Assembly (NCBI RefSeq): GCF_030247195.1
Contig: NC_080672.1
Coordinates: forward strand, 247,055,209 to 247,119,208
Direction of reading: 5' to 3'
Length of the DNA stretch: 64,000 bases
Origin: Topomyia yanbarensis
Lineage: Eukaryota; Arthropoda; Insecta; Diptera; Culicidae
The notes below the pieces were generated by a model. That model was given only the letters and a program-made list of their open reading frames with translations, was not told where the DNA came from and did no database searches. Below are positions 1-64,000 of this stretch, in pieces (within the stretch, counting starts at the first letter, position 1; each line of letters opens with the position of its first letter). Both the position numbers and the translations under genes were made by a program.

Positions 1-99
1 AACAAAATCCTTTATGATAATATAATGTTCTGTACCTGGTGTAATAATAGATTTGGAGAAGATCACAAGAATCATTTTCCTTGACGTGGCGATCACAAC

Positions 100-1366
100 A
101 TGGATAAATTTTGTATAGTACAAAGTTGTGGTAAACGAAGTTGTCAACTATTCCCTGTTCCTCATAAAGGCAGCAAAGTTTTCGGAAAATGGAGTAAATA
201 TATGAAGCTAAGCGGTGAATCAAAACACAGAATATGTGGAAGTCATTTCAAGCCGAAGGATTTCATCATAGGTGAGCAGTCAAAAATTCCAACCGTGAAT
301 ATTTGTTTATATGAATCTTTTTAAAACAGTCACAACCCAGAAATTGAATCGCACTGCAGTTCCATCGGTTTTTCCTTCCCATAGAGCTGTTGATGGAAAT
401 GCGTTATCAAAACACGGATGTTGTTTTTTAACTTGCAAAACACGCAAGCAAAAATTTCTGAATCGTTTCCCTCCTGTAACTCGACCAAGCATTCGTCACA
501 AGTGGATTGTAGCACTAGGGTTAATGGATCACGACATATCATGTTTGGGGCGCCTGCGTATTTGCCACAAACATTTTCAAGCAACAGATTTTTCAATTGG
601 CAAGTATTCTATGGAAACTATATGCATATTCATAATTTAAACCATGTTTTTACAGAAACAAAACGGTATCTTAAACCAAACGCAGTTCCAAGTCTTAAAA
701 TCAGGCCACTGATTTCGCTAAAAAGGAAAATTTACATCGAGAGAGGTAACACTGCAGAACAAACTCCAGAGCACGGATACGCAAAGTCTTAACTACCCAC
801 GAAGTAGTGTAATGTGTTCTATCAAAGGATGCACGGCACAAGCAGGAAATGGAATCATGCTACATAAGGTTCCTCCGCCAAATGCAAATATCTTCATAAA
901 GTGGGCTCGCGTTCTTAAATCGATACATTATCCTACAAAACATACACGTGTGTGTAGCAGGCACTTCTTGAAATCAGATTATACTGCAGGTTCTGATATA
1001 AACAGCATTTTTGAAATCAATTGACACGGATCTACTTACAGGTGGAAAGCGGTTAAGACCAGGATCATTTCCGACCCAATTCCTTACGACATCCCAAGCG
1101 CTTCAGATGTCGAATCCATACAAACGTACCTTTCGATCGTTCAAGCGGTTATCTAAAACGTCATCCAACCGAGATTCCGATTGTTACGAAGGAAGGACAT
1201 TAGTTAACAGCAGTCCGACATATACAAAGGATTCGCAAAGCGTGACAGGGAATGCTCCCATTGAAAATTCTTTATTAACTGGACATAGTACACACTCTGA
1301 AATCCCTGTATTAAACAAGCAAAATTATTCTACCGACGTAGAATTTGAAGAACACTTAGATCCATT
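100..1366 (+). CDS. Triple THAP-domain N-terminal part of ISL2EU-type transposase (five exons)
   Basis: THAP domains are C2CH zinc-coordinating DNA-binding modules used by several eukaryotic transposases to recognise element ends. I read five exons: 100-271, 330-603, 656-745, 808-989 and 1042 onward. The four introns of 52-62 bp (272-329, 604-655, 746-807, 990-1041) all begin GT, end AG and keep one frame; the third has the weakest acceptor. The joined product shows three consecutive THAP modules, each with C-x4-C near its start, a central Trp and a C-x2-H-F motif (ICGSHF, ICHKHF, VCSRHF). The first two end in the typical AVPS segment; the third ends differently, in a GKRLRPGSFP stretch. The start ATG at 100 places the first zinc ligand at residue 5, as is usual for THAP. 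The last exon runs into the tandem-repeat leader and stops at 1379, so the natural 3' part is lost or displaced. The DDE exon at 9.2 kb is the likely continuation. Confidence 0.75.
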
Positions 1367-2445
1367 TTGTCGTGACTAACGACTTACCTTTCAATATAGG
1401 GGCCCCTTTTCAAAATTTCGGCAGAAAAATGATGTAAGATTTTGAACGCTTATATCTTTTGTTGTACTGAATGGATTTAATCAATTTCTTCGGCATTTTG
1501 TCGAAAATATTTGTACCAATGTTGTATTAAATTTTGGAATATGTAGGACATTCATTATCAACGGAAAAATAGTGTTTTGAAAAATCTTTCGAAAACGACT
1601 CGGAAAAGTGAAAATTTTCAGCCCATCCCGCACAGAGCCTTCAAAATGGTGCAGCAAATGAACAATAAAATAATGAAAAGTTTATATATAGGTTCACTAC
1701 ATGTTTGTTCCTTTGATTATTCGTATTGGGTTGCTTGACGAGAGCAGTTGGTGGGGGAAAGCCGGCATATTAGTTTTGGTTATGCCGTTAGAAGCCGGAC
1801 GGAAAGGAAAGGCTCATGCACGCCACGAGAACGAGCGAGAAAGCGATAGTAGTGCATATTAGCGAAAGCGTTACGTACATTTTGAACCTTAATAACTTTT
1901 CTTCTACTAAACGGATTGCCAATCTTGTTTCATAAATCGGAAGGAAAACGTTCAACGCTTGCTACCGATACGTTGTTTGCTATATAAAATTTGTTTAAAT
2001 AGTTCAAAAACTACTTTAAATGAGAATCAACATTAATGATAAAACCTATAAATAGGGGTGTCGCAGCTTTTCTCAAAACCAGACGTGTGTAAGACGCAGT
2101 GCATAACAGACGTGCGTGGTCGTGAGAAGCTGCATCGGACGACCAATCAAATCAGCTACCATCGGAGAGAAGCAGAAAAACGTTGGTGGAGGTGGTGGCG
2201 GTGAGAAGGCCAAAAAGCCAAAGGCTAAGAAACGCAGTCACTGAAAAAGCGGTAGTAACTGCCACTAAAAATGCCACCAAAACATCGAAGACTGCAAAGC
2301 GTACTCATTCGGTGTGAGCTGCGAAAGGGGAAAGATCGTATGGATGTACGCAAAAAAAACAATCGTCGGCAAGGTTTGAATTGTTTTAAAAGATTCCCGT
2401 CTTGTATCAACATAGTTATCCACAAACCGTCCTTATTAGGACGAA
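1367..2445 (+). repeat. Leader of macro-repeat copy 1 (matches 5029-6106)
   Basis: The sequence from the GTCGTGACTAACGACTTACC motif at about 1367 recurs, with scattered substitutions and small indels, from 5029. It includes an AT-rich upstream part, a TATA box at 2047-2056, a short G-rich transcribed-looking stretch, the histone-H1-like remnant and a terminal stem-loop at 2428-2443. The left junction truncates the THAP exon. The right side passes without a break into the first short unit of the array. Confidence 0.85.
2047..2443 (+). pseudogene. Histone-H1-like gene remnant, copy 1
   Basis: After a TATAAATAGG box (2047-2056) comes a short leader and then, at about 2193-2243, a reading frame giving GGGEKAKKPKAKKRSH and a stop. 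In the next frame the sequence continues with lysine, alanine and threonine codons (TKTSKTAKRTHSV-like, to about 2316). Such K/A/P/T-rich peptide sequence is typical of histone H1 C-terminal tails. At 2428-2443 a six-bp stem (CGTCCT/AGGACG) closes a four-base loop (TATT), followed by a purine-rich stretch. This is the geometry of the 3' stem-loop of replication-dependent histone mRNAs. The globular H1 domain is absent and the tail is frameshifted, so this is not a functional histone gene. Identification as H1 is inference from composition plus the stem-loop; another lysine-rich protein is possible. Confidence 0.55.
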
Positions 2446-2707
2446 TGCAAAATGGAAAAAGAATTTAATTAGAAAGTTTCTTTTATTAACTAGTATTAAG
2501 TTTGCGCTTGGTAATTCTGTACTTTTACCAGTGAATCATGAGAAAATGTTTTTCTAATCTACAAACCCGAAGGTTTTTGCAAATCCTTCCAAGAAAATCA
2601 GTGAATGTGGCAACTCTGCTACTAAGCGAAAGCTACACCAAAACGAATGATGAAAATATTTTCATTTATCGAACAAAAGGACGGCCTTCCATCTGCATTG
2701 TAAAGTC

Positions 2708-2717
2708 TATAAATAGG
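2708..2717 (+). promoter_or_regulatory. TATA box of first array unit (repeats every 424 bp)
   Basis: TATAAATAGG recurs at the same place in each unit (about 2708, 3132, 3556, 3980, 4404, 4828 and in the block 2 units) and in both leaders (2047, 5707). In the short units it lies about 145 bp upstream of the stem-loop. Initiation some 30 bp downstream would give a transcript of about 130 nt. Function is inferred from the motif and its conserved spacing. Confidence 0.5.
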
Positions 2718-2851
2718 AATACCATGATGAAAACTGTGCTCATTCGGTGTGAGCTGCGAAAGGGGAAAGATGTATGTACGCAGTAAAAACAATCGTCGGC
2801 AAGGTTTGAATTGTTTTAAAAGATTCCCGTCTTGTATCAACATAGACAAAC

Positions 2852-2867
2852 CGTCCTTATCAGGACG
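2852..2867 (+). terminator. Histone-type 3' stem-loop, first unit (repeats at 3276, 3700, 4124, 4548, 4972)
   Basis: The sequence CGTCCTTATCAGGACG forms a six-bp stem with a four-base loop, flanked upstream by ACAAAC and downstream by the purine-rich GAAGGCAAAATGGAAAAAG, which could serve as a histone downstream element. It is unchanged in all block 1 units, and the leader copies differ only in the last loop base (TATT). The first stem pair is C-G where histone mRNAs usually have G-C. The match to the histone processing signal is by structure and is not tested. Confidence 0.55.
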
Positions 2868-5028
2868 AAGGCAAAATGGAAAAAGAATTTAATTAGAAAA
2901 TTTCTTTTATTAACTAGTATTAAGTTTGCGCTTGGTAATTCTGTACTTTTACCAGTGAATCATGAGAAAATGTTTTTCTAATCTACAAACTCGAAGGTTT
3001 TTGCAAATCCTTCCAAGAAAATCAGTGAATGTGGCAACTCTGCTACTAAGCGAAAGCTACACCAAAACGAATGATGAAAATATTTTCATTTATCGAACAA
3101 AAGGACGGCCTTTCATCTGCATTGTAAAGTCTATAAATAGGAATACCATGATGAAAACTGTGCTCATTCGGTGTGAGCTGCGAAAGGGGAAAGATGTATG
3201 TACGCAGTAAAAACAATCGTCGGCAAGGTTTGAATTGTTTTAAAAGATTCCCGTCTTGTATCAACATAGACAAACCGTCCTTATCAGGACGAAGGCAAAA
3301 TGGAAAAAGAATTTAATTAGAAAGTTTCTTTTATTAACTAGTATTAAGTTTGCGCTTGGTAATTCTGTACTTTTACCAGTGAATCATGAGAAAATGTTTT
3401 TCTAATCTACAAACCCGAAGGTTTTTGCAAATCCTTCCAAGAAAATCAGTGAATGTGGCAACTCTGCTACTAAGCGAAAGCTACACCAAAACGAATGATG
3501 AAAATATTTTCATTTATCGAACAAAAGGACGGCCTTCCATCTGCATTGTAAAGTCTATAAATAGGAATACCATGATGAAAACTGTGCTCATTCGGTGTGA
3601 GCTGCGAAAGGGGAAAGATGTATGTACGCAGTAAAAACAATCGTCGGCAAGGTTTGAATTGTTTTAAAAGATTCCCGTCTTGTATCAACATAGACAAACC
3701 GTCCTTATCAGGACGAAGGCAAAATGGAAAAAGAATTTAATTAGAAAATTTCTTTTATTAACTAGTATTAAGTTTGCGCTTGGTAATTCTGTACTTTTAC
3801 CAGTGAATCATGAGAAAATGTTTTTCTAATCTACAAACTCGAAGGTTTTAGCAAATCCTTCCAAGAAAATCAGTGAATGTGGCAACTCTGCTACTAAGCG
3901 AAAGCTACACCAAAACGAATGATGAAAATATTTTCATTTATCGAACAAAAGGACGGCCTTTCATCTGCATTGTAAAGTCTATAAATAGGAATACCATGAT
4001 GAAAACTGTGCTCATTCGGTGTGAGCTGCGAAAGGGGAAAGATGTATGTACGCAGTAAAAACAATCGTCGGCAAGGTTTGAATTGTTTTAAAAGATTCCC
4101 GTCTTGTATCAACATAGACAAACCGTCCTTATCAGGACGAAGGCAAAATGGAAAAAGAATTTAATTAGAAAGTTTCTTTTATTAACTAGTATTAAGTTTG
4201 CGCTTGGTAATTCTGTACTTTTACCAGTGAATCATGAGAAAATGTTTTTCTAATCTACAAACCCGAAGGTTTTTGCAAATCCTTCCAAGAAAATCAGTGA
4301 ATGTGGCAACTCTGCTACTAAGCGAAAGCTACACCAAAACGAATGATGAAAATATTTTCATTTATCGAACAAAAGGACGGCCTTCCATCTGCATTGTAAA
4401 GTCTATAAATAGGAATACCATGATGAAAACTGTGCTCATTCGGTGTGAGCTGCGAAAGGGGAAAGATGTATGTACGCAGTAAAAACAATCGTCGGCAAGG
4501 TTTGAATTGTTTTAAAAGATTCCCGTCTTGTATCAACATAGACAAACCGTCCTTATCAGGACGAAGGCAAAATGGAAAAAGAATTTAATTAGAAAATTTC
4601 TTTTATTAACTAGTATTAAGTTTGCGCTTGGTAATTCTGTACTTTTACCAGTGAATCATGAGAAAATGTTTTTCTAATCTACAAACTCGAAGGTTTTTGC
4701 AAATCCTTCCAAGAAAATCAGTGAATGTGGCAACTCTGCTACTAAGCGAAAGCTACACCAAAACGAATGATGAAAATATTTTCATTTATCGAACAAAAGG
4801 ACGGCCTTTCATCTGCATTGTAAAGTCTATAAATAGGAATACCATGATGAAAACTGTGCTCATTCGGTGTGAGCTGCGAAAGGGGAAAGATGTATGTACG
4901 CAGTAAAAACAATCGTCGGCAAGGTTTGAATTGTTTTAAAAGATTCCCGTCTTGTATCAACATAGACAAACCGTCCTTATCAGGACGAAGGCAAAATGGA
5001 AAAAGAATTTAATTAGAAAGTTTCTTTT

Positions 5029-6106
5029 GTCGTGACTAACGACTTACCTTTCAATATAGGGGCCCCTTTTCAAAATTTCGGAAGAAAAATGATGTAAGAT
5101 TTTGAACGCTTATATCTTTTGTTGTACTGAATGGATTTAATCAATTTCTTCGGCATTTTGTCGAAAATATTTGTACCAATGTTGTATTAAATTTTGGAAT
5201 ATGTAGGACATTCATTATCAACGGAAACATAGTGTTTTGAATAATCTTTCGAAAACGACTCGGAAAAGTGAAAATTTTCAGCCCATCCCGCACACAGCCG
5301 TCAATATTGTGCAGCAACCGAACAATAAAATAATGAAAAGTTTATATATAGGTCCACTACATGTTTGTTCCTATGATTATTCGTATTGGGTTGCTTGACG
5401 AGAGCAGTTGGTGGGGGAAAGCCGGCATATTAGTTTTGGTTATGCCATTAGAAGCCGGACGGAAAGGAAAGGCCCATGCACGCCACGAGAACGAGCGAGA
5501 AAGCGATAGTAGTGAATATTAGCGAAAGCGTTACGTACAATTTGAACCTTAATAACTTTTCTTCTACTAAACGGATTGCCAATCTTGTTTCATAAATCGG
5601 AAGGAAAACGTTCAACGCTTGCTACCGATACGTTGTTTGCTATATAAAATTTGTTTAAATAGTTCAAAAACTACTTTAAATGAGAATCAACATTAATGAT
5701 AAAACCTATAAATAGGGGTGTCGCAGCTTTTCTCAAAGCCAGACGTGTGTAAGACGCAGTGCATAACAGACGTGCGTGGTCGTGAGAAGCTGCATCGGAC
5801 GACCAATCAAATTGGCTGCCACCGGAGAGAGGAAAAACGGTGGTGGCGGTGAGAAGGCCAAAAAGCCAAAGGCTAAGAAACGCAGTCACTGAAAAGGCGG
5901 TAGTAACTGCCACTAAAAATGCTACCAAAACATCGAAGGCTGCAAAGCGTACTCATTCGGTGTGAGCTACGAAAGGGGAAAGATCGTATGGATGTACGCA
6001 GTAAAAACAATCGTCGGCAAGGTTTGAATTGTTTCAAAAGATTCCCGTCTTGTATCAACATAGTTATCTACAAACCGTCCTTATTAGGACGAATGCAAAA
6101 TGGAAA
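5029..6106 (+). repeat. Leader of macro-repeat copy 2, with second H1-like remnant
   Basis: This is a second copy of the 1367-2445 leader, joined directly to the end of array block 1 at 5028. It has a TATA box at 5707-5716. The lysine-rich remnant at about 5849-5900 is followed in the +1 frame by TEKAVVTATKNATKTSKAAK, clearer here than in copy 1. A stem-loop with loop TATT follows at about 6089-6104. The two copies differ by substitutions and small deletions (for example around 2165-2190 versus 5825-5845), so the macro-duplication is older than the homogenised dimers of block 1. Confidence 0.82.
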
Positions 6107-8339
6107 AAGAATTTAATTAGAAAGTTTCTTTTATTAACCAGTATTAAGTTTGCGCTTGGTAATTCTGTACTTTTACCAGTGAATCATGAGAAAATGTTTT
6201 TCTAATCTACAAACTCGAAGGTTTTTGCAAATCCTTCCAAGAAAATCAGTGAATGTGGCAACTCTGCCACTAAGCGAAAGCTACACCAAAACGAATGATG
6301 AAAATATTTTCATTTATCGAACAAAAGGACGGCCTTCCATCTGCATTGTAAAGTCTATAAATAGGAACACCATGATGAAAACTGTGCTCATTCGGTGTGA
6401 GCTGCGAAAGGGGAAAGATGTATGTACGCAGTAAAAACAATCGTCGGCAAGGTTTGAATTGTTTTAAAAGATTCCCGTCTTGTATCAACATAGACAAACC
6501 GTCCTTATCAGGACGAAGGCAAAATGGAAAAAGAATTTAATTAGAAAGTTTCTTTTATTAACCAGTATTAAGTTTGCGCTTGGTAATTCTGTACTTTTAC
6601 CAGTGAATCATGAGAAAATGTTTTTCTAATCTACAAATCCGAAGGTTTTTGCAAATCCTTCCAAGAAAATCAGTGAATGTGGCAACTGCCACTAAGCGAA
6701 AGCTACACCAAAACGAATGATGAAAACATTTTCATTTATCGAACAAAAGGACGGCCTTCCATCTGCATTGTAAAGTCTATAAATAGGAACACCATGATGA
6801 AAACTGTGCTCATTCGGTGTGAGCTGCGAAAGGGGAAAGATGTATGTACGCAGTAAAAACAATCGTCGGCAAGGTTTGAATTGTTTTAAAAGATTCCCGT
6901 CTTGTTTCACATAGACAAACCGGCCTTATCAGGACGAAGGCAAAATGGAAAAAGAATTTAATTAGAAAGTTTCTTTTATTAACTAGTATTAAGTTTGCGC
7001 TTGGTAATTCTGTACTTTTACCAGTGAATCATGAGAAAATGTTTTTCTAATCTACAAACTCGAAGGTTTTTGCAAATCCTTCCAAGAAAATCAGTGAATG
7101 TGGCAACTCTGCTACTAAGCGAAAGCTACACCAAAACGAATGATGAAAATATTTTCATTTATCGAACAAAAGGACGGCCTTCCATCTGCATTGTAAAGTC
7201 TATAAATAGGAACACCATGATGAAAACTGTGCTCATTCGGTGTGAGCTGCGAAAGGGGAAAGATGTATGTACGCAGTAAAAACAATCGTCGGCAAGGTTT
7301 GAATTTTTTTAAAAGATTCCCGTCTTGTATCAACATAGACAAACATAGAATTTAATTAGAAAGTTTCTTTTATTAACTAGTATTAAGTTTGCGCTTGGTA
7401 ATTCTGTACTTTTACCAGTGAATCATGAGAAAATGTTTTTCTAATCTACAAACTCGAAGGTTTTTGCAAATCCTTCCAAGAAAATCAGTGAATCTGCCAC
7501 TAAGCGAAAGCTACACCAAAACGAATGATGAAAATATTTTCATTTATCGAACAAAAGGACGGCCTTCCATCTGCATTGTAAAGTCTATAAATAGGAACAC
7601 CATGATGAAAACTGTGCTCATTCGGTGTGAGCTGCGAAAGGGGAAAGATGTATGTACGCAGTAAAAACAATCGTCGGCAAGGTTTAAATTGTTTTAAAAG
7701 ATTCCCGTCTTGTATCAACATAGACAAACCGGCCTTATCAGGACGAAGGCAAAATGGAAAAAGAATTTAATTAGAAAGTTTCTTTTATTAACTAGTATTA
7801 AGTTTGCGCTTGGTAATTCTGTACTTTTACCTGTGAATTGTAAGAAAATGTTTTTCTAATCTACAAACCCGAAGGTTTTTGCAAATCCTTCCAAGAAAAT
7901 CAGTGAATGTGGCAACTCTTCCACTAAGCGAAAGCTACACCAAAACGAATGATGAAAATATTTTCATTTATCGAACAAAAGGACGGCCTTCCATCTGCAT
8001 TGTAAAGTCTATAAATAGGAACACCTTGATGCGAAGCGTACTCAATCGTCGGTAAGGTTTTAATTGTTTTAAAAGATTCCCGTCTTGTATCAACATAGTT
8101 ATCTACAAACCGTCCTTATTAGGACGAATGTAAATTGGAAAAAGAATTTAATTAGAAAGTTTGTTTTATTAACTAGTATTAAGTTTGCGCTTGGTAATTC
8201 TGTACTTTTACCAGTGAATCATAAGAAAATGTTTTTCTAATCTACAAACTCGAAGGTTTTTGCAAATCCTTCCAAGAAAATCAGTGAATGTCGCAACTCT
8301 GCCACTAAGCGAAAGCTACACCAAAACGAATGATGAAAA
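6107..8339 (+). repeat. Tandem array block 2: diverged units of ~385-424 bp
   Basis: Six further units follow the second leader, the first starting near 6120. They share AACACCATG in place of the block 1 AATACCATG. They are more diverged than block 1: one lacks the stem-loop region (deletion near 7346), one lacks GTGGCAACT (near 7493), and one near 8030 has a leader-like TGCGAAGCGTACTC segment and a TATT-loop stem-loop, suggesting exchange between unit types. The last unit is cut off at about 8339 where the TIR element begins. Confidence 0.85.
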
Positions 8340-9230
8340 GATGGGTTGGTGATGTATATGACATAACAGGGGTGTCGTGACCACACTTCGAAGTTATTTC
8401 AAATCTTGCAAAGCATAAATTGACATAATTTCAATGATTGTTCCTTTATGAATGAAATGACAAATTTTCAGGTCAACGCGGCAATAACTTTGCAATTTAT
8501 AGAACAATTTTATATTTTTAGTTATCATATATTAACTGTCATCTCTTCCAAACAACTTAACCCTCTGCTGCCAACCCCGTGGTTTTGCAGGGTTAAGGAG
8601 AATCATTGTAAAATGTCCAATACATGATTTTATGTTGTTACCTCCACTAAAACCACTTCAGAACACTCCCACCTGTCATACATGCACATTGTCTGCTTGT
8701 TGAAATCATTATATGAAATTATTGACCTGTATTCAATGCGGAGAACTCGGTAATAAAATTGTTTTGCTGAATATACCAACGAACGGGATCCCCAGGAAAA
8801 TTTCGCTGAGCCCGGTGAATCGAACTTAATGCGTAAAATTTAGCCATTTGAAAGAGATACAAGCAGAATTTTAAGAATATGATCATCGCGGTTATGTCCC
8901 GGACATTACCCGCTCCTAGTTTTTTGCTAAGTGTGTTCATTTCTGTACGAAAAAGATTCCGATGGTTGTTTCGAGAGATTTTAACATTGATATTTCAAAG
9001 CAAGAAAATTGTTCATTTCATGAATGAATGTCTCAACCAGCTTAGAATCCAGCGCATCCCCTATCAACGCAGACGCCAACAATAAAGGTTCTTTTCAAAA
9101 CCACCATAATTATTATAAAGAATAACTTGAAACATTCCCACATATTTCATTGAGTATCATTCGATTTGAATTACAAGTCAAACGAGTAGTCACGACACTC
9201 CGGTTATGTCCTAGACATTACCCACCCATC
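8340..9230. mobile_element. Non-autonomous TIR element between array and DDE exon
   Basis: Terminal inverted repeats of about 42 bp (8340-8382 and 9189-9230) begin GATGGGT(T/G)GGT(G/A)ATGT and share GTGTCGTGAC at their inner ends. A partial copy of the right terminus, including GGTTATGTCC(C/T), also occurs internally at about 8888-8915. No convincing target duplication or coding capacity was found. It separates the last array unit from the transposase exon, so it either inserted there or is part of the rearrangement that split the transposon. Confidence 0.7.
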
Positions 9231-9232
9231 TT

Positions 9233-10228
9233 TTTTTATTCAAAGAGTGCTCCAACTCAAACTACCATAATCAAACTATCAATGCGGACGAACCGTTAAA
9301 TACCATATCTTTTGATAATAATAAAAAACGCGGGGAACGTTCAATGCTGCCTGATTTAATCCAAACTGATAGAGACGTTATTGTTTGGACAGGAGTTGCA
9401 TCTCTAAAACAATTAGATGCTATATGCGTTTCAGTAAAGATTTTGGAGGACCATGTGTATCAAAAGATGTTTCGAATGCATACCGCAGATCGTGTAATTT
9501 TGAGTCTTGCAAAGTTGAAGCAAAACAATTCATTTGCCGCTCTTGCAACCTTATTTCATATCTCACCAGCCACCGTAGCGTACTATTTCAATCATACATT
9601 ACAAGTATTAGCAATTGTTCTTCGACAGTTTATATATTGGCCAGAGCGAGATGAAATTCGACGAAACATTCCTTTATGCTTCCGAGATAGGTTTTATAAT
9701 GTGAGATGTGTTTTAGATTGCACAGAAGTCCCAGTAGCTACTCTGAAGTGCGTAAACTGTTGCATAGCATGCTATTCAAATTATAAAGGCAGAAGAACAG
9801 TGAAATTTTTGATAGGAATTACACCCGCAGGCACAATTAGTTTTGTTAGCGAAGCTTACAGCGGAAAAGCATCAGACAAGCTAATATTCAATGCAGAAAA
9901 TGTTGTTTCTCTACTCGATCCGTATACAGATGAAATAATGACCGATAAAGGTTTCAATATAGAACGAGAGTGTATGGAGCATGGGCTGCGTTTGCATATT
10001 CCACCATTTCTGCGTGGGGACCGGCACAGTTCGGAAGATGCTGCACTCAATGAACGTATTGCTAAAACCAGGATACATGTAGAGCGAGTCATCCAAAGAA
10101 TCAAGCTATTTGGAATATTGCAGACTACAATAGACGCTTCCACCTTAGGGTTGATCAACAATATAATGACAGTTATTTGTAGTTTAGTCAATCTGTCGTC
10201 GCCAGTTCTGAGTGATGATAGATTTTAA
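9233..10228 (+). CDS. DDE transposase exon (DDE_Tnp_4 type) of the ISL2EU-type element
   Basis: This is the catalytic part of a cut-and-paste transposase. Counting from the Met at 9344 it shows a helix-turn-helix-like segment (about residues 64-89), then the acidic triad expected of DDE_Tnp_4 proteins: Asp125 in VLDCTE, Asp201 in MTDKGF and Glu247 in HVERVIQRIK, with LHIPPFL between the second and third. The open frame extends upstream of Met344 to about 9233, and a possible acceptor follows a T-run near 9246, so the true exon start is uncertain. Its THAP DNA-binding exons lie at 100-1366, 8 kb upstream, beyond the tandem array. The exon ends at 10228 with polyadenylation-like AATAAA near 10276, facing the nuclease gene. 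The frame is intact, so a trans-acting or newly spliced product cannot be excluded. Confidence 0.85.
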   Translation, partial: FLFKECSNSNYHNQTINADEPLNTISFDNNKKRGERSMLPDLIQTDRDVIVWTGVASLKQLDAICVSVKILEDHVYQKMFRMHTADRVILSLAKLKQNNSFAALATLFHISPATVAYYFNHTLQVLAIVLRQFIYWPERDEIRRNIPLCFRDRFYNVRCVLDCTEVPVATLKCVNCCIACYSNYKGRRTVKFLIGITPAGTISFVSEAYSGKASDKLIFNAENVVSLLDPYTDEIMTDKGFNIERECMEHGLRLHIPPFLRGDRHSSEDAALNERIAKTRIHVERVIQRIKLFGILQTTIDASTLGLINNIMTVICSLVNLSSPVLSDDRF

Positions 10229-10330
10229 ATAAGGATTCTGCAGAAGATCAAAGAATGGTTTGTTTTTTTTTTTTAAATAAATTTTCTGATGATCAGAATA
10301 TGCTTGTTTATTTTATTATCACCAGCATTT

Positions 10331-12040
10331 CTATTTTGAATGTGAATTATTCCTCATAGAAGCATCTGTTTGTACAGAAATCTTATTTCTAGAAACAATT
10401 TGCGATAACATATGATCAAAATATACATTTTGTAATTTTGTGATAAGCTGATCAGTATACTGCTTATCATAACTTGTATCTAGTACGACGAAATCGTCAT
10501 CAAATTTTGAATAAACGACAAAATCACATTTGCTGCAATTCAATATATGCATGTTCAGTTGAATCTGAGCAAAATATTTATGTTTTGGATTCAAGTACAT
10601 TGTCTGCCCTTGAATACGTAAATATGATTTTGTAGCTTTACACAGATTAGTAATATAGTCTAAGCCGTTACTTTCGCCTGACGTAGGACACTTTATCTCC
10701 AATACCACATGACCAAAAGGATCAACACCGTCTGGGCTCGCGCCTATCCAAGGTTTGCTTGGACATACAACAAAGCCACATTTTTTAATAAGTGGATTAC
10801 GCTTTGACTTGTAGCATTCAAAGGCTTTTCGCTCGGTTTCCTTTCCGTATTTCATTGCGTGTGTTGTGACAGTCTTCGGTGCAAGGTAACTTCTGATTTT
10901 TTTTGGCCAATCTGGAGATTTATTCGAGCCATATGTGTACAGCTCATAGCACGAACTAGCAGTTATGCGAATTGATCGATGCAGCTTCCAAGCATTATTT
11001 GACTGACATTTGGATTCTTCGCATATGTTGATGACGGATTCGATTTCTTTATAAACAAATTGCTCATAAAATTGTTTGTCATCTTCAGACAAAAAGTCGA
11101 TTCCATCATAAGCTGACGAAGATTCGTGGAAAGATAACAATTCTTGTATCTCGTTTCTGGTCACATAGATTTCCACATTTGTATTAGTCAGGGGACCAGT
11201 GTTCGGTTTTGGCGTTCTGAGAATTCTTCCATCCAGGTGCTTCTTAATTGCTGAGTCTGGCGAAGCTAAAAAATTAATTTCTATAAGATAAATAATGTTC
11301 ATATCCATATTCATACCTTCTAAAATACGATCAAAAGCGTCTTTAAGTAACTGTTCCTTTTTGGAAGAATTCTTTTCTAGAACAACTTTATGTTTGCGCA
11401 CACAACAAAGTTTGGACACCGGTTTCGCACCCCACAAACTAGTTTTTTCTGCTTTACTGATCCCCCAGGCCTGTCGTGAATCCGTACAAGTAATAAATTC
11501 CACAAATCCGAATCTAAAAAATCATATCAAGGAGGTTAAATTTATACATCAAATAACTGCAATATAATTTTTACTTACTGACAAAGATGAAGTAAACAAG
11601 CAACAATGTGTTTGCACCTGGCGGTTCCTGCTTTACAGGAACACGATAATGCCCATTGCCGGTAGTCCGATCCTATCCTTAGTTTTATCTCGTGAGGTGA
11701 TTGTCCGGGATGTGAACTTTGAAGTACATACGCTTGAAGTTCGATGCTGGATCCTTCTTGCTTCGTATATCCGATACATACTATGTGTCCAGATGTAAAC
11801 ACATTTTGTCCTTCGCGAAGGGGTCGTATTGAATCCCCAACGTAATCCATTACATCTCCGAGGGTAATGGAAATTCGTTTTACTTCTGGTTCTGCCACAT
11901 CTGAAAATTCACCCAACATAACCTCTGTAGTACACAAATAATCCCAAAATATTCCATAAAAATATATTTCACTTTTTGAATATCACAGCAAACGATAAAA
12001 TAATCTTTTTCTTACCATTGTTATTCATTTCCCAATTCAT
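10331..12040 (-). CDS. SWIM zinc-finger plus YqaJ-type nuclease, second protein of ISL2EU-type element (three exons)
   Basis: YqaJ-family proteins are lambda-exonuclease-like PD-(D/E)XK nucleases; a SWIM plus YqaJ protein accompanies the transposase in ISL2EU elements. I read exons 12040-12016, 11924-11579 and 11513-10331, with GT-AG introns of 91 and 65 bp, giving 517 residues. The tiny first exon is preferred because the longer open frame from 11937 has no ATG. The N-terminal half contains CSCKAGTARCKHIVACLLHL, a CxCxnCxH SWIM finger. The C-terminal half shows R-x-TASSC, G-x2-E, GASPDGVD, LEIKCP and Q-x-Q motifs: the nuclease core with its metal-binding Asp, Glu and Lys. No frameshift was seen. 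It is convergent with the DDE exon. Confidence 0.85.
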
Positions 12041-12611
12041 TTTTCGTGATTTTTAAGGAAATTTTTTGATGTAATAGTGCTTCTGTAGAATCCCGAACTG
12101 TATTTTATTTTGTTTACACTTTTTTTGTGGTTCACAAAAATATCACTAGTTGGCGCACGAGTAGTTACAGTTTGTTTTAAAATGGCCTATTGTAGCAACG
12201 CAATTTTTTAACTTTCCGATGAAATAAAAAAAAACCTCATAACTCATGTTCATGTTCACCTATGTTCATGCTGTGATTCGTGACTAGGTGCAATCTGCAT
12301 TTTCATCTACACGGCATATCAAAAATCCGTTTTCTTAAACCGTCCAACTTTCCGCAATACGTACTTCTAAACGATTGCTTTCTGCCCCGATACGCCAATT
12401 CGACTCACATCGCCATTACTGAACAATTACTATCCAGCTTCACTCAAACGATTCTCCCCCGCAACATAACAGTCTACCACAACGACTAAAAATATTTGCT
12501 CAGGTTTTTAATTTCGAACGACGAAATCAAATCAAATAAAGCCGCTGGTTGTCATTCTGTCTGGGAAATGAATGAAAAAAACGAAAACCTTGCATGCAGC
12601 ATTCATTCTAA

Positions 12612-12707
12612 GGGTCGATTTCATCACCCTCTCTTAGCTTTTAAACCAGGTTTACCAGTACGTTTAAACCTGGCTTAAGCGCTAAGCGAGGGTGAAGAAA
12701 TCGGTCC
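12612..12707. mobile_element. 96-bp palindromic MITE, TAA target duplication
   Basis: Arms beginning GG(G/A)(T/C)CGATTTC fold onto each other around a short centre (GTTTA/TAAAC inner pairing). TAA flanks both sides (12609-12611 and 12708-12710), as in PIF/Harbinger-type elements. There is no coding capacity. The surrounding 12.1-12.6 kb is AT-rich with nothing else recognised. Confidence 0.65.
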
Positions 12708-12896
12708 TAAATCGTTTTATACTCCGCACCGTACTGGGCTTAACTAATGTACAGAGCACGACTTTCACAGAAAAAAAAGTTCTTTGATTGCATCAACGTG
12801 TCGGTTCTACCACTAAGAACGATAGAAATGTTACGCAAAACCAACTGAGGCTGTCATCGCTCATTAATTCCATATCAACTTTTGAATAGGGCTAAT

Positions 12897-13081
12897 AAGA
12901 TTTGTAAACAAACTTTTGTTTTGCTGATTTCTCTTAATTTGTTATAAACTGAACACAGAAAACATTTGAAATTGATTTTACCAAGGGTAAAGATGTTGAT
13001 TCATGTGTACTTTTCACGAAATTCAACTCGGCAGCGGAATAGTGAGCGAAACTAGTTTGTTTACAAAAATCTCATTAGCCC
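12897..13081. mobile_element. 185-bp MITE with GGGCTAAT(A/G)AGAT ends
   Basis: Inverted ends share GGGCTAATAAGATTT and GTAAACAAAC. TTTTGAA occurs on both sides (12890-12896 and 13082-13088). The duplication length is ambiguous because the terminal T/A can be assigned either way; a hAT-like origin is possible. Confidence 0.55.
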
Positions 13082-13195
13082 TTTTGAAGAATTAACATTG
13101 AATTATAGTTGTAGACGTATGCGCAAACTGTCCTGTGCGGTACAAGACGGCAACGTTGCAAGTCGCATAACAGTTTTACTGAGAGCTGTCGTGCT

Positions 13196-13593
13196 CAGGG
13201 TTACCACATATACAGATTATTCTGTATTTTACAGATTTTTCTAGATAATTTACGACCAAGAATCTGTATATACAGATTACAGATTTTTGGCTAAAATACA
13301 GATTTTGCAGATTTTCAGTGTAGATATGTAGTACCCAGTCTATCAGAATTTCGAATAACGTTTAAAACACTCAGACCTTAAGAAATCACTTAGCCGTGGA
13401 ACAAAAGTGCCAAATTTTGATATAATTTTTTCTACAAACAAAGATTAATTAATTTTTCATTGTCAAAATATAATTTTTTTGGGAAGCTTCTAGTTAATTT
13501 TTGAATACAGATTTTCGATACAGATTTTTTCCCCGCGATGCAGATTTACAGATTTTTTCACGAAAAATTACAGATTTTAATGTGGCAACCCTG
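13196..13593. mobile_element. 398-bp hAT-type MITE
   Basis: Ends are CAGGGTT(A/G)CCACAT in inverted orientation, flanked by a perfect 8-bp duplication GTCGTGCT (13188-13195 and 13594-13601). A CAGGG terminus plus 8-bp duplication is the hAT signature. The body is built from scattered ACAGATTT motifs in both orientations. Confidence 0.85.
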
Positions 13594-14246
13594 GTCGTGC
13601 TTGATTCGGTCATCAAACTGTCGAAGCGAAAAGAAGACGACAGCCTCTGAAATACTGTCGCAAGGCTGTACTGTTGGAACCCCTGGTTGTAACTGATGAC
13701 GATTGCAGTATTACGTAACTAACAAACTAGTGTTTCACCTATAGGTCATTGGCCAATTGGGTCATTAAGTTATATATAATTTTCCATTCCATTCGATAAA
13801 TTTTAGGTCCAATATACATAATATAACATTATTTCACAAAAAAAATTCGTTGTGATACGTAAAAAACGATTTTTTTGTTTTTTTTTTTCAAATAAATCTT
13901 ATGTAAACATAGACAATGGTGTTTATGTCCAATAAAAATAACCCTTCGGGAAAACCGAGAAAACATGCCCTAATTTTTTCTGACAGGGCATCATTTGTCG
14001 TGAAATTCGATATGTCAAATCCTTCTTATAGTGTCAAATCCAGACTGTCAACATATTTCTTTATTTTAAATTTTAATATTATTTTCACGTTTCCTGAGTT
14101 GGAAAAAAACATTGTTGCAATCACGAAAATCAGCTTTATCGATGTAAGTAATAAAAAACGACTTAATTACCGAGAAATTTTACCGCAAAACTACTTACCG
14201 ATTCAGAGAACACAAGAAGTAATTGATAAAAAAATGAGTTCACTTA

Positions 14247-14367
14247 TGGCGATTTCGCTTGAACCTGAAACTGAGTCAGGTTCTAACCCCAACCGCTGTC
14301 AGTTCATACATTTTGACAGCAGTTGGGGTTAGGAACTGACTCAGTTTCGCCTCAAACAAAAACCACA
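14247..14367 (+). mobile_element. 121-bp Harbinger-type MITE, family A copy 1
   Basis: A palindromic element, TGGCGATTTCGCTTGA to GAAAACCACA-like ends, with complementary CTAACCCCAAC / GTTGGGGTTAG cores. It is flanked by TTA on both sides (14244-14246, 14368-14370). Further full copies are at 16300, 20254 and 23372, and a decayed half at about 63612. Confidence 0.85.
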
Positions 14368-14386
14368 TTAGTAGATCTTTCATATA

Positions 14387-15778
14387 CACCGAGCAAAATT
14401 TGCATTGAATTTCCATAAAAACGTCTTATGACTTTCAGACATAAGGATTTTAAATGGGTTTTATAAATCTGTCTTATGATTTGGAGGGGAAATTTTAGAA
14501 ATCCATCTCTTATTATTTTCATAAGACAGTCTTATGAAATTTATGAAAATGTCCGAATGAACGCCGTAGGTGCCCATTTATGAAAATTGCTGACATTTAT
14601 AAGTAGAAAACATAGTAGAAATAACGATTTCCATAGAACAGTCTTATGAAATTCATTACAATGTTCGAATGAATGCCATAAGTTTTTTATTTATGAATAT
14701 TATTGTGCATTTATATAAAAAAGAACATGGCTGACATTTCTCGAGCATTTTTAGTAGACAAAAAATCAACAGTAAAAATCAACCTTGAGAGGATATTAGG
14801 TTTTACACCAACCGACATAACCACACAAAATGAGCCGGATGAACTTCGTTTAACAATTCTCGGTGGTTTGTTTACATGGGAGTTACGTGAGTTTGAATGT
14901 AACAGATGGGCACCCGTTGCACTCCAACTCACGCAACTGACAAAGTAAACAAATCACTGAGACTTGTCAAACATGAACGTCATTCCTCATGAGTTCATTC
15001 GTGTGGTCATCTTGTAGAACTCAAATCGGGACAAATTAACCGCCAAGTATAGATCCCTTCAGAAGATTGAAGAGAAAACACTCATTAAATATTAAAATTT
15101 GTACATAATGAGCAACGCTTCGTCAATATTTCTTGGGAAACTGGGCTTAGACAACTGGGAAACTGGACTTGACAACTGAATGATAATGATTGTTACTTCT
15201 CAAATGATTTTGATAATTATAAAATACGCGTCAGACACTAATTATATGCACAACTTATTTCATTTCAAATAATCGGATATCTTCTGTAAAAATCATAACC
15301 ATGTAAACAGATTTAATGCTTACAGTAATTTATTCAATAACATAAAAATAATTTAAAATTTTGTTGCAATTTGACTGAAAAGCTCACTTCTTTTGTTTCA
15401 AACAGCGGTAATCAAAAAGTGCTGAACCTATAAACTCCTGGTTGGCCGTCTAGGCCACTACTGAATTCATAAGAAACAATTATGAAGTTTTCACAAAAGT
15501 GACGTTTATGAAAAACAAAATACAATTTTATAGAATCAATAACAGATCTCATATGGGTTTCATGAGAAAAACTTATGAAATTCTTAAAGGCATATATTGG
15601 AGCGAAGTCATAAGACTGTTTTATGAAATACATTATTTGTACGTGTATGGAGTGCATGAATAAAGATAAATGAATTCATAAGCCTGCCTATGACATTCTA
15701 AAGCGTTCAATGACATCGTCAGAAGGTTGGTTCATATGCCGAGACTTATGAAATTCTCAGATGCTTTTTGCTCAGTGT
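14387..15778. mobile_element. ~1.4-kb TIR element with CAC(C/T)GAGCAAAA ends
   Basis: The left end CACCGAGCAAAATTTGCAT and the inverted right end CACTGAGCAAAAAGCATC match imperfectly, with TA flanking both ends. The interior repeats short CTTATGAAATT motifs in both orientations and contains a nested element at 14796-15024. No transposase frame was seen. Confidence 0.55.
14796..15024 (-). mobile_element. ~230-bp MITE, family B, nested copy
   Basis: It matches the four-copy cluster at 24330-25323: one end reads TTAGGTTTTACACCAACCG, the other TTGTAGAACTCAA, with an internal hairpin of GGTGGTTTGTTTAC and its complement. It lies inside the 14387-15778 element. Confidence 0.75.
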
Positions 15779-16044
15779 ACATTTTCGCACAGTAGGAAAT
15801 AGCACAATTTAAGTAAGTAACTGTAACTCTTTTATACATTTATACTTCCAAAACATGATTCCCAATATATTTCATATGCTTCATATTGAGAATACGAATA
15901 ATCTCCAAGTTTAAAATGTAATCAACATGACCACCTCCTGTCACATTTAATGCATGACGTCACTGTGCAGTGACCAATAAGGACTTTGCGCGTGTCTTTA
16001 TATTTAAAGCAGCGTGTTTGGGTAAACCGTGCAGCCAAATCTAA

Positions 16045-16217
16045 AGCGGACCCTACACGAGACAGAATATTGTCAATAAAAATATTGACAACACTGCTTC
16101 AATCCGTCAATCCCATTTGAATCCTACAGAATCAATATTTTCATAGTGTCCTTACACGATTAATATATTGATCAATAATGGTTTATTGTCAATATTTCTG
16201 CTCGTGTAGGGTCCGCT
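16045..16217. mobile_element. 173-bp MITE, AGCGGACCCTACACGAG ends
   Basis: Perfect 17-bp terminal inverted repeats AGCGGACCCTACACGAG are flanked by TAA on both sides (16042-16044 and 16218-16220), a Harbinger-type signature. The interior is AT-rich with repeated TCAATATT motifs. Confidence 0.82.
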
Positions 16218-16299
16218 TAAGACAAGACGAGACAACTGGCTTCTTATTTTTGGTTTTATTGCTTTTTTGTGCCCTGCTGAATAATTGATGACAGTCTAA

Positions 16300-16420
16300 T
16301 GGCGATTTCGCTTGAACCTGAAACTGAGTCAGGTTCTAACCCCAACCGCTGTCAGTTCATACATTTTGACAGCAGTTGGGGTTAGGAACTGACTCAGTTT
16401 CACCTCAAACGAAAACCACA
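16300..16420 (+). mobile_element. 121-bp Harbinger-type MITE, family A copy 2
   Basis: It is nearly identical to the copy at 14247 and flanked by TAA (16297-16299 and 16421-16423). Confidence 0.88.
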
Positions 16421-16598
16421 TAAGACAACACAAGACAACCCTCTAAGAACGGTTGGTTTCAAAATCGTCCAATGAAGGACGTTCGTTGAACCAATTTGGA
16501 CAACGTCCAAATAACCGTTCAACAGATGTCCATCGTTGGACCCGTGTTGAACGATTTTGCAACAATTTTTTGGACGTCTTAGTGGGAACTAGTAAGTA

Positions 16599-16978
16599 GT
16601 AGAGCACTCTAGTTAGAGTGTGGCCAAGAGGACATGACGTATCCAAACGAACATGAAATTTGACGTAGTTCTATTGTGTATACATCAAATTCCATAGACT
16701 TTTCTACGGCCCATGTACGTACACGCCACATGACACAAATACTACATCACAAGCACGTGGAAAATAATAAACAAAGACGGCAAAAGTAAATGGGATTGTT
16801 TTCAACCAGGAAGCTTCATTAGTGTTCGTGAGACCGGTCGCAAAGAACTCAATGTTCGTTTGGATACGTCATGGCCTCTTGGCCACACTCTAACTATACA
16901 TAATAGAAATACGTCAGATTTCTGCTCGTTTGGATACGTCAAACGCGTCTTGGCCGCACTCTAACTAGAGTGCTCTAC
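16599..16978. mobile_element. 380-bp Mutator-like MITE with 9-bp duplication
   Basis: Inverted ends GTAGAGCACTCTAGTTAGAG extend to about 50 bp with GGCCAAGA and GACGTATCCAAACGA. A perfect 9-bp duplication TAGTAAGTA flanks it (16590-16598 and 16979-16987), as in Mutator-like elements. The right terminal motif is partly repeated internally at about 16857-16905. Confidence 0.8.
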
Positions 16979-17275
16979 TAGTAAGTACACCCAGTAAACT
17001 GAAAGGCGGCTAGGCGGGCTAAACTAGATGCTAGCGATCGGTAGGCTATTGAAACTTTGTTCTAGGCTATCCGCCGTAACTTGCCGTTTACTGTAAAAGT
17101 AGTGTGGGCAGACACGGGCATCAATTATTCAGCAGGGCACAAAAAAGCAAGAAAACCAAAAATAAGAAGCCCGTTGTCTCGTCATGTATTAGATCAGAGG
17201 CAAGAGGATTGGCAACATTGGACCAATCATTGGTCTTTTTTAAATTTTGGCATCCTTTTATTTTTAGTTAAATTA

Positions 17276-18193
17276 GGTAATTGTTCCGAATCGCGGCTTT
17301 TTCGAAAAGAGGGTTAATTTATTTTGGAAATGGTTCTAAAAGGCCTATTTTATAACAAGCAATGAAAAAAAATCGGGGGGAAAGCTTTAAAGTACTTTAA
17401 ACTGGAAAAATAAGTTGTTCCCACTTACCTTTCTAACAATGGCATTGCTCATGAGAAAGCAACGTTAAGGGGGAAGGTAGCGTGATGCGGCTTTGCCGCA
17501 TAGTCGAGTCCAAGGATTCGAAGCGGCGCAAAGCCGCTTAGAAACCGACGAACGAGGTGGTTTTGATCTTGCTCTCGAAGGGTGCCATCAAACCTGTAAT
17601 CCACTCGTTTGCCCGGTATACTCAAACCTAGGGGCTATCCCTAGTTTAAGTCCGACTGAGCGGTAGCGAAGTCGAACAGCATGACAAAAAGCGATGTGGC
17701 GTAGCCGCATTAGGCATTAACAATGTTTTATTTAGTGACAATAGGATAGTATTTATTTACAAAAATAAAATGCTGTCAGTGCCGAATGTGGCTACGCCAC
17801 ATCGCTTCATTCAAGTGCCTTAAACTAGGGATAGTCCCTATGTTTGAGTATACCGGGCAAACGAGTGGATTACAGGTTTAATTGCACCCTTCGATAGCAA
17901 GATCAAAAAACTTCCTCCGTCGGTTTCTCAGCGGCTTTGCGCCGCTTCGAATCCTTGGACTCGACTATGCGGCAAAGCCGCATCACACTTCCTTCACCCT
18001 TAACGTCACTTTCTTATGAGGAATGCCATTGTTAGAAAGGTAAGTGGGAACAACTTATTTTTCCAGTTTTAACAACTTTAAAGCTTTCCCCCCGAATTTT
18101 TTCTCATTGCTTGTTATAAAATAGGCCATTTAGAACCATTTCCAAAAGAAATTAACCCTCTTTTCGAAAAAACCGCGATTCGGAACAATTACC
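17276..18193. mobile_element. 918-bp foldback/Mutator-like element with ~420-bp arms
   Basis: Two long inverted arms (about 17276-17716 and 17780-18193) start GGTAATTGTTCCGAATCGCG and flank a loop of about 60 bp. An 8-bp near-duplication TTAAATT(A/T) flanks it (17268-17275 and 18194-18201, 7 of 8 matching). The arms contain GC-rich palindromic patches such as GCGGCTTTGCCGC, unlike the AT-rich surroundings. There is no coding capacity. Confidence 0.8.
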
Positions 18194-18201
18194 TTAAATT
18201 T

Positions 18202-19553
18202 CAAATGACTTCACCCGAACGCTTCAGTTAGAAGTTAACTTTGTGCATTTAAAATTAAGTGTTTAGTTTTATTTTGTAAAAATCAGTACGATAGATAACA
18301 TCGTATAAAGAATTTAAGCTTTTTCCGGTTCTCAACTGATCCGCAACTAAGAACGAAATGCATTGATTTTTGCCGCTTGCCGTCTGATTGGGGTGTAACA
18401 AAAACAGTCGAATTTGCAGCGTAAGATAAATTTGAATAAGTACATAATAAGTGGAATGCATACACAAATTTGTCAAAATTTTAGCTGCACTTTAACTATG
18501 AGAAATACCTTCATATTTCCACTGTCGGTGGAAGATTATTAAAACTACCCAGAGCTGTTTCGGTGTTTGAAATAGTGCCAAATTTGAATATCAGTGAACA
18601 TATATTTTTTAATAATTGTCATTAAGCGAAATATTCCTGGTTTTAAATAATGTTAATATTACATCATTGAATTTTCTCATTATTATAATCACATAATAAC
18701 GATACTCCCCACGCATTCGAGCATTGTTATTCTTCGTGTCCGATAGGTAGACGTTTTGAGTGTTCAATAGGTAGATTTGCTTCAGTCTTTGCGCAACTGT
18801 TCTTTATAAACTGTGTATTAGATGACACTTGACTGTATGCGGTTAGCGATCGTGGCAGTGCAGTCAATTTATTTTTCATATTTAGATATGTTGCTATAAA
18901 ATACAATGCCCGTTTTATTAACAAACATTTTGCCAAAATTTATCCGATGCTAATTAATTCAACATTCTGTCATAATACAACATGTGTCTGGCAAATCTAG
19001 GCAACAAAATTATTTCAGAGTGGGTAAAATAAGCGCCAAATATTTCATAACCGAAAAAATGAAAGCACCTGTTTTATCATTTTCTTGGAGTAGGTTGACT
19101 GTTTCACTCGAGGGTCTGCCCCAATGGGAAGAAGAGCGTGTCAGGATAAGAATAAGAAGAGTGGCAGTTTTGACAAACGCAAAACAGATTCAAGATAATT
19201 TGCATAAGGTGTATGCATGTGTGTACAATAATATTATTGGTGGCAAACGCCTTGAGAACCTCATAAAGGCTGAAGGCACTAGTTTCTATATTCAAAACAT
19301 TGTTTTAATAAATTTCGATTTTAATAACCTCTTTTTTATGGGAAGTAAAGCAGTATTTACGCAATGTAGATGTTGCCAATTGTAAAAACAAAACTCACTT
19401 TACGTACGCCTATACCTTATCTGGTATCATCTTGGGTTTTCACATCATTTGCAGTTTGACAAGACCAAAATTTGACAAGACCATAATTTGATGTTGGAAC
19501 GGTCTATCCCTGAGAATCATAGGAAGGGCAATCCCTCGGTTTTCCTAGCGGGA
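18202..19553. other. AT-rich non-coding stretch
   Basis: Only short chance open frames were seen here and no recognisable protein, RNA gene or delimited repeat. Confidence 0.5.
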
Positions 19554-19557
19554 TTAA

Positions 19558-19749
19558 GGTTGGACAGAGGAAGGGTAAAATTCGCAAACGAAAAAAGCAG
19601 TTTTTTCCACACCGTATGTCAGATCTTTATAAAAATCAATCAGCAGTACTGTAACAACATACTACATACGCTGATTGATTTTTATGAAGATATGACATAC
19701 GGTGTGGAAAAAAAACTGCTTTTTTCGTTTGCGAATTCTCTGTCCAACC
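19558..19749. repeat. 192-bp near-perfect hairpin flanked by TTAA
   Basis: Two arms of about 85 bp, from GGTTGGACAGAG through CAAACGAAAAAAGCAG to TCAATCAGC, face each other across a ~25-bp spacer (about 19650-19672) with few mismatches. TTAA occurs immediately outside both ends (19554-19557 and 19750-19753), compatible with a piggyBac-type target, though the terminal sequence is not diagnostic. Confidence 0.7.
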
Positions 19750-20253
19750 TTAAATACGTTAGAATACGGAAGTGTTGCGACCGCAAGAATCAATTCGATT
19801 CACCCTTCCGCAGTCTTGCTATGTGAACGACTCTTTACAGATCAGTCTGCAGATATACTATTTTTTTAACAGATTAACATAAAAACCTAGGATCACTGAA
19901 TATTGACTCGACGTCCCTATATTTTGTTTTCTTTTTATAAATAGGTCTGTAACATTCTCCTTCAAATTGAATTCGAAGAGATTTTGTTTGATATGAATGC
20001 TATTGACAGGTCGGAAGGAAACAAATATATGAACGGTAAAGAAATTATTGATATATTGAGTCTTTATTCAAATAATCAACACTATTTACTGAATTGAAAT
20101 TTCACGATACGAATTCAAATTATTTTATTAGGCAACTTACACTTATAATGATGGCAACACCTCGAAATGAGCCATGTGGTAACGAAAACAGTATCCCATT
20201 AGTCAAATTCGAAGACGTCAAATTGGCTCCACGCTGGCTTTAGAAATCGCTTA

Positions 20254-20378
20254 TGTGGTTTTCGTTTGAGGCGAAACTGAGTCAGTTCCTAACCCCAACT
20301 GCTGTCAAAATGTATGAACTGACAGCGGTTGGGGTTAGATAGAACCTGACTCAGTTTCAGGTTCAAGCGAAATCGCCA
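20254..20378 (-). mobile_element. 125-bp Harbinger-type MITE, family A copy 3 (inverted)
   Basis: This is the reverse orientation of the copies at 14247 and 16300, with a 4-bp internal difference near the centre, flanked by TTA on both sides (20251-20253, 20379-20381). It inserted at the very end of the next element. Confidence 0.87.
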
Positions 20379-20381
20379 TTA

Positions 20382-21055
20382 CGACGAGAACATTTCAAAA
20401 GGGCCGATAAACAAAACGTAAACAATTCCGGTTAATACTTACTTCAAATGGACACTAACAAAGCTTTATACATACCTTAAATAAGCCGATTCTGAAGCCT
20501 GGCTGTTGGGGAAATAACGGATTATCGAAAAGGCACATAAGCAAAATAACTTGTTTTGCTTATGTTCCCTTTCACTTCCCCTCAAAAATTAACGGCTCAT
20601 AAACACCAAACAACAAAACGGAAAAATTTGTTTATGGGCCCTTTTCTTATTGAAAAAGACTATACTTGAAAAGGGAACAAAAACATCGCAACACCAAGAA
20701 AGGGATCAAAATAAACGTCACATAATCATTTGCTGTAAACAAATGGGCTCACCCGCACGCACTATAAGCTAACGTCTCGCCGAAAAGGGATTATGGGAGA
20801 GGGCACAAAACCAGTTCGATGTTTCAAAAGGGACCAAAACATTTATCTACAAAAAACGTTCAAAATACAATTTTTTTAATAAATCTGTTATATTATTCGG
20901 AAAAAATGGTTAATTTAACACGGCATTGAGTTGTTTGGTCCTTAAATCAAGCTCCTGTTCATAAATGGGAATATAAAGTACGAGGTAATATTTCAGACGC
21001 CATTTTCTCAACATGAGCATATTGTATATAATGCCTTATGAAATGTTGACGTCGA
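20382..21055. mobile_element. ~675-bp MITE with CGACG..AACATTT ends
   Basis: The left end CGACGAGAACATTTCAAAAG and the inverted right end CGACGTCAACATTTCATAAG pair. Related pieces lie at 28247-28530 (left end) and about 33180-33556 (right end). The interior has repeated GGGC/AAACAAA blocks and no coding frame. Confidence 0.6.
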
Positions 21056-21149
21056 TTAGTAGTTGTTTAGTCTTGTCTTAATGTCAATGGGGCCCATAAT
21101 TTGTGTGGCCGAGTGATGTTGTTTCAAGTTGATTCAACACAAACGAGGT

Positions 21150-22720
21150 ATGTCACGATTCAAGGCATTATTCACACAAAGATTCCCAATTATAGGGATG
21201 ATTCATGTAGAACCTTTACCAGGTCAGTTATATACCGTGTGGCATTTTCCTTACGGGAGAACAATAATTGTTTTTCGTGCCACAGGCACGCCTCTTTACA
21301 GGGGAAATTTCGACGACGCTATAAAGAAGGCAATTTGTGAGGCTACTATATATTTGCAAAGTGGAATTGTACAATGTACTTTAATGTGTATGTTAACGGT
21401 AACTTGACAGACTACTAATTATAGGATGGAGTTATAATTGAAAATATGCATGATGTCCCGTACGTTAAAAGCCGTTATTTTACACCGGAAACCGTTTCTT
21501 GTATGAGCAGACTTGCGTTGGCTGTGAAAGAAACTATAAGAAACGCAATTCCGTGTGGTATCCAGGTAATTTGTATTTTATACGCATTCAATATTGCATT
21601 ATTTTACGGATAATTCAGCACAAATTCTTTAGATTTTGGCCTGCGGTAATATGGAAGCTTTAGCAGTGTCGAAAGCCTGTAATTTGAACTTTATTCGCGC
21701 CGAAGGATTTGTGTTTTCTCACGTTGCAGATGAAGGGTTTACCGATGCTACTGCTGGACATATCCTTAGATATAGGAAAATTATAGATGCTGAACCCATA
21801 GGAGTGATCACAGACATCAAGAAAAAGCATAGGTAATATTTGAAGATTTTTTTCAATAGGTCCAATCTGCAAATGGGAGCCCTCTTTTTTCGCTTACTCT
21901 TTCGATTATTACTGCAAAACCACAAAAATTTTCGAACATTTCTAGAGAAAATTTAGAATAGGACGTAAGTAACAATGAGAGTTTCTCTTTGGGGTCTTTC
22001 TCTTCCGTTCATTACTTGGCCATATCAACATTTACCACTCTACTCTTTGCATAATATTCTAGTAAAAATCGTCGGCTTTCGATGTGTATTGGAAAATTAG
22101 TGCAATGTGTTGTAATGCCGTTGTAATTAACGAAAGAGAAAGTAAACAAAGAGAGGCTCTCAATGTTACGTCCTGTTGAAAATTTTCTCTAGATCAGTAT
22201 GTTTCGGAAGACCAAGGTTTTTACTAGCTTATTAAGCAAACAGTTGAAGGGAAATCAGAAAGGTGACCGGGTATTTCGCCGAAGAGAAAGTAAACAAAGA
22301 GAGGCTTTCTTTTGTAGATTGGACCTATTGAAAAAAAGTCCTCATTTTCTCTATGCTAAATGCGTACATATTTATGATGTTTCTTTTGTTAGTTCCCATG
22401 CCATAACCAGTGATGTTTCTGTGTTGGATACTGCGAGAGCAGCTGAGTTTTTTTGTTCCGACGGGATTGTACTGACGGGCGAAGCAACTGGGTGTGAAAC
22501 AAACGTCGAGGAGGTACAATCTTTGAAAAAGGTTAATTTACCGTTGATTATCGGTTCTGGAGTGACACTTGAGAACGTCGACAACTACTGGAATACGGCC
22601 CACGCAGCCGTCATCGGATCGTATTTTAAACATGACGGAAACTGGAAAAATGATTTGTGTGAAGCTAGAGTGCGTTTAATGATGAAAAAAATTGATGTCT
22701 TTCGGAATCAATTACAATAG
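21150..22720 (+). CDS. BtpA-family protein (TIM-barrel-like), five exons
   Basis: I read exons 21150-21222, 21286-21368, 21425-21565, 21633-21832 and 22393-22720. All introns are GT-AG (63, 56, 67 and 560 bp), giving 274 residues in one frame. The product has the BtpA-family N-terminal signature IIGMIHVEPLPGTP, then GVIIENMHD near residue 55, VITDIKKKH in the middle and IIGSGVTLENVDNY toward the C-terminus. BtpA-like proteins occur in bacteria, where one member is linked to photosystem I biogenesis, and in some animals, where they are annotated as mitochondrial proteins of unknown function. A biochemical role is not established from this sequence. The ATG at 21150 is the first one directly before the conserved segment; the upstream in-frame start is not ATG. 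It is convergent with mRpL52, 41 bp apart. The last intron is swollen by nested MITEs. No defect was seen. Confidence 0.85.
21841..22345. mobile_element. ~500-bp MITE in the last intron of the BtpA-family gene, with a nested MITE at 21942-22192
   Basis: Outer arms share TTTTTTTCAATAGGTCCAAT in inverted orientation (near 21847 and 22335). An inner pair, CTAGAGAAAATTT with AGGACGTAA in inverted orientation, bounds 21942-22192. Both lie wholly in the intron, so exon sequence and splice sites are undisturbed. Confidence 0.65.
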
Positions 22721-22761
22721 AGAATCAAGTATCGATTAACCGTTTACTAAAACTATTCTCT

Positions 22762-23274
22762 TCACTTCAACAAAAGATGACCCTTGGGTTTGAGCTTATT
22801 ATCGATTATAGCTTGTTTTTCAAATTGCTGCTTTTTCTGTAACCTGTTGTAACGCTCCAATGCAAAGTCCATTTCTTTAGACAAAGTAACAATTTTAGTG
22901 GCCAATTCCCTTTGTTGTAATATCCTTTTCTTTTGATTCGCCTGTAAATAAACACATGTTTCACCCAGGATAAATGTAAATCGACATATCTGTAAACTTT
23001 TACCCCTAAAGGCACAATCTTTCCATCTATGTAACTGTAATCGGGTAGATCTGTTAATGGTCCTGATTTATTGAAATTTCTTAGAAAAAGGTCCTGACGT
23101 TTGATTTGATCGTCTCTCAAACAAATGGAAACACTCAATCTACGTAAAATGTAACCAGCTGAAATCAACCTCTAATGAAAAGGTTATATAAATTAATATA
23201 TAATTATGTTTACCTGGTTGATACAAGCGTTTTGAAACATTTACAGTAAGCAATTGCATACCTCCCGATAACAT
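22762..23274 (-). CDS. mRpL52: Mitochondrial large ribosomal subunit protein mL52 (mRpL52)
   Basis: This is a structural component of the mitochondrial 54S/39S-type large ribosomal subunit. I read exons 23274-23214, 23158-23004 and 22941-22762, with GT-AG introns of 55 and 62 bp, for 131 residues. The signature is the segment FNKSGPLTDLPDYSYIDGK followed by PLGANQKKRILQQRELATKI, matching the GPL-T-LPDY-x-DGR and PxGxNQK pattern of metazoan mL52. The C-terminus is lysine/glutamine-rich. The N-terminal MLSGGMQLLTVNVSKRLYQP piece is compatible with a mitochondrial targeting sequence. The start in the small first exon is chosen because the longer frame in exon 2 lacks an ATG. The gene is intact. 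Confidence 0.85.
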
Positions 23275-23371
23275 CTTTAATATTTAAAAAAAACCTTAAC
23301 AATAGGCTATCGTACGATTAATAATAAACAATAAACAATAGTTGCGTTATTGTGACTTGGGTGAAACCTAA

Positions 23372-23492
23372 TGGCGATTTCGCTTGAACCTGAAACTGAG
23401 TCAGGTTCTAACCCCAACTGCTGTCAGTTCATACATTTTGACAGCAGTTGGGGTTGGGAACTGACTCAGTTTCGCCTCAAACGAAAACCACA
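23372..23492 (+). mobile_element. 121-bp Harbinger-type MITE, family A copy 4
   Basis: Same family and length as the copies at 14247 and 16300, flanked by TAA (23369-23371 and 23493-23495). Confidence 0.88.
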
Positions 23493-23558
23493 TAAGAGTG
23501 ACAATCGGCCTTTTATTTTTCCTTCGACATTCTTCTATTTGCACAATTCTCGACAAAC

Positions 23559-23818
23559 CAGAGATGCCAGGTACTTTTTTCAAATGTCTGCAATAATAAT
23601 TTTAAAAGTCTGGGAAGAACAAAAAATGTGAGGCAAGATAGTGTAACCAAAAGCCTTTATATTCAAAAATCTGCAAATATCTGCAACCAAACTAAAAAAT
23701 CTGCAAATATCTGCAACCAAACGGAAAAATCTGCAAATATCTGCGTCATCGAAAAAATCTGCAGCTTAAATTAAAAGTCTGCGAATTTGCAGACTTGTCT
23801 GCAAATCTGGCATCTCTG
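23559..23818 (+). mobile_element. 260-bp hAT-type MITE, family C copy 1
   Basis: Ends are CAGAGATGCCAG in inverted orientation with a perfect 8-bp duplication CGACAAAC (23551-23558 and 23819-23826). The body has tandem AAATCTGCAAATATCTGCAA motifs. An inverted copy of the same length is at 33620-33879. Confidence 0.9.
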
Positions 23819-23887
23819 CGACAAACATATGATTACGGCCTAAAAGCCAGCTGTCAAAATCCACTTTGAATGGAAATTCCCAGGTAA

Positions 23888-24292
23888 AGGCTAGTTTACA
23901 GTTCGGGAAATGGATCGCGGGATTTCGCACGGGATTTGCGTCGGGATTTGATCAGGGAAAATTTCCCGCCGAGATCTCTCCAAACTGTCAAACCAAACAC
24001 TCTGCTGCTTCTTAAAAATACAAACAGTATCAAACTTGCAGCGAATTGTAAACTTTATAAAAATACTATTTTCCCCGTCGGAAACAATTTGTGTTGAATT
24101 GTTCCCGGGCGGATTTCTGTGTGGAGAGTTTTAAAATCCCGTGATGTTTCCCGCGGTTGGGTTTACACTTCAGGAAAACTGTCATTTTTGTGTAGACTTA
24201 TTTCCCGTCACGGGATTTGAAATCCCGAGCTCCATTTAAAATACACAGGGACCCAAATCCCGTGACACGTTTTCCGAACTGTAAACTAGCCT
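23888..24292. mobile_element. 405-bp Harbinger-type MITE, AGGCTAGTTTACAGTTCGG ends
   Basis: Terminal inverted repeats AGGCTAGTTTACAGTTCGG are flanked by TAA on both sides (23885-23887 and 24293-24295). The interior is rich in CCCG/CGGG motifs (repeated ATTTCCCG and CGGGATTT) unlike the neighbouring AT-rich DNA. Confidence 0.82.
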
Positions 24293-24329
24293 TAACTGGC
24301 ATCCCTATCATACATACAGAGTTTGACAA

Positions 24330-25323
24330 TTGAGTTCTACAAGACGACGACACGAATGAACTCATGATGAATGAAATTCATGTTTGACAATTTTCGGTGG
24401 TTTGTTTACTTTATCAGTTGCGTGAGTGCGAGTGCAACGGGTGCTCATCTGTTACATTCGAACTCACATAACTCCCATGTAAACAAACCACCGAGAACTG
24501 CCAAAGGAAGTTCATCCGTCTCAATTTATGGGGTTATGTCGGTTGGTGTAAAACCTAATTGAGTTCTACAAGATGACGACACGAATGAACTCATGATGAA
24601 TGAAGTTCATGTTTGACAATTCTCGGTGGTTTGTTTACTTTGTCAGGTACATGAGTGCGAGTACATCGGGTGCTCATCTGTTACATTCGAACTCATGTAA
24701 CTTCCATGTAAACAAACCGCCGAGAATTGTCAAACGAAGTTCATCCGGCTCATTTTGTGGGGTTATGTCGATTGGTGTGATGCCTAATTATGTTTTACAC
24801 CAACCGACATAACCCCACAAAACGAGCCGAATGAACTTCTTTTGACAATTCTCGGTGGTTTGTTTACATAGAAGTTACGTGAGTTCGAATGTAACAGATG
24901 AGCAACCGTTGCGCTCGCACTCAAGTATCTGACAAAGTAAACAAACCACCGAGAATTGTCAAACATGAACTTCATTCATTATGAGTTCATTCGTGTCATC
25001 TTGTAGAACTCAATAGGCAACATCGTTTTTCCACCGATCGAAGGGGGTCAGTTTGACAACGTCAAAATCGCTTAAAGCGTCATCAACAAACAATTGAGTT
25101 CTACAAGATGACGACACGAATGAACTCATGGTGAATAAAGTTCATGTTTGACAATTCTCGGTGGTTTGTTTACCTTGTCAGTTGCGTGAGTGCGAGTGCA
25201 ACGGGTGCTCATCTATTACATTCGAACTCACGTAACTTTCATGTAAACAAACCACCGAGAATTGTCAAACGATGTTCATCCGGCTCATTTTGTACGGTTA
25301 CGTCGGTTGGTGTAAAACCTAAT
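24330..25323. repeat. Cluster of four family B MITE copies (+, +, -, +)
   Basis: Copies span about 24330-24559, 24560-24789, 24788-25013 (inverted) and 25094-25323. Each runs from TTGAGTTCTACAAGATGACG to GTCGGTTGGTGTAAAACCTA and contains a hairpin built of AATTCTCGGTGGTTTGTTTAC and its complement. The first two abut with a shared boundary, and the third abuts the second in reverse. A fifth copy is at 14796. Confidence 0.85.
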
Positions 25324-25651
25324 AGTAGCAGTAAACAAAAGAAAACAATGAACACTTTAACTGATTTGATGTAAACTAAAGTGCTCCTCGTTCGTATTTG
25401 TTACAAGCAAAGTTCTTATGTTGGCTACGTAAATATGACGTCACGTCACACTCTTGGAAATTCCAGACAAACCGTTACTAGTCGAACACAGTTCACAACA
25501 GTTTATGAAAGAGAAAACTTTTCTCTTTCATTTACTACCAACATCTGTGATTGGCGTGTAACGGTTTGTCCGGAATTTCCATTCAGTGGATTTTGACAGT
25601 TGGTTTTTAGGCCGTAATCATATGTTTGTCGAGAATTAGGCTGTGCACGCC

Positions 25652-26039
25652 CAAGACGATAGAGGTGCGCACATTTTTTTTGTGTGAGAGTGTGGTTGTC
25701 ATTTTTCTTTGATGAAGCCGAAAAACAAGTGGATATGAAGAAGAAAAGCACAAACATCTGACGTAGTGGGCCCTTCTGTTGCCATAAGTTTTGTTTCGGT
25801 TCGGTCATAGTTAATTTAATCTGTTTTTTTAGGTAAAAAATGTCCATAAGTGTTCTAATCGATAGATCCGAAGTGAAGCTCGGCCTTTTCTCACTTTTAA
25901 TCGTGCGCCAAAGAATCAGGATGCTCGTTCGGATGTTGATGTTTACTTCAAGGGCCCCGGCCGCCATGCTTAATTTTGCAAGTATAATACATTAATACAC
26001 ACAAAAGTATCAAATGTTCCCACTTTTCTCTTCATCTTG
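25652..26039. mobile_element. 388-bp nested insertion with 9-bp duplication GTGCACGCC
   Basis: GTGCACGCC occurs at 25643-25651 and 26040-26048, exactly bracketing a segment whose ends are CAAGACGA / CAAGATGA in inverted orientation. Removal restores the left terminus of the surrounding 25639-27654 element. An open frame on the - strand begins near 25967 with an ATGGCGGCC context but resembles nothing I know. Confidence 0.65.
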
Positions 26040-27534
26040 GTGCACGCCGACGAAGTCGACTTAAGGCTCAAGTTACTTTGTTTGAGTATGTGTAAGAATT
26101 GAACGCTTGGTAGTATGCGTAGGAAAAATTGTGTACAGCTTTGCCGTCGATTTATCCTTATAAAGCATTCCTTAATCTCTGATAGAAGAAAATCAGCCAA
26201 TTTATTAGATTATCGGGATTCAAATTGTGCAAAATAGTTGGAGGAAAAACAATTGACAGGGCGGGACGGTGCTTTTGAAAAAGTGGCTGTGGTTTTTTCA
26301 CTACGCAGTTGTGTTGCGTGCCCCGCAGAGGGGGAACAACTTGACAGCTCCTATACAAATCGTTGAAACCACTTTATTTGGGTCTGTGGGTCTAAAATGG
26401 CGGATCAATTTTTATTCAAGAACAATTTCTAAAAAAAGCGTAAACTTGTTCACAGTGAAAATTTTCTTGTTCAATTTTTTTTTACTTTCGATAATTCATT
26501 TTTGAAGACTTTTTGGGCGTTTGGTGTTGTTTTGTTATAAAAATGCATCTTTGTTCCGATGCATAATTTTTAAATGATTCATGATTTTTTGGAATCATCA
26601 GCATACAAACAAGCGGCGCTTATACTAGTTAGTGAGCACCTTTATTTAGTCTTAAGATATTAGGTAGTAATATTTGTATTGGAATGTAAAAAACACACAC
26701 AATGATACTGGACTGTTTTGCTCCCTCTCCGATAAAAAATGAACTGTCATCACTTCTGAATTTCGTGGAAACCTTTGCACCGTACATGTCACAGCACCTA
26801 CCAGTTAGATCCTCTACCTTCAGAAATAAACAGTCGAAGTCAATCCTGCCTTTGTTAAATGCGAAGTGAAAAATGATAATCACTAAGCTAAATGCATTTA
26901 AAGATTAACGACAAACATTCGAGAATTGTCATATGCGAAAGATATTTCAAGGGCAATGGGAGAGGAAAAAGTTCACACTAGAAATCAAATCAAATCATGC
27001 ATTTTATATTATACATTCGGCACAATTTGTAATCCTTTACTAGTTTGTATTTATCTTAACTTATTACGCTGTTTTGAAATGATCATCTTGATTATCTCTT
27101 CCGAATGTAAATAAAGAAAACAAGTTCGTAAAAGACGTCACGAAATTATTTTCTCGCATAGAAATTTACAGTATCGCAATTAGTGGACGGCGTTCTATGG
27201 TGGCGACATCATTCGAAACACGGTGGTTTCAAGCAACTTAGGCTAAACGTCAAGTTGCGGGAGGGTTGGTGCCCCGGCACAGTGTGGTGGTGTGACGAAA
27301 AATCGTCTCCTTTTTTTCAAAAGCACCATTCCGCCCGGTCAATTGTTTTTCCACCAACTATTTTGCATGATTTCAATCGTGATAATCTAATAAATCGACT
27401 GATATTCTTCTTTTAGAGTTTAATATATGCTTTATATGGATAAACTGGTGACAAAGTTGAACGAATTTTTTTCCAACGCATACTATCAAGCGTTCAATTC
27501 GTGTAGACGCTCTCCGAAAGTTCTTTGAACCTTA

Positions 27535-27626
27535 AAAATGGCTTTTACTGTGAGCCGTGTTTACAAACATTGCTTCACAGTTTAATGGCAGTGTTGGTAA
27601 ACACGGCTCACAGTAAAAGTCATTAT
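27535..27626. mobile_element. 92-bp hairpin MITE with TTA duplication
   Basis: The arms, (A/T)AATG(G/A)CTTTTACTGTGAG through GCCGTGTTTAC and their complement, pair over about 35 bp. TTA flanks both sides (27532-27534, 27627-27629). The opposite inverted arm of the surrounding element (near 26060) has the uninterrupted site GTCGACTTAAGG, a natural empty-site comparison. Confidence 0.78.
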
Positions 27627-27834
27627 TTATGTCGACTTCGTATGCGTGCACAGCCTAATAGACTTATCCAGCTGCGTTGGTATTGTGCCGTTTTGACGTT
27701 TGAATTGGGAGGAAAACAAATCGATTGCACGGCGAATTGCGAGGAAAACAAACCGCTTCTGGGCTTGAGGGGAGGGCGGTAGTATAAAAATGTAAGATAT
27801 CAGTGTGAGTATTTTAAACGTCAGATATCTCAAT

Positions 27835-28245
27835 TTCACCCTGCCGCAATATTCCGGAAAGTGTTGCTATTTTCATTAATGAAAATCGTCTTGTTAATTC
27901 AATTTATGTCGGCAACATTTTGTATCATGAATCCACTATATTGATGCAGGGGACCGGTTTTTCATGTCATGGGTGTTCAGTAAGGTTTTATGAAACCATT
28001 TTCCGAATAATTTTAGATTATTGTGTGGTTTATGTCTTATTTTTTGTTAAAGTTAATCAACCACGTATAGCGGTAAATGCGTAAAAATACTTGTTCACTT
28101 TGCCGCACAATTTTTGTTTAATTTAGTTAGTTTTACTTTTTTTAACGATCATAATTTTATTTGCCAAAAGTAATGACAATCTTTCCTTATAAATATAGCA
28201 ACACTGCCAAGCATCATTTCGCTATCTTTGTAGTAACATTGCGTA
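27835..28245 (+). repeat. ~410-bp dispersed repeat, family D copy 1 (second copy 34728-35138)
   Basis: It runs from TTTCACCCTGCCG to GTAACATTGCGTA and matches 34728-35138 in direct orientation with moderate divergence. Subterminal CAGTGTTGCTAT motifs are inverted, suggesting a MITE. There is no coding frame. Confidence 0.75.
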
Positions 28246-28246
28246 A

Positions 28247-28530
28247 TTCGACGAGAACATTTAATAAGGGCATATAAGCAAAATATAAACAAATACAAAA
28301 AGTTCATGCTTGAAATGAATACTAACACAGCTATCACTGCATCCAAAATAAAGTTGAGACTTATTCTGAACTTCTTGTAATAAAAAGTGATTTTCGAAAG
28401 GTCACATCTACAAAATATCAGTCTTTCACTTATTTGGTTTATATGACCTTTCACTTCCATATAAAAAATAAGGGAGGATATACTAAAATGAGCAAACAAA
28501 ACATTCGTGTTCATAAGCCCTTTTAATTTT
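28247..28530. mobile_element. Left-end fragment of the CGACG..AACATTT MITE family
   Basis: CGACGAGAACATTTAATAAG and the following AAACAAA-rich blocks match the left part of 20382-21055. The right terminus is not present. Confidence 0.5.
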
Positions 28531-28874
28531 TAATCGGATATATTGACCATATTTGAACTAATAACTCACTTCGTATAGGTTTCTTTGGGCTAGAAGGGCA
28601 TGTTCTAACAGTAAAAGCCTAAAAAATCTATTATTTTTATTATTTTCAACATGTCCGCAATTTCAAATTGCCCTATATGCTTGTTTATTTTAAATGCGTG
28701 GAGGAGACTATATGCCATTCTTCTGAAAAAGGCCTTTTCAACTTCCTGAGGCAATTTCTGCTGCGTTTGCATTTCTACCATTTTGTTTTTTTTTCATTTA
28801 AACAACTTATGGAAAGCTGTTCACAGTACTAATTTCTCATCTCATAAAAAAATTGTTTTACATTGATCATAGAA

Positions 28875-31800
28875 ATGGAAGTTTCAAATGGTTTCGATTT
28901 GCTGCTTGGTATATAATTTTATAAAATACTATATTACAACGATATAGTAATAGTTTCTTTCAGATGCAGCAGCGTTGATCAGTAAGGAGGAAACAGAAAC
29001 TGGTGTTGTATTTTCCAATCCATCCGTTGCGCTCTATGAGGAGATCGAAAATTGTTCCAATCTATCGAATGCACCGGAAAATTTCACGGACAGGACAAAC
29101 AATAATATAGGCATTTCGTTTGCGAATGTAGTTTCGTCAACTCCAAATAATCGTCAATTTTTGCGTCAATCAGAACGAGAAAGCGAACAATCCTATAATG
29201 AGACTTTGTTAATTCACACCATTGATTATCAGCAGTTTCGTGCTCATCGCAGCGAACGTACATACAATGAATCGCGACTAATTCGAACAATGGACGAACA
29301 ATACCTTCGTACTGCTAAACGAAGTTCAAATGATGTACCGTTCGGCTTGCGATCTTATGAAGAGCATATGGCAAACCAATTGCTTAGTACTCCTCGTCGT
29401 GATCATATAAGTGTACCAGAAAGCCTGCACGGTGAATCGTTGAACCGCTCTATCAGCAGCACACTTTCTACCTGGAATGGACCATCTCGCTCAGATAGTT
29501 TTCGTTCACCAACAGACGATAGTCCTCGCGCTGTTGCGTCATTTGCTAAGCCAATGGAACACCGTCTTTGTCGTAGTCGTCGCAATAACTTCCGACCATC
29601 GTTTGATGATCACAATCACGAAGAGACTACCCAATCGGTCTTTAAAACATCGAGTATTGCAAACTTCTCGTCGTAAGCGTTTTGAGCCGTTTTCTTCAAC
29701 AGAACGCTTTCGGGATACCTTGCTATTCAATCGTTCTGCGTCGAGGTCTTCACGCAGTGACTCGTTAGCCAGCTTACGTAGTACCATCGATCCTATGATT
29801 ACGCCCCCAACAGGTCAAACTTCGAGTTACAATCGTAGTGATCCATTCTCAAGTCGACGTATTCACCACGGGGTGCTGTCCAATCATTCTAGCTTAAAAT
29901 CATCACATCGTAACCCGTTATCTAACATGCGTCCTTACAATGATCATTTAGTAACCCCCGCTACAGGCCAATCTTCAATGCCGCTTAAAATTAGCAAAGA
30001 CACACAAGCCGACGAAAATACATCGGATTCCAAGGGTTCTGATGCTTTAATTACATTTAGTAAACATAATAATGAACCGCCATCTTTAACAACAGAAGGG
30101 CTCGAGTTAGTGAGCACAGCAGATATGTCTCAACTCGGTGACAATAGAGGCGACATTTGTGATGCAGACTCAAATAACAGTGAAGACGGCGATGAGGCAG
30201 GAGACGCCACGCTGTTGAACGATTTTTCGCTTTTTGAATATTTCCAATCTTACCATCACGAAACATTGATAAATGAAACTGATTCCACTGATATCTCTGA
30301 TGAAGGTTTGTATGGAAGGAAACGAAATTAACAAAAATATACAATATTTTATTATTTTTTACAGAGGAACTAGGTTTAGGATTCAAAGAATTCGAGGCGC
30401 CATCCAGCAAGAAAAGAGATTCAAATTCAAAGAATAAAGATCTGAAAGAGCGGGGATTGGAGTATACTCGTTCTAATGGCAAGAAAGCACCAGCTCGAAG
30501 CATCAAAGCGCCGTGCGAATGTTCGAAAATGGCCTGTCATTTGAAGTACAACGCTGATATGCGCGAGAAAATGCTAAAAAGCTTGCTCCAGCTAAAATCA
30601 TCAGGCCAAAACCAGTTCCTCAGTTCGCATATCGATATAAAATATGCGGCCAAGCATCGAGTGAGCAAATTGCAATTCAATATATGTAGTATTAATATTA
30701 CCAATTCCGTTGGCTTTTAGGTTTTGAACTCACAAAGAAAATTCACCTTTAATTATTTTTTACCCGGTGTCGGAGGAAGAGTACGTATTTGTAAGAAAAT
30801 GTTCCTCTCAACATTCGACATTAAAGAGAAGAAGGCCAGAGTTCTAGCTCAAAAGCTGGTAAGAGGTTCGGGAATTTGCGCTGAAGACAAGAGATCGGAG
30901 TTTTCAAGCCATATAACGATAGGCCAGGAAACACGTCATTACATCGAAGAACACATCAAATCATTTCCATCCTATCGATCACACTATTGCCGCGAATCAA
31001 GCAGTCAGATGTATTTGTCATCTGATTTGAACATTCGAAAAATGTTCGATTTGTATGTGGCCAAATGCAAGGCAGATGGCCAACAAATAGTCCACTATAA
31101 TACGTATCGTTTGATATTCCGTTCATTCAATCTAAAATTTAAAAAACCTCAGAAAGATTGTTGTAATGAATGTGATCGATTCAAAATTACTATGAAGACA
31201 GCACCTGATGCAAACGCGAAAGATGATATCCAGCAAGCCCAAAAGAAACACCAAGAAGCTGCACAATACGTTTATAGCAAGAAAAAGGAGAACGTTGCAG
31301 AAGCTAAAAAATGCAAATCGGTTTGCACAGCGAGCTTTGATCTCCAAAAATGCCTGGCAACACCGTTTTTAAGATGCGGAGTTGCGTTTTATAAACGGCA
31401 ATTATATACATACAATCTTACTGTTTTCTACACTATAAACGGTACTAATAATGTTAAATGTTTTATTTGGGATGAAACAATCGCTCGCCGCGGCGCCCAG
31501 GAGATCGGTTCATGCTTGTTACACTTTCTGCAGGCTCTGCTTCGAGAGCATCCTGATATACGTATTATAAATTTGTATTCAGACAGGTGTAGCGGACAAA
31601 ATCATAATTTTATTATATGCATGACGTTAAGCTTCTTCGTGGAATCCATGCGACCGGCAGGGCTGGATATCGTCATTCATCATAATTTCATGGTATCCGG
31701 TCACAGCCACATGGAGGTGGACTCCGTGCACGCTGCCATCGAGAAGGCGAAGAAAACCACAACTATCGACATTGAAATCCCTCGAGACTGGGCGGTATTT

Positions 31801-32277
31801 ATCGCTCAGGTGAGAGCGACGAATCCATTCCATGTAATTGAACTAGACCAGTCTCAATTCTACGCACTAAAAAAACTGACGACACGCTACAAACGCCCGA
31901 CACATGACGACAATAATAAACATTTCAAATTTAAGCCCATCGTATCGTTCCAATATCGATCGTCAGATCCGGGAGTAGTAGGCTTTAAAATTGATCATTA
32001 CGATCAACAATACGCTACATTTACAGTAGCAAATAAACGGGATCTCGATAATATACCAATTCCAATGCTGGAACGGATCGACGAGCAACCGCTTAAGCTG
32101 CAACAAGCTAAACTGAATGATCTCCGAGACCTGATGAGTTATGTCACTAACAAAGACTACTACGAAACCATGTTAAAAAATATCACCACGTCAAAACGAG
32201 GCCGAAAACAAAAAGAGCCAGAGCAAGAATTCATTTTCGACGCGGACATGGATCCCAATGTCGAGGACGATTATTGA
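28875..32277 (+). CDS. DUF7869-like protein of possible transposon origin (frameshifted)
   Basis: I read exons 28875-28908, 28964-30305, 30365-30660 and 30721-32277 with GT-AG introns of 55, 59 and 60 bp. The N-terminal third is low-complexity, rich in Ser/Arg/Asn. From exon 3 it has KAPCECSKMACHL, then VRICKKMFLSTFDI, NLYSDRCSGQNHNF, and HNFMVSGHSHMEVDSVHAAI, the conserved spine of a large family found in insects and other eukaryotes as many paralogues of unknown function. The spaced Asp/His/Glu positions (YSD, GHS-x3-VD, AIE) invite comparison with DDE/RNase-H-fold nucleases; that is inference. The large second exon switches frame between about 29620 and 29676, so either a one-base indel breaks the gene or a short intron is missed. 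The 517-residue C-terminal part is otherwise intact, and an AATAAA follows at about 32310. Whether it is a host gene or a transposon relic is open. Confidence 0.62.
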
Positions 32278-32448
32278 ATTCCCGAACCCAGCAATAACAT
32301 CCCGAAAAAAAATAAACTTTTACTACAACATATCACTTGATTTAATTGCTTTTATGTACAACAATCCCATATCCCATCATGCGCCGAACATAACTAACTA
32401 ATGGTAGTGATGAAATATTCTGCCAGGACTACGAGAAACACTAATGTA

Positions 32449-32692
32449 TGGTCGGTGTTAAGTCAGACCGGACTGTCTCAAAATCTTTAAAAAAATGAGA
32501 TGATAGCACCGGATAAAGAATTCCTTCATCTACATTGGACTTTTACCAGATTTAAAATGTTACAATATACAAGAAATATTGCAAAAATTCATTTCAAATT
32601 ATAACATAAAGGATGCTGCGATTCAAACTTTAAACTCGTTTTCTCTAAATGAATACAATGTCATTTAGTCCGGTCTGACTTAACACTGACCA
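32449..32692. mobile_element. 244-bp TA-target MITE
   Basis: Inverted ends TGGTC(G/A)GTGTTAAGTCAGACC continue for about 26 bp and are flanked by TA on both sides (32447-32448 and 32693-32694), as in Tc1/mariner/pogo-related MITEs. Confidence 0.8.
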
Positions 32693-32694
32693 TA

Positions 32695-33179
32695 TTAGGT
32701 ATGCACACGGGTATGTAGTTAAAACCTCAGGTGACTATCACAATACAAAGTGCACTACAATATACTCTAGTAATCACTAATTTTGTTCATACTGCCGTTG
32801 TAGCACGATCGAATTCAACTCGTGTTTTGTTGGTAACAAAGGTTTCCGTTTCCATATCTCGTTACTTATCTCATACCATTGATTTTCGTTTGGGAGCTTA
32901 AAAATTCGCCGAGTATACACTCCATATAGCAGTAAATCAGCTAAGATTAAGGACATATTGTTCGAGTACTATCAAAGCTGGTTATCGTAAAGAAAAAACT
33001 GGCATTTGCAATGCATTTTTAATTCTGTAAGTAAACGTATATATGTACAAATACGAAAATGCACATAAAATCAGTCTTACCTTGCTGTTTGTGCATCTAC
33101 TGCCTGAAAAACATTTAAAATAATACACAATCCATATAGAAATATTAAACTTTATTCAATAAATGACGGAATGAAAATA
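32695..33179. other. AT-rich non-coding stretch
   Basis: No gene, RNA or delimited repeat was recognised here. Confidence 0.5.
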
Positions 33180-33556
33180 AAAAGGCATTAAAAACAAATC
33201 AGACCACGGATTGGAACTAAAAACAAACGTCACATGTTATTTTGCTGTAAAAAAAAGGACTATTGGTAGGGTATATGAACAAAGACACGCCGAAAAGGCT
33301 TTTACAGCAGGGCTCAAGAGACGAGTGTCGTTTCAAAAGGTACTAAACCATTTATTCGCAAATCTAAATGCAAATATAAATCAATATTTTAAGTTTATGT
33401 GAAATACTTAATTTTACGATAGATTGCGTTGCAAAATTAATAATACATACTTTTATTGATAAATAGAAAAATAAAATTTAAATTTTATTTTTGCAGTTGA
33501 CGTTTACAAAAGCAGCAATTTGTTGATAATGCCTTATGAAATGTTGACGTCGTAAT
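33180..33556. mobile_element. Right-end fragment of the CGACG..AACATTT MITE family
   Basis: It ends with AATGCCTTATGAAATGTTGACGTCG, matching the right end of 20382-21055, and contains related AACAAACGTCACAT and GCCGAAAAGG blocks. The left terminus is lost. Confidence 0.5.
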
Positions 33557-33619
33557 TGGACAAAAACTGCCAATGAGGTATATATAGGTGTGGCAGATCA
33601 CACGGTTTGCTAGGGTTGG

Positions 33620-33879
33620 CAGAGATGCCAGATTTGCAGACAAGTCTGCAAATTCGCAGACTTTTAATTTAAGCTGCAGATTTTTTCGATGGTGCAGATA
33701 TTTGCAGATTTTTTAGCTTGGTTGCAGATATTTGCAGATTTTTTAGTTTGGTTGCAGATATTTGCAGATTTTTGAATATAAAGGCTTTTGGTTACACTAG
33801 CTTTCCTGACATTTTTTGTTCTTCCCAGACTTTTAAAATTATTATTGCAGACATTTGAAAAAAATACCTGGCATCTCTG
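33620..33879 (-). mobile_element. 260-bp hAT-type MITE, family C copy 2 (inverted)
   Basis: This is the reverse-orientation relative of 23559-23818 with the same CAGAGATGCCAG ends and the same length. The flanking octamers AGGGTTGG and AGTATTGG match at six of eight positions, a decayed target duplication. Confidence 0.85.
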
Positions 33880-34096
33880 AGTATTGGCAACCAAAAATAT
33901 GTAAACAATCCAGAAGCACAACGGGTCGACGTCATAGCGGTCACACGATTCAATGGGAGCGGAACGACCGGTATGACGAAAGCAAGTCGATTTATACTGT
34001 GATCACTCACACCACTCCTGTAAGATTCATCTTACGAATACCAAAGTGCCATCTTCGCCAGACCTGTATATACGACATTGAAAAACTGCCCCTATT

Positions 34097-34185
34097 GTCA
34101 CGTCTTGTCTTAGGGTGAAACCAAATACAAATTATTATACATATACATATTTGTATTTGGTGAAACCTAAGACAAGACGTGACAA
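34097..34185. repeat. 89-bp palindrome, TTGTCACGTCTTGTCTTAGG arms
   Basis: Arms of about 38 bp beginning TTGTCACGTCTTGTCTTAGG face each other around TATTATACATAT. One arm recurs alone at about 35447-35473, so this looks like the two termini of an element joined end to end or a minimal MITE. Confidence 0.7.
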
Positions 34186-34208
34186 TCGGCTTCTTATTTT
34201 TCCTTCAA

Positions 34209-34706
34209 CACGCAGAAAAAAATTAGTAAAAATAAACAAATTTATAAATAACAATTATCCCGTTTGATATAGTGACAAACAAGATTCAGGTTTGTTTCAA
34301 TCAATACTGTTGGTTGAAATTACCAACTAATTTATTTGTTGGCTTTTCAGTAGTTTCAACAAATATTTCGTTTGAAACAACAAAATCATGATAAGTTTAA
34401 CCGAACAAACAAGTTTGAAGAAACAAAAACAAATCGTTTGTATTAACCAAAGGAGAGAACAACTCAAATTTAGTTGAAATTAAACAAAGATTCTGTTGGT
34501 TTTTAACAAAGGGTTCAGTTAGGTCTAACAAATTTTTTTTTTGATTTAACAATGTTTCCATTTAATATGTAAACAGAAGTATTTGTTGAACTAAACCAAA
34601 TACATGCTTTCGAAAAACGCCCATTTTAGTTTGAAACAGTCATTCTCCACGTTTTTAATTCAACTGAACGTTTTGTTGATTCAAAAAGGCCTGATTCTTC
34701 TGCGTG
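34209..34706. mobile_element. ~498-bp AT-rich MITE with CACGCAGAA ends
   Basis: The terminal CACGCAGAAAAAAATTAG and inverted CACGCAGAAGAATCAGG match. The interior is dominated by AACAAA/TTTGTT motifs in both orientations. The target duplication is unclear. Confidence 0.5.
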
Positions 34707-34727
34707 AACATTCTTCTTTTCGCACAT

Positions 34728-35138
34728 TTTCACCCTGCCGAAATCTTCCGATCAGTGTTGCTATTTTCATTAATGAAAATGGGTCTTGTTAATTTATTTC
34801 ATGCCGGAAATATTTTGTATCTTGAATCCACTATATTGATGAAGGGCACCGTTTTTCCATGTAATGGGTGTTTGGTAAGGTTTAATGAAGCCATTATTTG
34901 ATAAATTTTAGATTATGGTGTGGTTTTTGTCTTTTTATGTTAAAGTTAATCAACCACGTATACGGTAAATGCATGATAAATACTTGTTTCACTTTGCCGC
35001 ACAATTTCTGTTCAATTTAGTCATTTTTACTTTTTTGAACGGTAATAATTTTATTTGTCAAAAGTAATGACACTCTTTCCAATAAATATAGCAACACTGC
35101 TTAACATCATTTCGCTATCCCTGCGGTAACATTGCGTA
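34728..35138 (+). repeat. ~410-bp dispersed repeat, family D copy 2
   Basis: Matches 27835-28245 in the same orientation, from TTTTCACCCTGCCG to GTAACATTGCGTA, with many single-base differences. Confidence 0.75.
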
Positions 35139-35836
35139 CGGTGCAAAAAGTCAGAATCAACCAATCAGGAGCTGCACCATTCTGACGTAAAATTTGAACA
35201 AAAACGCCCCCCCCCTTATTAGGCAATCCATGAGACGTTTCTGATCAGCTGATTATTTCTTGTTTACTTATTCTGACGTTACTCCGAGGGGTGCGACGTC
35301 TGACCATATCGTTGATTCGATCCAACATCAAACGAATCGGACTAACAAAGTTGTTTGTCGGACGAGTTTTTCTGTTCGCAGGAGTAGACTTGTTGACAGA
35401 ACCCACTGCTGAATTGTCAAACAAACGTCTAATGGATTGCCTAATTGTCACGTCTTGTCTTAGGGTGAAACCAGCCCTCTGTCAAGGACGACGTCTCTGT
35501 ACAGCCAGCATTACTGCCATGAAAATCAAAACATTAATTTTGAATCGAATGATTAAAAGCTGTAATTAGTTACTAAATGTTGATTTTCTGAATAAGATGG
35601 TATTAAATCATCCCACAAGATGCAAAACGTCATGTGGAATGCTTGAATATCGTGTATAGTGCCGAACATAATTCTTTGTTTGGGGCTTTATAGCTATAAT
35701 GCCCCATATATGTAGGTCGCTGCCAAACTCCATATGATGTTACAGGGTTGCCAGGAGGCTGGGTGAAACTAACGACGCTGAATCCTTCTGGATAAAGACT
35801 CGACACGTCAATCGTTTGTTTACTATTTATCTGTCA

Positions 35837-35951
35837 GTGTCATTCCAATCGAGCACGAAACCTGTCAATGGCCCTCGTTCCAGAAGGATTCGAAGCGATT
35901 TTCTTCGGATTGCGTGCTTTTGACAGGTCTCGTGCTCGATTGGAATGACAC
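35837..35951. repeat. Inverted repeat, 32-bp arms
   Basis: GTGTCATTCCAATCGAGCAC continues through CGAAACCTGTCAA and is mirrored at about 35919-35951, around a ~48-bp centre with an internal CAGAAGGATTCG. It is probably the core of a decayed MITE in 35.7-36.0 kb. Confidence 0.6.
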
Positions 35952-35989
35952 TTACTGATAAAAACAGCCCCCTGTCAAGAACGACGTCT

Positions 35990-36047
35990 TAGGAACCTGT
36001 TCACTTGGTTTATCATAACTTAGGAACCTGTTCACTTGGTTTATCAG
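35990..36047 (+). repeat. Tandem duplication of ~31 bp
   Basis: CTTAGGAACCTGTTCACTTG with GTTTATCA occurs twice in succession. The following ~1 kb (36.05-37.0 kb) is AT-rich with a short CAATTA microsatellite at about 36483-36507 and no recognised gene. Confidence 0.75.
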
Positions 36048-37420
36048 TGTTACTTTGCATGTTGCTTAGACCCGTTTACCGAATATTTATGGGTGTTTAA
36101 TCATGTGATTTTAAAACTTTACGATTTATTTGCAAGTGCACCTACGCTTTATTGTATGTAATAGTGAGATTCTTTCTTTTATCTTCGAATTTTTCAATCA
36201 TAGTAACATTTCCAAAATAACTTAAACATCAGCAAGGACTGTTACATCACATGGGAATTAGTTTCGACTTATAATTTGCACGACATTATATAAAGAAACT
36301 AACCCAGTGGTGAAAGAGTTCGGAACTACGTTACATATCTTTTTTATATTGATAGAATTAAAAAAAACCTATTTGAAAGTACACCGCCTTGAGAATATTT
36401 TTTAAAATTTCATGAAGGTTCAGAAGGTTTTTTCCTTGTCCTGATACTAGGTGTAAACCAACAGAATACCGTATGCAATAAAATTACAATTACAATTACA
36501 ATTACAAAAGATATTCGCATTTCGCTTACCATGAGCTTACTTGAAACATTAAACTGGATTTTCTCGAAATGTTTAACCGATCTTCCTCATTTTTCCGCAA
36601 TTGTTCGTAATTAGTTATTCTCGTTCTTTAGCGAATCTTTTTAATGCATAAGTTTTTATTTTGAGGATAATAATTTTTTGAAGCAAATTTTACAGCTCAA
36701 AACATTTAGGAAAAAGTTCCCTAATGCAGAAATTTTGATTGAAAATATCAAAATATTTATTTAAGCGTTAAGGTACGAGGAATACTCCTATACTAATTAG
36801 TTTTTAGAGTTTTAGAGCACCTGCTTGCTTTGATTGACATCCTTTTCAAATGACTTACTAACAGTAATGAACACATTCTAATAATAAATAATTCCAATTT
36901 ATAAATGAAGAGTTTTAGTCAGTTATAATAATAATCAAGCTTATTTATAGAAAGGGGGATGTGGTACCTATCACACAACGTATGTATATTCATTCGTAAC
37001 CGAACTTTGTACCGAGAAACAAGTGCTTTTTGTTCTCTCCGGTGTGGTTTAGTTTTTTCGGTAGTACGAAGGTGCTTGCTGTGGCAGAGGCTGCAGTAAA
37101 GCATTACTAACAGTCCCGCGAGTGATAATTATTACCTGCGATATCGGTGAAGGTGAAGTGCAGTGAAGTGCGTTACTAAACAGTTTTCTTGCCTGAAAGA
37201 CGGCTTTGTTTAGACGAACTATATCAGCTCTCTACTGTGTGAAGGTCACTCGGGTGACGGATAAAACAAATGAAGGATCAATTCACCTACCAGCTCGTCA
37301 GGAACAAACTGGTGAAGTGTTTCGTGTTTTACTTTTCTTATCGATTTTTTTTCTTTTTATTGCTTTTGATTTTTTTTATTTTGATTTAAGTTAAACAGTG
37401 CGTGTTGCTCCCGCAACAAA

Positions 37421-37890
37421 ATGGAACAAACAGAAGGATCACCCTCCGAATACGAATCTTATGGGGAAGAGGAACGTTTATCTGATTCGGAGACAGATAA
37501 TGTTATGGTCGATCCACTTCCCCCACTTTCCCCCAATGTCTCACAGCCCCCCCCCCCCCCCCCGAGTCAAGGTTTACCAGGATGGATCCGCTGGTCCTTG
37601 GGTGGTATACTTTCGGTCCAAAAATAAACCGTTAAACAGCATAACTGTTGCACGGGAGCTGACAAAACGTTACTCGGCTGTAACCGAGATTAAAAAGGTT
37701 CAGTCAGATAAACTGCGCGTAGTCCTTACTGACTTGAAACAGGCCAATGATATCGTTAGCAATAGCCTCTACGCTGGAGTATCGCGTCTACATCCCTTCT
37801 CGTGATGTGGAGATCGACGGTGTGGTAAGTGATGCGGGTCTAACTGTCGATGATCTGATGAATGATGGGGCTGGCCGCTTTAAGGACCCC
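37421..37890 (+). pseudogene. I-clade LINE ORF1, 5' fragment
   Basis: The fragment starts MEQTEGSPSEYESYGEEERL, acidic as usual for gag-like N-termini. The frame breaks at a run of about 17 C residues (37548-37564), then continues in another frame as RVKVYQDGSAGPWVVYF. It breaks again near 37775 and continues as EYRVYIPSRDVEIDGVV to FKDP. The LINE inserted at about 37890 cuts it from its CCHC part at 48.38 kb. The copy is not functional. Confidence 0.75.
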
Positions 37891-38184
37891 TAACCTTTTT
37901 TTTTTTTTAAGAATGTTATCTGAAATTTTTATAGAGCGGAGCAGTAGACGCAAAGTTACAGCGTTTTTCATTTTACTCCCTTACGGAAGCGTGGCATATA
38001 CTTGAAACTTTAAACGCGATTATTTCGAAATCATATTTTCCCAAAAACGTCTTTGCGGTGACTACGATTACCGAAAAAGTTTTCAACCGATTTCAAAACT
38101 TTTTTTTGGCTTGTTTTTTTTTTTTTGTGTAATTTTTTTTATTTGTTTATTGAGATATGGTTGTTAGTTTAAAACATTATTTTT

Positions 38185-41100
38185 TCAGTTCGTTTCTAAA
38201 TAAAATTTTAGCTCATCTGTATCTATATCAATATTACTTTGGTTAATATAATTAATATAATTTATAAACAATTTAAGCACTTTTACCCTAATATGTTTTG
38301 ATAGATTAGAAAGAGATGGTTTGATCAAATCCTCGAAACACAGTCGTCTTCCACCTGGATATATCGTCTCAAGCTTTAGTCTGAAGAGAACCCATGCCGC
38401 TCTTACTCTCGGGCACTCAGAGAATTTATGCTCCAGAGTCTCTATCACTACGTTGCAATGTACGCAATATTCATCGTCTGCTCTTCGAATTGTGCACATT
38501 AGTTGTCGATGTTCAGTTTTTCTATTCACCAACATATATAATGCTCCTCGTTGTGATGATGTCAGCTTCTGTGTAGATATGTTGTTCCAAACGTGTTTCC
38601 AGTTAACGGTCGGGTTGTCGCGTTCGACTTTCGGTGCTTCTGTTTGCTCTACGTAATATTGGAGAAAATTACCGGCAGATAAATTATGCAGCAGATGAGC
38701 TGGCAGCTGGTAATAGGATTGGCGGACTAGCTTCAAGCATGGTATATCAGCTATTGGGACTGGTTGGTTAACAGCGTTTTGGAGGATCACAGCTTTGTAG
38801 AATGTCATGCACTCTATCTCTTGAAGATGACGATTGATTAAAAGCGCCTTGCACTTTTGAGCTGGAAGCTGGAGCTTTAATCCTCCCTTCTCGATACTTC
38901 GTGACAATTGTTGCATAGCAATCCGAGCTGGTACTCTGCTCCACAGAAACGTGCCCATCGTCGATGTCAGTTTTGCCGTATGAACGTTGAGCGGCATTAG
39001 GGTCGATGCTAAATACCAAATTTTGGATGTTATGAATGTATTGAGGAGCATTATTTTTTGATGAAGAGTCAGAACTCGCAATGAATGGAGCCAAACTAAT
39101 CTAGAAAATTTGATGACTACATCATTCCAGTTTATGGATGTCATTTGTCGAATAGAGTTGACAAACGTTACACCTAGGATTCTAATTTGGTCGGTTGTGT
39201 GTAACCAAGGTACTTGCAATGCCAGTTCATCTACGAGCCCAACGTTAATTGCAGTCGTCTTGTTCCAATTGAGTTTCGCCCCGGCTAACTGCTCAAACCG
39301 AGAGAAAATGTCGCGAGTTTGCTCTATCCTGCGTGTTGATGTTACAATCATACTTATATCGTCCGCATAGGCCACCACTAGATCAGTGCCACATACATTT
39401 TCAAGTTCTCTCACTAGTGGAAGAAGATAGAGAATGAACAGGTGCATGCTGATTGGGCATCCTTGTCTGACCGATCGTTGGATACGGAATGAAGGAGATA
39501 GATGGCCATTTACTAATATGCGGGATGAAGAGCGATCAGCTAATCGTGAGAGTAAATCCACAAACTGTGTGTTGAAGCCTAGTGATCTCATATTTCCATA
39601 TAGGAACGAACGTCGTACGCGATCAAATGCATGGTCTAGGTCGAAGGAGATCAGCTTCCCCCGTTGTTTGTTTTTGATCATTTGGGCTATTCGATCTTTG
39701 AGAGTAAGTGTTGCTTGAAATATATTCGCGTCAGGGTTTGCACATTTTTGTGCGTTGCCTACAATCCGATGTCTTCTCATGACTGTCTCAAGTTTACCTT
39801 TCAGAATGCGTGTTAGTATCTTGTAATCAAAATTTAGCAGCGAGATCGGTCGGTATGCCCCTATGGTGTCTCCGGAATTCTTTTTTTTCACCATTACAAT
39901 TATCCCGTTTACGAACTCAGATGGAAAGTTTTCAGTGAGTGCTTCATTGAGGATCAGATTGAGTTCTCTGTGTATCACATCGAACAACTTGTGGAAGAAC
40001 TCTTTCGGGAGGCCATCTGGGCCCGGTGCCTTTCTGGATGCGCTCGCCCTTATTGCTGAGAGTATTTCTGCTGTTGTGATGTCGTTCATCATAGTTTCGT
40101 TTATCTCGTCGTTTTCTGGAATAATTCTCTCGCACCGAAAAACAGTTTCTGTTGGTTGATCTTCCCTCTCATTTTCTTTGTATAGTTCAGAGAAATATTT
40201 ATATATATGCTCTTCTATTGCATCAGAACTCTCGAGAGTTTCGCCGTGCTCATTTTGAAGCTGAGTGATCGCTGTTCTCTTCTTAGTTCTCTCGCCTATC
40301 TGGAAAGTGGAGAGTGGTTCCCCGGATATATGCGTATCGTTGATCCGCATGAACATTTGTGTATGTGTTCGTTGGAGTGCAAGCATCTCTCCCTTCAACC
40401 GATTTATTGTTGTTAACATTCGAGGATTTTGATAGTAGTCGTCGTATGCCTGTCGAAGTTGACTGTAGAGTCTCTGGTGCTCAAGATGGTAGTTATCATA
40501 GGCAGTTTTCGATTTCCACCGAAAGAAAGACTTAGTCTTTTTCTTGGCGTAGTACATCCACCAGTTGATCCAAGACGGATAATAGCGCCATTGTCTGGTC
40601 CAATATTGCCATTGATTACGGAAATCGTTGATATTTTCGGGCGTTAGGAGGTACGGGCGAAGTGACCAGAATCCGTAGCCTTGTCTTCTACCTAGATTGG
40701 GAAGGCAGATTCTCGCTGTGAGCGCTTTATGATCCGTGAATGAACACACATGTGTATCCGCCACTCTCAGTTGATCCCGAAGATTAGAGCTAATATATAT
40801 ACGATCTAATCTCGACATAGTGCTTTGGGTTATGTATGTGTATCCAGGAGTACGAGAGTACAATTTCTCCCAGACGTCGTGTAGTTGCATGTGGCGTACT
40901 AGCGTTTGAAGAGCTGTGCTTGTGTTGTGTCCTGTTGCATCACATTGCCTCAGAACACAGTTAAAATCGCCAGCGAGAATTGTGTGTTCTGTCTGATGAC
41001 GTAGATAGTATGGTAGTGTGGAATTAAAGAAGCGTTCTCGTTCTGCACGGAGAGCCGTGCCTGATGGCGCATATATATTGCACAGAGTGGTGTTGTGTAT

Positions 41101-41370
41101 TCTAAGTGTAGTTATTCTACCATCTAAACTTTTTTCAACGTGTGAGAATTTTATATGATCTCTGAGAGCAATTGCTGTTCCTCGACGCGCGTGATCCACG
41201 TTGCAGATGATATTAAAACCAGGTAAGACCAACTGCTCGTTCTCCACCTCCTGCATAAAGATTAGGTCCAGATCCAGGGTTCGAACGAAAGTTTGAAGAG
41301 CATTTATTTTTGTCGTGTTTGTAATCGTGTTAATGTTTATTGTAGCAATATTATAACTTATTTGGTTCAT
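38185..41370 (-). CDS. L1/Tx1-like LINE ORF2: APE endonuclease and reverse transcriptase
   Basis: This 1061-residue polyprotein nicks target DNA and copies the element RNA. The N-terminal endonuclease shows ATININ, FMQEVE, AGDFNC, DRIYIS and FTDHKAL motifs (residues about 1-225). The reverse transcriptase shows APGPDG, YRPISLLNFDYKI, LISFDLDHAFDRV, RQGCPISMHLF and the catalytic VAYADDISM. A CxxC..H..C motif (VHCNVVIETLEHKFSEC) sits near the C-terminus, as in many LINE ORF2 proteins, and there is no RNase H domain. The frame is fully open and all catalytic motifs are present, unusual among the decayed neighbours. The start ATG overlaps the ORF1 stop (ATGA), suggesting coupled reinitiation. Clade placement (L1/Tx1-like) rests on the RPISLLN-x-DYKI motif style and is tentative. 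Confidence 0.85.
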   Translation of the reverse strand: MNQISYNIATININTITNTTKINALQTFVRTLDLDLIFMQEVENEQLVLPGFNIICNVDHARRGTAIALRDHIKFSHVEKSLDGRITTLRIHNTTLCNIYAPSGTALRAERERFFNSTLPYYLRHQTEHTILAGDFNCVLRQCDATGHNTSTALQTLVRHMQLHDVWEKLYSRTPGYTYITQSTMSRLDRIYISSNLRDQLRVADTHVCSFTDHKALTARICLPNLGRRQGYGFWSLRPYLLTPENINDFRNQWQYWTRQWRYYPSWINWWMYYAKKKTKSFFRWKSKTAYDNYHLEHQRLYSQLRQAYDDYYQNPRMLTTINRLKGEMLALQRTHTQMFMRINDTHISGEPLSTFQIGERTKKRTAITQLQNEHGETLESSDAIEEHIYKYFSELYKENEREDQPTETVFRCERIIPENDEINETMMNDITTAEILSAIRASASRKAPGPDGLPKEFFHKLFDVIHRELNLILNEALTENFPSEFVNGIIVMVKKKNSGDTIGAYRPISLLNFDYKILTRILKGKLETVMRRHRIVGNAQKCANPDANIFQATLTLKDRIAQMIKNKQRGKLISFDLDHAFDRVRRSFLYGNMRSLGFNTQFVDLLSRLADRSSSRILVNGHLSPSFRIQRSVRQGCPISMHLFILYLLPLVRELENVCGTDLVVAYADDISMIVTSTRRIEQTRDIFSRFEQLAGAKLNWNKTTAINVGLVDELALQVPWLHTTDQIRILGVTFVNSIRQMTSINWNDVVIKFSRLVWLHSLRVLTLHQKIMLLNTFITSKIWYLASTLMPLNVHTAKLTSTMGTFLWSRVPARIAMQQLSRSIEKGGLKLQLPAQKCKALLINRHLQEIECMTFYKAVILQNAVNQPVPIADIPCLKLVRQSYYQLPAHLLHNLSAGNFLQYYVEQTEAPKVERDNPTVNWKHVWNNISTQKLTSSQRGALYMLVNRKTEHRQLMCTIRRADDEYCVHCNVVIETLEHKFSECPRVRAAWVLFRLKLETIYPGGRRLCFEDLIKPSLSNLSKHIRVKVLKLFINYINYINQSNIDIDTDELKFYLETN

Positions 41371-41540
41371 TGTGAAGTATTCCCCTCTTGCTCCTGCAGG
41401 TAGTGTTTCATTTTCTTGCTCGCTTTTCGTCTGAGTGACCGTCTGCTGCCGTTGGAAGCGGAGGATCCATCGCTGTCCATGTCTACATCGTCATTTTTTC
41501 CAGTAAGTGCTGCTCTATGGAGAATATCTCTTCCTGCCAG
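41367..41540 (-). pseudogene. L1/Tx1-like LINE ORF1, 3' fragment
   Basis: This is the C-terminal end of ORF1, from AGRDILHRAALTGKNDDVDM to the stop at 41367, separated from the rest by the hAT-like insertion at 41541-47362. It contains an acidic DMDSDGSS patch and a basic RRSLRRKASKK patch. The stop overlaps the ORF2 start by two bases. Confidence 0.75.
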
Positions 41541-43127
41541 CAGTGATGGCATTTCACCCTAGTGATGCACTGGCGCGTAAGTGTGATGCCTACACAGAGG
41601 ATACAATGATCACACACCACAGAAAAAAGCAGAACGCTCTTTCTTTCGGAGCTGTATAGACCAATTTCAAGTGTGCGCTGGTGTTGAGGTAGTTGGGTGC
41701 GAGATAACCGTGCTCTCTTGCTCTTTAAATTCTCTGTGGCGCGCTCAGATAAAGTCACCACCGCGCGCGCCCCAGAGTCGCTGTGGTGTATTCACTGGCG
41801 TGGTTTCACTGGCGTGTATTCACTGGCGTGTGATCTTTGGTTTGTTTTCGTCTTACAAGCCTCAGTGCGGGTGAGATTACTTTAATTTGCACAGCTTGTT
41901 GCGTTGTGTTGTGTGGATGGTGGTGGCTTATTTCAAGCTTATATGATTTTCTACTGAAGATTTCATACAAGTTGCTTGGTAAAGCGAACGAGTTTATAAA
42001 GTATTGTTACACTACCTGCAAAACTAAAAGTACTCTGTCCTCGGAGCAAATTGGGAAAACTTTTTACGTATCATCGTATAGAGAGTTTTATAATGACCAG
42101 AGGCACCTGATATACACACTCGTGTTATAAGTATTAATAGTTTTATTATAACTTAATCCTACAAGCTTAAAACGAAATCTTAGATTTCGTCGACAGGCTT
42201 GATATATTCAGTAAAATTAGGTATACGCTTGTGGCGATAATTAATTTACATACAACATCACAATTGAGCGTACACACGTTGTTCATTTGTTCATTTGTCT
42301 ATTATTTTGCGTGGAAATCGTTTAAACAGCAGGCGAAAGCGAATGTTTGAAGAGCATGGGAGCTAGAAAGGGGATTCTGCGTGTCAATGAGCGAAATAAA
42401 TTGGCTCAGTTTCGGGGTCAAGACAAAAGGCCACTAGTGTTCACGCTTATTTTAAATGAACAATGAATCTTGTGTTCCATAAAAAGATGTTATAAATGGG
42501 TCAGCAGCAACAATGTTTATTATAAATATTCTAGATTTTTGCGTCAGTTAGTATTTTAGACCGTAATTATAATGCACGGACTCATTGCACGTAATATCAA
42601 CAGCAAAACAAAGTATTAGGTATCTGGTAGTATCTGTCGGAATCACTGTCAACCTCTATGAAATTTTCGTATTTTCAAGTAAAAAGTAAAGTGTTTCTTC
42701 AAGCGAGCGATTTTTGTGAGATAAATTTATTCCTCATTATAACTTTCTTGAATGAGGTGTTTTATCAAAAAGATACTAGGAACCAGAGTTGAAAAAATAT
42801 CAAAATAACAATGTTCACAACAGAATCTTTTCATTGCCGATTTTCTAATAAATAGTTCACTGATATAAAATATCGCTACGGAAAAAACCGTCAGTGAACT
42901 TCAAGAGTGCCGATGTTTGGGAACATTATTCGGTGTCAGCAAATATCGGAAGTAGAAAAGATCGCTTGCGAACTCTTATATCAACGAAAATATAGAAAAA
43001 AGTTCGCCTTATGAATACATCTTGCACGATCTTCGAACAAGGGATTTCCGAGGGATTTCCATAGATTCCAAAAACCTGTAGATTAACATGATATAAAACA
43101 ACTACGTTCTACAATATTACGGCGATA

Positions 43128-43150
43128 GCTCAATGGGATAAAGCGTCAGG
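43128..43150 (+). other. tRNA-like A-box fragment
   Basis: TAGCTCAATGGGATAAAGCG resembles the 5' part of a tRNA (D-arm/A-box). No matching B-box follows, so this is at most a truncated tRNA-derived relic. Confidence 0.3.
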
Positions 43151-43835
43151 TTACTTTAGTGTCAACGAAGCTTTCTTCAGAAGCCATCGCGTGAAAAAAA
43201 AATTTTCTTCAATCGACAGAATTAAAATGGGAAAGAATTAAAATGGTGCTTGAATGGTATGTTGTCAAAATATATATATATGGAAAAAAGCAAATTCTGG
43301 TATGGTGGCCGGTTCTTAACCCGTTATTTGTATGACCGAGTATGAAAATTTCATATACAATAATATTTTCAATGTGATGTGCAAAGCATCACTAAAAGCG
43401 TTTTTCGCTTCCGAATGTCTCTTTTTCGATGTTGCTTTGGGCGAACATTCTTTCAAGAGTTTCACTGAGGCAGAAGCTCGTGTGCGAACTTCGATGCTAA
43501 GAATCATTGAATATTTGTCTCAAGAATGATACATTCGGATGCGATGTTTGGTTTCACAGATTTTTGTTTGGGAATGTTCTGGGAAAGATTGATTCGCGAC
43601 TGAACCTGGAATGAACTTTTATTGATAATGATTTTCCCAACACTGCTAGGAACAATGAAAAGTTCCAATTGCAAGCTTGGAAATTTGCTCAAAAAACAGT
43701 TGAAAAAAATTGCGTTGAATTTTGAGCTCACTTGCACATATAGTTTAGCTAATGTATCTATAGTTGCATGTCCCATAGGAGCCGTAATTAGCAATGGCTA
43801 CATTAATGATACATAGGTAGTGGTAATGGTACAAG

Positions 43836-44137
43836 GGACGATCCATAAATGACGTAGCATTTTTTGAGTGATTTTAAACACCCCCCTCCCCCATCGTAGC
43901 ATTTCGTCACAAACCTCTAAATACCCCCCTTGGTAATTACGTAGCTTGACGGTATTTCCCCCCCCCCTTTTGTCCCCGTAAAATTTAAAAAAAATAAAAA
44001 ACGATGTTAGTTATTCCCCTTTAAAAAAAGCTACGTAGCATGACATGACCCCCTACCCCCCTGTCGTCACACATCATCACAAAATACAATACTCCCCCCT
44101 CCCCCATATCATGCTACGTCATTTATGGATGATCCGC
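43836..44137. mobile_element. ~300-bp MITE with ATCCATAAATGACGTAGCAT ends
   Basis: ATCCATAAATGACGTAGCAT occurs at both ends in inverted orientation. The body contains several C-runs and GTAGCAT/ATGCTAC motifs. CAAG lies just outside both ends, a possible target duplication. It is nested in the hAT-like element. Confidence 0.72.
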
Positions 44138-45204
44138 AAGAAGTTTCACATACATAAATTGGTTAATAAACAATCTTAACATTTTTTTTATCATTTTTGG
44201 GATTAAAAGCTTTCGTTTAATATATTGACATCGCCCATAGAACGTTTCATCGATTTTTTAGCAGAATTTTCACTCAAATATTCTAGTTCTTTGCACACAT
44301 ACCAAAGATACGTTGAACGATTTGCCATATTTGCAATTAAAGTTCAAGAGCAGTTCATAAGCCACGTAGAACAACTTTCAACATTCTGCTTTTATTGCAC
44401 TATATTATTAGTCTAACTAATGCTATCGTTGTAATGCAGTACAAGTGTAGATTTTCAAAAAAATTATATTAGAATTAAAACGAAATATTTTTTTGTATCG
44501 CTACGTCGCTCAAGAATAGCCAAAAAAGTGTAAAATATTTGGCTTTTACTGACCCAAGCATGACTAAAATGCGACTCACACATAAAGTGCAGAACTATTA
44601 AACTATTACGTACTTACTTTGTTAGCATTACTAGAGCATTCGAAATTGATAAATTTTGAGAAGAAAATAGAATATGTTGAGGATAATTAGTATTGTCTGA
44701 TATAATATTACTAAATATCCATAAAAACTTATTTCATCATGAATAAAATCCTATATTTCTGTTTATCAGAAAATTTGAATCACCTAAGAATAAAATTCAC
44801 GGAAGTGTACTCGATTCGAAGTGTATGCATGAATACATACAGGTGAATTGATTAATATATGAATAGAATACGAAGTTTACGTTAATTTGTGGGATAAACG
44901 TAGATCGTATTCCTTTTTCGGATCAAAATGAAAACAAAAGCACATCCTCACATAACGAAATCAACTATAGGTTCAAGGTTTCACAAGAAGATTTTTATTC
45001 GGTGAGGTCATAAACATCCTCTGATTAATAAACTTAATATTATAAGTTTTACAAATTATAAAATCACGGTAAACAGATGAACGTTCCTTGGAACAATTTA
45101 GTATGTACTGCAAAGACGGTGGATTTGCCATTTTGAACTTCTTTGCTATACTCGTACCCGAACATGTTAGGTTTTAATTTTAAATGATCCCTAAACTAAT
45201 TATT

Positions 45205-46447
45205 GAGGGGTTACACCACTATAGAGCAGAGATAAAAATATTCAAATTCATTGAATGAAAATTGATCACATTCAGACGTATTCATTTTCAATATTCAGTG
45301 ACGCAGCTGAAAACGTCAAACGACCAAACCGCCCATTCATCCATGCAGATTTTCATTCGTCTCCGATTATTACACGGAGCGCCCGTCCAGCAACGAATCA
45401 AACGCATCAAAGTAGGCCCTGGCACAATGTAAGCAAAGATGATTGTTGTTTCATATGCTTTACCGGCATTTGAAAACATTTTCCTAGATAAATACCGAAA
45501 TGAATATATTGTACGATATTCAACTGAATGAATAACATGGATATTTGAATGAATATTTTTTCTATTCACCGCGAGTCGCATCAGCTTCATTTTCAGCCGT
45601 CAACAAAAAGCTTCGATTATTTTTAACTCTGCTATAGAGCACGAAAAATAGGCATATTTCGGGAATTTATCTTGACGCAATAATGAGATGAATCGAGATC
45701 TTGTTTAACTTTCCGGTAGTGCACGCTGCTCTGAAAATCTAGCGAAAACGTCTTAAAGCATCAGCGGCTGCTTGTTCAGTGGGCCATAAGCGCGACTTCC
45801 GGAGGGTTAATGAGATATATAACATAAGTAATGAATTGCAAAAAAATGATTTATTCGAGTAATTTCATCACAAGATGGCGGCTGTGCAGCACTTTCCCGT
45901 CGGGGAAATTTATTTGGAAGGGGTCCACGGCCGGAGCTCTATGTCCCGTAATTTTTGATCCTGAGCCAAAAACCAAAGCTTTTTAAACTTCTTAGAACGA
46001 CAGCAAGCGGCGTACGTAAGATTTTTTCTATGTCTTGATTTTTCGCGAAATGGCACATTTTTTAGTCGAAAAACGCTGAAAATGTGTTTAAAATCGACAC
46101 AAAATTGCTTATTAAAAAATTATGCAATGAAAAAATTAAATCCCACGTACGTCGTTGGAGAAAGTAATCTTGAAGATGCTGTAAAAATTTTAGGCTTATC
46201 AAAAATCATTTGTTCGACTTACATTTCTGGCCAGATCAAAATAATTTATTTCGAGAAAAACATGGTTAACGTTTTCAGTATACTCGGGGTATACATAAGA
46301 AGCGTTGCGAAAAATTTGAATATTTATTTATTGTTTTCGCGATTCATTTTTTGGAATATCATTTTCAGCATCCTAAAGCACCAGTAAACTAAATTCAACC
46401 AATAAATAAAAATTAAATGTTTTAAAAAATCTACAGTGCTGTAACCC
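45205..46447. mobile_element. ~1.2-kb element with AGGGGTTACA(C/G)CACT ends
   Basis: AGGGGTTACACCACT at 45206 and its inverted partner AGTGCTGTAACCCCTT at about 46434 bound a segment containing the 45227-45631 MITE near its left end. The internal open frame of about 100 codons at 46082 resembles no family I know. The target duplication is unclear. Confidence 0.5.
45227..45631. mobile_element. 405-bp hAT-type MITE with duplication CTATAGAG
   Basis: Ends CAGAG(A/T)TAAAAATA are inverted, flanked by a perfect 8-bp duplication CTATAGAG (45219-45226 and 45632-45639). The interior contains repeated ATTCAATG/CATTCAA motifs. Confidence 0.88.
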
Positions 46448-47370
46448 CTTGAAAGCACTGTACCCGTCAAATAGAAACGCTTCTAAATTGGCACGTCATT
46501 ATTTTTAATAACGCGCTACAGAAGAAAAACAAGTAACAATGTGAATTCTCGTGAAATTTATCTTGTTTTATGTGGACTTTATCTTGGAAAAGTTGGACCT
46601 CGGATAAGCCTCTTCCCGTGTGAGTGAGAGAGAATTACAATGCCTGCGTATGATAATAATCGAAAACGTGTGTAATACCAGGACATTACTTGTAATGGAT
46701 CACTTTACTTTTTGGCGTCGCCAAATTCGCAATCAAAATAAGTTAACTTACCATTGAGTTATTCAGTCGAACAAAAAATAGGCCAGTCCTAATGTGGATG
46801 TACAAATCCCGTCTTACATCTGTTATACGATTAATCTGATACTACAGATCATTATAAAACTTTGTTTATACCAGCCGATACATTGATACGTAAAACGTTT
46901 TCCTTGTTTGCCCCTAGGCTCGAATACATCAGGTTTCTCACGGTAGTGTAACAACACTCTATAAACTCGTAAGCTTTACCAAGCAACTATGAAATCTTTA
47001 GTAGAAAATCATATAAGCTTGAAATAAATAATCTCACCCGCAGTGCCGCTTGTAAGACGAAAACAAACCAAAGATCACACGCCAGTGAAACCACGCCAGT
47101 GAATACACCACAGCGACTCTGGGGCGCGCGCGGTGGTGACTTTATCTGAGCGCGCCGCAGAGAATTTCAAGAGCTCTTCTCCACGCTCTAGATCGTTCCA
47201 GTGTTGGGTGTATGAAAATTTACCTCTGCCATCAACATGCGCTCACACATATCAAATACGGTGGTGTATATGAACGAAAGAGAAGCGCTCTCGTTTTGCT
47301 TGCCAGAGTGTGGGGAGTAATTTCAATTTCTCTTTACTGCACAGAGGATAGGGACATCACTGCCTGCCAG

Positions 47371-48212
47371 TGTTGGTTGGACGATCAGTTCGGAAGCTGG
47401 TGTTGCATCAGTGATCGCGCTTGTTTTCGTGTGGCTGTGTTCCTGGGGAATCTTGCTTGTATCAGTGGTTTTATTTTCTGCTCTCGTTTGGACTGTTCCA
47501 GAGGTGCTGGGATTCAGTGTTGTCGGTTTCGACGATTTTGGTTCGACGGGCTTCAGTACAGGTGAGTTTTGTCTTTGCCCGGTTTTGGTCACATTAGCGT
47601 ATGTTTTCTTCGACTGGTCCGCCGTGAGCTTCTGGACTAGCAGCTTTTTGTTTTGTACACAGGATATTCCGTTATGTACAAACTCTGAGCAGTGCCTGCA
47701 TGTTTGTTGCTGGCCGTAGTATGTAAGGAGAGTCGTTTCTCCTTCAACGGTAACAAAGGTTGGGATGTTTTGCTTGATCAACATCTTAGCAATACGGATC
47801 CCTGTCGGTATTCCTCCAAAGCAAATGTTTCGTCCCACACTAACTCGTGAATCGAAATCACTTCACCGTACGCACTTAGAAAAGCCATGATTTGTTTGTT
47901 CGACACATCTTCAGACAAATCATGTAATTTGACATCTACTGCTCCATCTTCCATTTGGATCCGTATCGGGTATCGTTTTCCTTCGACTTCGATTTCGTGT
48001 TTGTTGTCATTTTCAGTGACCACTCTCTGTGCCACTTCGAGCTCAGAGGTTTTCACAAAAACACAACCAAGATTTCGGCTACACTGGATGCGTCTTACCT
48101 CCTCTCTCTTCAGACCAAGGTTGGTGCTAACAAAGACATGGATCTCTTCGAATGATGGTTTTTTCGGCACATTCGCAAAATCAACGCGGAAGGTATTTTC
48201 GCGTCGTTTCAT
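47371..48212 (-). pseudogene. L1/Tx1-like LINE ORF1, 5' part
   Basis: This gag-like RNA-binding protein starts MKRRENTFRVDFANVP at the ATG ending at 48212. An RRM-like region (VDVKLHDLSEDVSNKQIMAF) is followed by a frame change at about 47825, where a T-run appears one base short, then GGIPTGIRIAKM and a CCHC knuckle CRHCSEFVHNGISC. The Ser/Thr-rich tail ends at the hAT-like insertion site, where it would continue in frame into 41540. One frameshift plus one insertion inactivate it. Confidence 0.75.
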
Positions 48213-48383
48213 GTCAAAATGTCCCAGCAACGCGATAAGCGCGGCGAAACCAGGGCTTGGCGATGCCCAACGAGCAATATGCTGTTAGGTAATTTCAAAC
48301 AAGTCTGTGGACTATCTTCCGAACGTAAGCTCTCGCGGCAAAGACGTTTACTCAGCTCAGAAGTAGAGCGCTAACTACCTTCA

Positions 48384-49040
48384 ATCAGTTAAGATTTTGG
48401 AGTGCAAGCAATTGCACTCAAAGTCCATCGAAGATGGGAATTACTATCCATCAGACTCGTTTCGCGTAACCTTCGCCGGATCTGCACTTCCGAGCTACGT
48501 TGAAGTGGGAGGAGCTCGTTTACCTGTACGCCTGTTTGTACCGCGGGTCATGAATTGTTCCAATTGCAAGCAGCTAGGTCACACGGCCACCTACTATAGC
48601 AACAAGCAACGGTGCGGTAAATGTGGGGAACGCCATGCGGATGATACTTGCAGTAGGCCCGCTGAGAAGTGTGTTTACTGTGGGGAGAATCCGCATGCAC
48701 TTTTGACATGCCCAACGTACAAACTTCGCGCGGATAAACTGAAGCGATCCGCAAAGATCGCTCCAGACGCTCTTACGCAGAAATGCTTAAAAGAGCTGTT
48801 CCACTTATCTCCGAAAACCCATTCGCTCTCTTACCAACTGACGATAACGCCTCTAACGACCCTTGCGAGGGGCATTCTTTGGCTCCGCTTGGAAACTCTA
48901 GGAAAAGACCTAATCAAAACTCACCTGAACTTCCTCGTAAGGATCCTAGGTTGTCCCAAACAAGGGTACAAAATAAAAATAATTCATCAACTGGAAGTGC
49001 TGGTACAAATCCGAAGATTGTAACAGTTGTACATTCCTAG
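48384..49040 (+). pseudogene. I-clade LINE ORF1, CCHC zinc-knuckle fragment
   Basis: It resumes as LQSVKILECKQL and SDSFRVTFAGSALPSYVEVG, followed by three cysteine-rich knuckles: CSNCKQLGHTATYY (last Cys replaced by Tyr), CGKCGERHADDTC and CVYCGENPHALLTC. A frame change near 48780 leads to ISENPFALLPTDDNAS. The fragment stops at 49040, where unrelated DNA begins. Confidence 0.8.
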
Positions 49041-50966
49041 TAAGTCAAGATTGTAAATATATTGAATTGAATATATAATAACTTATACATTCAACTCATC
49101 ACCAAGCCTATAATTTACACCCACACAATCCGACAAATAGATCATCAAGTATCAGACATAGAATCCACATTTCAATTACTTCAATCAAAGCTAATTATTC
49201 CATCCGCCAAAATTTAGGCAATGTGTCCTATCTTCGATAAGTCCAACCGTTTCTGTATCCGAAGATCACACTCGTTTCTTTCAAGCCCGAGTGAGATTGC
49301 GAGAATACTAATTCCAAGAAGAATCCTTGCACCAAAAGTTGAGGGAAAGGGAAAGCTAGACCGCTTGCTTACGCCAGAACGAACTAGATGGTTGAATGAT
49401 CTGAGATCCCGAGTAATCCCGAAGAATTCTCAGAAAATGACGTACTTCCGGGTACTTTGAGACTCCCTTTCTTAATCTGAGGAAAACAGGCTCTAATCAC
49501 TTTGTCCCAAATCGTTCAGCAGAGTGGAAGTGCCGCGATTTGTTTCCCGCGTGAAAACCAGTGTAGGTAAAGCCGTGACGTGGCTGATATTTAAGTAGGT
49601 TATAAATTTCTATTTCTTTTACTAGTTAGAAATTGTGCGTGTGCATAGAGAGCGTAAAAGTGCGAACCGATTCTGTGTGCGAATCGATAGGAGAAGGTAA
49701 ATTGTGCTTAGAATTCTGACCACACACGTGGCTAACAACCCTTTCGACCGCCAGGCTTCTTTTACTTCAAATAGGATCATTCGGTTCAGATCGCACGCCA
49801 ATACGTTCATCGCCCGCTTGCCGTATTTCGCATCACTCTGCAACCGTCAGAAGGACAAATTTTCCCGGCGCACGTTTTGTCGGAAGAAAGCCGATACGCC
49901 AACACATCGCTCCATCGGAAGTGCCCAAATATTCCGGTGATCGCCTGAAGTCCACGTGCCGGTCCGAACCATCACTTTCGGCCGGTAATCGAAGCAATCG
50001 TCAACCAGAAACAGCTGGTCAGATTCGGCCGAGGCGATAGCAGTTCATCTGATCGTCTCGTTGCCCCCGCGCACATCAGCAGTAGCAGCATCATCGGCTT
50101 CATTCAACAGTAGCTGATTCGGTGAGTCCGTTCTAATAGTACTAGAAGTGAAGTGGCGTCCAGAGAAGACGACCTGAAGTGAAATTTAAGACCGTCCTCC
50201 GGTCAGTTTCCTGAGCCCCCGCTTTCAGACGGGCCACGCTCATGACGTGATCAAAGATCCATGTGCACATGTGACGGCGTTCTCGATAGCACCCTCGAGA
50301 CGCACATGTTATAAAAAGAAAACACCCGGGTGTACAAGCAATAGCTGCATCTCGCTTGCCGCTCCGGATCCCTTAGCCTGTTGGGTCGAATTTTGAAAGC
50401 ACACAGAAGAACAGATAGATAGAGAAGAAAAACGCACACAATAGAGTTAGGCCTGTAGATAGACAATGAACAAATAGAAAGCATGCTTACGGTAATCACA
50501 GAAAAACCAAACTAGAATTAAAAAAAAATACATCGCCTTGAATAATGTAACTATGTTTTGTTTTGAGTAAATTTTTCATGTTAGTGTATTTGAGATAGAG
50601 TTTTTAGTTTACTGAAATATTTCCCACGTCACCCCGATTATGTTTCGTTCGTTTTTTCTCTGCCGCGTGGCAGATTTGAATTAGGTAGATTCTCTTCCAC
50701 GTTGATAGCGCGATCTGGTGGCAAACATTACCCTGCCAGTGATGATAAGCTTTTTGGCTATGGGGAGTTTCGACTGTGGGATCTAGAAGGTGAGCTTTGG
50801 TTCTTGGGGAGTTCAGCCGTCTAGGGTATTTGGACCTGTTCTGGGGTTTAGCTTGTGTGCCTAGCTGAACCGATCTAGATTCTTTCAAAGAAAGGATTCT
50901 TTTCTTGACTGGCATTCTTGCAGTCTCATCCGGGCATCTCAAACTTGGCGGTAGTCGCCGAAAGGA
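49041..50966. other. ~1.9-kb insertion-like stretch inside the I-clade ORF1, identity unknown
   Basis: The segment separates the CCHC part of ORF1 from its C-terminal part (PPGFGKLRYNQEFPAL at 51021). It is more GC-balanced than the surroundings, with no long frame, no terminal repeats I could match, and an A-run at about 50519-50529. A GTGGCGTCCAGAGAAGAC stretch near 50152 is faintly reminiscent of a tRNA primer-binding region, but no paired LTR was found. Confidence 0.4.
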
Positions 50967-51299
50967 GTGGCGCTAAAACTACGCGCTTCCAAAAGATCGG
51001 TTAGCGACGGCTACAAGATAATACCTCCTGGTTTTGGGAAATTGAGATACAACCAGGAGTTCCCAGCACTCCTCGGGGCACCAAAAATCCCAAGTGCTCC
51101 AATTTTACAGTCAGAAACTGAGCCTAAAACAAGATTCCTTAAATTTTCTGACATTGTGGACTGGATATTCACAGCTTTCAACATTACCGATCCTCTGAAA
51201 AGCTTGCTGGTTGCTATTCTACCAACAGTAAGAACATTTTTAAAACAGTTGACTGAACAATGGCCCCTCCTGACAGCGATCGTATCCTTCAATGGCTAA
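50967..51299 (+). pseudogene. I-clade LINE ORF1, C-terminal fragment
   Basis: It reads PPGFGKLRYNQEFPALLGAP and a hydrophobic/basic end DIVDWIFTAFNITDPLKSLL to the stop at 51299, just before ORF2. This is typical of I-type ORF1 tails. Confidence 0.7.
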
Positions 51300-51303
51300 C
51301 TTA

Positions 51304-54300
51304 TAAGACGGAATCAGGGATCTGATCACTGTTTTACAGTGGAACTGCAGAAATATTATCCCCAAAATTGATTCATTAAAACACTTGCTAACTTACTTAC
51401 ATGATGCATTTTCCCTATGTGAAACATGGCTAACTTCTAATATAAACCTCAATTTCCACGATTTTAACATTATCCGATTGGATCGAGAAGACTCATATGG
51501 AGGGGTACTTTTAGGGATCAAAAAGTGGTACTCCTTCAATCGAATCAACCTCCCTTCGACGCCAGGCATTGAAGTTGTCGCTTGTCAAACAACAATCAAA
51601 GGCAAAGATCTTTGCATTGCTTCTATTTACATTCCTCCTAGGGCCATGATGGGATATCGAAGATTCTCCAACGTGATTGAACACCTTCCCTCGCCCCGCC
51701 TGCTTCTTGGAGACTTTAACTCTCACGGTACGGGGTGGGGCTGTCTATACGACGATAATCGATCTTCGACAATTCAAGACCTTTCTGACCACTTCAATAT
51801 GACAATTCTGAACACAGGGGAAATGACACGGATTCCTCGACCACCTGCGCAAGCAAGTGCACTGGACATATCTTTATGCTCGACATCACTACGGTTAGAT
51901 TGCAAGTGGAAGGTAATATCTGATCCCCACGGTAGTGACCACTTACCAATTGTAATTGCAATCACCACTGGTTCAAGACCATCGGAACCACTCAATGTTC
52001 CCTATGACCTCACACGAAACATTGATTGGAAGAGCTACGCTGCCGAGATATCCAAAACTATCGATTCAACACAGGTACTTCCCCCGAAGGAAGAATATAA
52101 GTTTTTGTCCAACTCGATTCTCGATACCGCGATTCAAACTCAGACGAAACGAGTACCCGACGTGAACACCCAAAAACGTTCTCCATACCCGTGGTGGGAC
52201 AAAGAGTGCTCAAACGTGTACACGGAGAAAGCTGCCGCGTATAAAACCTTCCGGAACGACGGGTTAGTTGCTAGTTATCGAGTGTACGCGATATTAGAAA
52301 ATCGAATGAAAAAATTAATGAAAGCTAAGAAACGCAGTTACTGGCGCCGGTTTGTCGACGGGTTAACAAGAGAAACATCGATGAGCACACTTTGGGGCAC
52401 GGCCCGACGTATGCGAAACCGAAACAGTACTAACGAGAGCGTGGAATATTCAAACCGTTGGATATTCGATTTCGCCAAGAAGGTTTGTCCGGATTCCGCC
52501 CCGGCACAGAAAATCTACCGCGCCGCGTCGTCTTACAATACCGCGAACGTAACACCGTTTACGATGGTGGAGATCTCACTTGCTCTCTTATCATGTAACA
52601 ATAATGCCCCGGGGCCAGATAGAATCAAATTCAACTTGTTGAAGAATCTGCCAGACTCTGCCAAAATACGCTTGTTGAATTTATTTAATAGGTTTCTTGA
52701 GGGTAACATTGTCCCACATGACTGGAGACAGGTGAGGGTCATCGCCATCCAAAAACCAGGAAAACCAGCCTCCGACCACAATTCGTATCGTCCGATTGCA
52801 ATGCTGTCCTGTATCCGAAAGTTATTCGAAAAAATGATCTTGTTTCGCCTCGATAATCGGGTCGAAACAAATGGCTTACTGTCAGATACACAATTTGGCT
52901 CCCGCAAAGGCAAAGGGACGAACGATTGCCTTGCGCCCTCTCCTCTACAATTTTTACGTGAATGACATTGACGAATGCTTGTCAATTCCTGCACACTAAG
53001 GCAGCTTGCAGATGACGGTGTGGTCTCTATTACAGGTCCTAAAGCTGTCGACTTGCAAGGACCACTGCAAGATACCTTGGACAATTTGTCTGCTTGGACT
53101 CTCCAGCTGGGTATCGAGTTCTCCACGGAGAAAACTGAGCTAGTCGTATTTTCTAGAAAGCGTGAACCAGCGCAGCTACAGCTTCAATTAATGGATCAAA
53201 CTATTGCTCAGGCTTCAACATTCAAATATCTCGGGGTATGGTTCGACTCTAAAGGTACCTAGGGATGTCACATTAGGTATCTGAAACAGAAGTGCCAACA
53301 AAGGATCAACTTTTTCCGTACAATAACTGGAACATGGTGGGGTGCCCATCCAGGAGACCTAATCAGGCTGTACCAAACAACGATATTATCAGTGTGGGAG
53401 TACGGATGTTTCTGCTTTTACACTTCATCAAACTGGAGCGAATCCAGTATCGTTGCTTGCGTATTGCCTTGGGTTGCATGCACTCGACCCATACGATGAG
53501 TCTCGAAGTGCTGGCGGGCGTTCTTCCGCTGAAAAATCGATTCTGGGACCTCTCATATCGATTGCTCATTCGATGCGATATTCTGAACCCATTGGTGATT
53601 GCAAATTGCGAAAGGCTTGTCTAGCTTAATTCTCAGACCCGATTCATGTCCTTGTACTTCGATTACATGGCACAGAACATCAATTTATCTACGTATAACG
53701 TCAACCGTGCTCATCTCTTAGATACTTCTGATCCAACTGTATTTTTCGATACATCCATGAAGGAAGAGATTTGTGGAATTCCGGATCATATTCGCCCAGA
53801 AGTGATCCCAAATATTTTCTATAACAAATACCATCAAGTCGACTGCGCCAAAAGGTTCTACACTGACGGATCAATTCTCGACGGGTCCACAGGCTTCGGT
53901 ATCTTCAACGAAAATCTTGCTGCCTCATTCAAACAAAATGATCCTGCTTCAATTTACGTCGCAGAATTAGCTGCCATTCAGTATACTCTCGGGATCATTG
54001 ACACCCTGCCCTCAGACCATTACTTCATCGTTTCTGATAGTCTCGGCTCCATTGAGGCCATCCGTGCGGCGAAGCCTGGAAAGCACTCACCGTATTTCCT
54101 GGGGAAAATACGGTAATATCTGAGTGCTTTATCTGAAAAATCCTACCAGATTACCTTGGTTTGGGTCTCGTCACATTGTTCTATTGCGGGCAACGAGAAG
54201 GCGGACTCTTTAGCCAAGGTGGGCGCATTAGAAGGCGACACTTACGAAAGACCAATTTGCTTCAATAATTTTTTCAGTATCTCTCGTCAGAGGACGCTCG

Positions 54301-54454
54301 ATAGTTGGCAAACCTCATGGAGCAATGGGCATCTGGGACGGTGGCTACATTCCATTATCCCGAAGGTATCAACGAATGCTTGGTTTAAGGGGTTGGATGT
54401 GAACCGGGACTTTATTCGTACGATGTCAAGGATCATGTCCAACCATCTCGTTTG
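51304..54454 (+). pseudogene. I-clade LINE ORF2: APE endonuclease, deleted reverse transcriptase, RNase H
   Basis: The endonuclease is nearly complete: LQWNCRN, SLCETWL, LLGDFNSHGTGWG and GSDHLPI (51340-51960). The reverse transcriptase begins normally (NNAPGPDRIKFNLLKNLP, KPGKPASDHNSYRPIAMLSC, TQFGSRKGKGTNDCL). At about 52935 it jumps to LRPLLYNFYVNDIDECL, omitting roughly the catalytic A-B region, and then LADDGVVSI. Further stops follow (53260, 53620, 54114). RNase H motifs FYTDGS, VAELAAIQYTL, VSDSLGSIEAI and GNEKADSLAK lie at 53860-54210. No ATG opens the frame. The copy is dead. Confidence 0.85.
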
Positions 54455-54689
54455 ACGCGCATCTCTGTCGTATTTTTTTTTGTTACAATGGAGAAGACCT
54501 TTACGTCCTAGCCCAGTACACGTGCTATTGGTAGGGTCCAATCTACCGCACGGGGTGCACTGGGGGCGTGTCGGGCTCGAATGGTGACGCTGTCATTAAC
54601 ACCGACTAAACTCCATTGGGCTCCGCCATCGTTCCTCCCAGGAACTACCCCTCGGTATTACTTCTGGGGGGATGGCTGTATTAAATGTC

Positions 54690-55160
54690 ACGCGTTCATA
54701 CGTCCTGTATGAGGCTTACTTGGGTGCTCTCTCTATCGCACCTTGATTCACTCTCAAACACTCCCACATGAGGCTGACTTTTGTGCTCACCTTTTTCGTT
54801 CCTTGCAAGGCTGACTTGTGTGCTCACCTTACTCATTCCTTGCTAGGCTTACTTTTGTGCTCGCCCCACCCATACCATGTGAGGCTGACTTGGGTGCTCA
54901 CCCTATCACCTGATTCACTCTCGTTCGTGCCACTCTATTGTACCTCTGTCACTCCCCCTGGCATCCCATGTGGGACATTTTTCTTAGGCCCCACTTCTGA
55001 CATACACATGTGCTGACCTTTTTCATTCCTTGCTAGGCTTACTTTTGTTCTAGCCTCTACCATACCATGTGAGGCTGACTTTTGTGCTCACCCTTAACAT
55101 GCCGTGTGAGACTGACTTGGATGCTCACCCTTTCACTCCTCTGCCACGCCATGAGGCATC
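54690..55160 (+). repeat. Degenerate minisatellite, GAGGCTGACTTGTGTGCTCACC-like units
   Basis: Units of about 50-75 bp containing (T/A)GGCT(G/T)ACTT-TGTGCTC(A/G)CC recur at least nine times with variable spacers (CATACCATGTGAGG, CATTCCTTGCTAGG). It lies between the ends of the I-clade and R1-clade LINEs and may belong to a LINE 3' region. Confidence 0.7.
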
Positions 55161-55479
55161 GATAGCTAAGTCCCAACATACTACGCTATGACCCTCCCGT
55201 CTTGGCATGAGGCAGTCCACTTATACGCCTATACACTCACTCTTCTGTCTTGCTTCGGGATGGCTGGGTTTCCCCTTACGCGGTTGCCAGTCGCTGCGCC
55301 AAACCTGCCTCGGCATGAACAGACCATTCACTCCCTTTTTTGCGCTTGGCCTTTTTCGCTCCAGCTAACCAATCACTAGTTAGCCGTGCCCGTCGTCTGT
55401 TGCTCGGTTCGCCAGATTACCTGTAGCCTACTGGCAATCTGGATGGTAGCAGCCGAGACTGCGTTCTACTTCTCCACCG

Positions 55480-56526
55480 ATTGACACATCCGCTGAATAA
55501 GGGTATCAGGGGTTGTGTCCCAGCCACAGACGTCAAGCATTGCTCTTCTTTCGACGTCGAACCGATGACATACGAACAGTATGTGTTCGGCAGTTTCGTC
55601 TACACCTGGGCAGTCCGGGCAGACTGGGACCTCCGCGTGCCCGAACCTGTGGAGGTACTGTCGGAAACAGCATGGCCTGACAGGAATTGTGTCAGGTGGA
55701 AGTGAACTTCCCCATGGGGTCTTCCCACCTAGCTCGATATGCTAGGTATCAGCCGGTGGGTCAACCTGCCTTTCGAGGAGTTGTCCCACTCACGCTGCCA
55801 TCTGGCGACCGAGGTCACCCTGGTGCGCTCGCGGGCTCCCCCATTTCCACGTAGCTCGAAGCACTCCTCATCTTCCCGAATGACCAGCCCAACTGGCATC
55901 ATGCTCGCTATCACGCAGGATGCATCGTGTGATACCGTGCGGTAGGCAGATATCACTCTGAGGCACATCACGCGGTAGGTGCTCTCCAGTTTCTGTAGGT
56001 AACTGGTTACCCTCAGTGCTCTTGACCATGACGGGCCGCCGTACCTGAGGATAGATACGGCAACGCCTGCCAGTAACCTACGTCTACTGGCGCACACCTT
56101 TGAGCTGTTGGACATCATTCTCGATAGAGCCGCAACAGCAGTCGATGCTCTCTTGCATGTATAGTCGACATGGCTGCCGAAGGTCAGCTTGTCGTCTATA
56201 ATGACTCCGAGAGACTTCAGACTTCGTTGTGAAGTGATCGCGACTTCTCCCACATGGATAACTGCATGTTGTGCCGACTTGCGGTTGTTGACGATAACTA
56301 CCTCCGTCTTGTGATGAGCGAGCTCCAGGCCTCTCGCACTCATCCATTCCTCCACCGTGCTGATCGCGTGTTCTGCGGTTAGCCTGAACATGTTCGGGTT
56401 CGCTATGATCGCTGCCTTGAGAGCGTTGTTTGGAACTCCATCCGGCCCTGGAGCATTGTTCATTGCTAGGGATTTAGCCACTGCGAGTAGTTCTTCATTC
56501 GTCACTGGAGCCACCATTTCGGCCAT
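55480..56526 (-). pseudogene. R1-clade LINE ORF2, deleted reverse transcriptase and C-terminal zinc motif
   Basis: It opens NEELLAVAKSLAMNNAPGPDG, the reverse-transcriptase entry motif, but passes straight from AAIIANPNMF to LTAEHAISTVEEWMSARGLE, which normally follows the YADD region. The catalytic core is deleted. Thumb and C-terminal sequence (KTEVVIVNNRKS, LGVIIDDKLTF) continues to about 55729. A changed frame then gives CPDCPGVDETAEHILFVC, the zinc motif at the ORF2 end of R1-type elements. Confidence 0.75.
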
Positions 56527-57615
56527 GCCCGCACTGTCTCGTAGTGCAGGTGGCTCGAGACGGGAAGAGTACTTCGATAATCGTTGCCAACCGGTCCGGA
56601 GACCGTTCTGGGGGTGAGGAGCCCCCTTTGGTCTTGGCCATCACAATCCTGTAGGCGTCATCCCACGGATTCGCGTTGGCACTCTCACACAGGTTGTCGA
56701 AACACGCTCTCTTGCTGCTTTTAATGGCCTTGTTAAGGGCCAATTTCGCAGCTCGAAACACTTCACGGCGGTTCTCTCTTGCATCCTCGGTGCGAGCTCT
56801 TTGCATCCTACGTCTAGCTCTGAGGCAGGCTGACCGTAGGGCTGCAATCTCGGCACTCCACCAGTATACCGGGCATCTGCCGTTTCTTGGCAGTGTTTTT
56901 CTCGGCATAGTGGCGTCGCGTGCGCGTGATAGAACAGCTACCAGCGCATCCCCGCTTAGACTGTCGGTGTTGGTCTCCAGTCCCGGGGCCGCGGTGAAAG
57001 CTTCGCTGTCGAAGTGATTGGACTTCCACCCGCGTACCTGACAGGGATCTCCCTCCCTCGGATGCTGCACACCATAGTTGATCCTAAAGCGGATTGCTAA
57101 ATGATCGCTATGGGTGTAGCCTTCGTCTACCCTCCATTCCATGCCTGGATCCAGACTCGGGCTGGCAAATGTTACGTCAATCCACGCCTCCATCCCGTTT
57201 CTACGGAATGTACTAGCGGAGCCATTATTAGCTAGCACAGTATCGAGTTTCGCAAGCGCCTCCATTAGCGCTTGACCTCTGCTATTTGTACAGCGGTTGC
57301 CCCACTCCACTGCCCAAGCGTTAAAGTCTCCCGCTATGACCACCGGTTTCCGGCCCACTAGGTCCGACGAGAGCCTGTCGATCATCTGGTTGAACTGTTC
57401 TATTGGCCACCTTGGTGGAGCGTAGCAGCTGCAATAGAACCCGTTGTGCAGATTGCCACCATTCCAGACCCGTCCGACACCCAATTGCCGTTGCCGGCAG
57501 GGATGCGGTACGGGTCTGATAAGAGGGCGACATCTGTCCTCGACTCCGAGACCGACTGCCACAGCAGCTGTTGGGCTGCTGCACAATGGTTAAGATTTAG
57601 CTGTGTGACGTTCAC
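56500..57615 (-). pseudogene. R1-clade LINE ORF2, endonuclease part
   Basis: The start MNVTQLNLNHCAAAQQLLWQ is the characteristic R1-type ORF2 beginning. Then come ALLSDPYRIP, a frame change with a small deletion near 57440, YCSCYAPPRWPIEQFNQM, VVIAGDFNAWAVEWG, IDVTFASPSL and YTHSDHLAIRF, the APE-type endonuclease motifs. Another frame change at about 56510 separates it from the reverse-transcriptase part. Confidence 0.8.
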
Positions 57616-58750
57616 GGTTTCTTCTTATTTGCCTGCACTCGTAGGCTTTGTGGCCGGACTCAAGGCACCGATAGCACCTATCCACTGAAGGCGGCTGGGG
57701 TATGCTAATAGGGCATACCGACCAGCCGATCTTCAGCTTCCCTTTCTCGGTTACCTTTTTTGCATCCGCCTTCAGTAGCCTGAGGTAGGCTACTTGGGTG
57801 CCAGAGTGTCCATCTCTAAATCGCACAGAGGCCCGCTCGATTGTGACGTCGCATTGTTCCTTAACGGCTGCGACGACATCTTCTGCGGTCGTGAACTCGT
57901 CGAGATGCTTGCACTGGAGAGTCATTTCCGCCCCTAGCGACCTGACTTGGGCGCCTTCACCAAGGACCTCTTGGGCCAAGGCCTTGTATACCGCACTAGA
58001 TTGTGCGCCTCGCTTCAGCACCAGAAGCATTTCTCCCGTGTTGGTGCGTCTCACGCTACGCACATCTTGCCCAAGGGCCGAAAGGCTTTCGGCCGCCTTC
58101 ATCGACTTTAGGACGTCGGCGTATTTGTCCTTGTCGGTTTTTAACCACAAGGCCTCGCCTCTGTCCTTGGCCTTCTTCGCGGGCCGCGGTACCTCCGGTG
58201 TCGGTGCCGGCTTCTTCCTGGTGACCAGCGTCCAGGGGTTCACGCCCCCTGCCCTCTCGCCCTCGCTTACCTCGGCCAGACGGCGTTTGGCCTTAACGGT
58301 TGCACGCCGTGTGGTGTCGGTTTTTGCACCCTCGCCTGGCGACTTCCTAGGGTGCTTCGTATTCGACGGTGTCTTACGATTGCCCTTGCCCTTGCCTTTT
58401 CCCTTCGAGGGGAACTCGGCCGCCGATTCGAGCGACGTGGCTGCTCCATAGAAGGTGAAGGCCACTGTCTGAGTGCCTGTATCGACCTTCTCTCTTCCCT
58501 TCCTCTTGGAGGCCACTGTCTGGGTTTCTCTGTCGGACTTCTCCCGACATTCCACCCTCTTAGCATAAGCCTTCTGTTTCTGTCTTGCGATACGAACAGT
58601 TTTCCGGAGCTCCAGGAGACTCTGCTTTAACTCCTTGCTTATGTTTTGCTTTGCGCTAGTGAACTCGATTATTGAATCGAGCTGCTCCACCACTTTGCGC
58701 ATCGCGGATAGTGGCCCGTCCAGTGCGTTGGTAGGGCTATTTCCTACCAA
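57590..58750 (-). CDS. R1-clade LINE ORF1 (gag-like, CCHC knuckle)
   Basis: A 386-codon open frame, overlapping the ORF2 start at 57615. The N-terminal half is very basic (KGKGKGKGNRKTPSNTKHPR). A central domain (VRRTNTGEMLLVLKRG, VAYLRLLKADAKKVTEKGKL) resembles the RNA-binding region of R1-type ORF1. A CCHC knuckle CYRCLESGHKAYEC sits near the C-terminus, where relatives carry two or three, so the end may be shortened. The frame is intact although ORF2 is not. Confidence 0.8.
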   Translation of the reverse strand: MVGNSPTNALDGPLSAMRKVVEQLDSIIEFTSAKQNISKELKQSLLELRKTVRIARQKQKAYAKRVECREKSDRETQTVASKRKGREKVDTGTQTVAFTFYGAATSLESAAEFPSKGKGKGKGNRKTPSNTKHPRKSPGEGAKTDTTRRATVKAKRRLAEVSEGERAGGVNPWTLVTRKKPAPTPEVPRPAKKAKDRGEALWLKTDKDKYADVLKSMKAAESLSALGQDVRSVRRTNTGEMLLVLKRGAQSSAVYKALAQEVLGEGAQVRSLGAEMTLQCKHLDEFTTAEDVVAAVKEQCDVTIERASVRFRDGHSGTQVAYLRLLKADAKKVTEKGKLKIGWSVCPISIPQPPSVDRCYRCLESGHKAYECRQIRRNRERHTAKS

Positions 58751-58950
58751 TACTGGGGGGTCACTGGTGCTATCAGATGCAGTACTCGTCGCTCAACTAC
58801 TCTCCCCACGGGGGGAGACCTCGCCAAACCACCTTTAGCAAAGGGGTTTGGCACCTCCGTTTGTTTGTTTTTGTTTTTAGTTGACTCCATGTTTGATCCC
58901 ACGAGTAGCGCGAGAATAAATGTCCGCCACGCCAGAGCTCCGCATTAACG

Positions 58951-60703
58951 TGGTAAGGGACGCTTACTGTGGGGGTTGCCCAGGTACCCCACAGGCTCCG
59001 TTAACGATCGAGCATCTTTTTCACCCCCTCGATCACTCATCCCTCGGCACGGGTCGCTTCACGCCTTGGAATTGGGGTTATGACCTATCTTGCTTTACGT
59101 GGTGACCGCGGCTCAGATCATCACAACCATCCTCCTTTACCAGGGCTTGGGACCTGTAGCTCTGGTTGTCAATAGTTCCATGTACGTATATTATAACAGA
59201 CATGCTACTATTGAGATCCGTCATTCGCTAGCGGAGTTATAGGGCTTGCTGAAAGTAATCATTGTGTTTGTGAGAACGGCTATCACGGCATCGAACATGT
59301 TGTTTGGTTGTGCGCAGAGTACTGTGTTGCCAGGTCCCAACTAATAGATTCCCTTCGGGCCCGAGGTAGATCACCCTATGTGCCAGTCCGGGACGTCCTG
59401 GCAAGCCGTGACCACCCCTATATTTTACTTATCTATATCTTTTTGAAAACTATTGATGTCCAAGTTTAATGCATTTTCCCCTCTCTCATTCACAGTAGAA
59501 TCTCACCAACCTATCCCTGTATCTACAATATGGCATTGCTTCACGGGTCTTCGGTGCATACCCTTCTTGATAACCGTCTATCTAGAGAACATCGAGATAG
59601 TGAAAGTTAACTGTATTACTAAAACCCACTTTTTAATGTGTTTAAAGCAGACCACCCCCTTAAGGAAAAATAGCATTTAATCATATGTCCTAGGAATCAA
59701 GAAAAAGTAGAACAAGAAAGTAATTAATGAAATAACAATTTTATTAGGAAATTTTTTTATAGACCATTACAATGTATATATAATTATTGTTTTTCATTAA
59801 CTTATTGTTTTGTAGCATCCGGTTTGTTTCATTCAATAGGTAACTGTTACTTTCGAATGTAACCATTTGATATAGTTGTATATTACGCGATTTTTGATGT
59901 TCTTTTCATTTGATTATGTTTTCCTTAATACAGACGACTTAATTTACTATATAGGTATTTGCTTTTTCATGGTGTACTTATGTTGTTGTATATTCAATCT
60001 ATATGTAAACATCAAATTTTGGTCGTTTTGCTTGTTGGTATATAGGAGTCACACTATTATTTCTTATGTGCAAGATATTTAGAAATATAATAGTTATTAT
60101 ATAGTTGGATCAATTTTAGATCGATTTTAAAAAGTTGGAGGAAGTTTAGGTTATGTTTTAAGAGAGCTTCTGACAAGGACCACCATTTGTGACAGATGGA
60201 ATGATATTTGTGGATAAATAACGATGAAATCAAATCACCATTTTCAATGTTAGTATAAAATCAATAATAGTGTAGTGTGTCGTTCTAGAATATTTATCAT
60301 ACCTGAAATAGGTTAGATATTATGTCGCATCTTTTTTGTTCGAAAGAAAAATCTTTTCGTGAATAAAGCATGATTCATGTCATTTCAATTTAATGAAAAT
60401 ATTTATTAAAAAATATTTAATTTGAAACTTCAAATAAGGTCGGAGATTTGTAAATATTATAATTGGTTATTATCAAAACAAACTTTGTGGTAATATGTAC
60501 ACTACATAGAACGCATGACTACTACCAGTACATAAACAGGATAAAATGGCTGTTGGATTGTCGGGAATATCCTAAATTAATTAACCTCTGAGAGATTGCT
60601 TCATCATTCATTTACATTAGATGCCACGGAGTAACCTTTTTAAATCTCAGACAAAAGAAATAATATTTTCGTTCTCTTCATCAGTCATCTAGATCTGAAT
60701 TTC
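58951..60703. other. Non-coding stretch
   Basis: 58.95-59.4 kb is GC-balanced and LINE-like but unassigned. 59.4-60.7 kb is AT-rich with only short chance frames. No RNA gene or delimited repeat was recognised. Confidence 0.45.
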
Positions 60704-60880
60704 GTGTGCGTAGCGTAGTTGGTAAATCGATTACCTTGTACGCAGCGCACCTGGGTTCAAGTCCCGACCCCGCACATAGGGTTAGAAATTTTTCATAAGA
60801 GATTTTTCTAACTCGAAGAGGCGAATGACCTTAAGGTTAAAACCTCTATTATCGAAAATTTTTTTTTAATTTTTTTTAGT
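60704..60880 (+). mobile_element. tRNA-derived SINE
   Basis: A tRNA-like head (60704-60776) has an A-box TAGCGTAGTTGGTAA at 60711 and B-box GGTTCAAGTCC at 60754-60764. GTGTGCG at the start can pair with CGCACAT at the end as a seven-pair acceptor stem. It continues into GAGGCGAATGACCTTAAGGT and a T/A-rich tail, which argues for a SINE rather than a plain tRNA gene. The anticodon arm pairs poorly. Confidence 0.65.
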
Positions 60881-61450
60881 GTGCGGCTATGTCCACAGCA
60901 CTCCGATCGTTTAGTAGAGAAAAAATATATGATACATATATAAAGCCAATAATCGCAAGTCAGTTATTCTATATATTTCTCTATATACATGGGATTGACT
61001 TAGGAGCTTATGTGCTAGCTAAACTTTTAAATTATTTGTGATGGTGACGCATGGCTGCGATTTTGGGTATTCGAAATCAAACTGCATTGAAATATTTTTG
61101 ATGGAAGTGTAGCTATCCAATACAGTGTGTGAAATAAGTATCGTACACAATAAAAATCTTAAAATAATAGTTCTTCGACCCAAATACAAGTGAAATTGCT
61201 TTTTGTGTGATATTTTGGAACAAGTCTCATGGTTCGTATATTGACATTATTATAATGCTTATTTTTTAATGAACTTATTGAGTAGTTTATATAGTTTCTA
61301 CTTACATTACATGATAGGGTGCGCTTTTCCATATTTTGAACATATGGCGGCAATATACATGAAACTAGAACTTCTTTATGACGACACATACATGTCCGCG
61401 CCATAAAATAACCTTATCCCAGTAAATTACATCCGAAATGAGATTCAGAA
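60881..61450. other. AT-rich non-coding stretch
   Basis: Nothing recognisable beyond short chance frames. Confidence 0.45.
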
Positions 61451-61673
61451 CAGCGATGCCAGGTGTGAAGACATGTCTTCATTTTGAAGACATTTGAAAT
61501 GTTGTGAAGACGTGTTTTTTCATTTGAAGGCCAATTTGTTCGGATGTCTAACTGATTTCTGGCAGAATTCTGGCACAAAAGCAAAAACTGGTTCAGAATC
61601 CTGGTCGTTGAAAACAAATTAAGACTTTTTTCATGAAATGTGAAGACATTTGAAAAATATACCTGGTATCCTG
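61451..61673. mobile_element. ~223-bp MITE with CAG(C/G)(G/A)AT(G/A)CCAGGT ends
   Basis: The imperfect inverted ends CAGCGATGCCAGGT and CAGGATACCAGGTA resemble the CAGAGATGCCAG family C termini. Internal motifs are GAAGACAT repeats. No matching octamer flanks it, so the hAT assignment is tentative. Confidence 0.5.
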
Positions 61674-62172
61674 GTAGTATTCCGATTGCAATGAGTGGGG
61701 AATCTGCTGTCAAAACGAGTTAAACAGAGAGTTGTGCGAAAAAGAGTTTTAACTTTTCTTGGTGGAAACCAATAGGTAAAATGTGTGGTCGCAAACAGTT
61801 TAGTTTTTGAAAAATTTAAAGTAGGTATCTAAATAAACTTCTACAAACTGTTCCCATATTTTTCCTGCATCAAATGTGTATCCATTTTACAACTACAATA
61901 TGATAGTTTCTGCAAAATCCCAAGTTTTAATATCTTTCCTATACATATAAATTCACGTTAGCCAACACCGAAGCAGCGCCATGTCTTAAATATTTTCATG
62001 AAAATATTACCTAATTTACAAACAACTTATTAGAAATAATTATACCGTACAAAATCGAATCAACCACTATTATTAATAAACTAGACATTGTGAACTGAAT
62101 ACTTTGTTCATCTTTTCCAGCTCTAATAATATCTGCTAGACGTGCCATTAAATCAACCAATTATTCCAGGAC

Positions 62173-63122
62173 TAGGGTTGCCACCTCTGGAGAGGCTTTG
62201 ACCCGGAGATTTTCACTGACTTGGGGGGTGGTGAATTTTGAGTGGAACGAGACAGAAATTGGAATCAAAGCGATTTCTCGGCATTTTAGAGCACTTTAAT
62301 CGCTTTTGATCACTACGTTAAAGTAAAGCTGTAAATTTTTAACGTTTGAGAACGGTTTTATCGGTTTAATCTGGTGTAGTATTTCACTTCCCCGCCTAAG
62401 TGTCAAGAATACAAAAGCACCAGCTACTCTTACTGTGGAGGATAAGTCGCACGAACATCGCTCTCCTCCACAACTAACAGGAAAAGGAGGCACGGCTTCG
62501 ACATCACAAGGGAAGCATTATGTGGTGTCTGTTATTCATTACCAGCGGTCGCAACAAAAGGGCAAAACAGGGGGCAACCCCCTACCTAAAAGACAAGGGT
62601 CATTGCAGGAGTAGCAACATCACCGGAAGAACTCGTTTGGTGTTGAACTAGTCAGTTGGATTAGAAGAAATCTGCCATACCTTGGTGCAGCTGGCGATAA
62701 GCACCACTAACAGTGAAGTGATTAGGTAAAATTTGCAGCAAAATAACTTTTTACACCATTTTAAGCGACTTAGTAGAATTAACAGTAACATTTCAATTGT
62801 AGCATATAGCGAAATATTACTTTCCTTAAATTGTAGTAAATTTTACTTGTTTTTCATTTTCATTGCTTTGTGAAAGAAATCAGCAATATTTGGTGAACTC
62901 ATCTTCGCCACCTTGAAACGAAGGGTTAATTGGGAAAAATAATTCTGAACCAGAGTAATAGTTAAATATGACTTTTTAAATATTTTGTAAAGAATCAATT
63001 AATTCCAAAAAAAATTGATCCTATGCTTCTTCCCACCAAACCCGGAGAAATTGATGTAAAACCCGGAGATCACTCCAGAAAACCAGAGTCTCCGGGTCAA
63101 ACCCGGAGGGGTGGCAACCCTA
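62173..63122. mobile_element. 950-bp hAT-type non-autonomous element
   Basis: Inverted ends TAGGGTTGCCACC with a perfect 8-bp duplication TCCAGGAC (62165-62172 and 63123-63130). Subterminal CCCGGAG / CTCCGGG motifs are inverted. No transposase frame is present. Confidence 0.88.
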
Positions 63123-63611
63123 TCCAGGACCAAGGTGTCGATTGATTTCCATGCTTCTCCAAATGCTGTTTTCAGCCGAAGTGCCGAAGCCATACCAAAA
63201 CATCGTTGATTTGCGATGCGAGAAAGGATTTTTTTCCTTTTTGTGGAATCAATTACGGCATTATCCTACAGAAACATGTAGGTTTTTCAACACAAGTTAT
63301 GCCAAAATCAATTAGGACATTTCCAACGAGTTCTATATGCTTTTCTGATCTTGTGCGATATAATGCAAATTAGCGTCTTGCCGCGATGAAAAATTCATTT
63401 AAAAATAAGAAGTGTAAGTCAAGATATGGACTTGTTACGGTTACTTGTTGTGTTACGAAGTATCACACAAAAATCGATTTCATTTTGATTTGATTTCAAA
63501 TTTGCGCAATATTTTGGAGTCCAAAAAATGCGACACATGCAATCTTTGTTTTTCTTTGCATGCATGTAAGTTATTACTCCTACCGTTGTAAGCTGCGAAT
63601 AATTTGCTTTT

Positions 63612-63668
63612 GTTTTTGCTTGACCCCAAAACTGAGTCAAGCTCTAACCCCAACCGCTGTCAGTTTAT
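63612..63668 (+). mobile_element. Decayed half of Harbinger-type MITE family A
   Basis: The segment from TGACCCCAAAACTGAGTCAA through CTAACCCCAACCGCTGTCAG matches the left half of the 14247/16300 family, then diverges. The right half is absent. Confidence 0.6.
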
Positions 63669-64000
63669 GGGAACCCGGGCCTATTAAGACCGGGGGGTAA
63701 TTCGGACCCCTTCGATTTCTCAAAACATCGTAAGACTTTCTGACTGTCGAACATATTGATGGAACCGCTATTCTAAAACTTTAATTTTGATAGATGAACG
63801 ATCTCCGTTTTTTTTTAGAAAGGAGTTAAAACTTGTTTCTTTTTTTGCCATCCCCAGAACAAAAGTCATTATAATGGTAAAACCGTGATTAAAGCAATCA
63901 ATAAAAGTGAAAAAAATAACAGATAAATGTTTTGGAAAGCTTGAGGTTCCTATTTTATACAATGATTTTTATTTTGGTAAAAACACATATGTTCATCACT

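Follow-up and report, generated by a model that had tools for sequence, protein, structure and literature searches.

Organization of the tandem array

Two adjacent blocks of tandem repeats (1365–5024 and 5025–8342) sit inside a predicted THAP/DDE transposase gene in the 64-kb window, that is, the whole stretch of DNA analysed. Together they hold 13 TATAAATAGG TATA boxes, with exact starts at 2047, 2708, 3132, 3556, 3980, 4404, 4828, 5707, 6356, 6778, 7201, 7586, and 8010. All parts of both blocks lie on the + strand. Leader 1 opens with a part upstream of the H1-like TATA box (1367–2046; 96% identical to leader 2, with the block repeat starting at 1365), followed by a putative H1 pseudogene running from the TATA box at 2047 to the end of a stem-loop at 2428–2443 (2047–2443). 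The first array (2708–5024) takes in the TATA boxes from 2708 through 4828, the 4828 unit being truncated. The upstream part of leader 2 (5025–5706), delimited by leader identity and the block repeat, leads into the second putative H1 pseudogene (5707–6091, TATA box to stem-loop at 6076–6091) and then the second array (6356–8009), with TATA boxes from 6356 through 7586. The last unit (8010–8341) has a different deletion and a leader-type stem-loop at 8111–8126. One more exact TATAAATAGG copy is present beyond the array, at 19936.

The two blocks are 94.6% identical and the two leaders 96% (1094/1136). Tandem Repeats Finder returned periods of 424 bp (6.4 copies, 98%), 422 bp (3.3 copies, 96%), and 385 bp (3.5 copies, 77%). 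The A units (2708, 3556, and 4404) differ from each other at 0–1 sites, the B units (3132 and 3980) at none, and A from B at 3–4 sites, so that the alternating A/B units make an 848-bp dimer in the first array. The copies are thus head-to-tail and homogenized, as in a satellite or minisatellite. The original prediction of a tandem array of ~424-bp units with a TATA box is borne out, with TATAAATAGG in 13 of 13 units. Because the ten standard units are ~97–100% alike along their full length, conservation among units is unusable for judging selection.

Both leaders run from the TATA box through codons resembling an H1 tail and a histone-type stem-loop to a purine-rich tract. The eleven other units keep the TATA box, with a recognizable stem-loop in 10 of 11 and the coding part almost gone. 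The stem starts 143–144 bp after the TATA start in the nine stem-bearing standard units; this distance is 381 bp in leader 1 and 369 bp in leader 2, and the last unit has 101 bp. Unit and leader TATA boxes are preceded by dissimilar sequence over the 200 bp compared, and the units are therefore not simply shortened leaders.

Histone-type stem-loops and purine-rich tract

Of the 13 units, 12 have a histone-type stem-loop after the TATA box, and in 10 of them all pairs are intact. Allowing one mismatch to CGTCCTTATCAGGACG, the 16-nt element is present 12 times; its near-palindromic sequence doubles this to 24 matches over both strands, against 0.22 expected (up to three mismatches). It reads CGTCCT-TATT-AGGACG in leader 1 (2428–2443), lies at 2852–2867 in the first standard unit, and recurs likewise at 3276, 3700, 4124, 4548, and 4972. 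Among the second-array stems, that of unit 6356 lies at 6500–6515, and those of units 6778 (6921–6936) and 7586 (7730–7745) read CGGCCT, which breaks pair 3. Folding of one broken stem, that of unit 6778 (6916–6941), indicated that the hairpin no longer forms (−3.8 versus −8.4 kcal/mol). Unit 7201 has lost its stem-loop as well as some of the purine tract. A stem-loop in each unit, as had been claimed, is therefore seen in 12 of the 13, with one lost and two carrying a broken pair.

These structures were compared with replication-dependent histone 3′ ends, where, according to two papers (PMC2781718, PMC1924863), a stem-loop is combined with a purine-rich HDE. The array matches the features given there in its 6-bp stem, 4-nt loop, and directly adjacent downstream purine tract; it departs from them in its C-G first pair, a different 3′ flank, the negative Rfam Histone3 result, and the want of an intact upstream ORF. 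In unit 2708, the HDE-like tract directly 3′ of the stem (2868–2887) holds 18 purines in 20 positions; of the 8016 windows taken outside 1367–9234, 0.04% are as purine-rich. We also applied a rule formulated after the array had been seen, with pair 1 left free (6-bp stem, G-C second pair, Y-R pairs 3–5, T-A closing pair, and loop T-N-T-H). It gave 10 matches in 64 kb, all in the array (10 of 13 units), against 0.03 expected per 64 kb from 2 matches in 60 simulated sequences. Two tandem histone clusters with genes assigned by eye, L001 (five histone genes) and L002, served as controls and gave two and four matches to the rule, and three and one to Rfam Histone3, respectively. Like the array, they have the stem-loop 3′ of tandemly arranged genes, but they carry histone ORFs whereas the array units have none.

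The rule matches in the controls have a G-C first pair, in contrast to C-G in the array, and the array stems are flanked 3′ by AAGG or AATG rather than the ACC of L002. Rfam Histone3 (RF00032; gathering threshold 34 bits) had no match in the 64-kb window, nor at E ≤ 10 in 1300–8400 or in two 81-bp stretches. The histone-type character claimed for the stem-loop is upheld by the rule and the purine tract but not by the Rfam model. Sub-threshold Rfam matches (snoRNA, sRNA162, miRNA, and others; E ≤ 10), none histone-like, were taken as chance.

The TATA box in 13 of 13 units, the fully paired stem-loop in 10 of 13, and the downstream purine tract would suit an active source of capped, non-polyadenylated RNAs of ~130 nt that end in the stem-loop and compete for SLBP/U7 or mark the histone locus body. 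We regard this as very unlikely: three of the 13 units have no stem or a broken one, which gives no sign of maintained function, Rfam Histone3 finds no match, and for one unit the putative RNA is no more stably folded than shuffled sequences (z = −0.59). The chance is remoter still that the units are multi-copy, coding-free "mini histone genes" with a working promoter and histone 3′-end signals, a noncoding family of histone type whose S-phase stem-loop RNAs would titrate SLBP/U7 or help to nucleate histone locus bodies.

Probable histone H1 origin of the leaders

Leader 1 contains a remnant of an H1 C-terminal tail in frame 0 (2137–2244, + strand), recognized by translation, tblastn, and ranking against 224 H1 proteins, and a Lys/Ala/Thr-rich continuation in the next frame reaches a TGA at 2315–2317. 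In leader 2, tblastn placed the tail remnant at 5800–5874 and, in another frame, at 5897–5944 (+ strand). The leader 1 tail is 60% identical to the Topomyia H1 protein P0251 over 30 aa (tblastn). The comparison set consisted of proteins of related species, and the 224 are the distinct identifiers obtained by pooling the best 120 of 3658 matches with the best 120 of 2650, each list scored from about 8,000 candidates. By shuffle z-score against the frame-0 peptide of either leader, ranks 1–5 of the 224 are taken by the five Topomyia H1 proteins listed. The score of the leader 1 peptide was reached by 0 of 20,000 shuffles against P0251 and by 3 of 20,000 against P0254, and two slices of a Lys-rich LINE ORF, used as a control, placed the Topomyia H1 proteins at rank 37 or lower. 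With the two frames joined, the Topomyia proteins stood at 1, 2, 3, 5, and 7 by raw score for leader 2, and at 1, 2, 3, 4, and 6 by z-score for leader 1, the fifth being a Culex H1. The leader match to H1 is short, and its composition is biased.

Other comparisons gave less clear results. Before the Topomyia proteins were included, the joined leader 1 peptide reached 76 against Culex H1, where its shuffles attained 74 and 77 at most. The second-frame part alone reached at best 43 and 45 against the first 120 H1 proteins, with shuffle maxima of 48 and 44. In a whole-window tblastn, the LINE ORF matched Culex H1 at E = 4.7e-5, similar to the leader against P0251 (1.5e-5). Together with the low-complexity peptide, the unusual hairpin first pair and 3′ flank, and the negative Rfam result, the second-frame scores would fit an ordinary satellite in which the TATA box, hairpin, and Lys-rich codons coincide without any relation to histones. 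We regard this, too, as very unlikely, as the stem-loop rule expects only 0.03 matches, a purine tract is present, and the frame-0 peptides match H1 in a Topomyia-specific manner.

Derivation of the leaders from histone H1 is supported by the homology of their Lys-rich frame-0 peptides to the H1 C-terminal tail of related species. The predicted H1 origin is thus supported by the best match, among the 224, to the Topomyia H1 tail, which contradicts the absence of any leader–H1 similarity that was to count, as one of two points, against the prediction. The leaders had also been described as the fuller parent of the units, which agrees with the H1-like tail and stem-loop after the TATA box but not with the missing upstream ATG and globular domain or the frame change. 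No ATG precedes the leader tail, the reading frame shifts within it, and neither an intact ORF nor a Linker_histone globular domain is found; Pfam assigned 0 families to the frame-0 leader peptide. In tblastn of six H1 proteins against 1301–9300, matches outside the tail appeared only at E = 2.5 or worse; an N-terminal Lys-rich H1 9-mer matched the tail itself at E = 1.1. A candidate globular-domain remnant in unit 7586 (P0219 residues 90–109 and P0167 residues 83–113 against 7596–7691, across a stop; E = 2.5 each) was rejected as noise because in the leader it would follow the tail, the wrong order. The CTCATTCGG of the units was considered as a cap site and dropped, since in the second frame of the leader this sequence encodes THSV followed by the stop. 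For core histones, with non-insect queries from L001 and L002, the only match in 1301–9300 was to H3 (E = 4.1) and was taken as noise. The tRNA scan found none, viral and prokaryote contigs contained no exact 24-mer match, and an H4 search of viral contigs gave none confirmed.

Proposed origin and putative activity

The block is probably what remains of an H1 pseudogene ("orphon") that degenerated and was multiplied as a minisatellite, with signals that survive through recent descent. In this scenario, an H1 copy located away from the histone cluster would have lost the globular domain and the 5′ end of its coding region. A deletion would later have brought another TATA-bearing sequence next to the 3′ end of H1, giving a 424-bp unit that may then have been amplified by unequal exchange, with 848-bp A/B dimers in the first array, after which a block of 3.3–3.7 kb would have been duplicated once and come to lie within the transposase gene. 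The TATA box and stem-loop would persist because the copies are recent, and any function is putative. Some units may be transcribed and cleaved in histone style into putative ~130-nt RNAs.

Histone pseudogenes and gene-derived satellites or minisatellites are known kinds of sequence. With gene-derived satellites as a general class, the array shares homogenized tandem repeats and a dimeric higher-order pattern; it differs in that most of its units keep a promoter-type box and a parent-type 3′-end signal. Among orphon or solitary histone H1 genes, those of mussels are mentioned in PMC6210712. The array resembles these in being H1-derived and in having no adjoining core-histone gene (none above noise in 1301–9300), but the orphons, as presented there, are coding genes, whereas the array keeps almost no coding sequence and repeats amplified 424-bp units in tandem. 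A literature search, made mostly in journals open without subscription, returned no array that keeps a promoter box and a histone 3′ signal with coding lost, and this combination is unusual. If the units are transcribed, they would make it possible to ask, in a natural setting, whether SLBP/U7 processing needs more than a stem-loop detached from any histone message, and how cells tolerate surplus stem-loop RNA. If silent, they would exemplify a histone gene seeding a minisatellite.

Insertion site and adjoining inverted-repeat element

On the left of the block, tblastn of P0018 and P0007 identified a THAP part of the transposase gene at 410–1379, and Pfam a further THAP exon of the same gene at about 100–300 (both + strand). 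Pfam found nothing in the ORFs 394–792 and 1002–1379 read stop to stop. On the right, the HTH_Tnp_4 and DDE_Tnp_4 part of the gene lies at 9215–10228 (+ strand; Pfam). The block flanks are collinear with the Topomyia THAP-DDE protein P0018, so that the THAP, HTH_Tnp_4, and DDE_Tnp_4 parts of one gene continue across the block, with approximate insertion edges. The best named matches to the transposase are from Armigeres, Topomyia, and Malaya; with the H1 ranking they point to a mosquito, and transposase matches by themselves could mislead on this.

The right end of the array adjoins a short element with 72-bp, 81% inverted repeats (8336–9234), and in the first 14 kb the 9-mer TGTCGTGAC is found only at both leader starts and in the two arms of this element. 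Both observations, and the location of the block in a transposase gene, would fit an H1-derived array that is DNA transposon cargo, captured, amplified, and moved by the element, rather than an independent minisatellite. We think this unlikely, given that the common motif is short, that the block's left end (1340–2046) had no inverted counterpart in 8300–13500 by low-stringency BLAST, and that no further copy of the block occurs within the 64-kb window.

Organization of the array

The first 9 kb of the window contains two tandem blocks (1365-5024 and 5025-8342) that are 94.6% alike. Each block is composed of a leader (about 680 bp, then the TATA box at 2047 or 5707) followed by shorter units of about 424 bp. 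The TATA-type box TATAAATAGG is present in 13 copies within the array, and a stem-loop with at most one mismatch to CGTCCTTATCAGGACG lies downstream of 12 of them. The stem is fully paired in 10 of the 13 units; its third pair is broken by a T-to-G change in two units, and the hairpin is gone from one. On folding, the only broken stem analyzed (6916-6941) no longer makes the hairpin, compared with -8.4 kcal/mol for an intact stem.

Probable histone H1 origin of the leaders

Frame 0 of the first leader reads GRPIKSATIGEKQKNVGGGGGGEKAKKPKAKKRSH and then a stop, and a Lys/Ala/Thr-rich stretch carries on in the next frame as far as a TGA. Two database searches supplied 224 H1 proteins, which were ranked by shuffle z-score against the frame-0 peptide of each leader; the five H1 proteins of Topomyia yanbarensis (P0251-P0255) took ranks 1-5 for both. 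For the first leader, none of 20,000 shuffles equaled the score against P0251, and 3 of 20,000 did so against P0254. The control, two stretches of a Lys-rich LINE ORF that also lies in the window, had no preference for the Topomyia H1 proteins. Scored by itself against the first 120 H1 proteins, the second-frame part was not distinct. The support for H1 from plain tblastn is weaker, because the LINE ORF scores almost as high against a Culex H1. The match covers the tail of P0251 from about residue 133; no ATG was found upstream of this tail, and no match to the H1 globular domain exceeded noise. P0251-P0255 themselves have a common tail as far as about APAKA, beyond which their ends are dissimilar; they are perhaps truncated or mis-modelled H1 copies.

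Similarity of the hairpin to histone stem-loops

A metazoan stem-loop rule, drafted after the array had been seen, requires six pairs (the first free, pair 2 G-C, pairs 3-5 Y-R, pair 6 T-A) and a T-N-T-H loop. It matches 10 sites in the 64-kb window, every one inside the array, against 0.03 expected (two matches in 60 simulated sequences). As controls, we used two contaminant histone clusters. L001 (H1, H3, H4, H2A, and H2B by eye) gave three matches to the Rfam Histone3 model and two to the rule, which therefore overlooks some genuine stem-loops; L002 (by eye, H4 end, H2A, H2B, H3, and H4 start) gave one and four, respectively. The L001 contig (1-5648), assigned to a bacterial MAG, also carries 5S rRNA, U1, and U2, and is evidently an animal multigene cluster contaminating that MAG.

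Histone3 has no match in the array, even with 81-bp search stretches, which counts against a histone-type hairpin. The array hairpins also differ from the controls in the first stem pair (C-G instead of G-C), and their 3' flank is AAGG/AATG, in contrast to ACC in L002. The 20 nt 3' of the stem in the unit with its TATA box at 2708 contain 18 purines; of 8016 windows outside 1367-9234, 0.04% reach this level. The tract agrees with the purine-rich element expected downstream of histone stem-loops (PMC2781718).

Amplification and possible function

The standard unit retains the final tail codons (THSV-stop) plus downstream sequence. Its 200 bp upstream of the TATA box resemble those of the leader only at shuffle level (score 18, mean 17.8), so the alignment suggests that the unit begins in another TATA-bearing stretch. 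The last unit (TATA box at 8010) has a separate deletion that leaves GCGAAGCGTACTCA, which is similar to the leader's GCAAAGCGTACTCA. Units of the first array alternate between types A and B (differences A-A 0-1, B-B 0, A-B 3-4), indicating amplification by dimers, and units of the second differ by 4-10. With 96% identity between the two leaders, duplication of the block seems to predate the A/B amplification.

Most likely, the array has no specific function: an H1 pseudogene would have been multiplied in tandem, and the TATA and stem-loop signals would persist through recent descent. On folding, the putative RNA of one standard unit was no more stable than shuffles (z -0.59). In Anopheles funestus, rRNA-depleted libraries over-represent H2A and H3 transcripts relative to poly(A) libraries, which the authors consider consistent with unpolyadenylated histone forms (PMC4647341); histone-style processing of putative unit transcripts is thus possible in principle. 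No tandem array of coding-free histone units is named in the literature searched.

Insertion site and neighboring features

THAP exons (one by Pfam, others by tblastn) lie upstream of the block, and an ORF with HTH/DDE_Tnp_4 lies downstream. A Topomyia THAP-DDE protein (P0018) and an Armigeres transposase (P0007) match both flanks by tblastn. When joined, the flanks are collinear with residues 184-534 of P0018 across the insertion; this alignment has small gaps, and the insertion edges are approximate. The two parts therefore look like one gene interrupted by the block. An ORF with a YqaJ-like recombinase domain (10331-11521, minus strand) adjoins the DDE_Tnp_4 gene, an arrangement known from ISL2EU-type transposons.

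A short element (8336-9234) with 72-bp inverted repeats (81%; arms 8336-8405 and 9163-9234) adjoins the right end of the array. Within the first 14 kb, TGTCGTGAC occurs only at both leader starts (1368 and 5028) and in both arms of this element (8373, plus; 9189, minus), and the left boundary of the array and the element end possibly share an origin.

Elsewhere, 261-bp inverted copies (23559-23819 and 33879-33619; 96.6% identical), about 10 kb apart, enclose the ORF at 30721-32277, whose match to DUF7869 falls under the Pfam cut-off. Non-LTR retrotransposon-like ORFs lie at 38185-41490 (minus; its open frame of 1101 aa includes endonuclease and reverse transcriptase domains) and, by eye, at 51307-52965 (plus) and 55729-58792 (minus). 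An ORF with a BtpA-family domain (22193-22720, plus) is perhaps a host gene exon.
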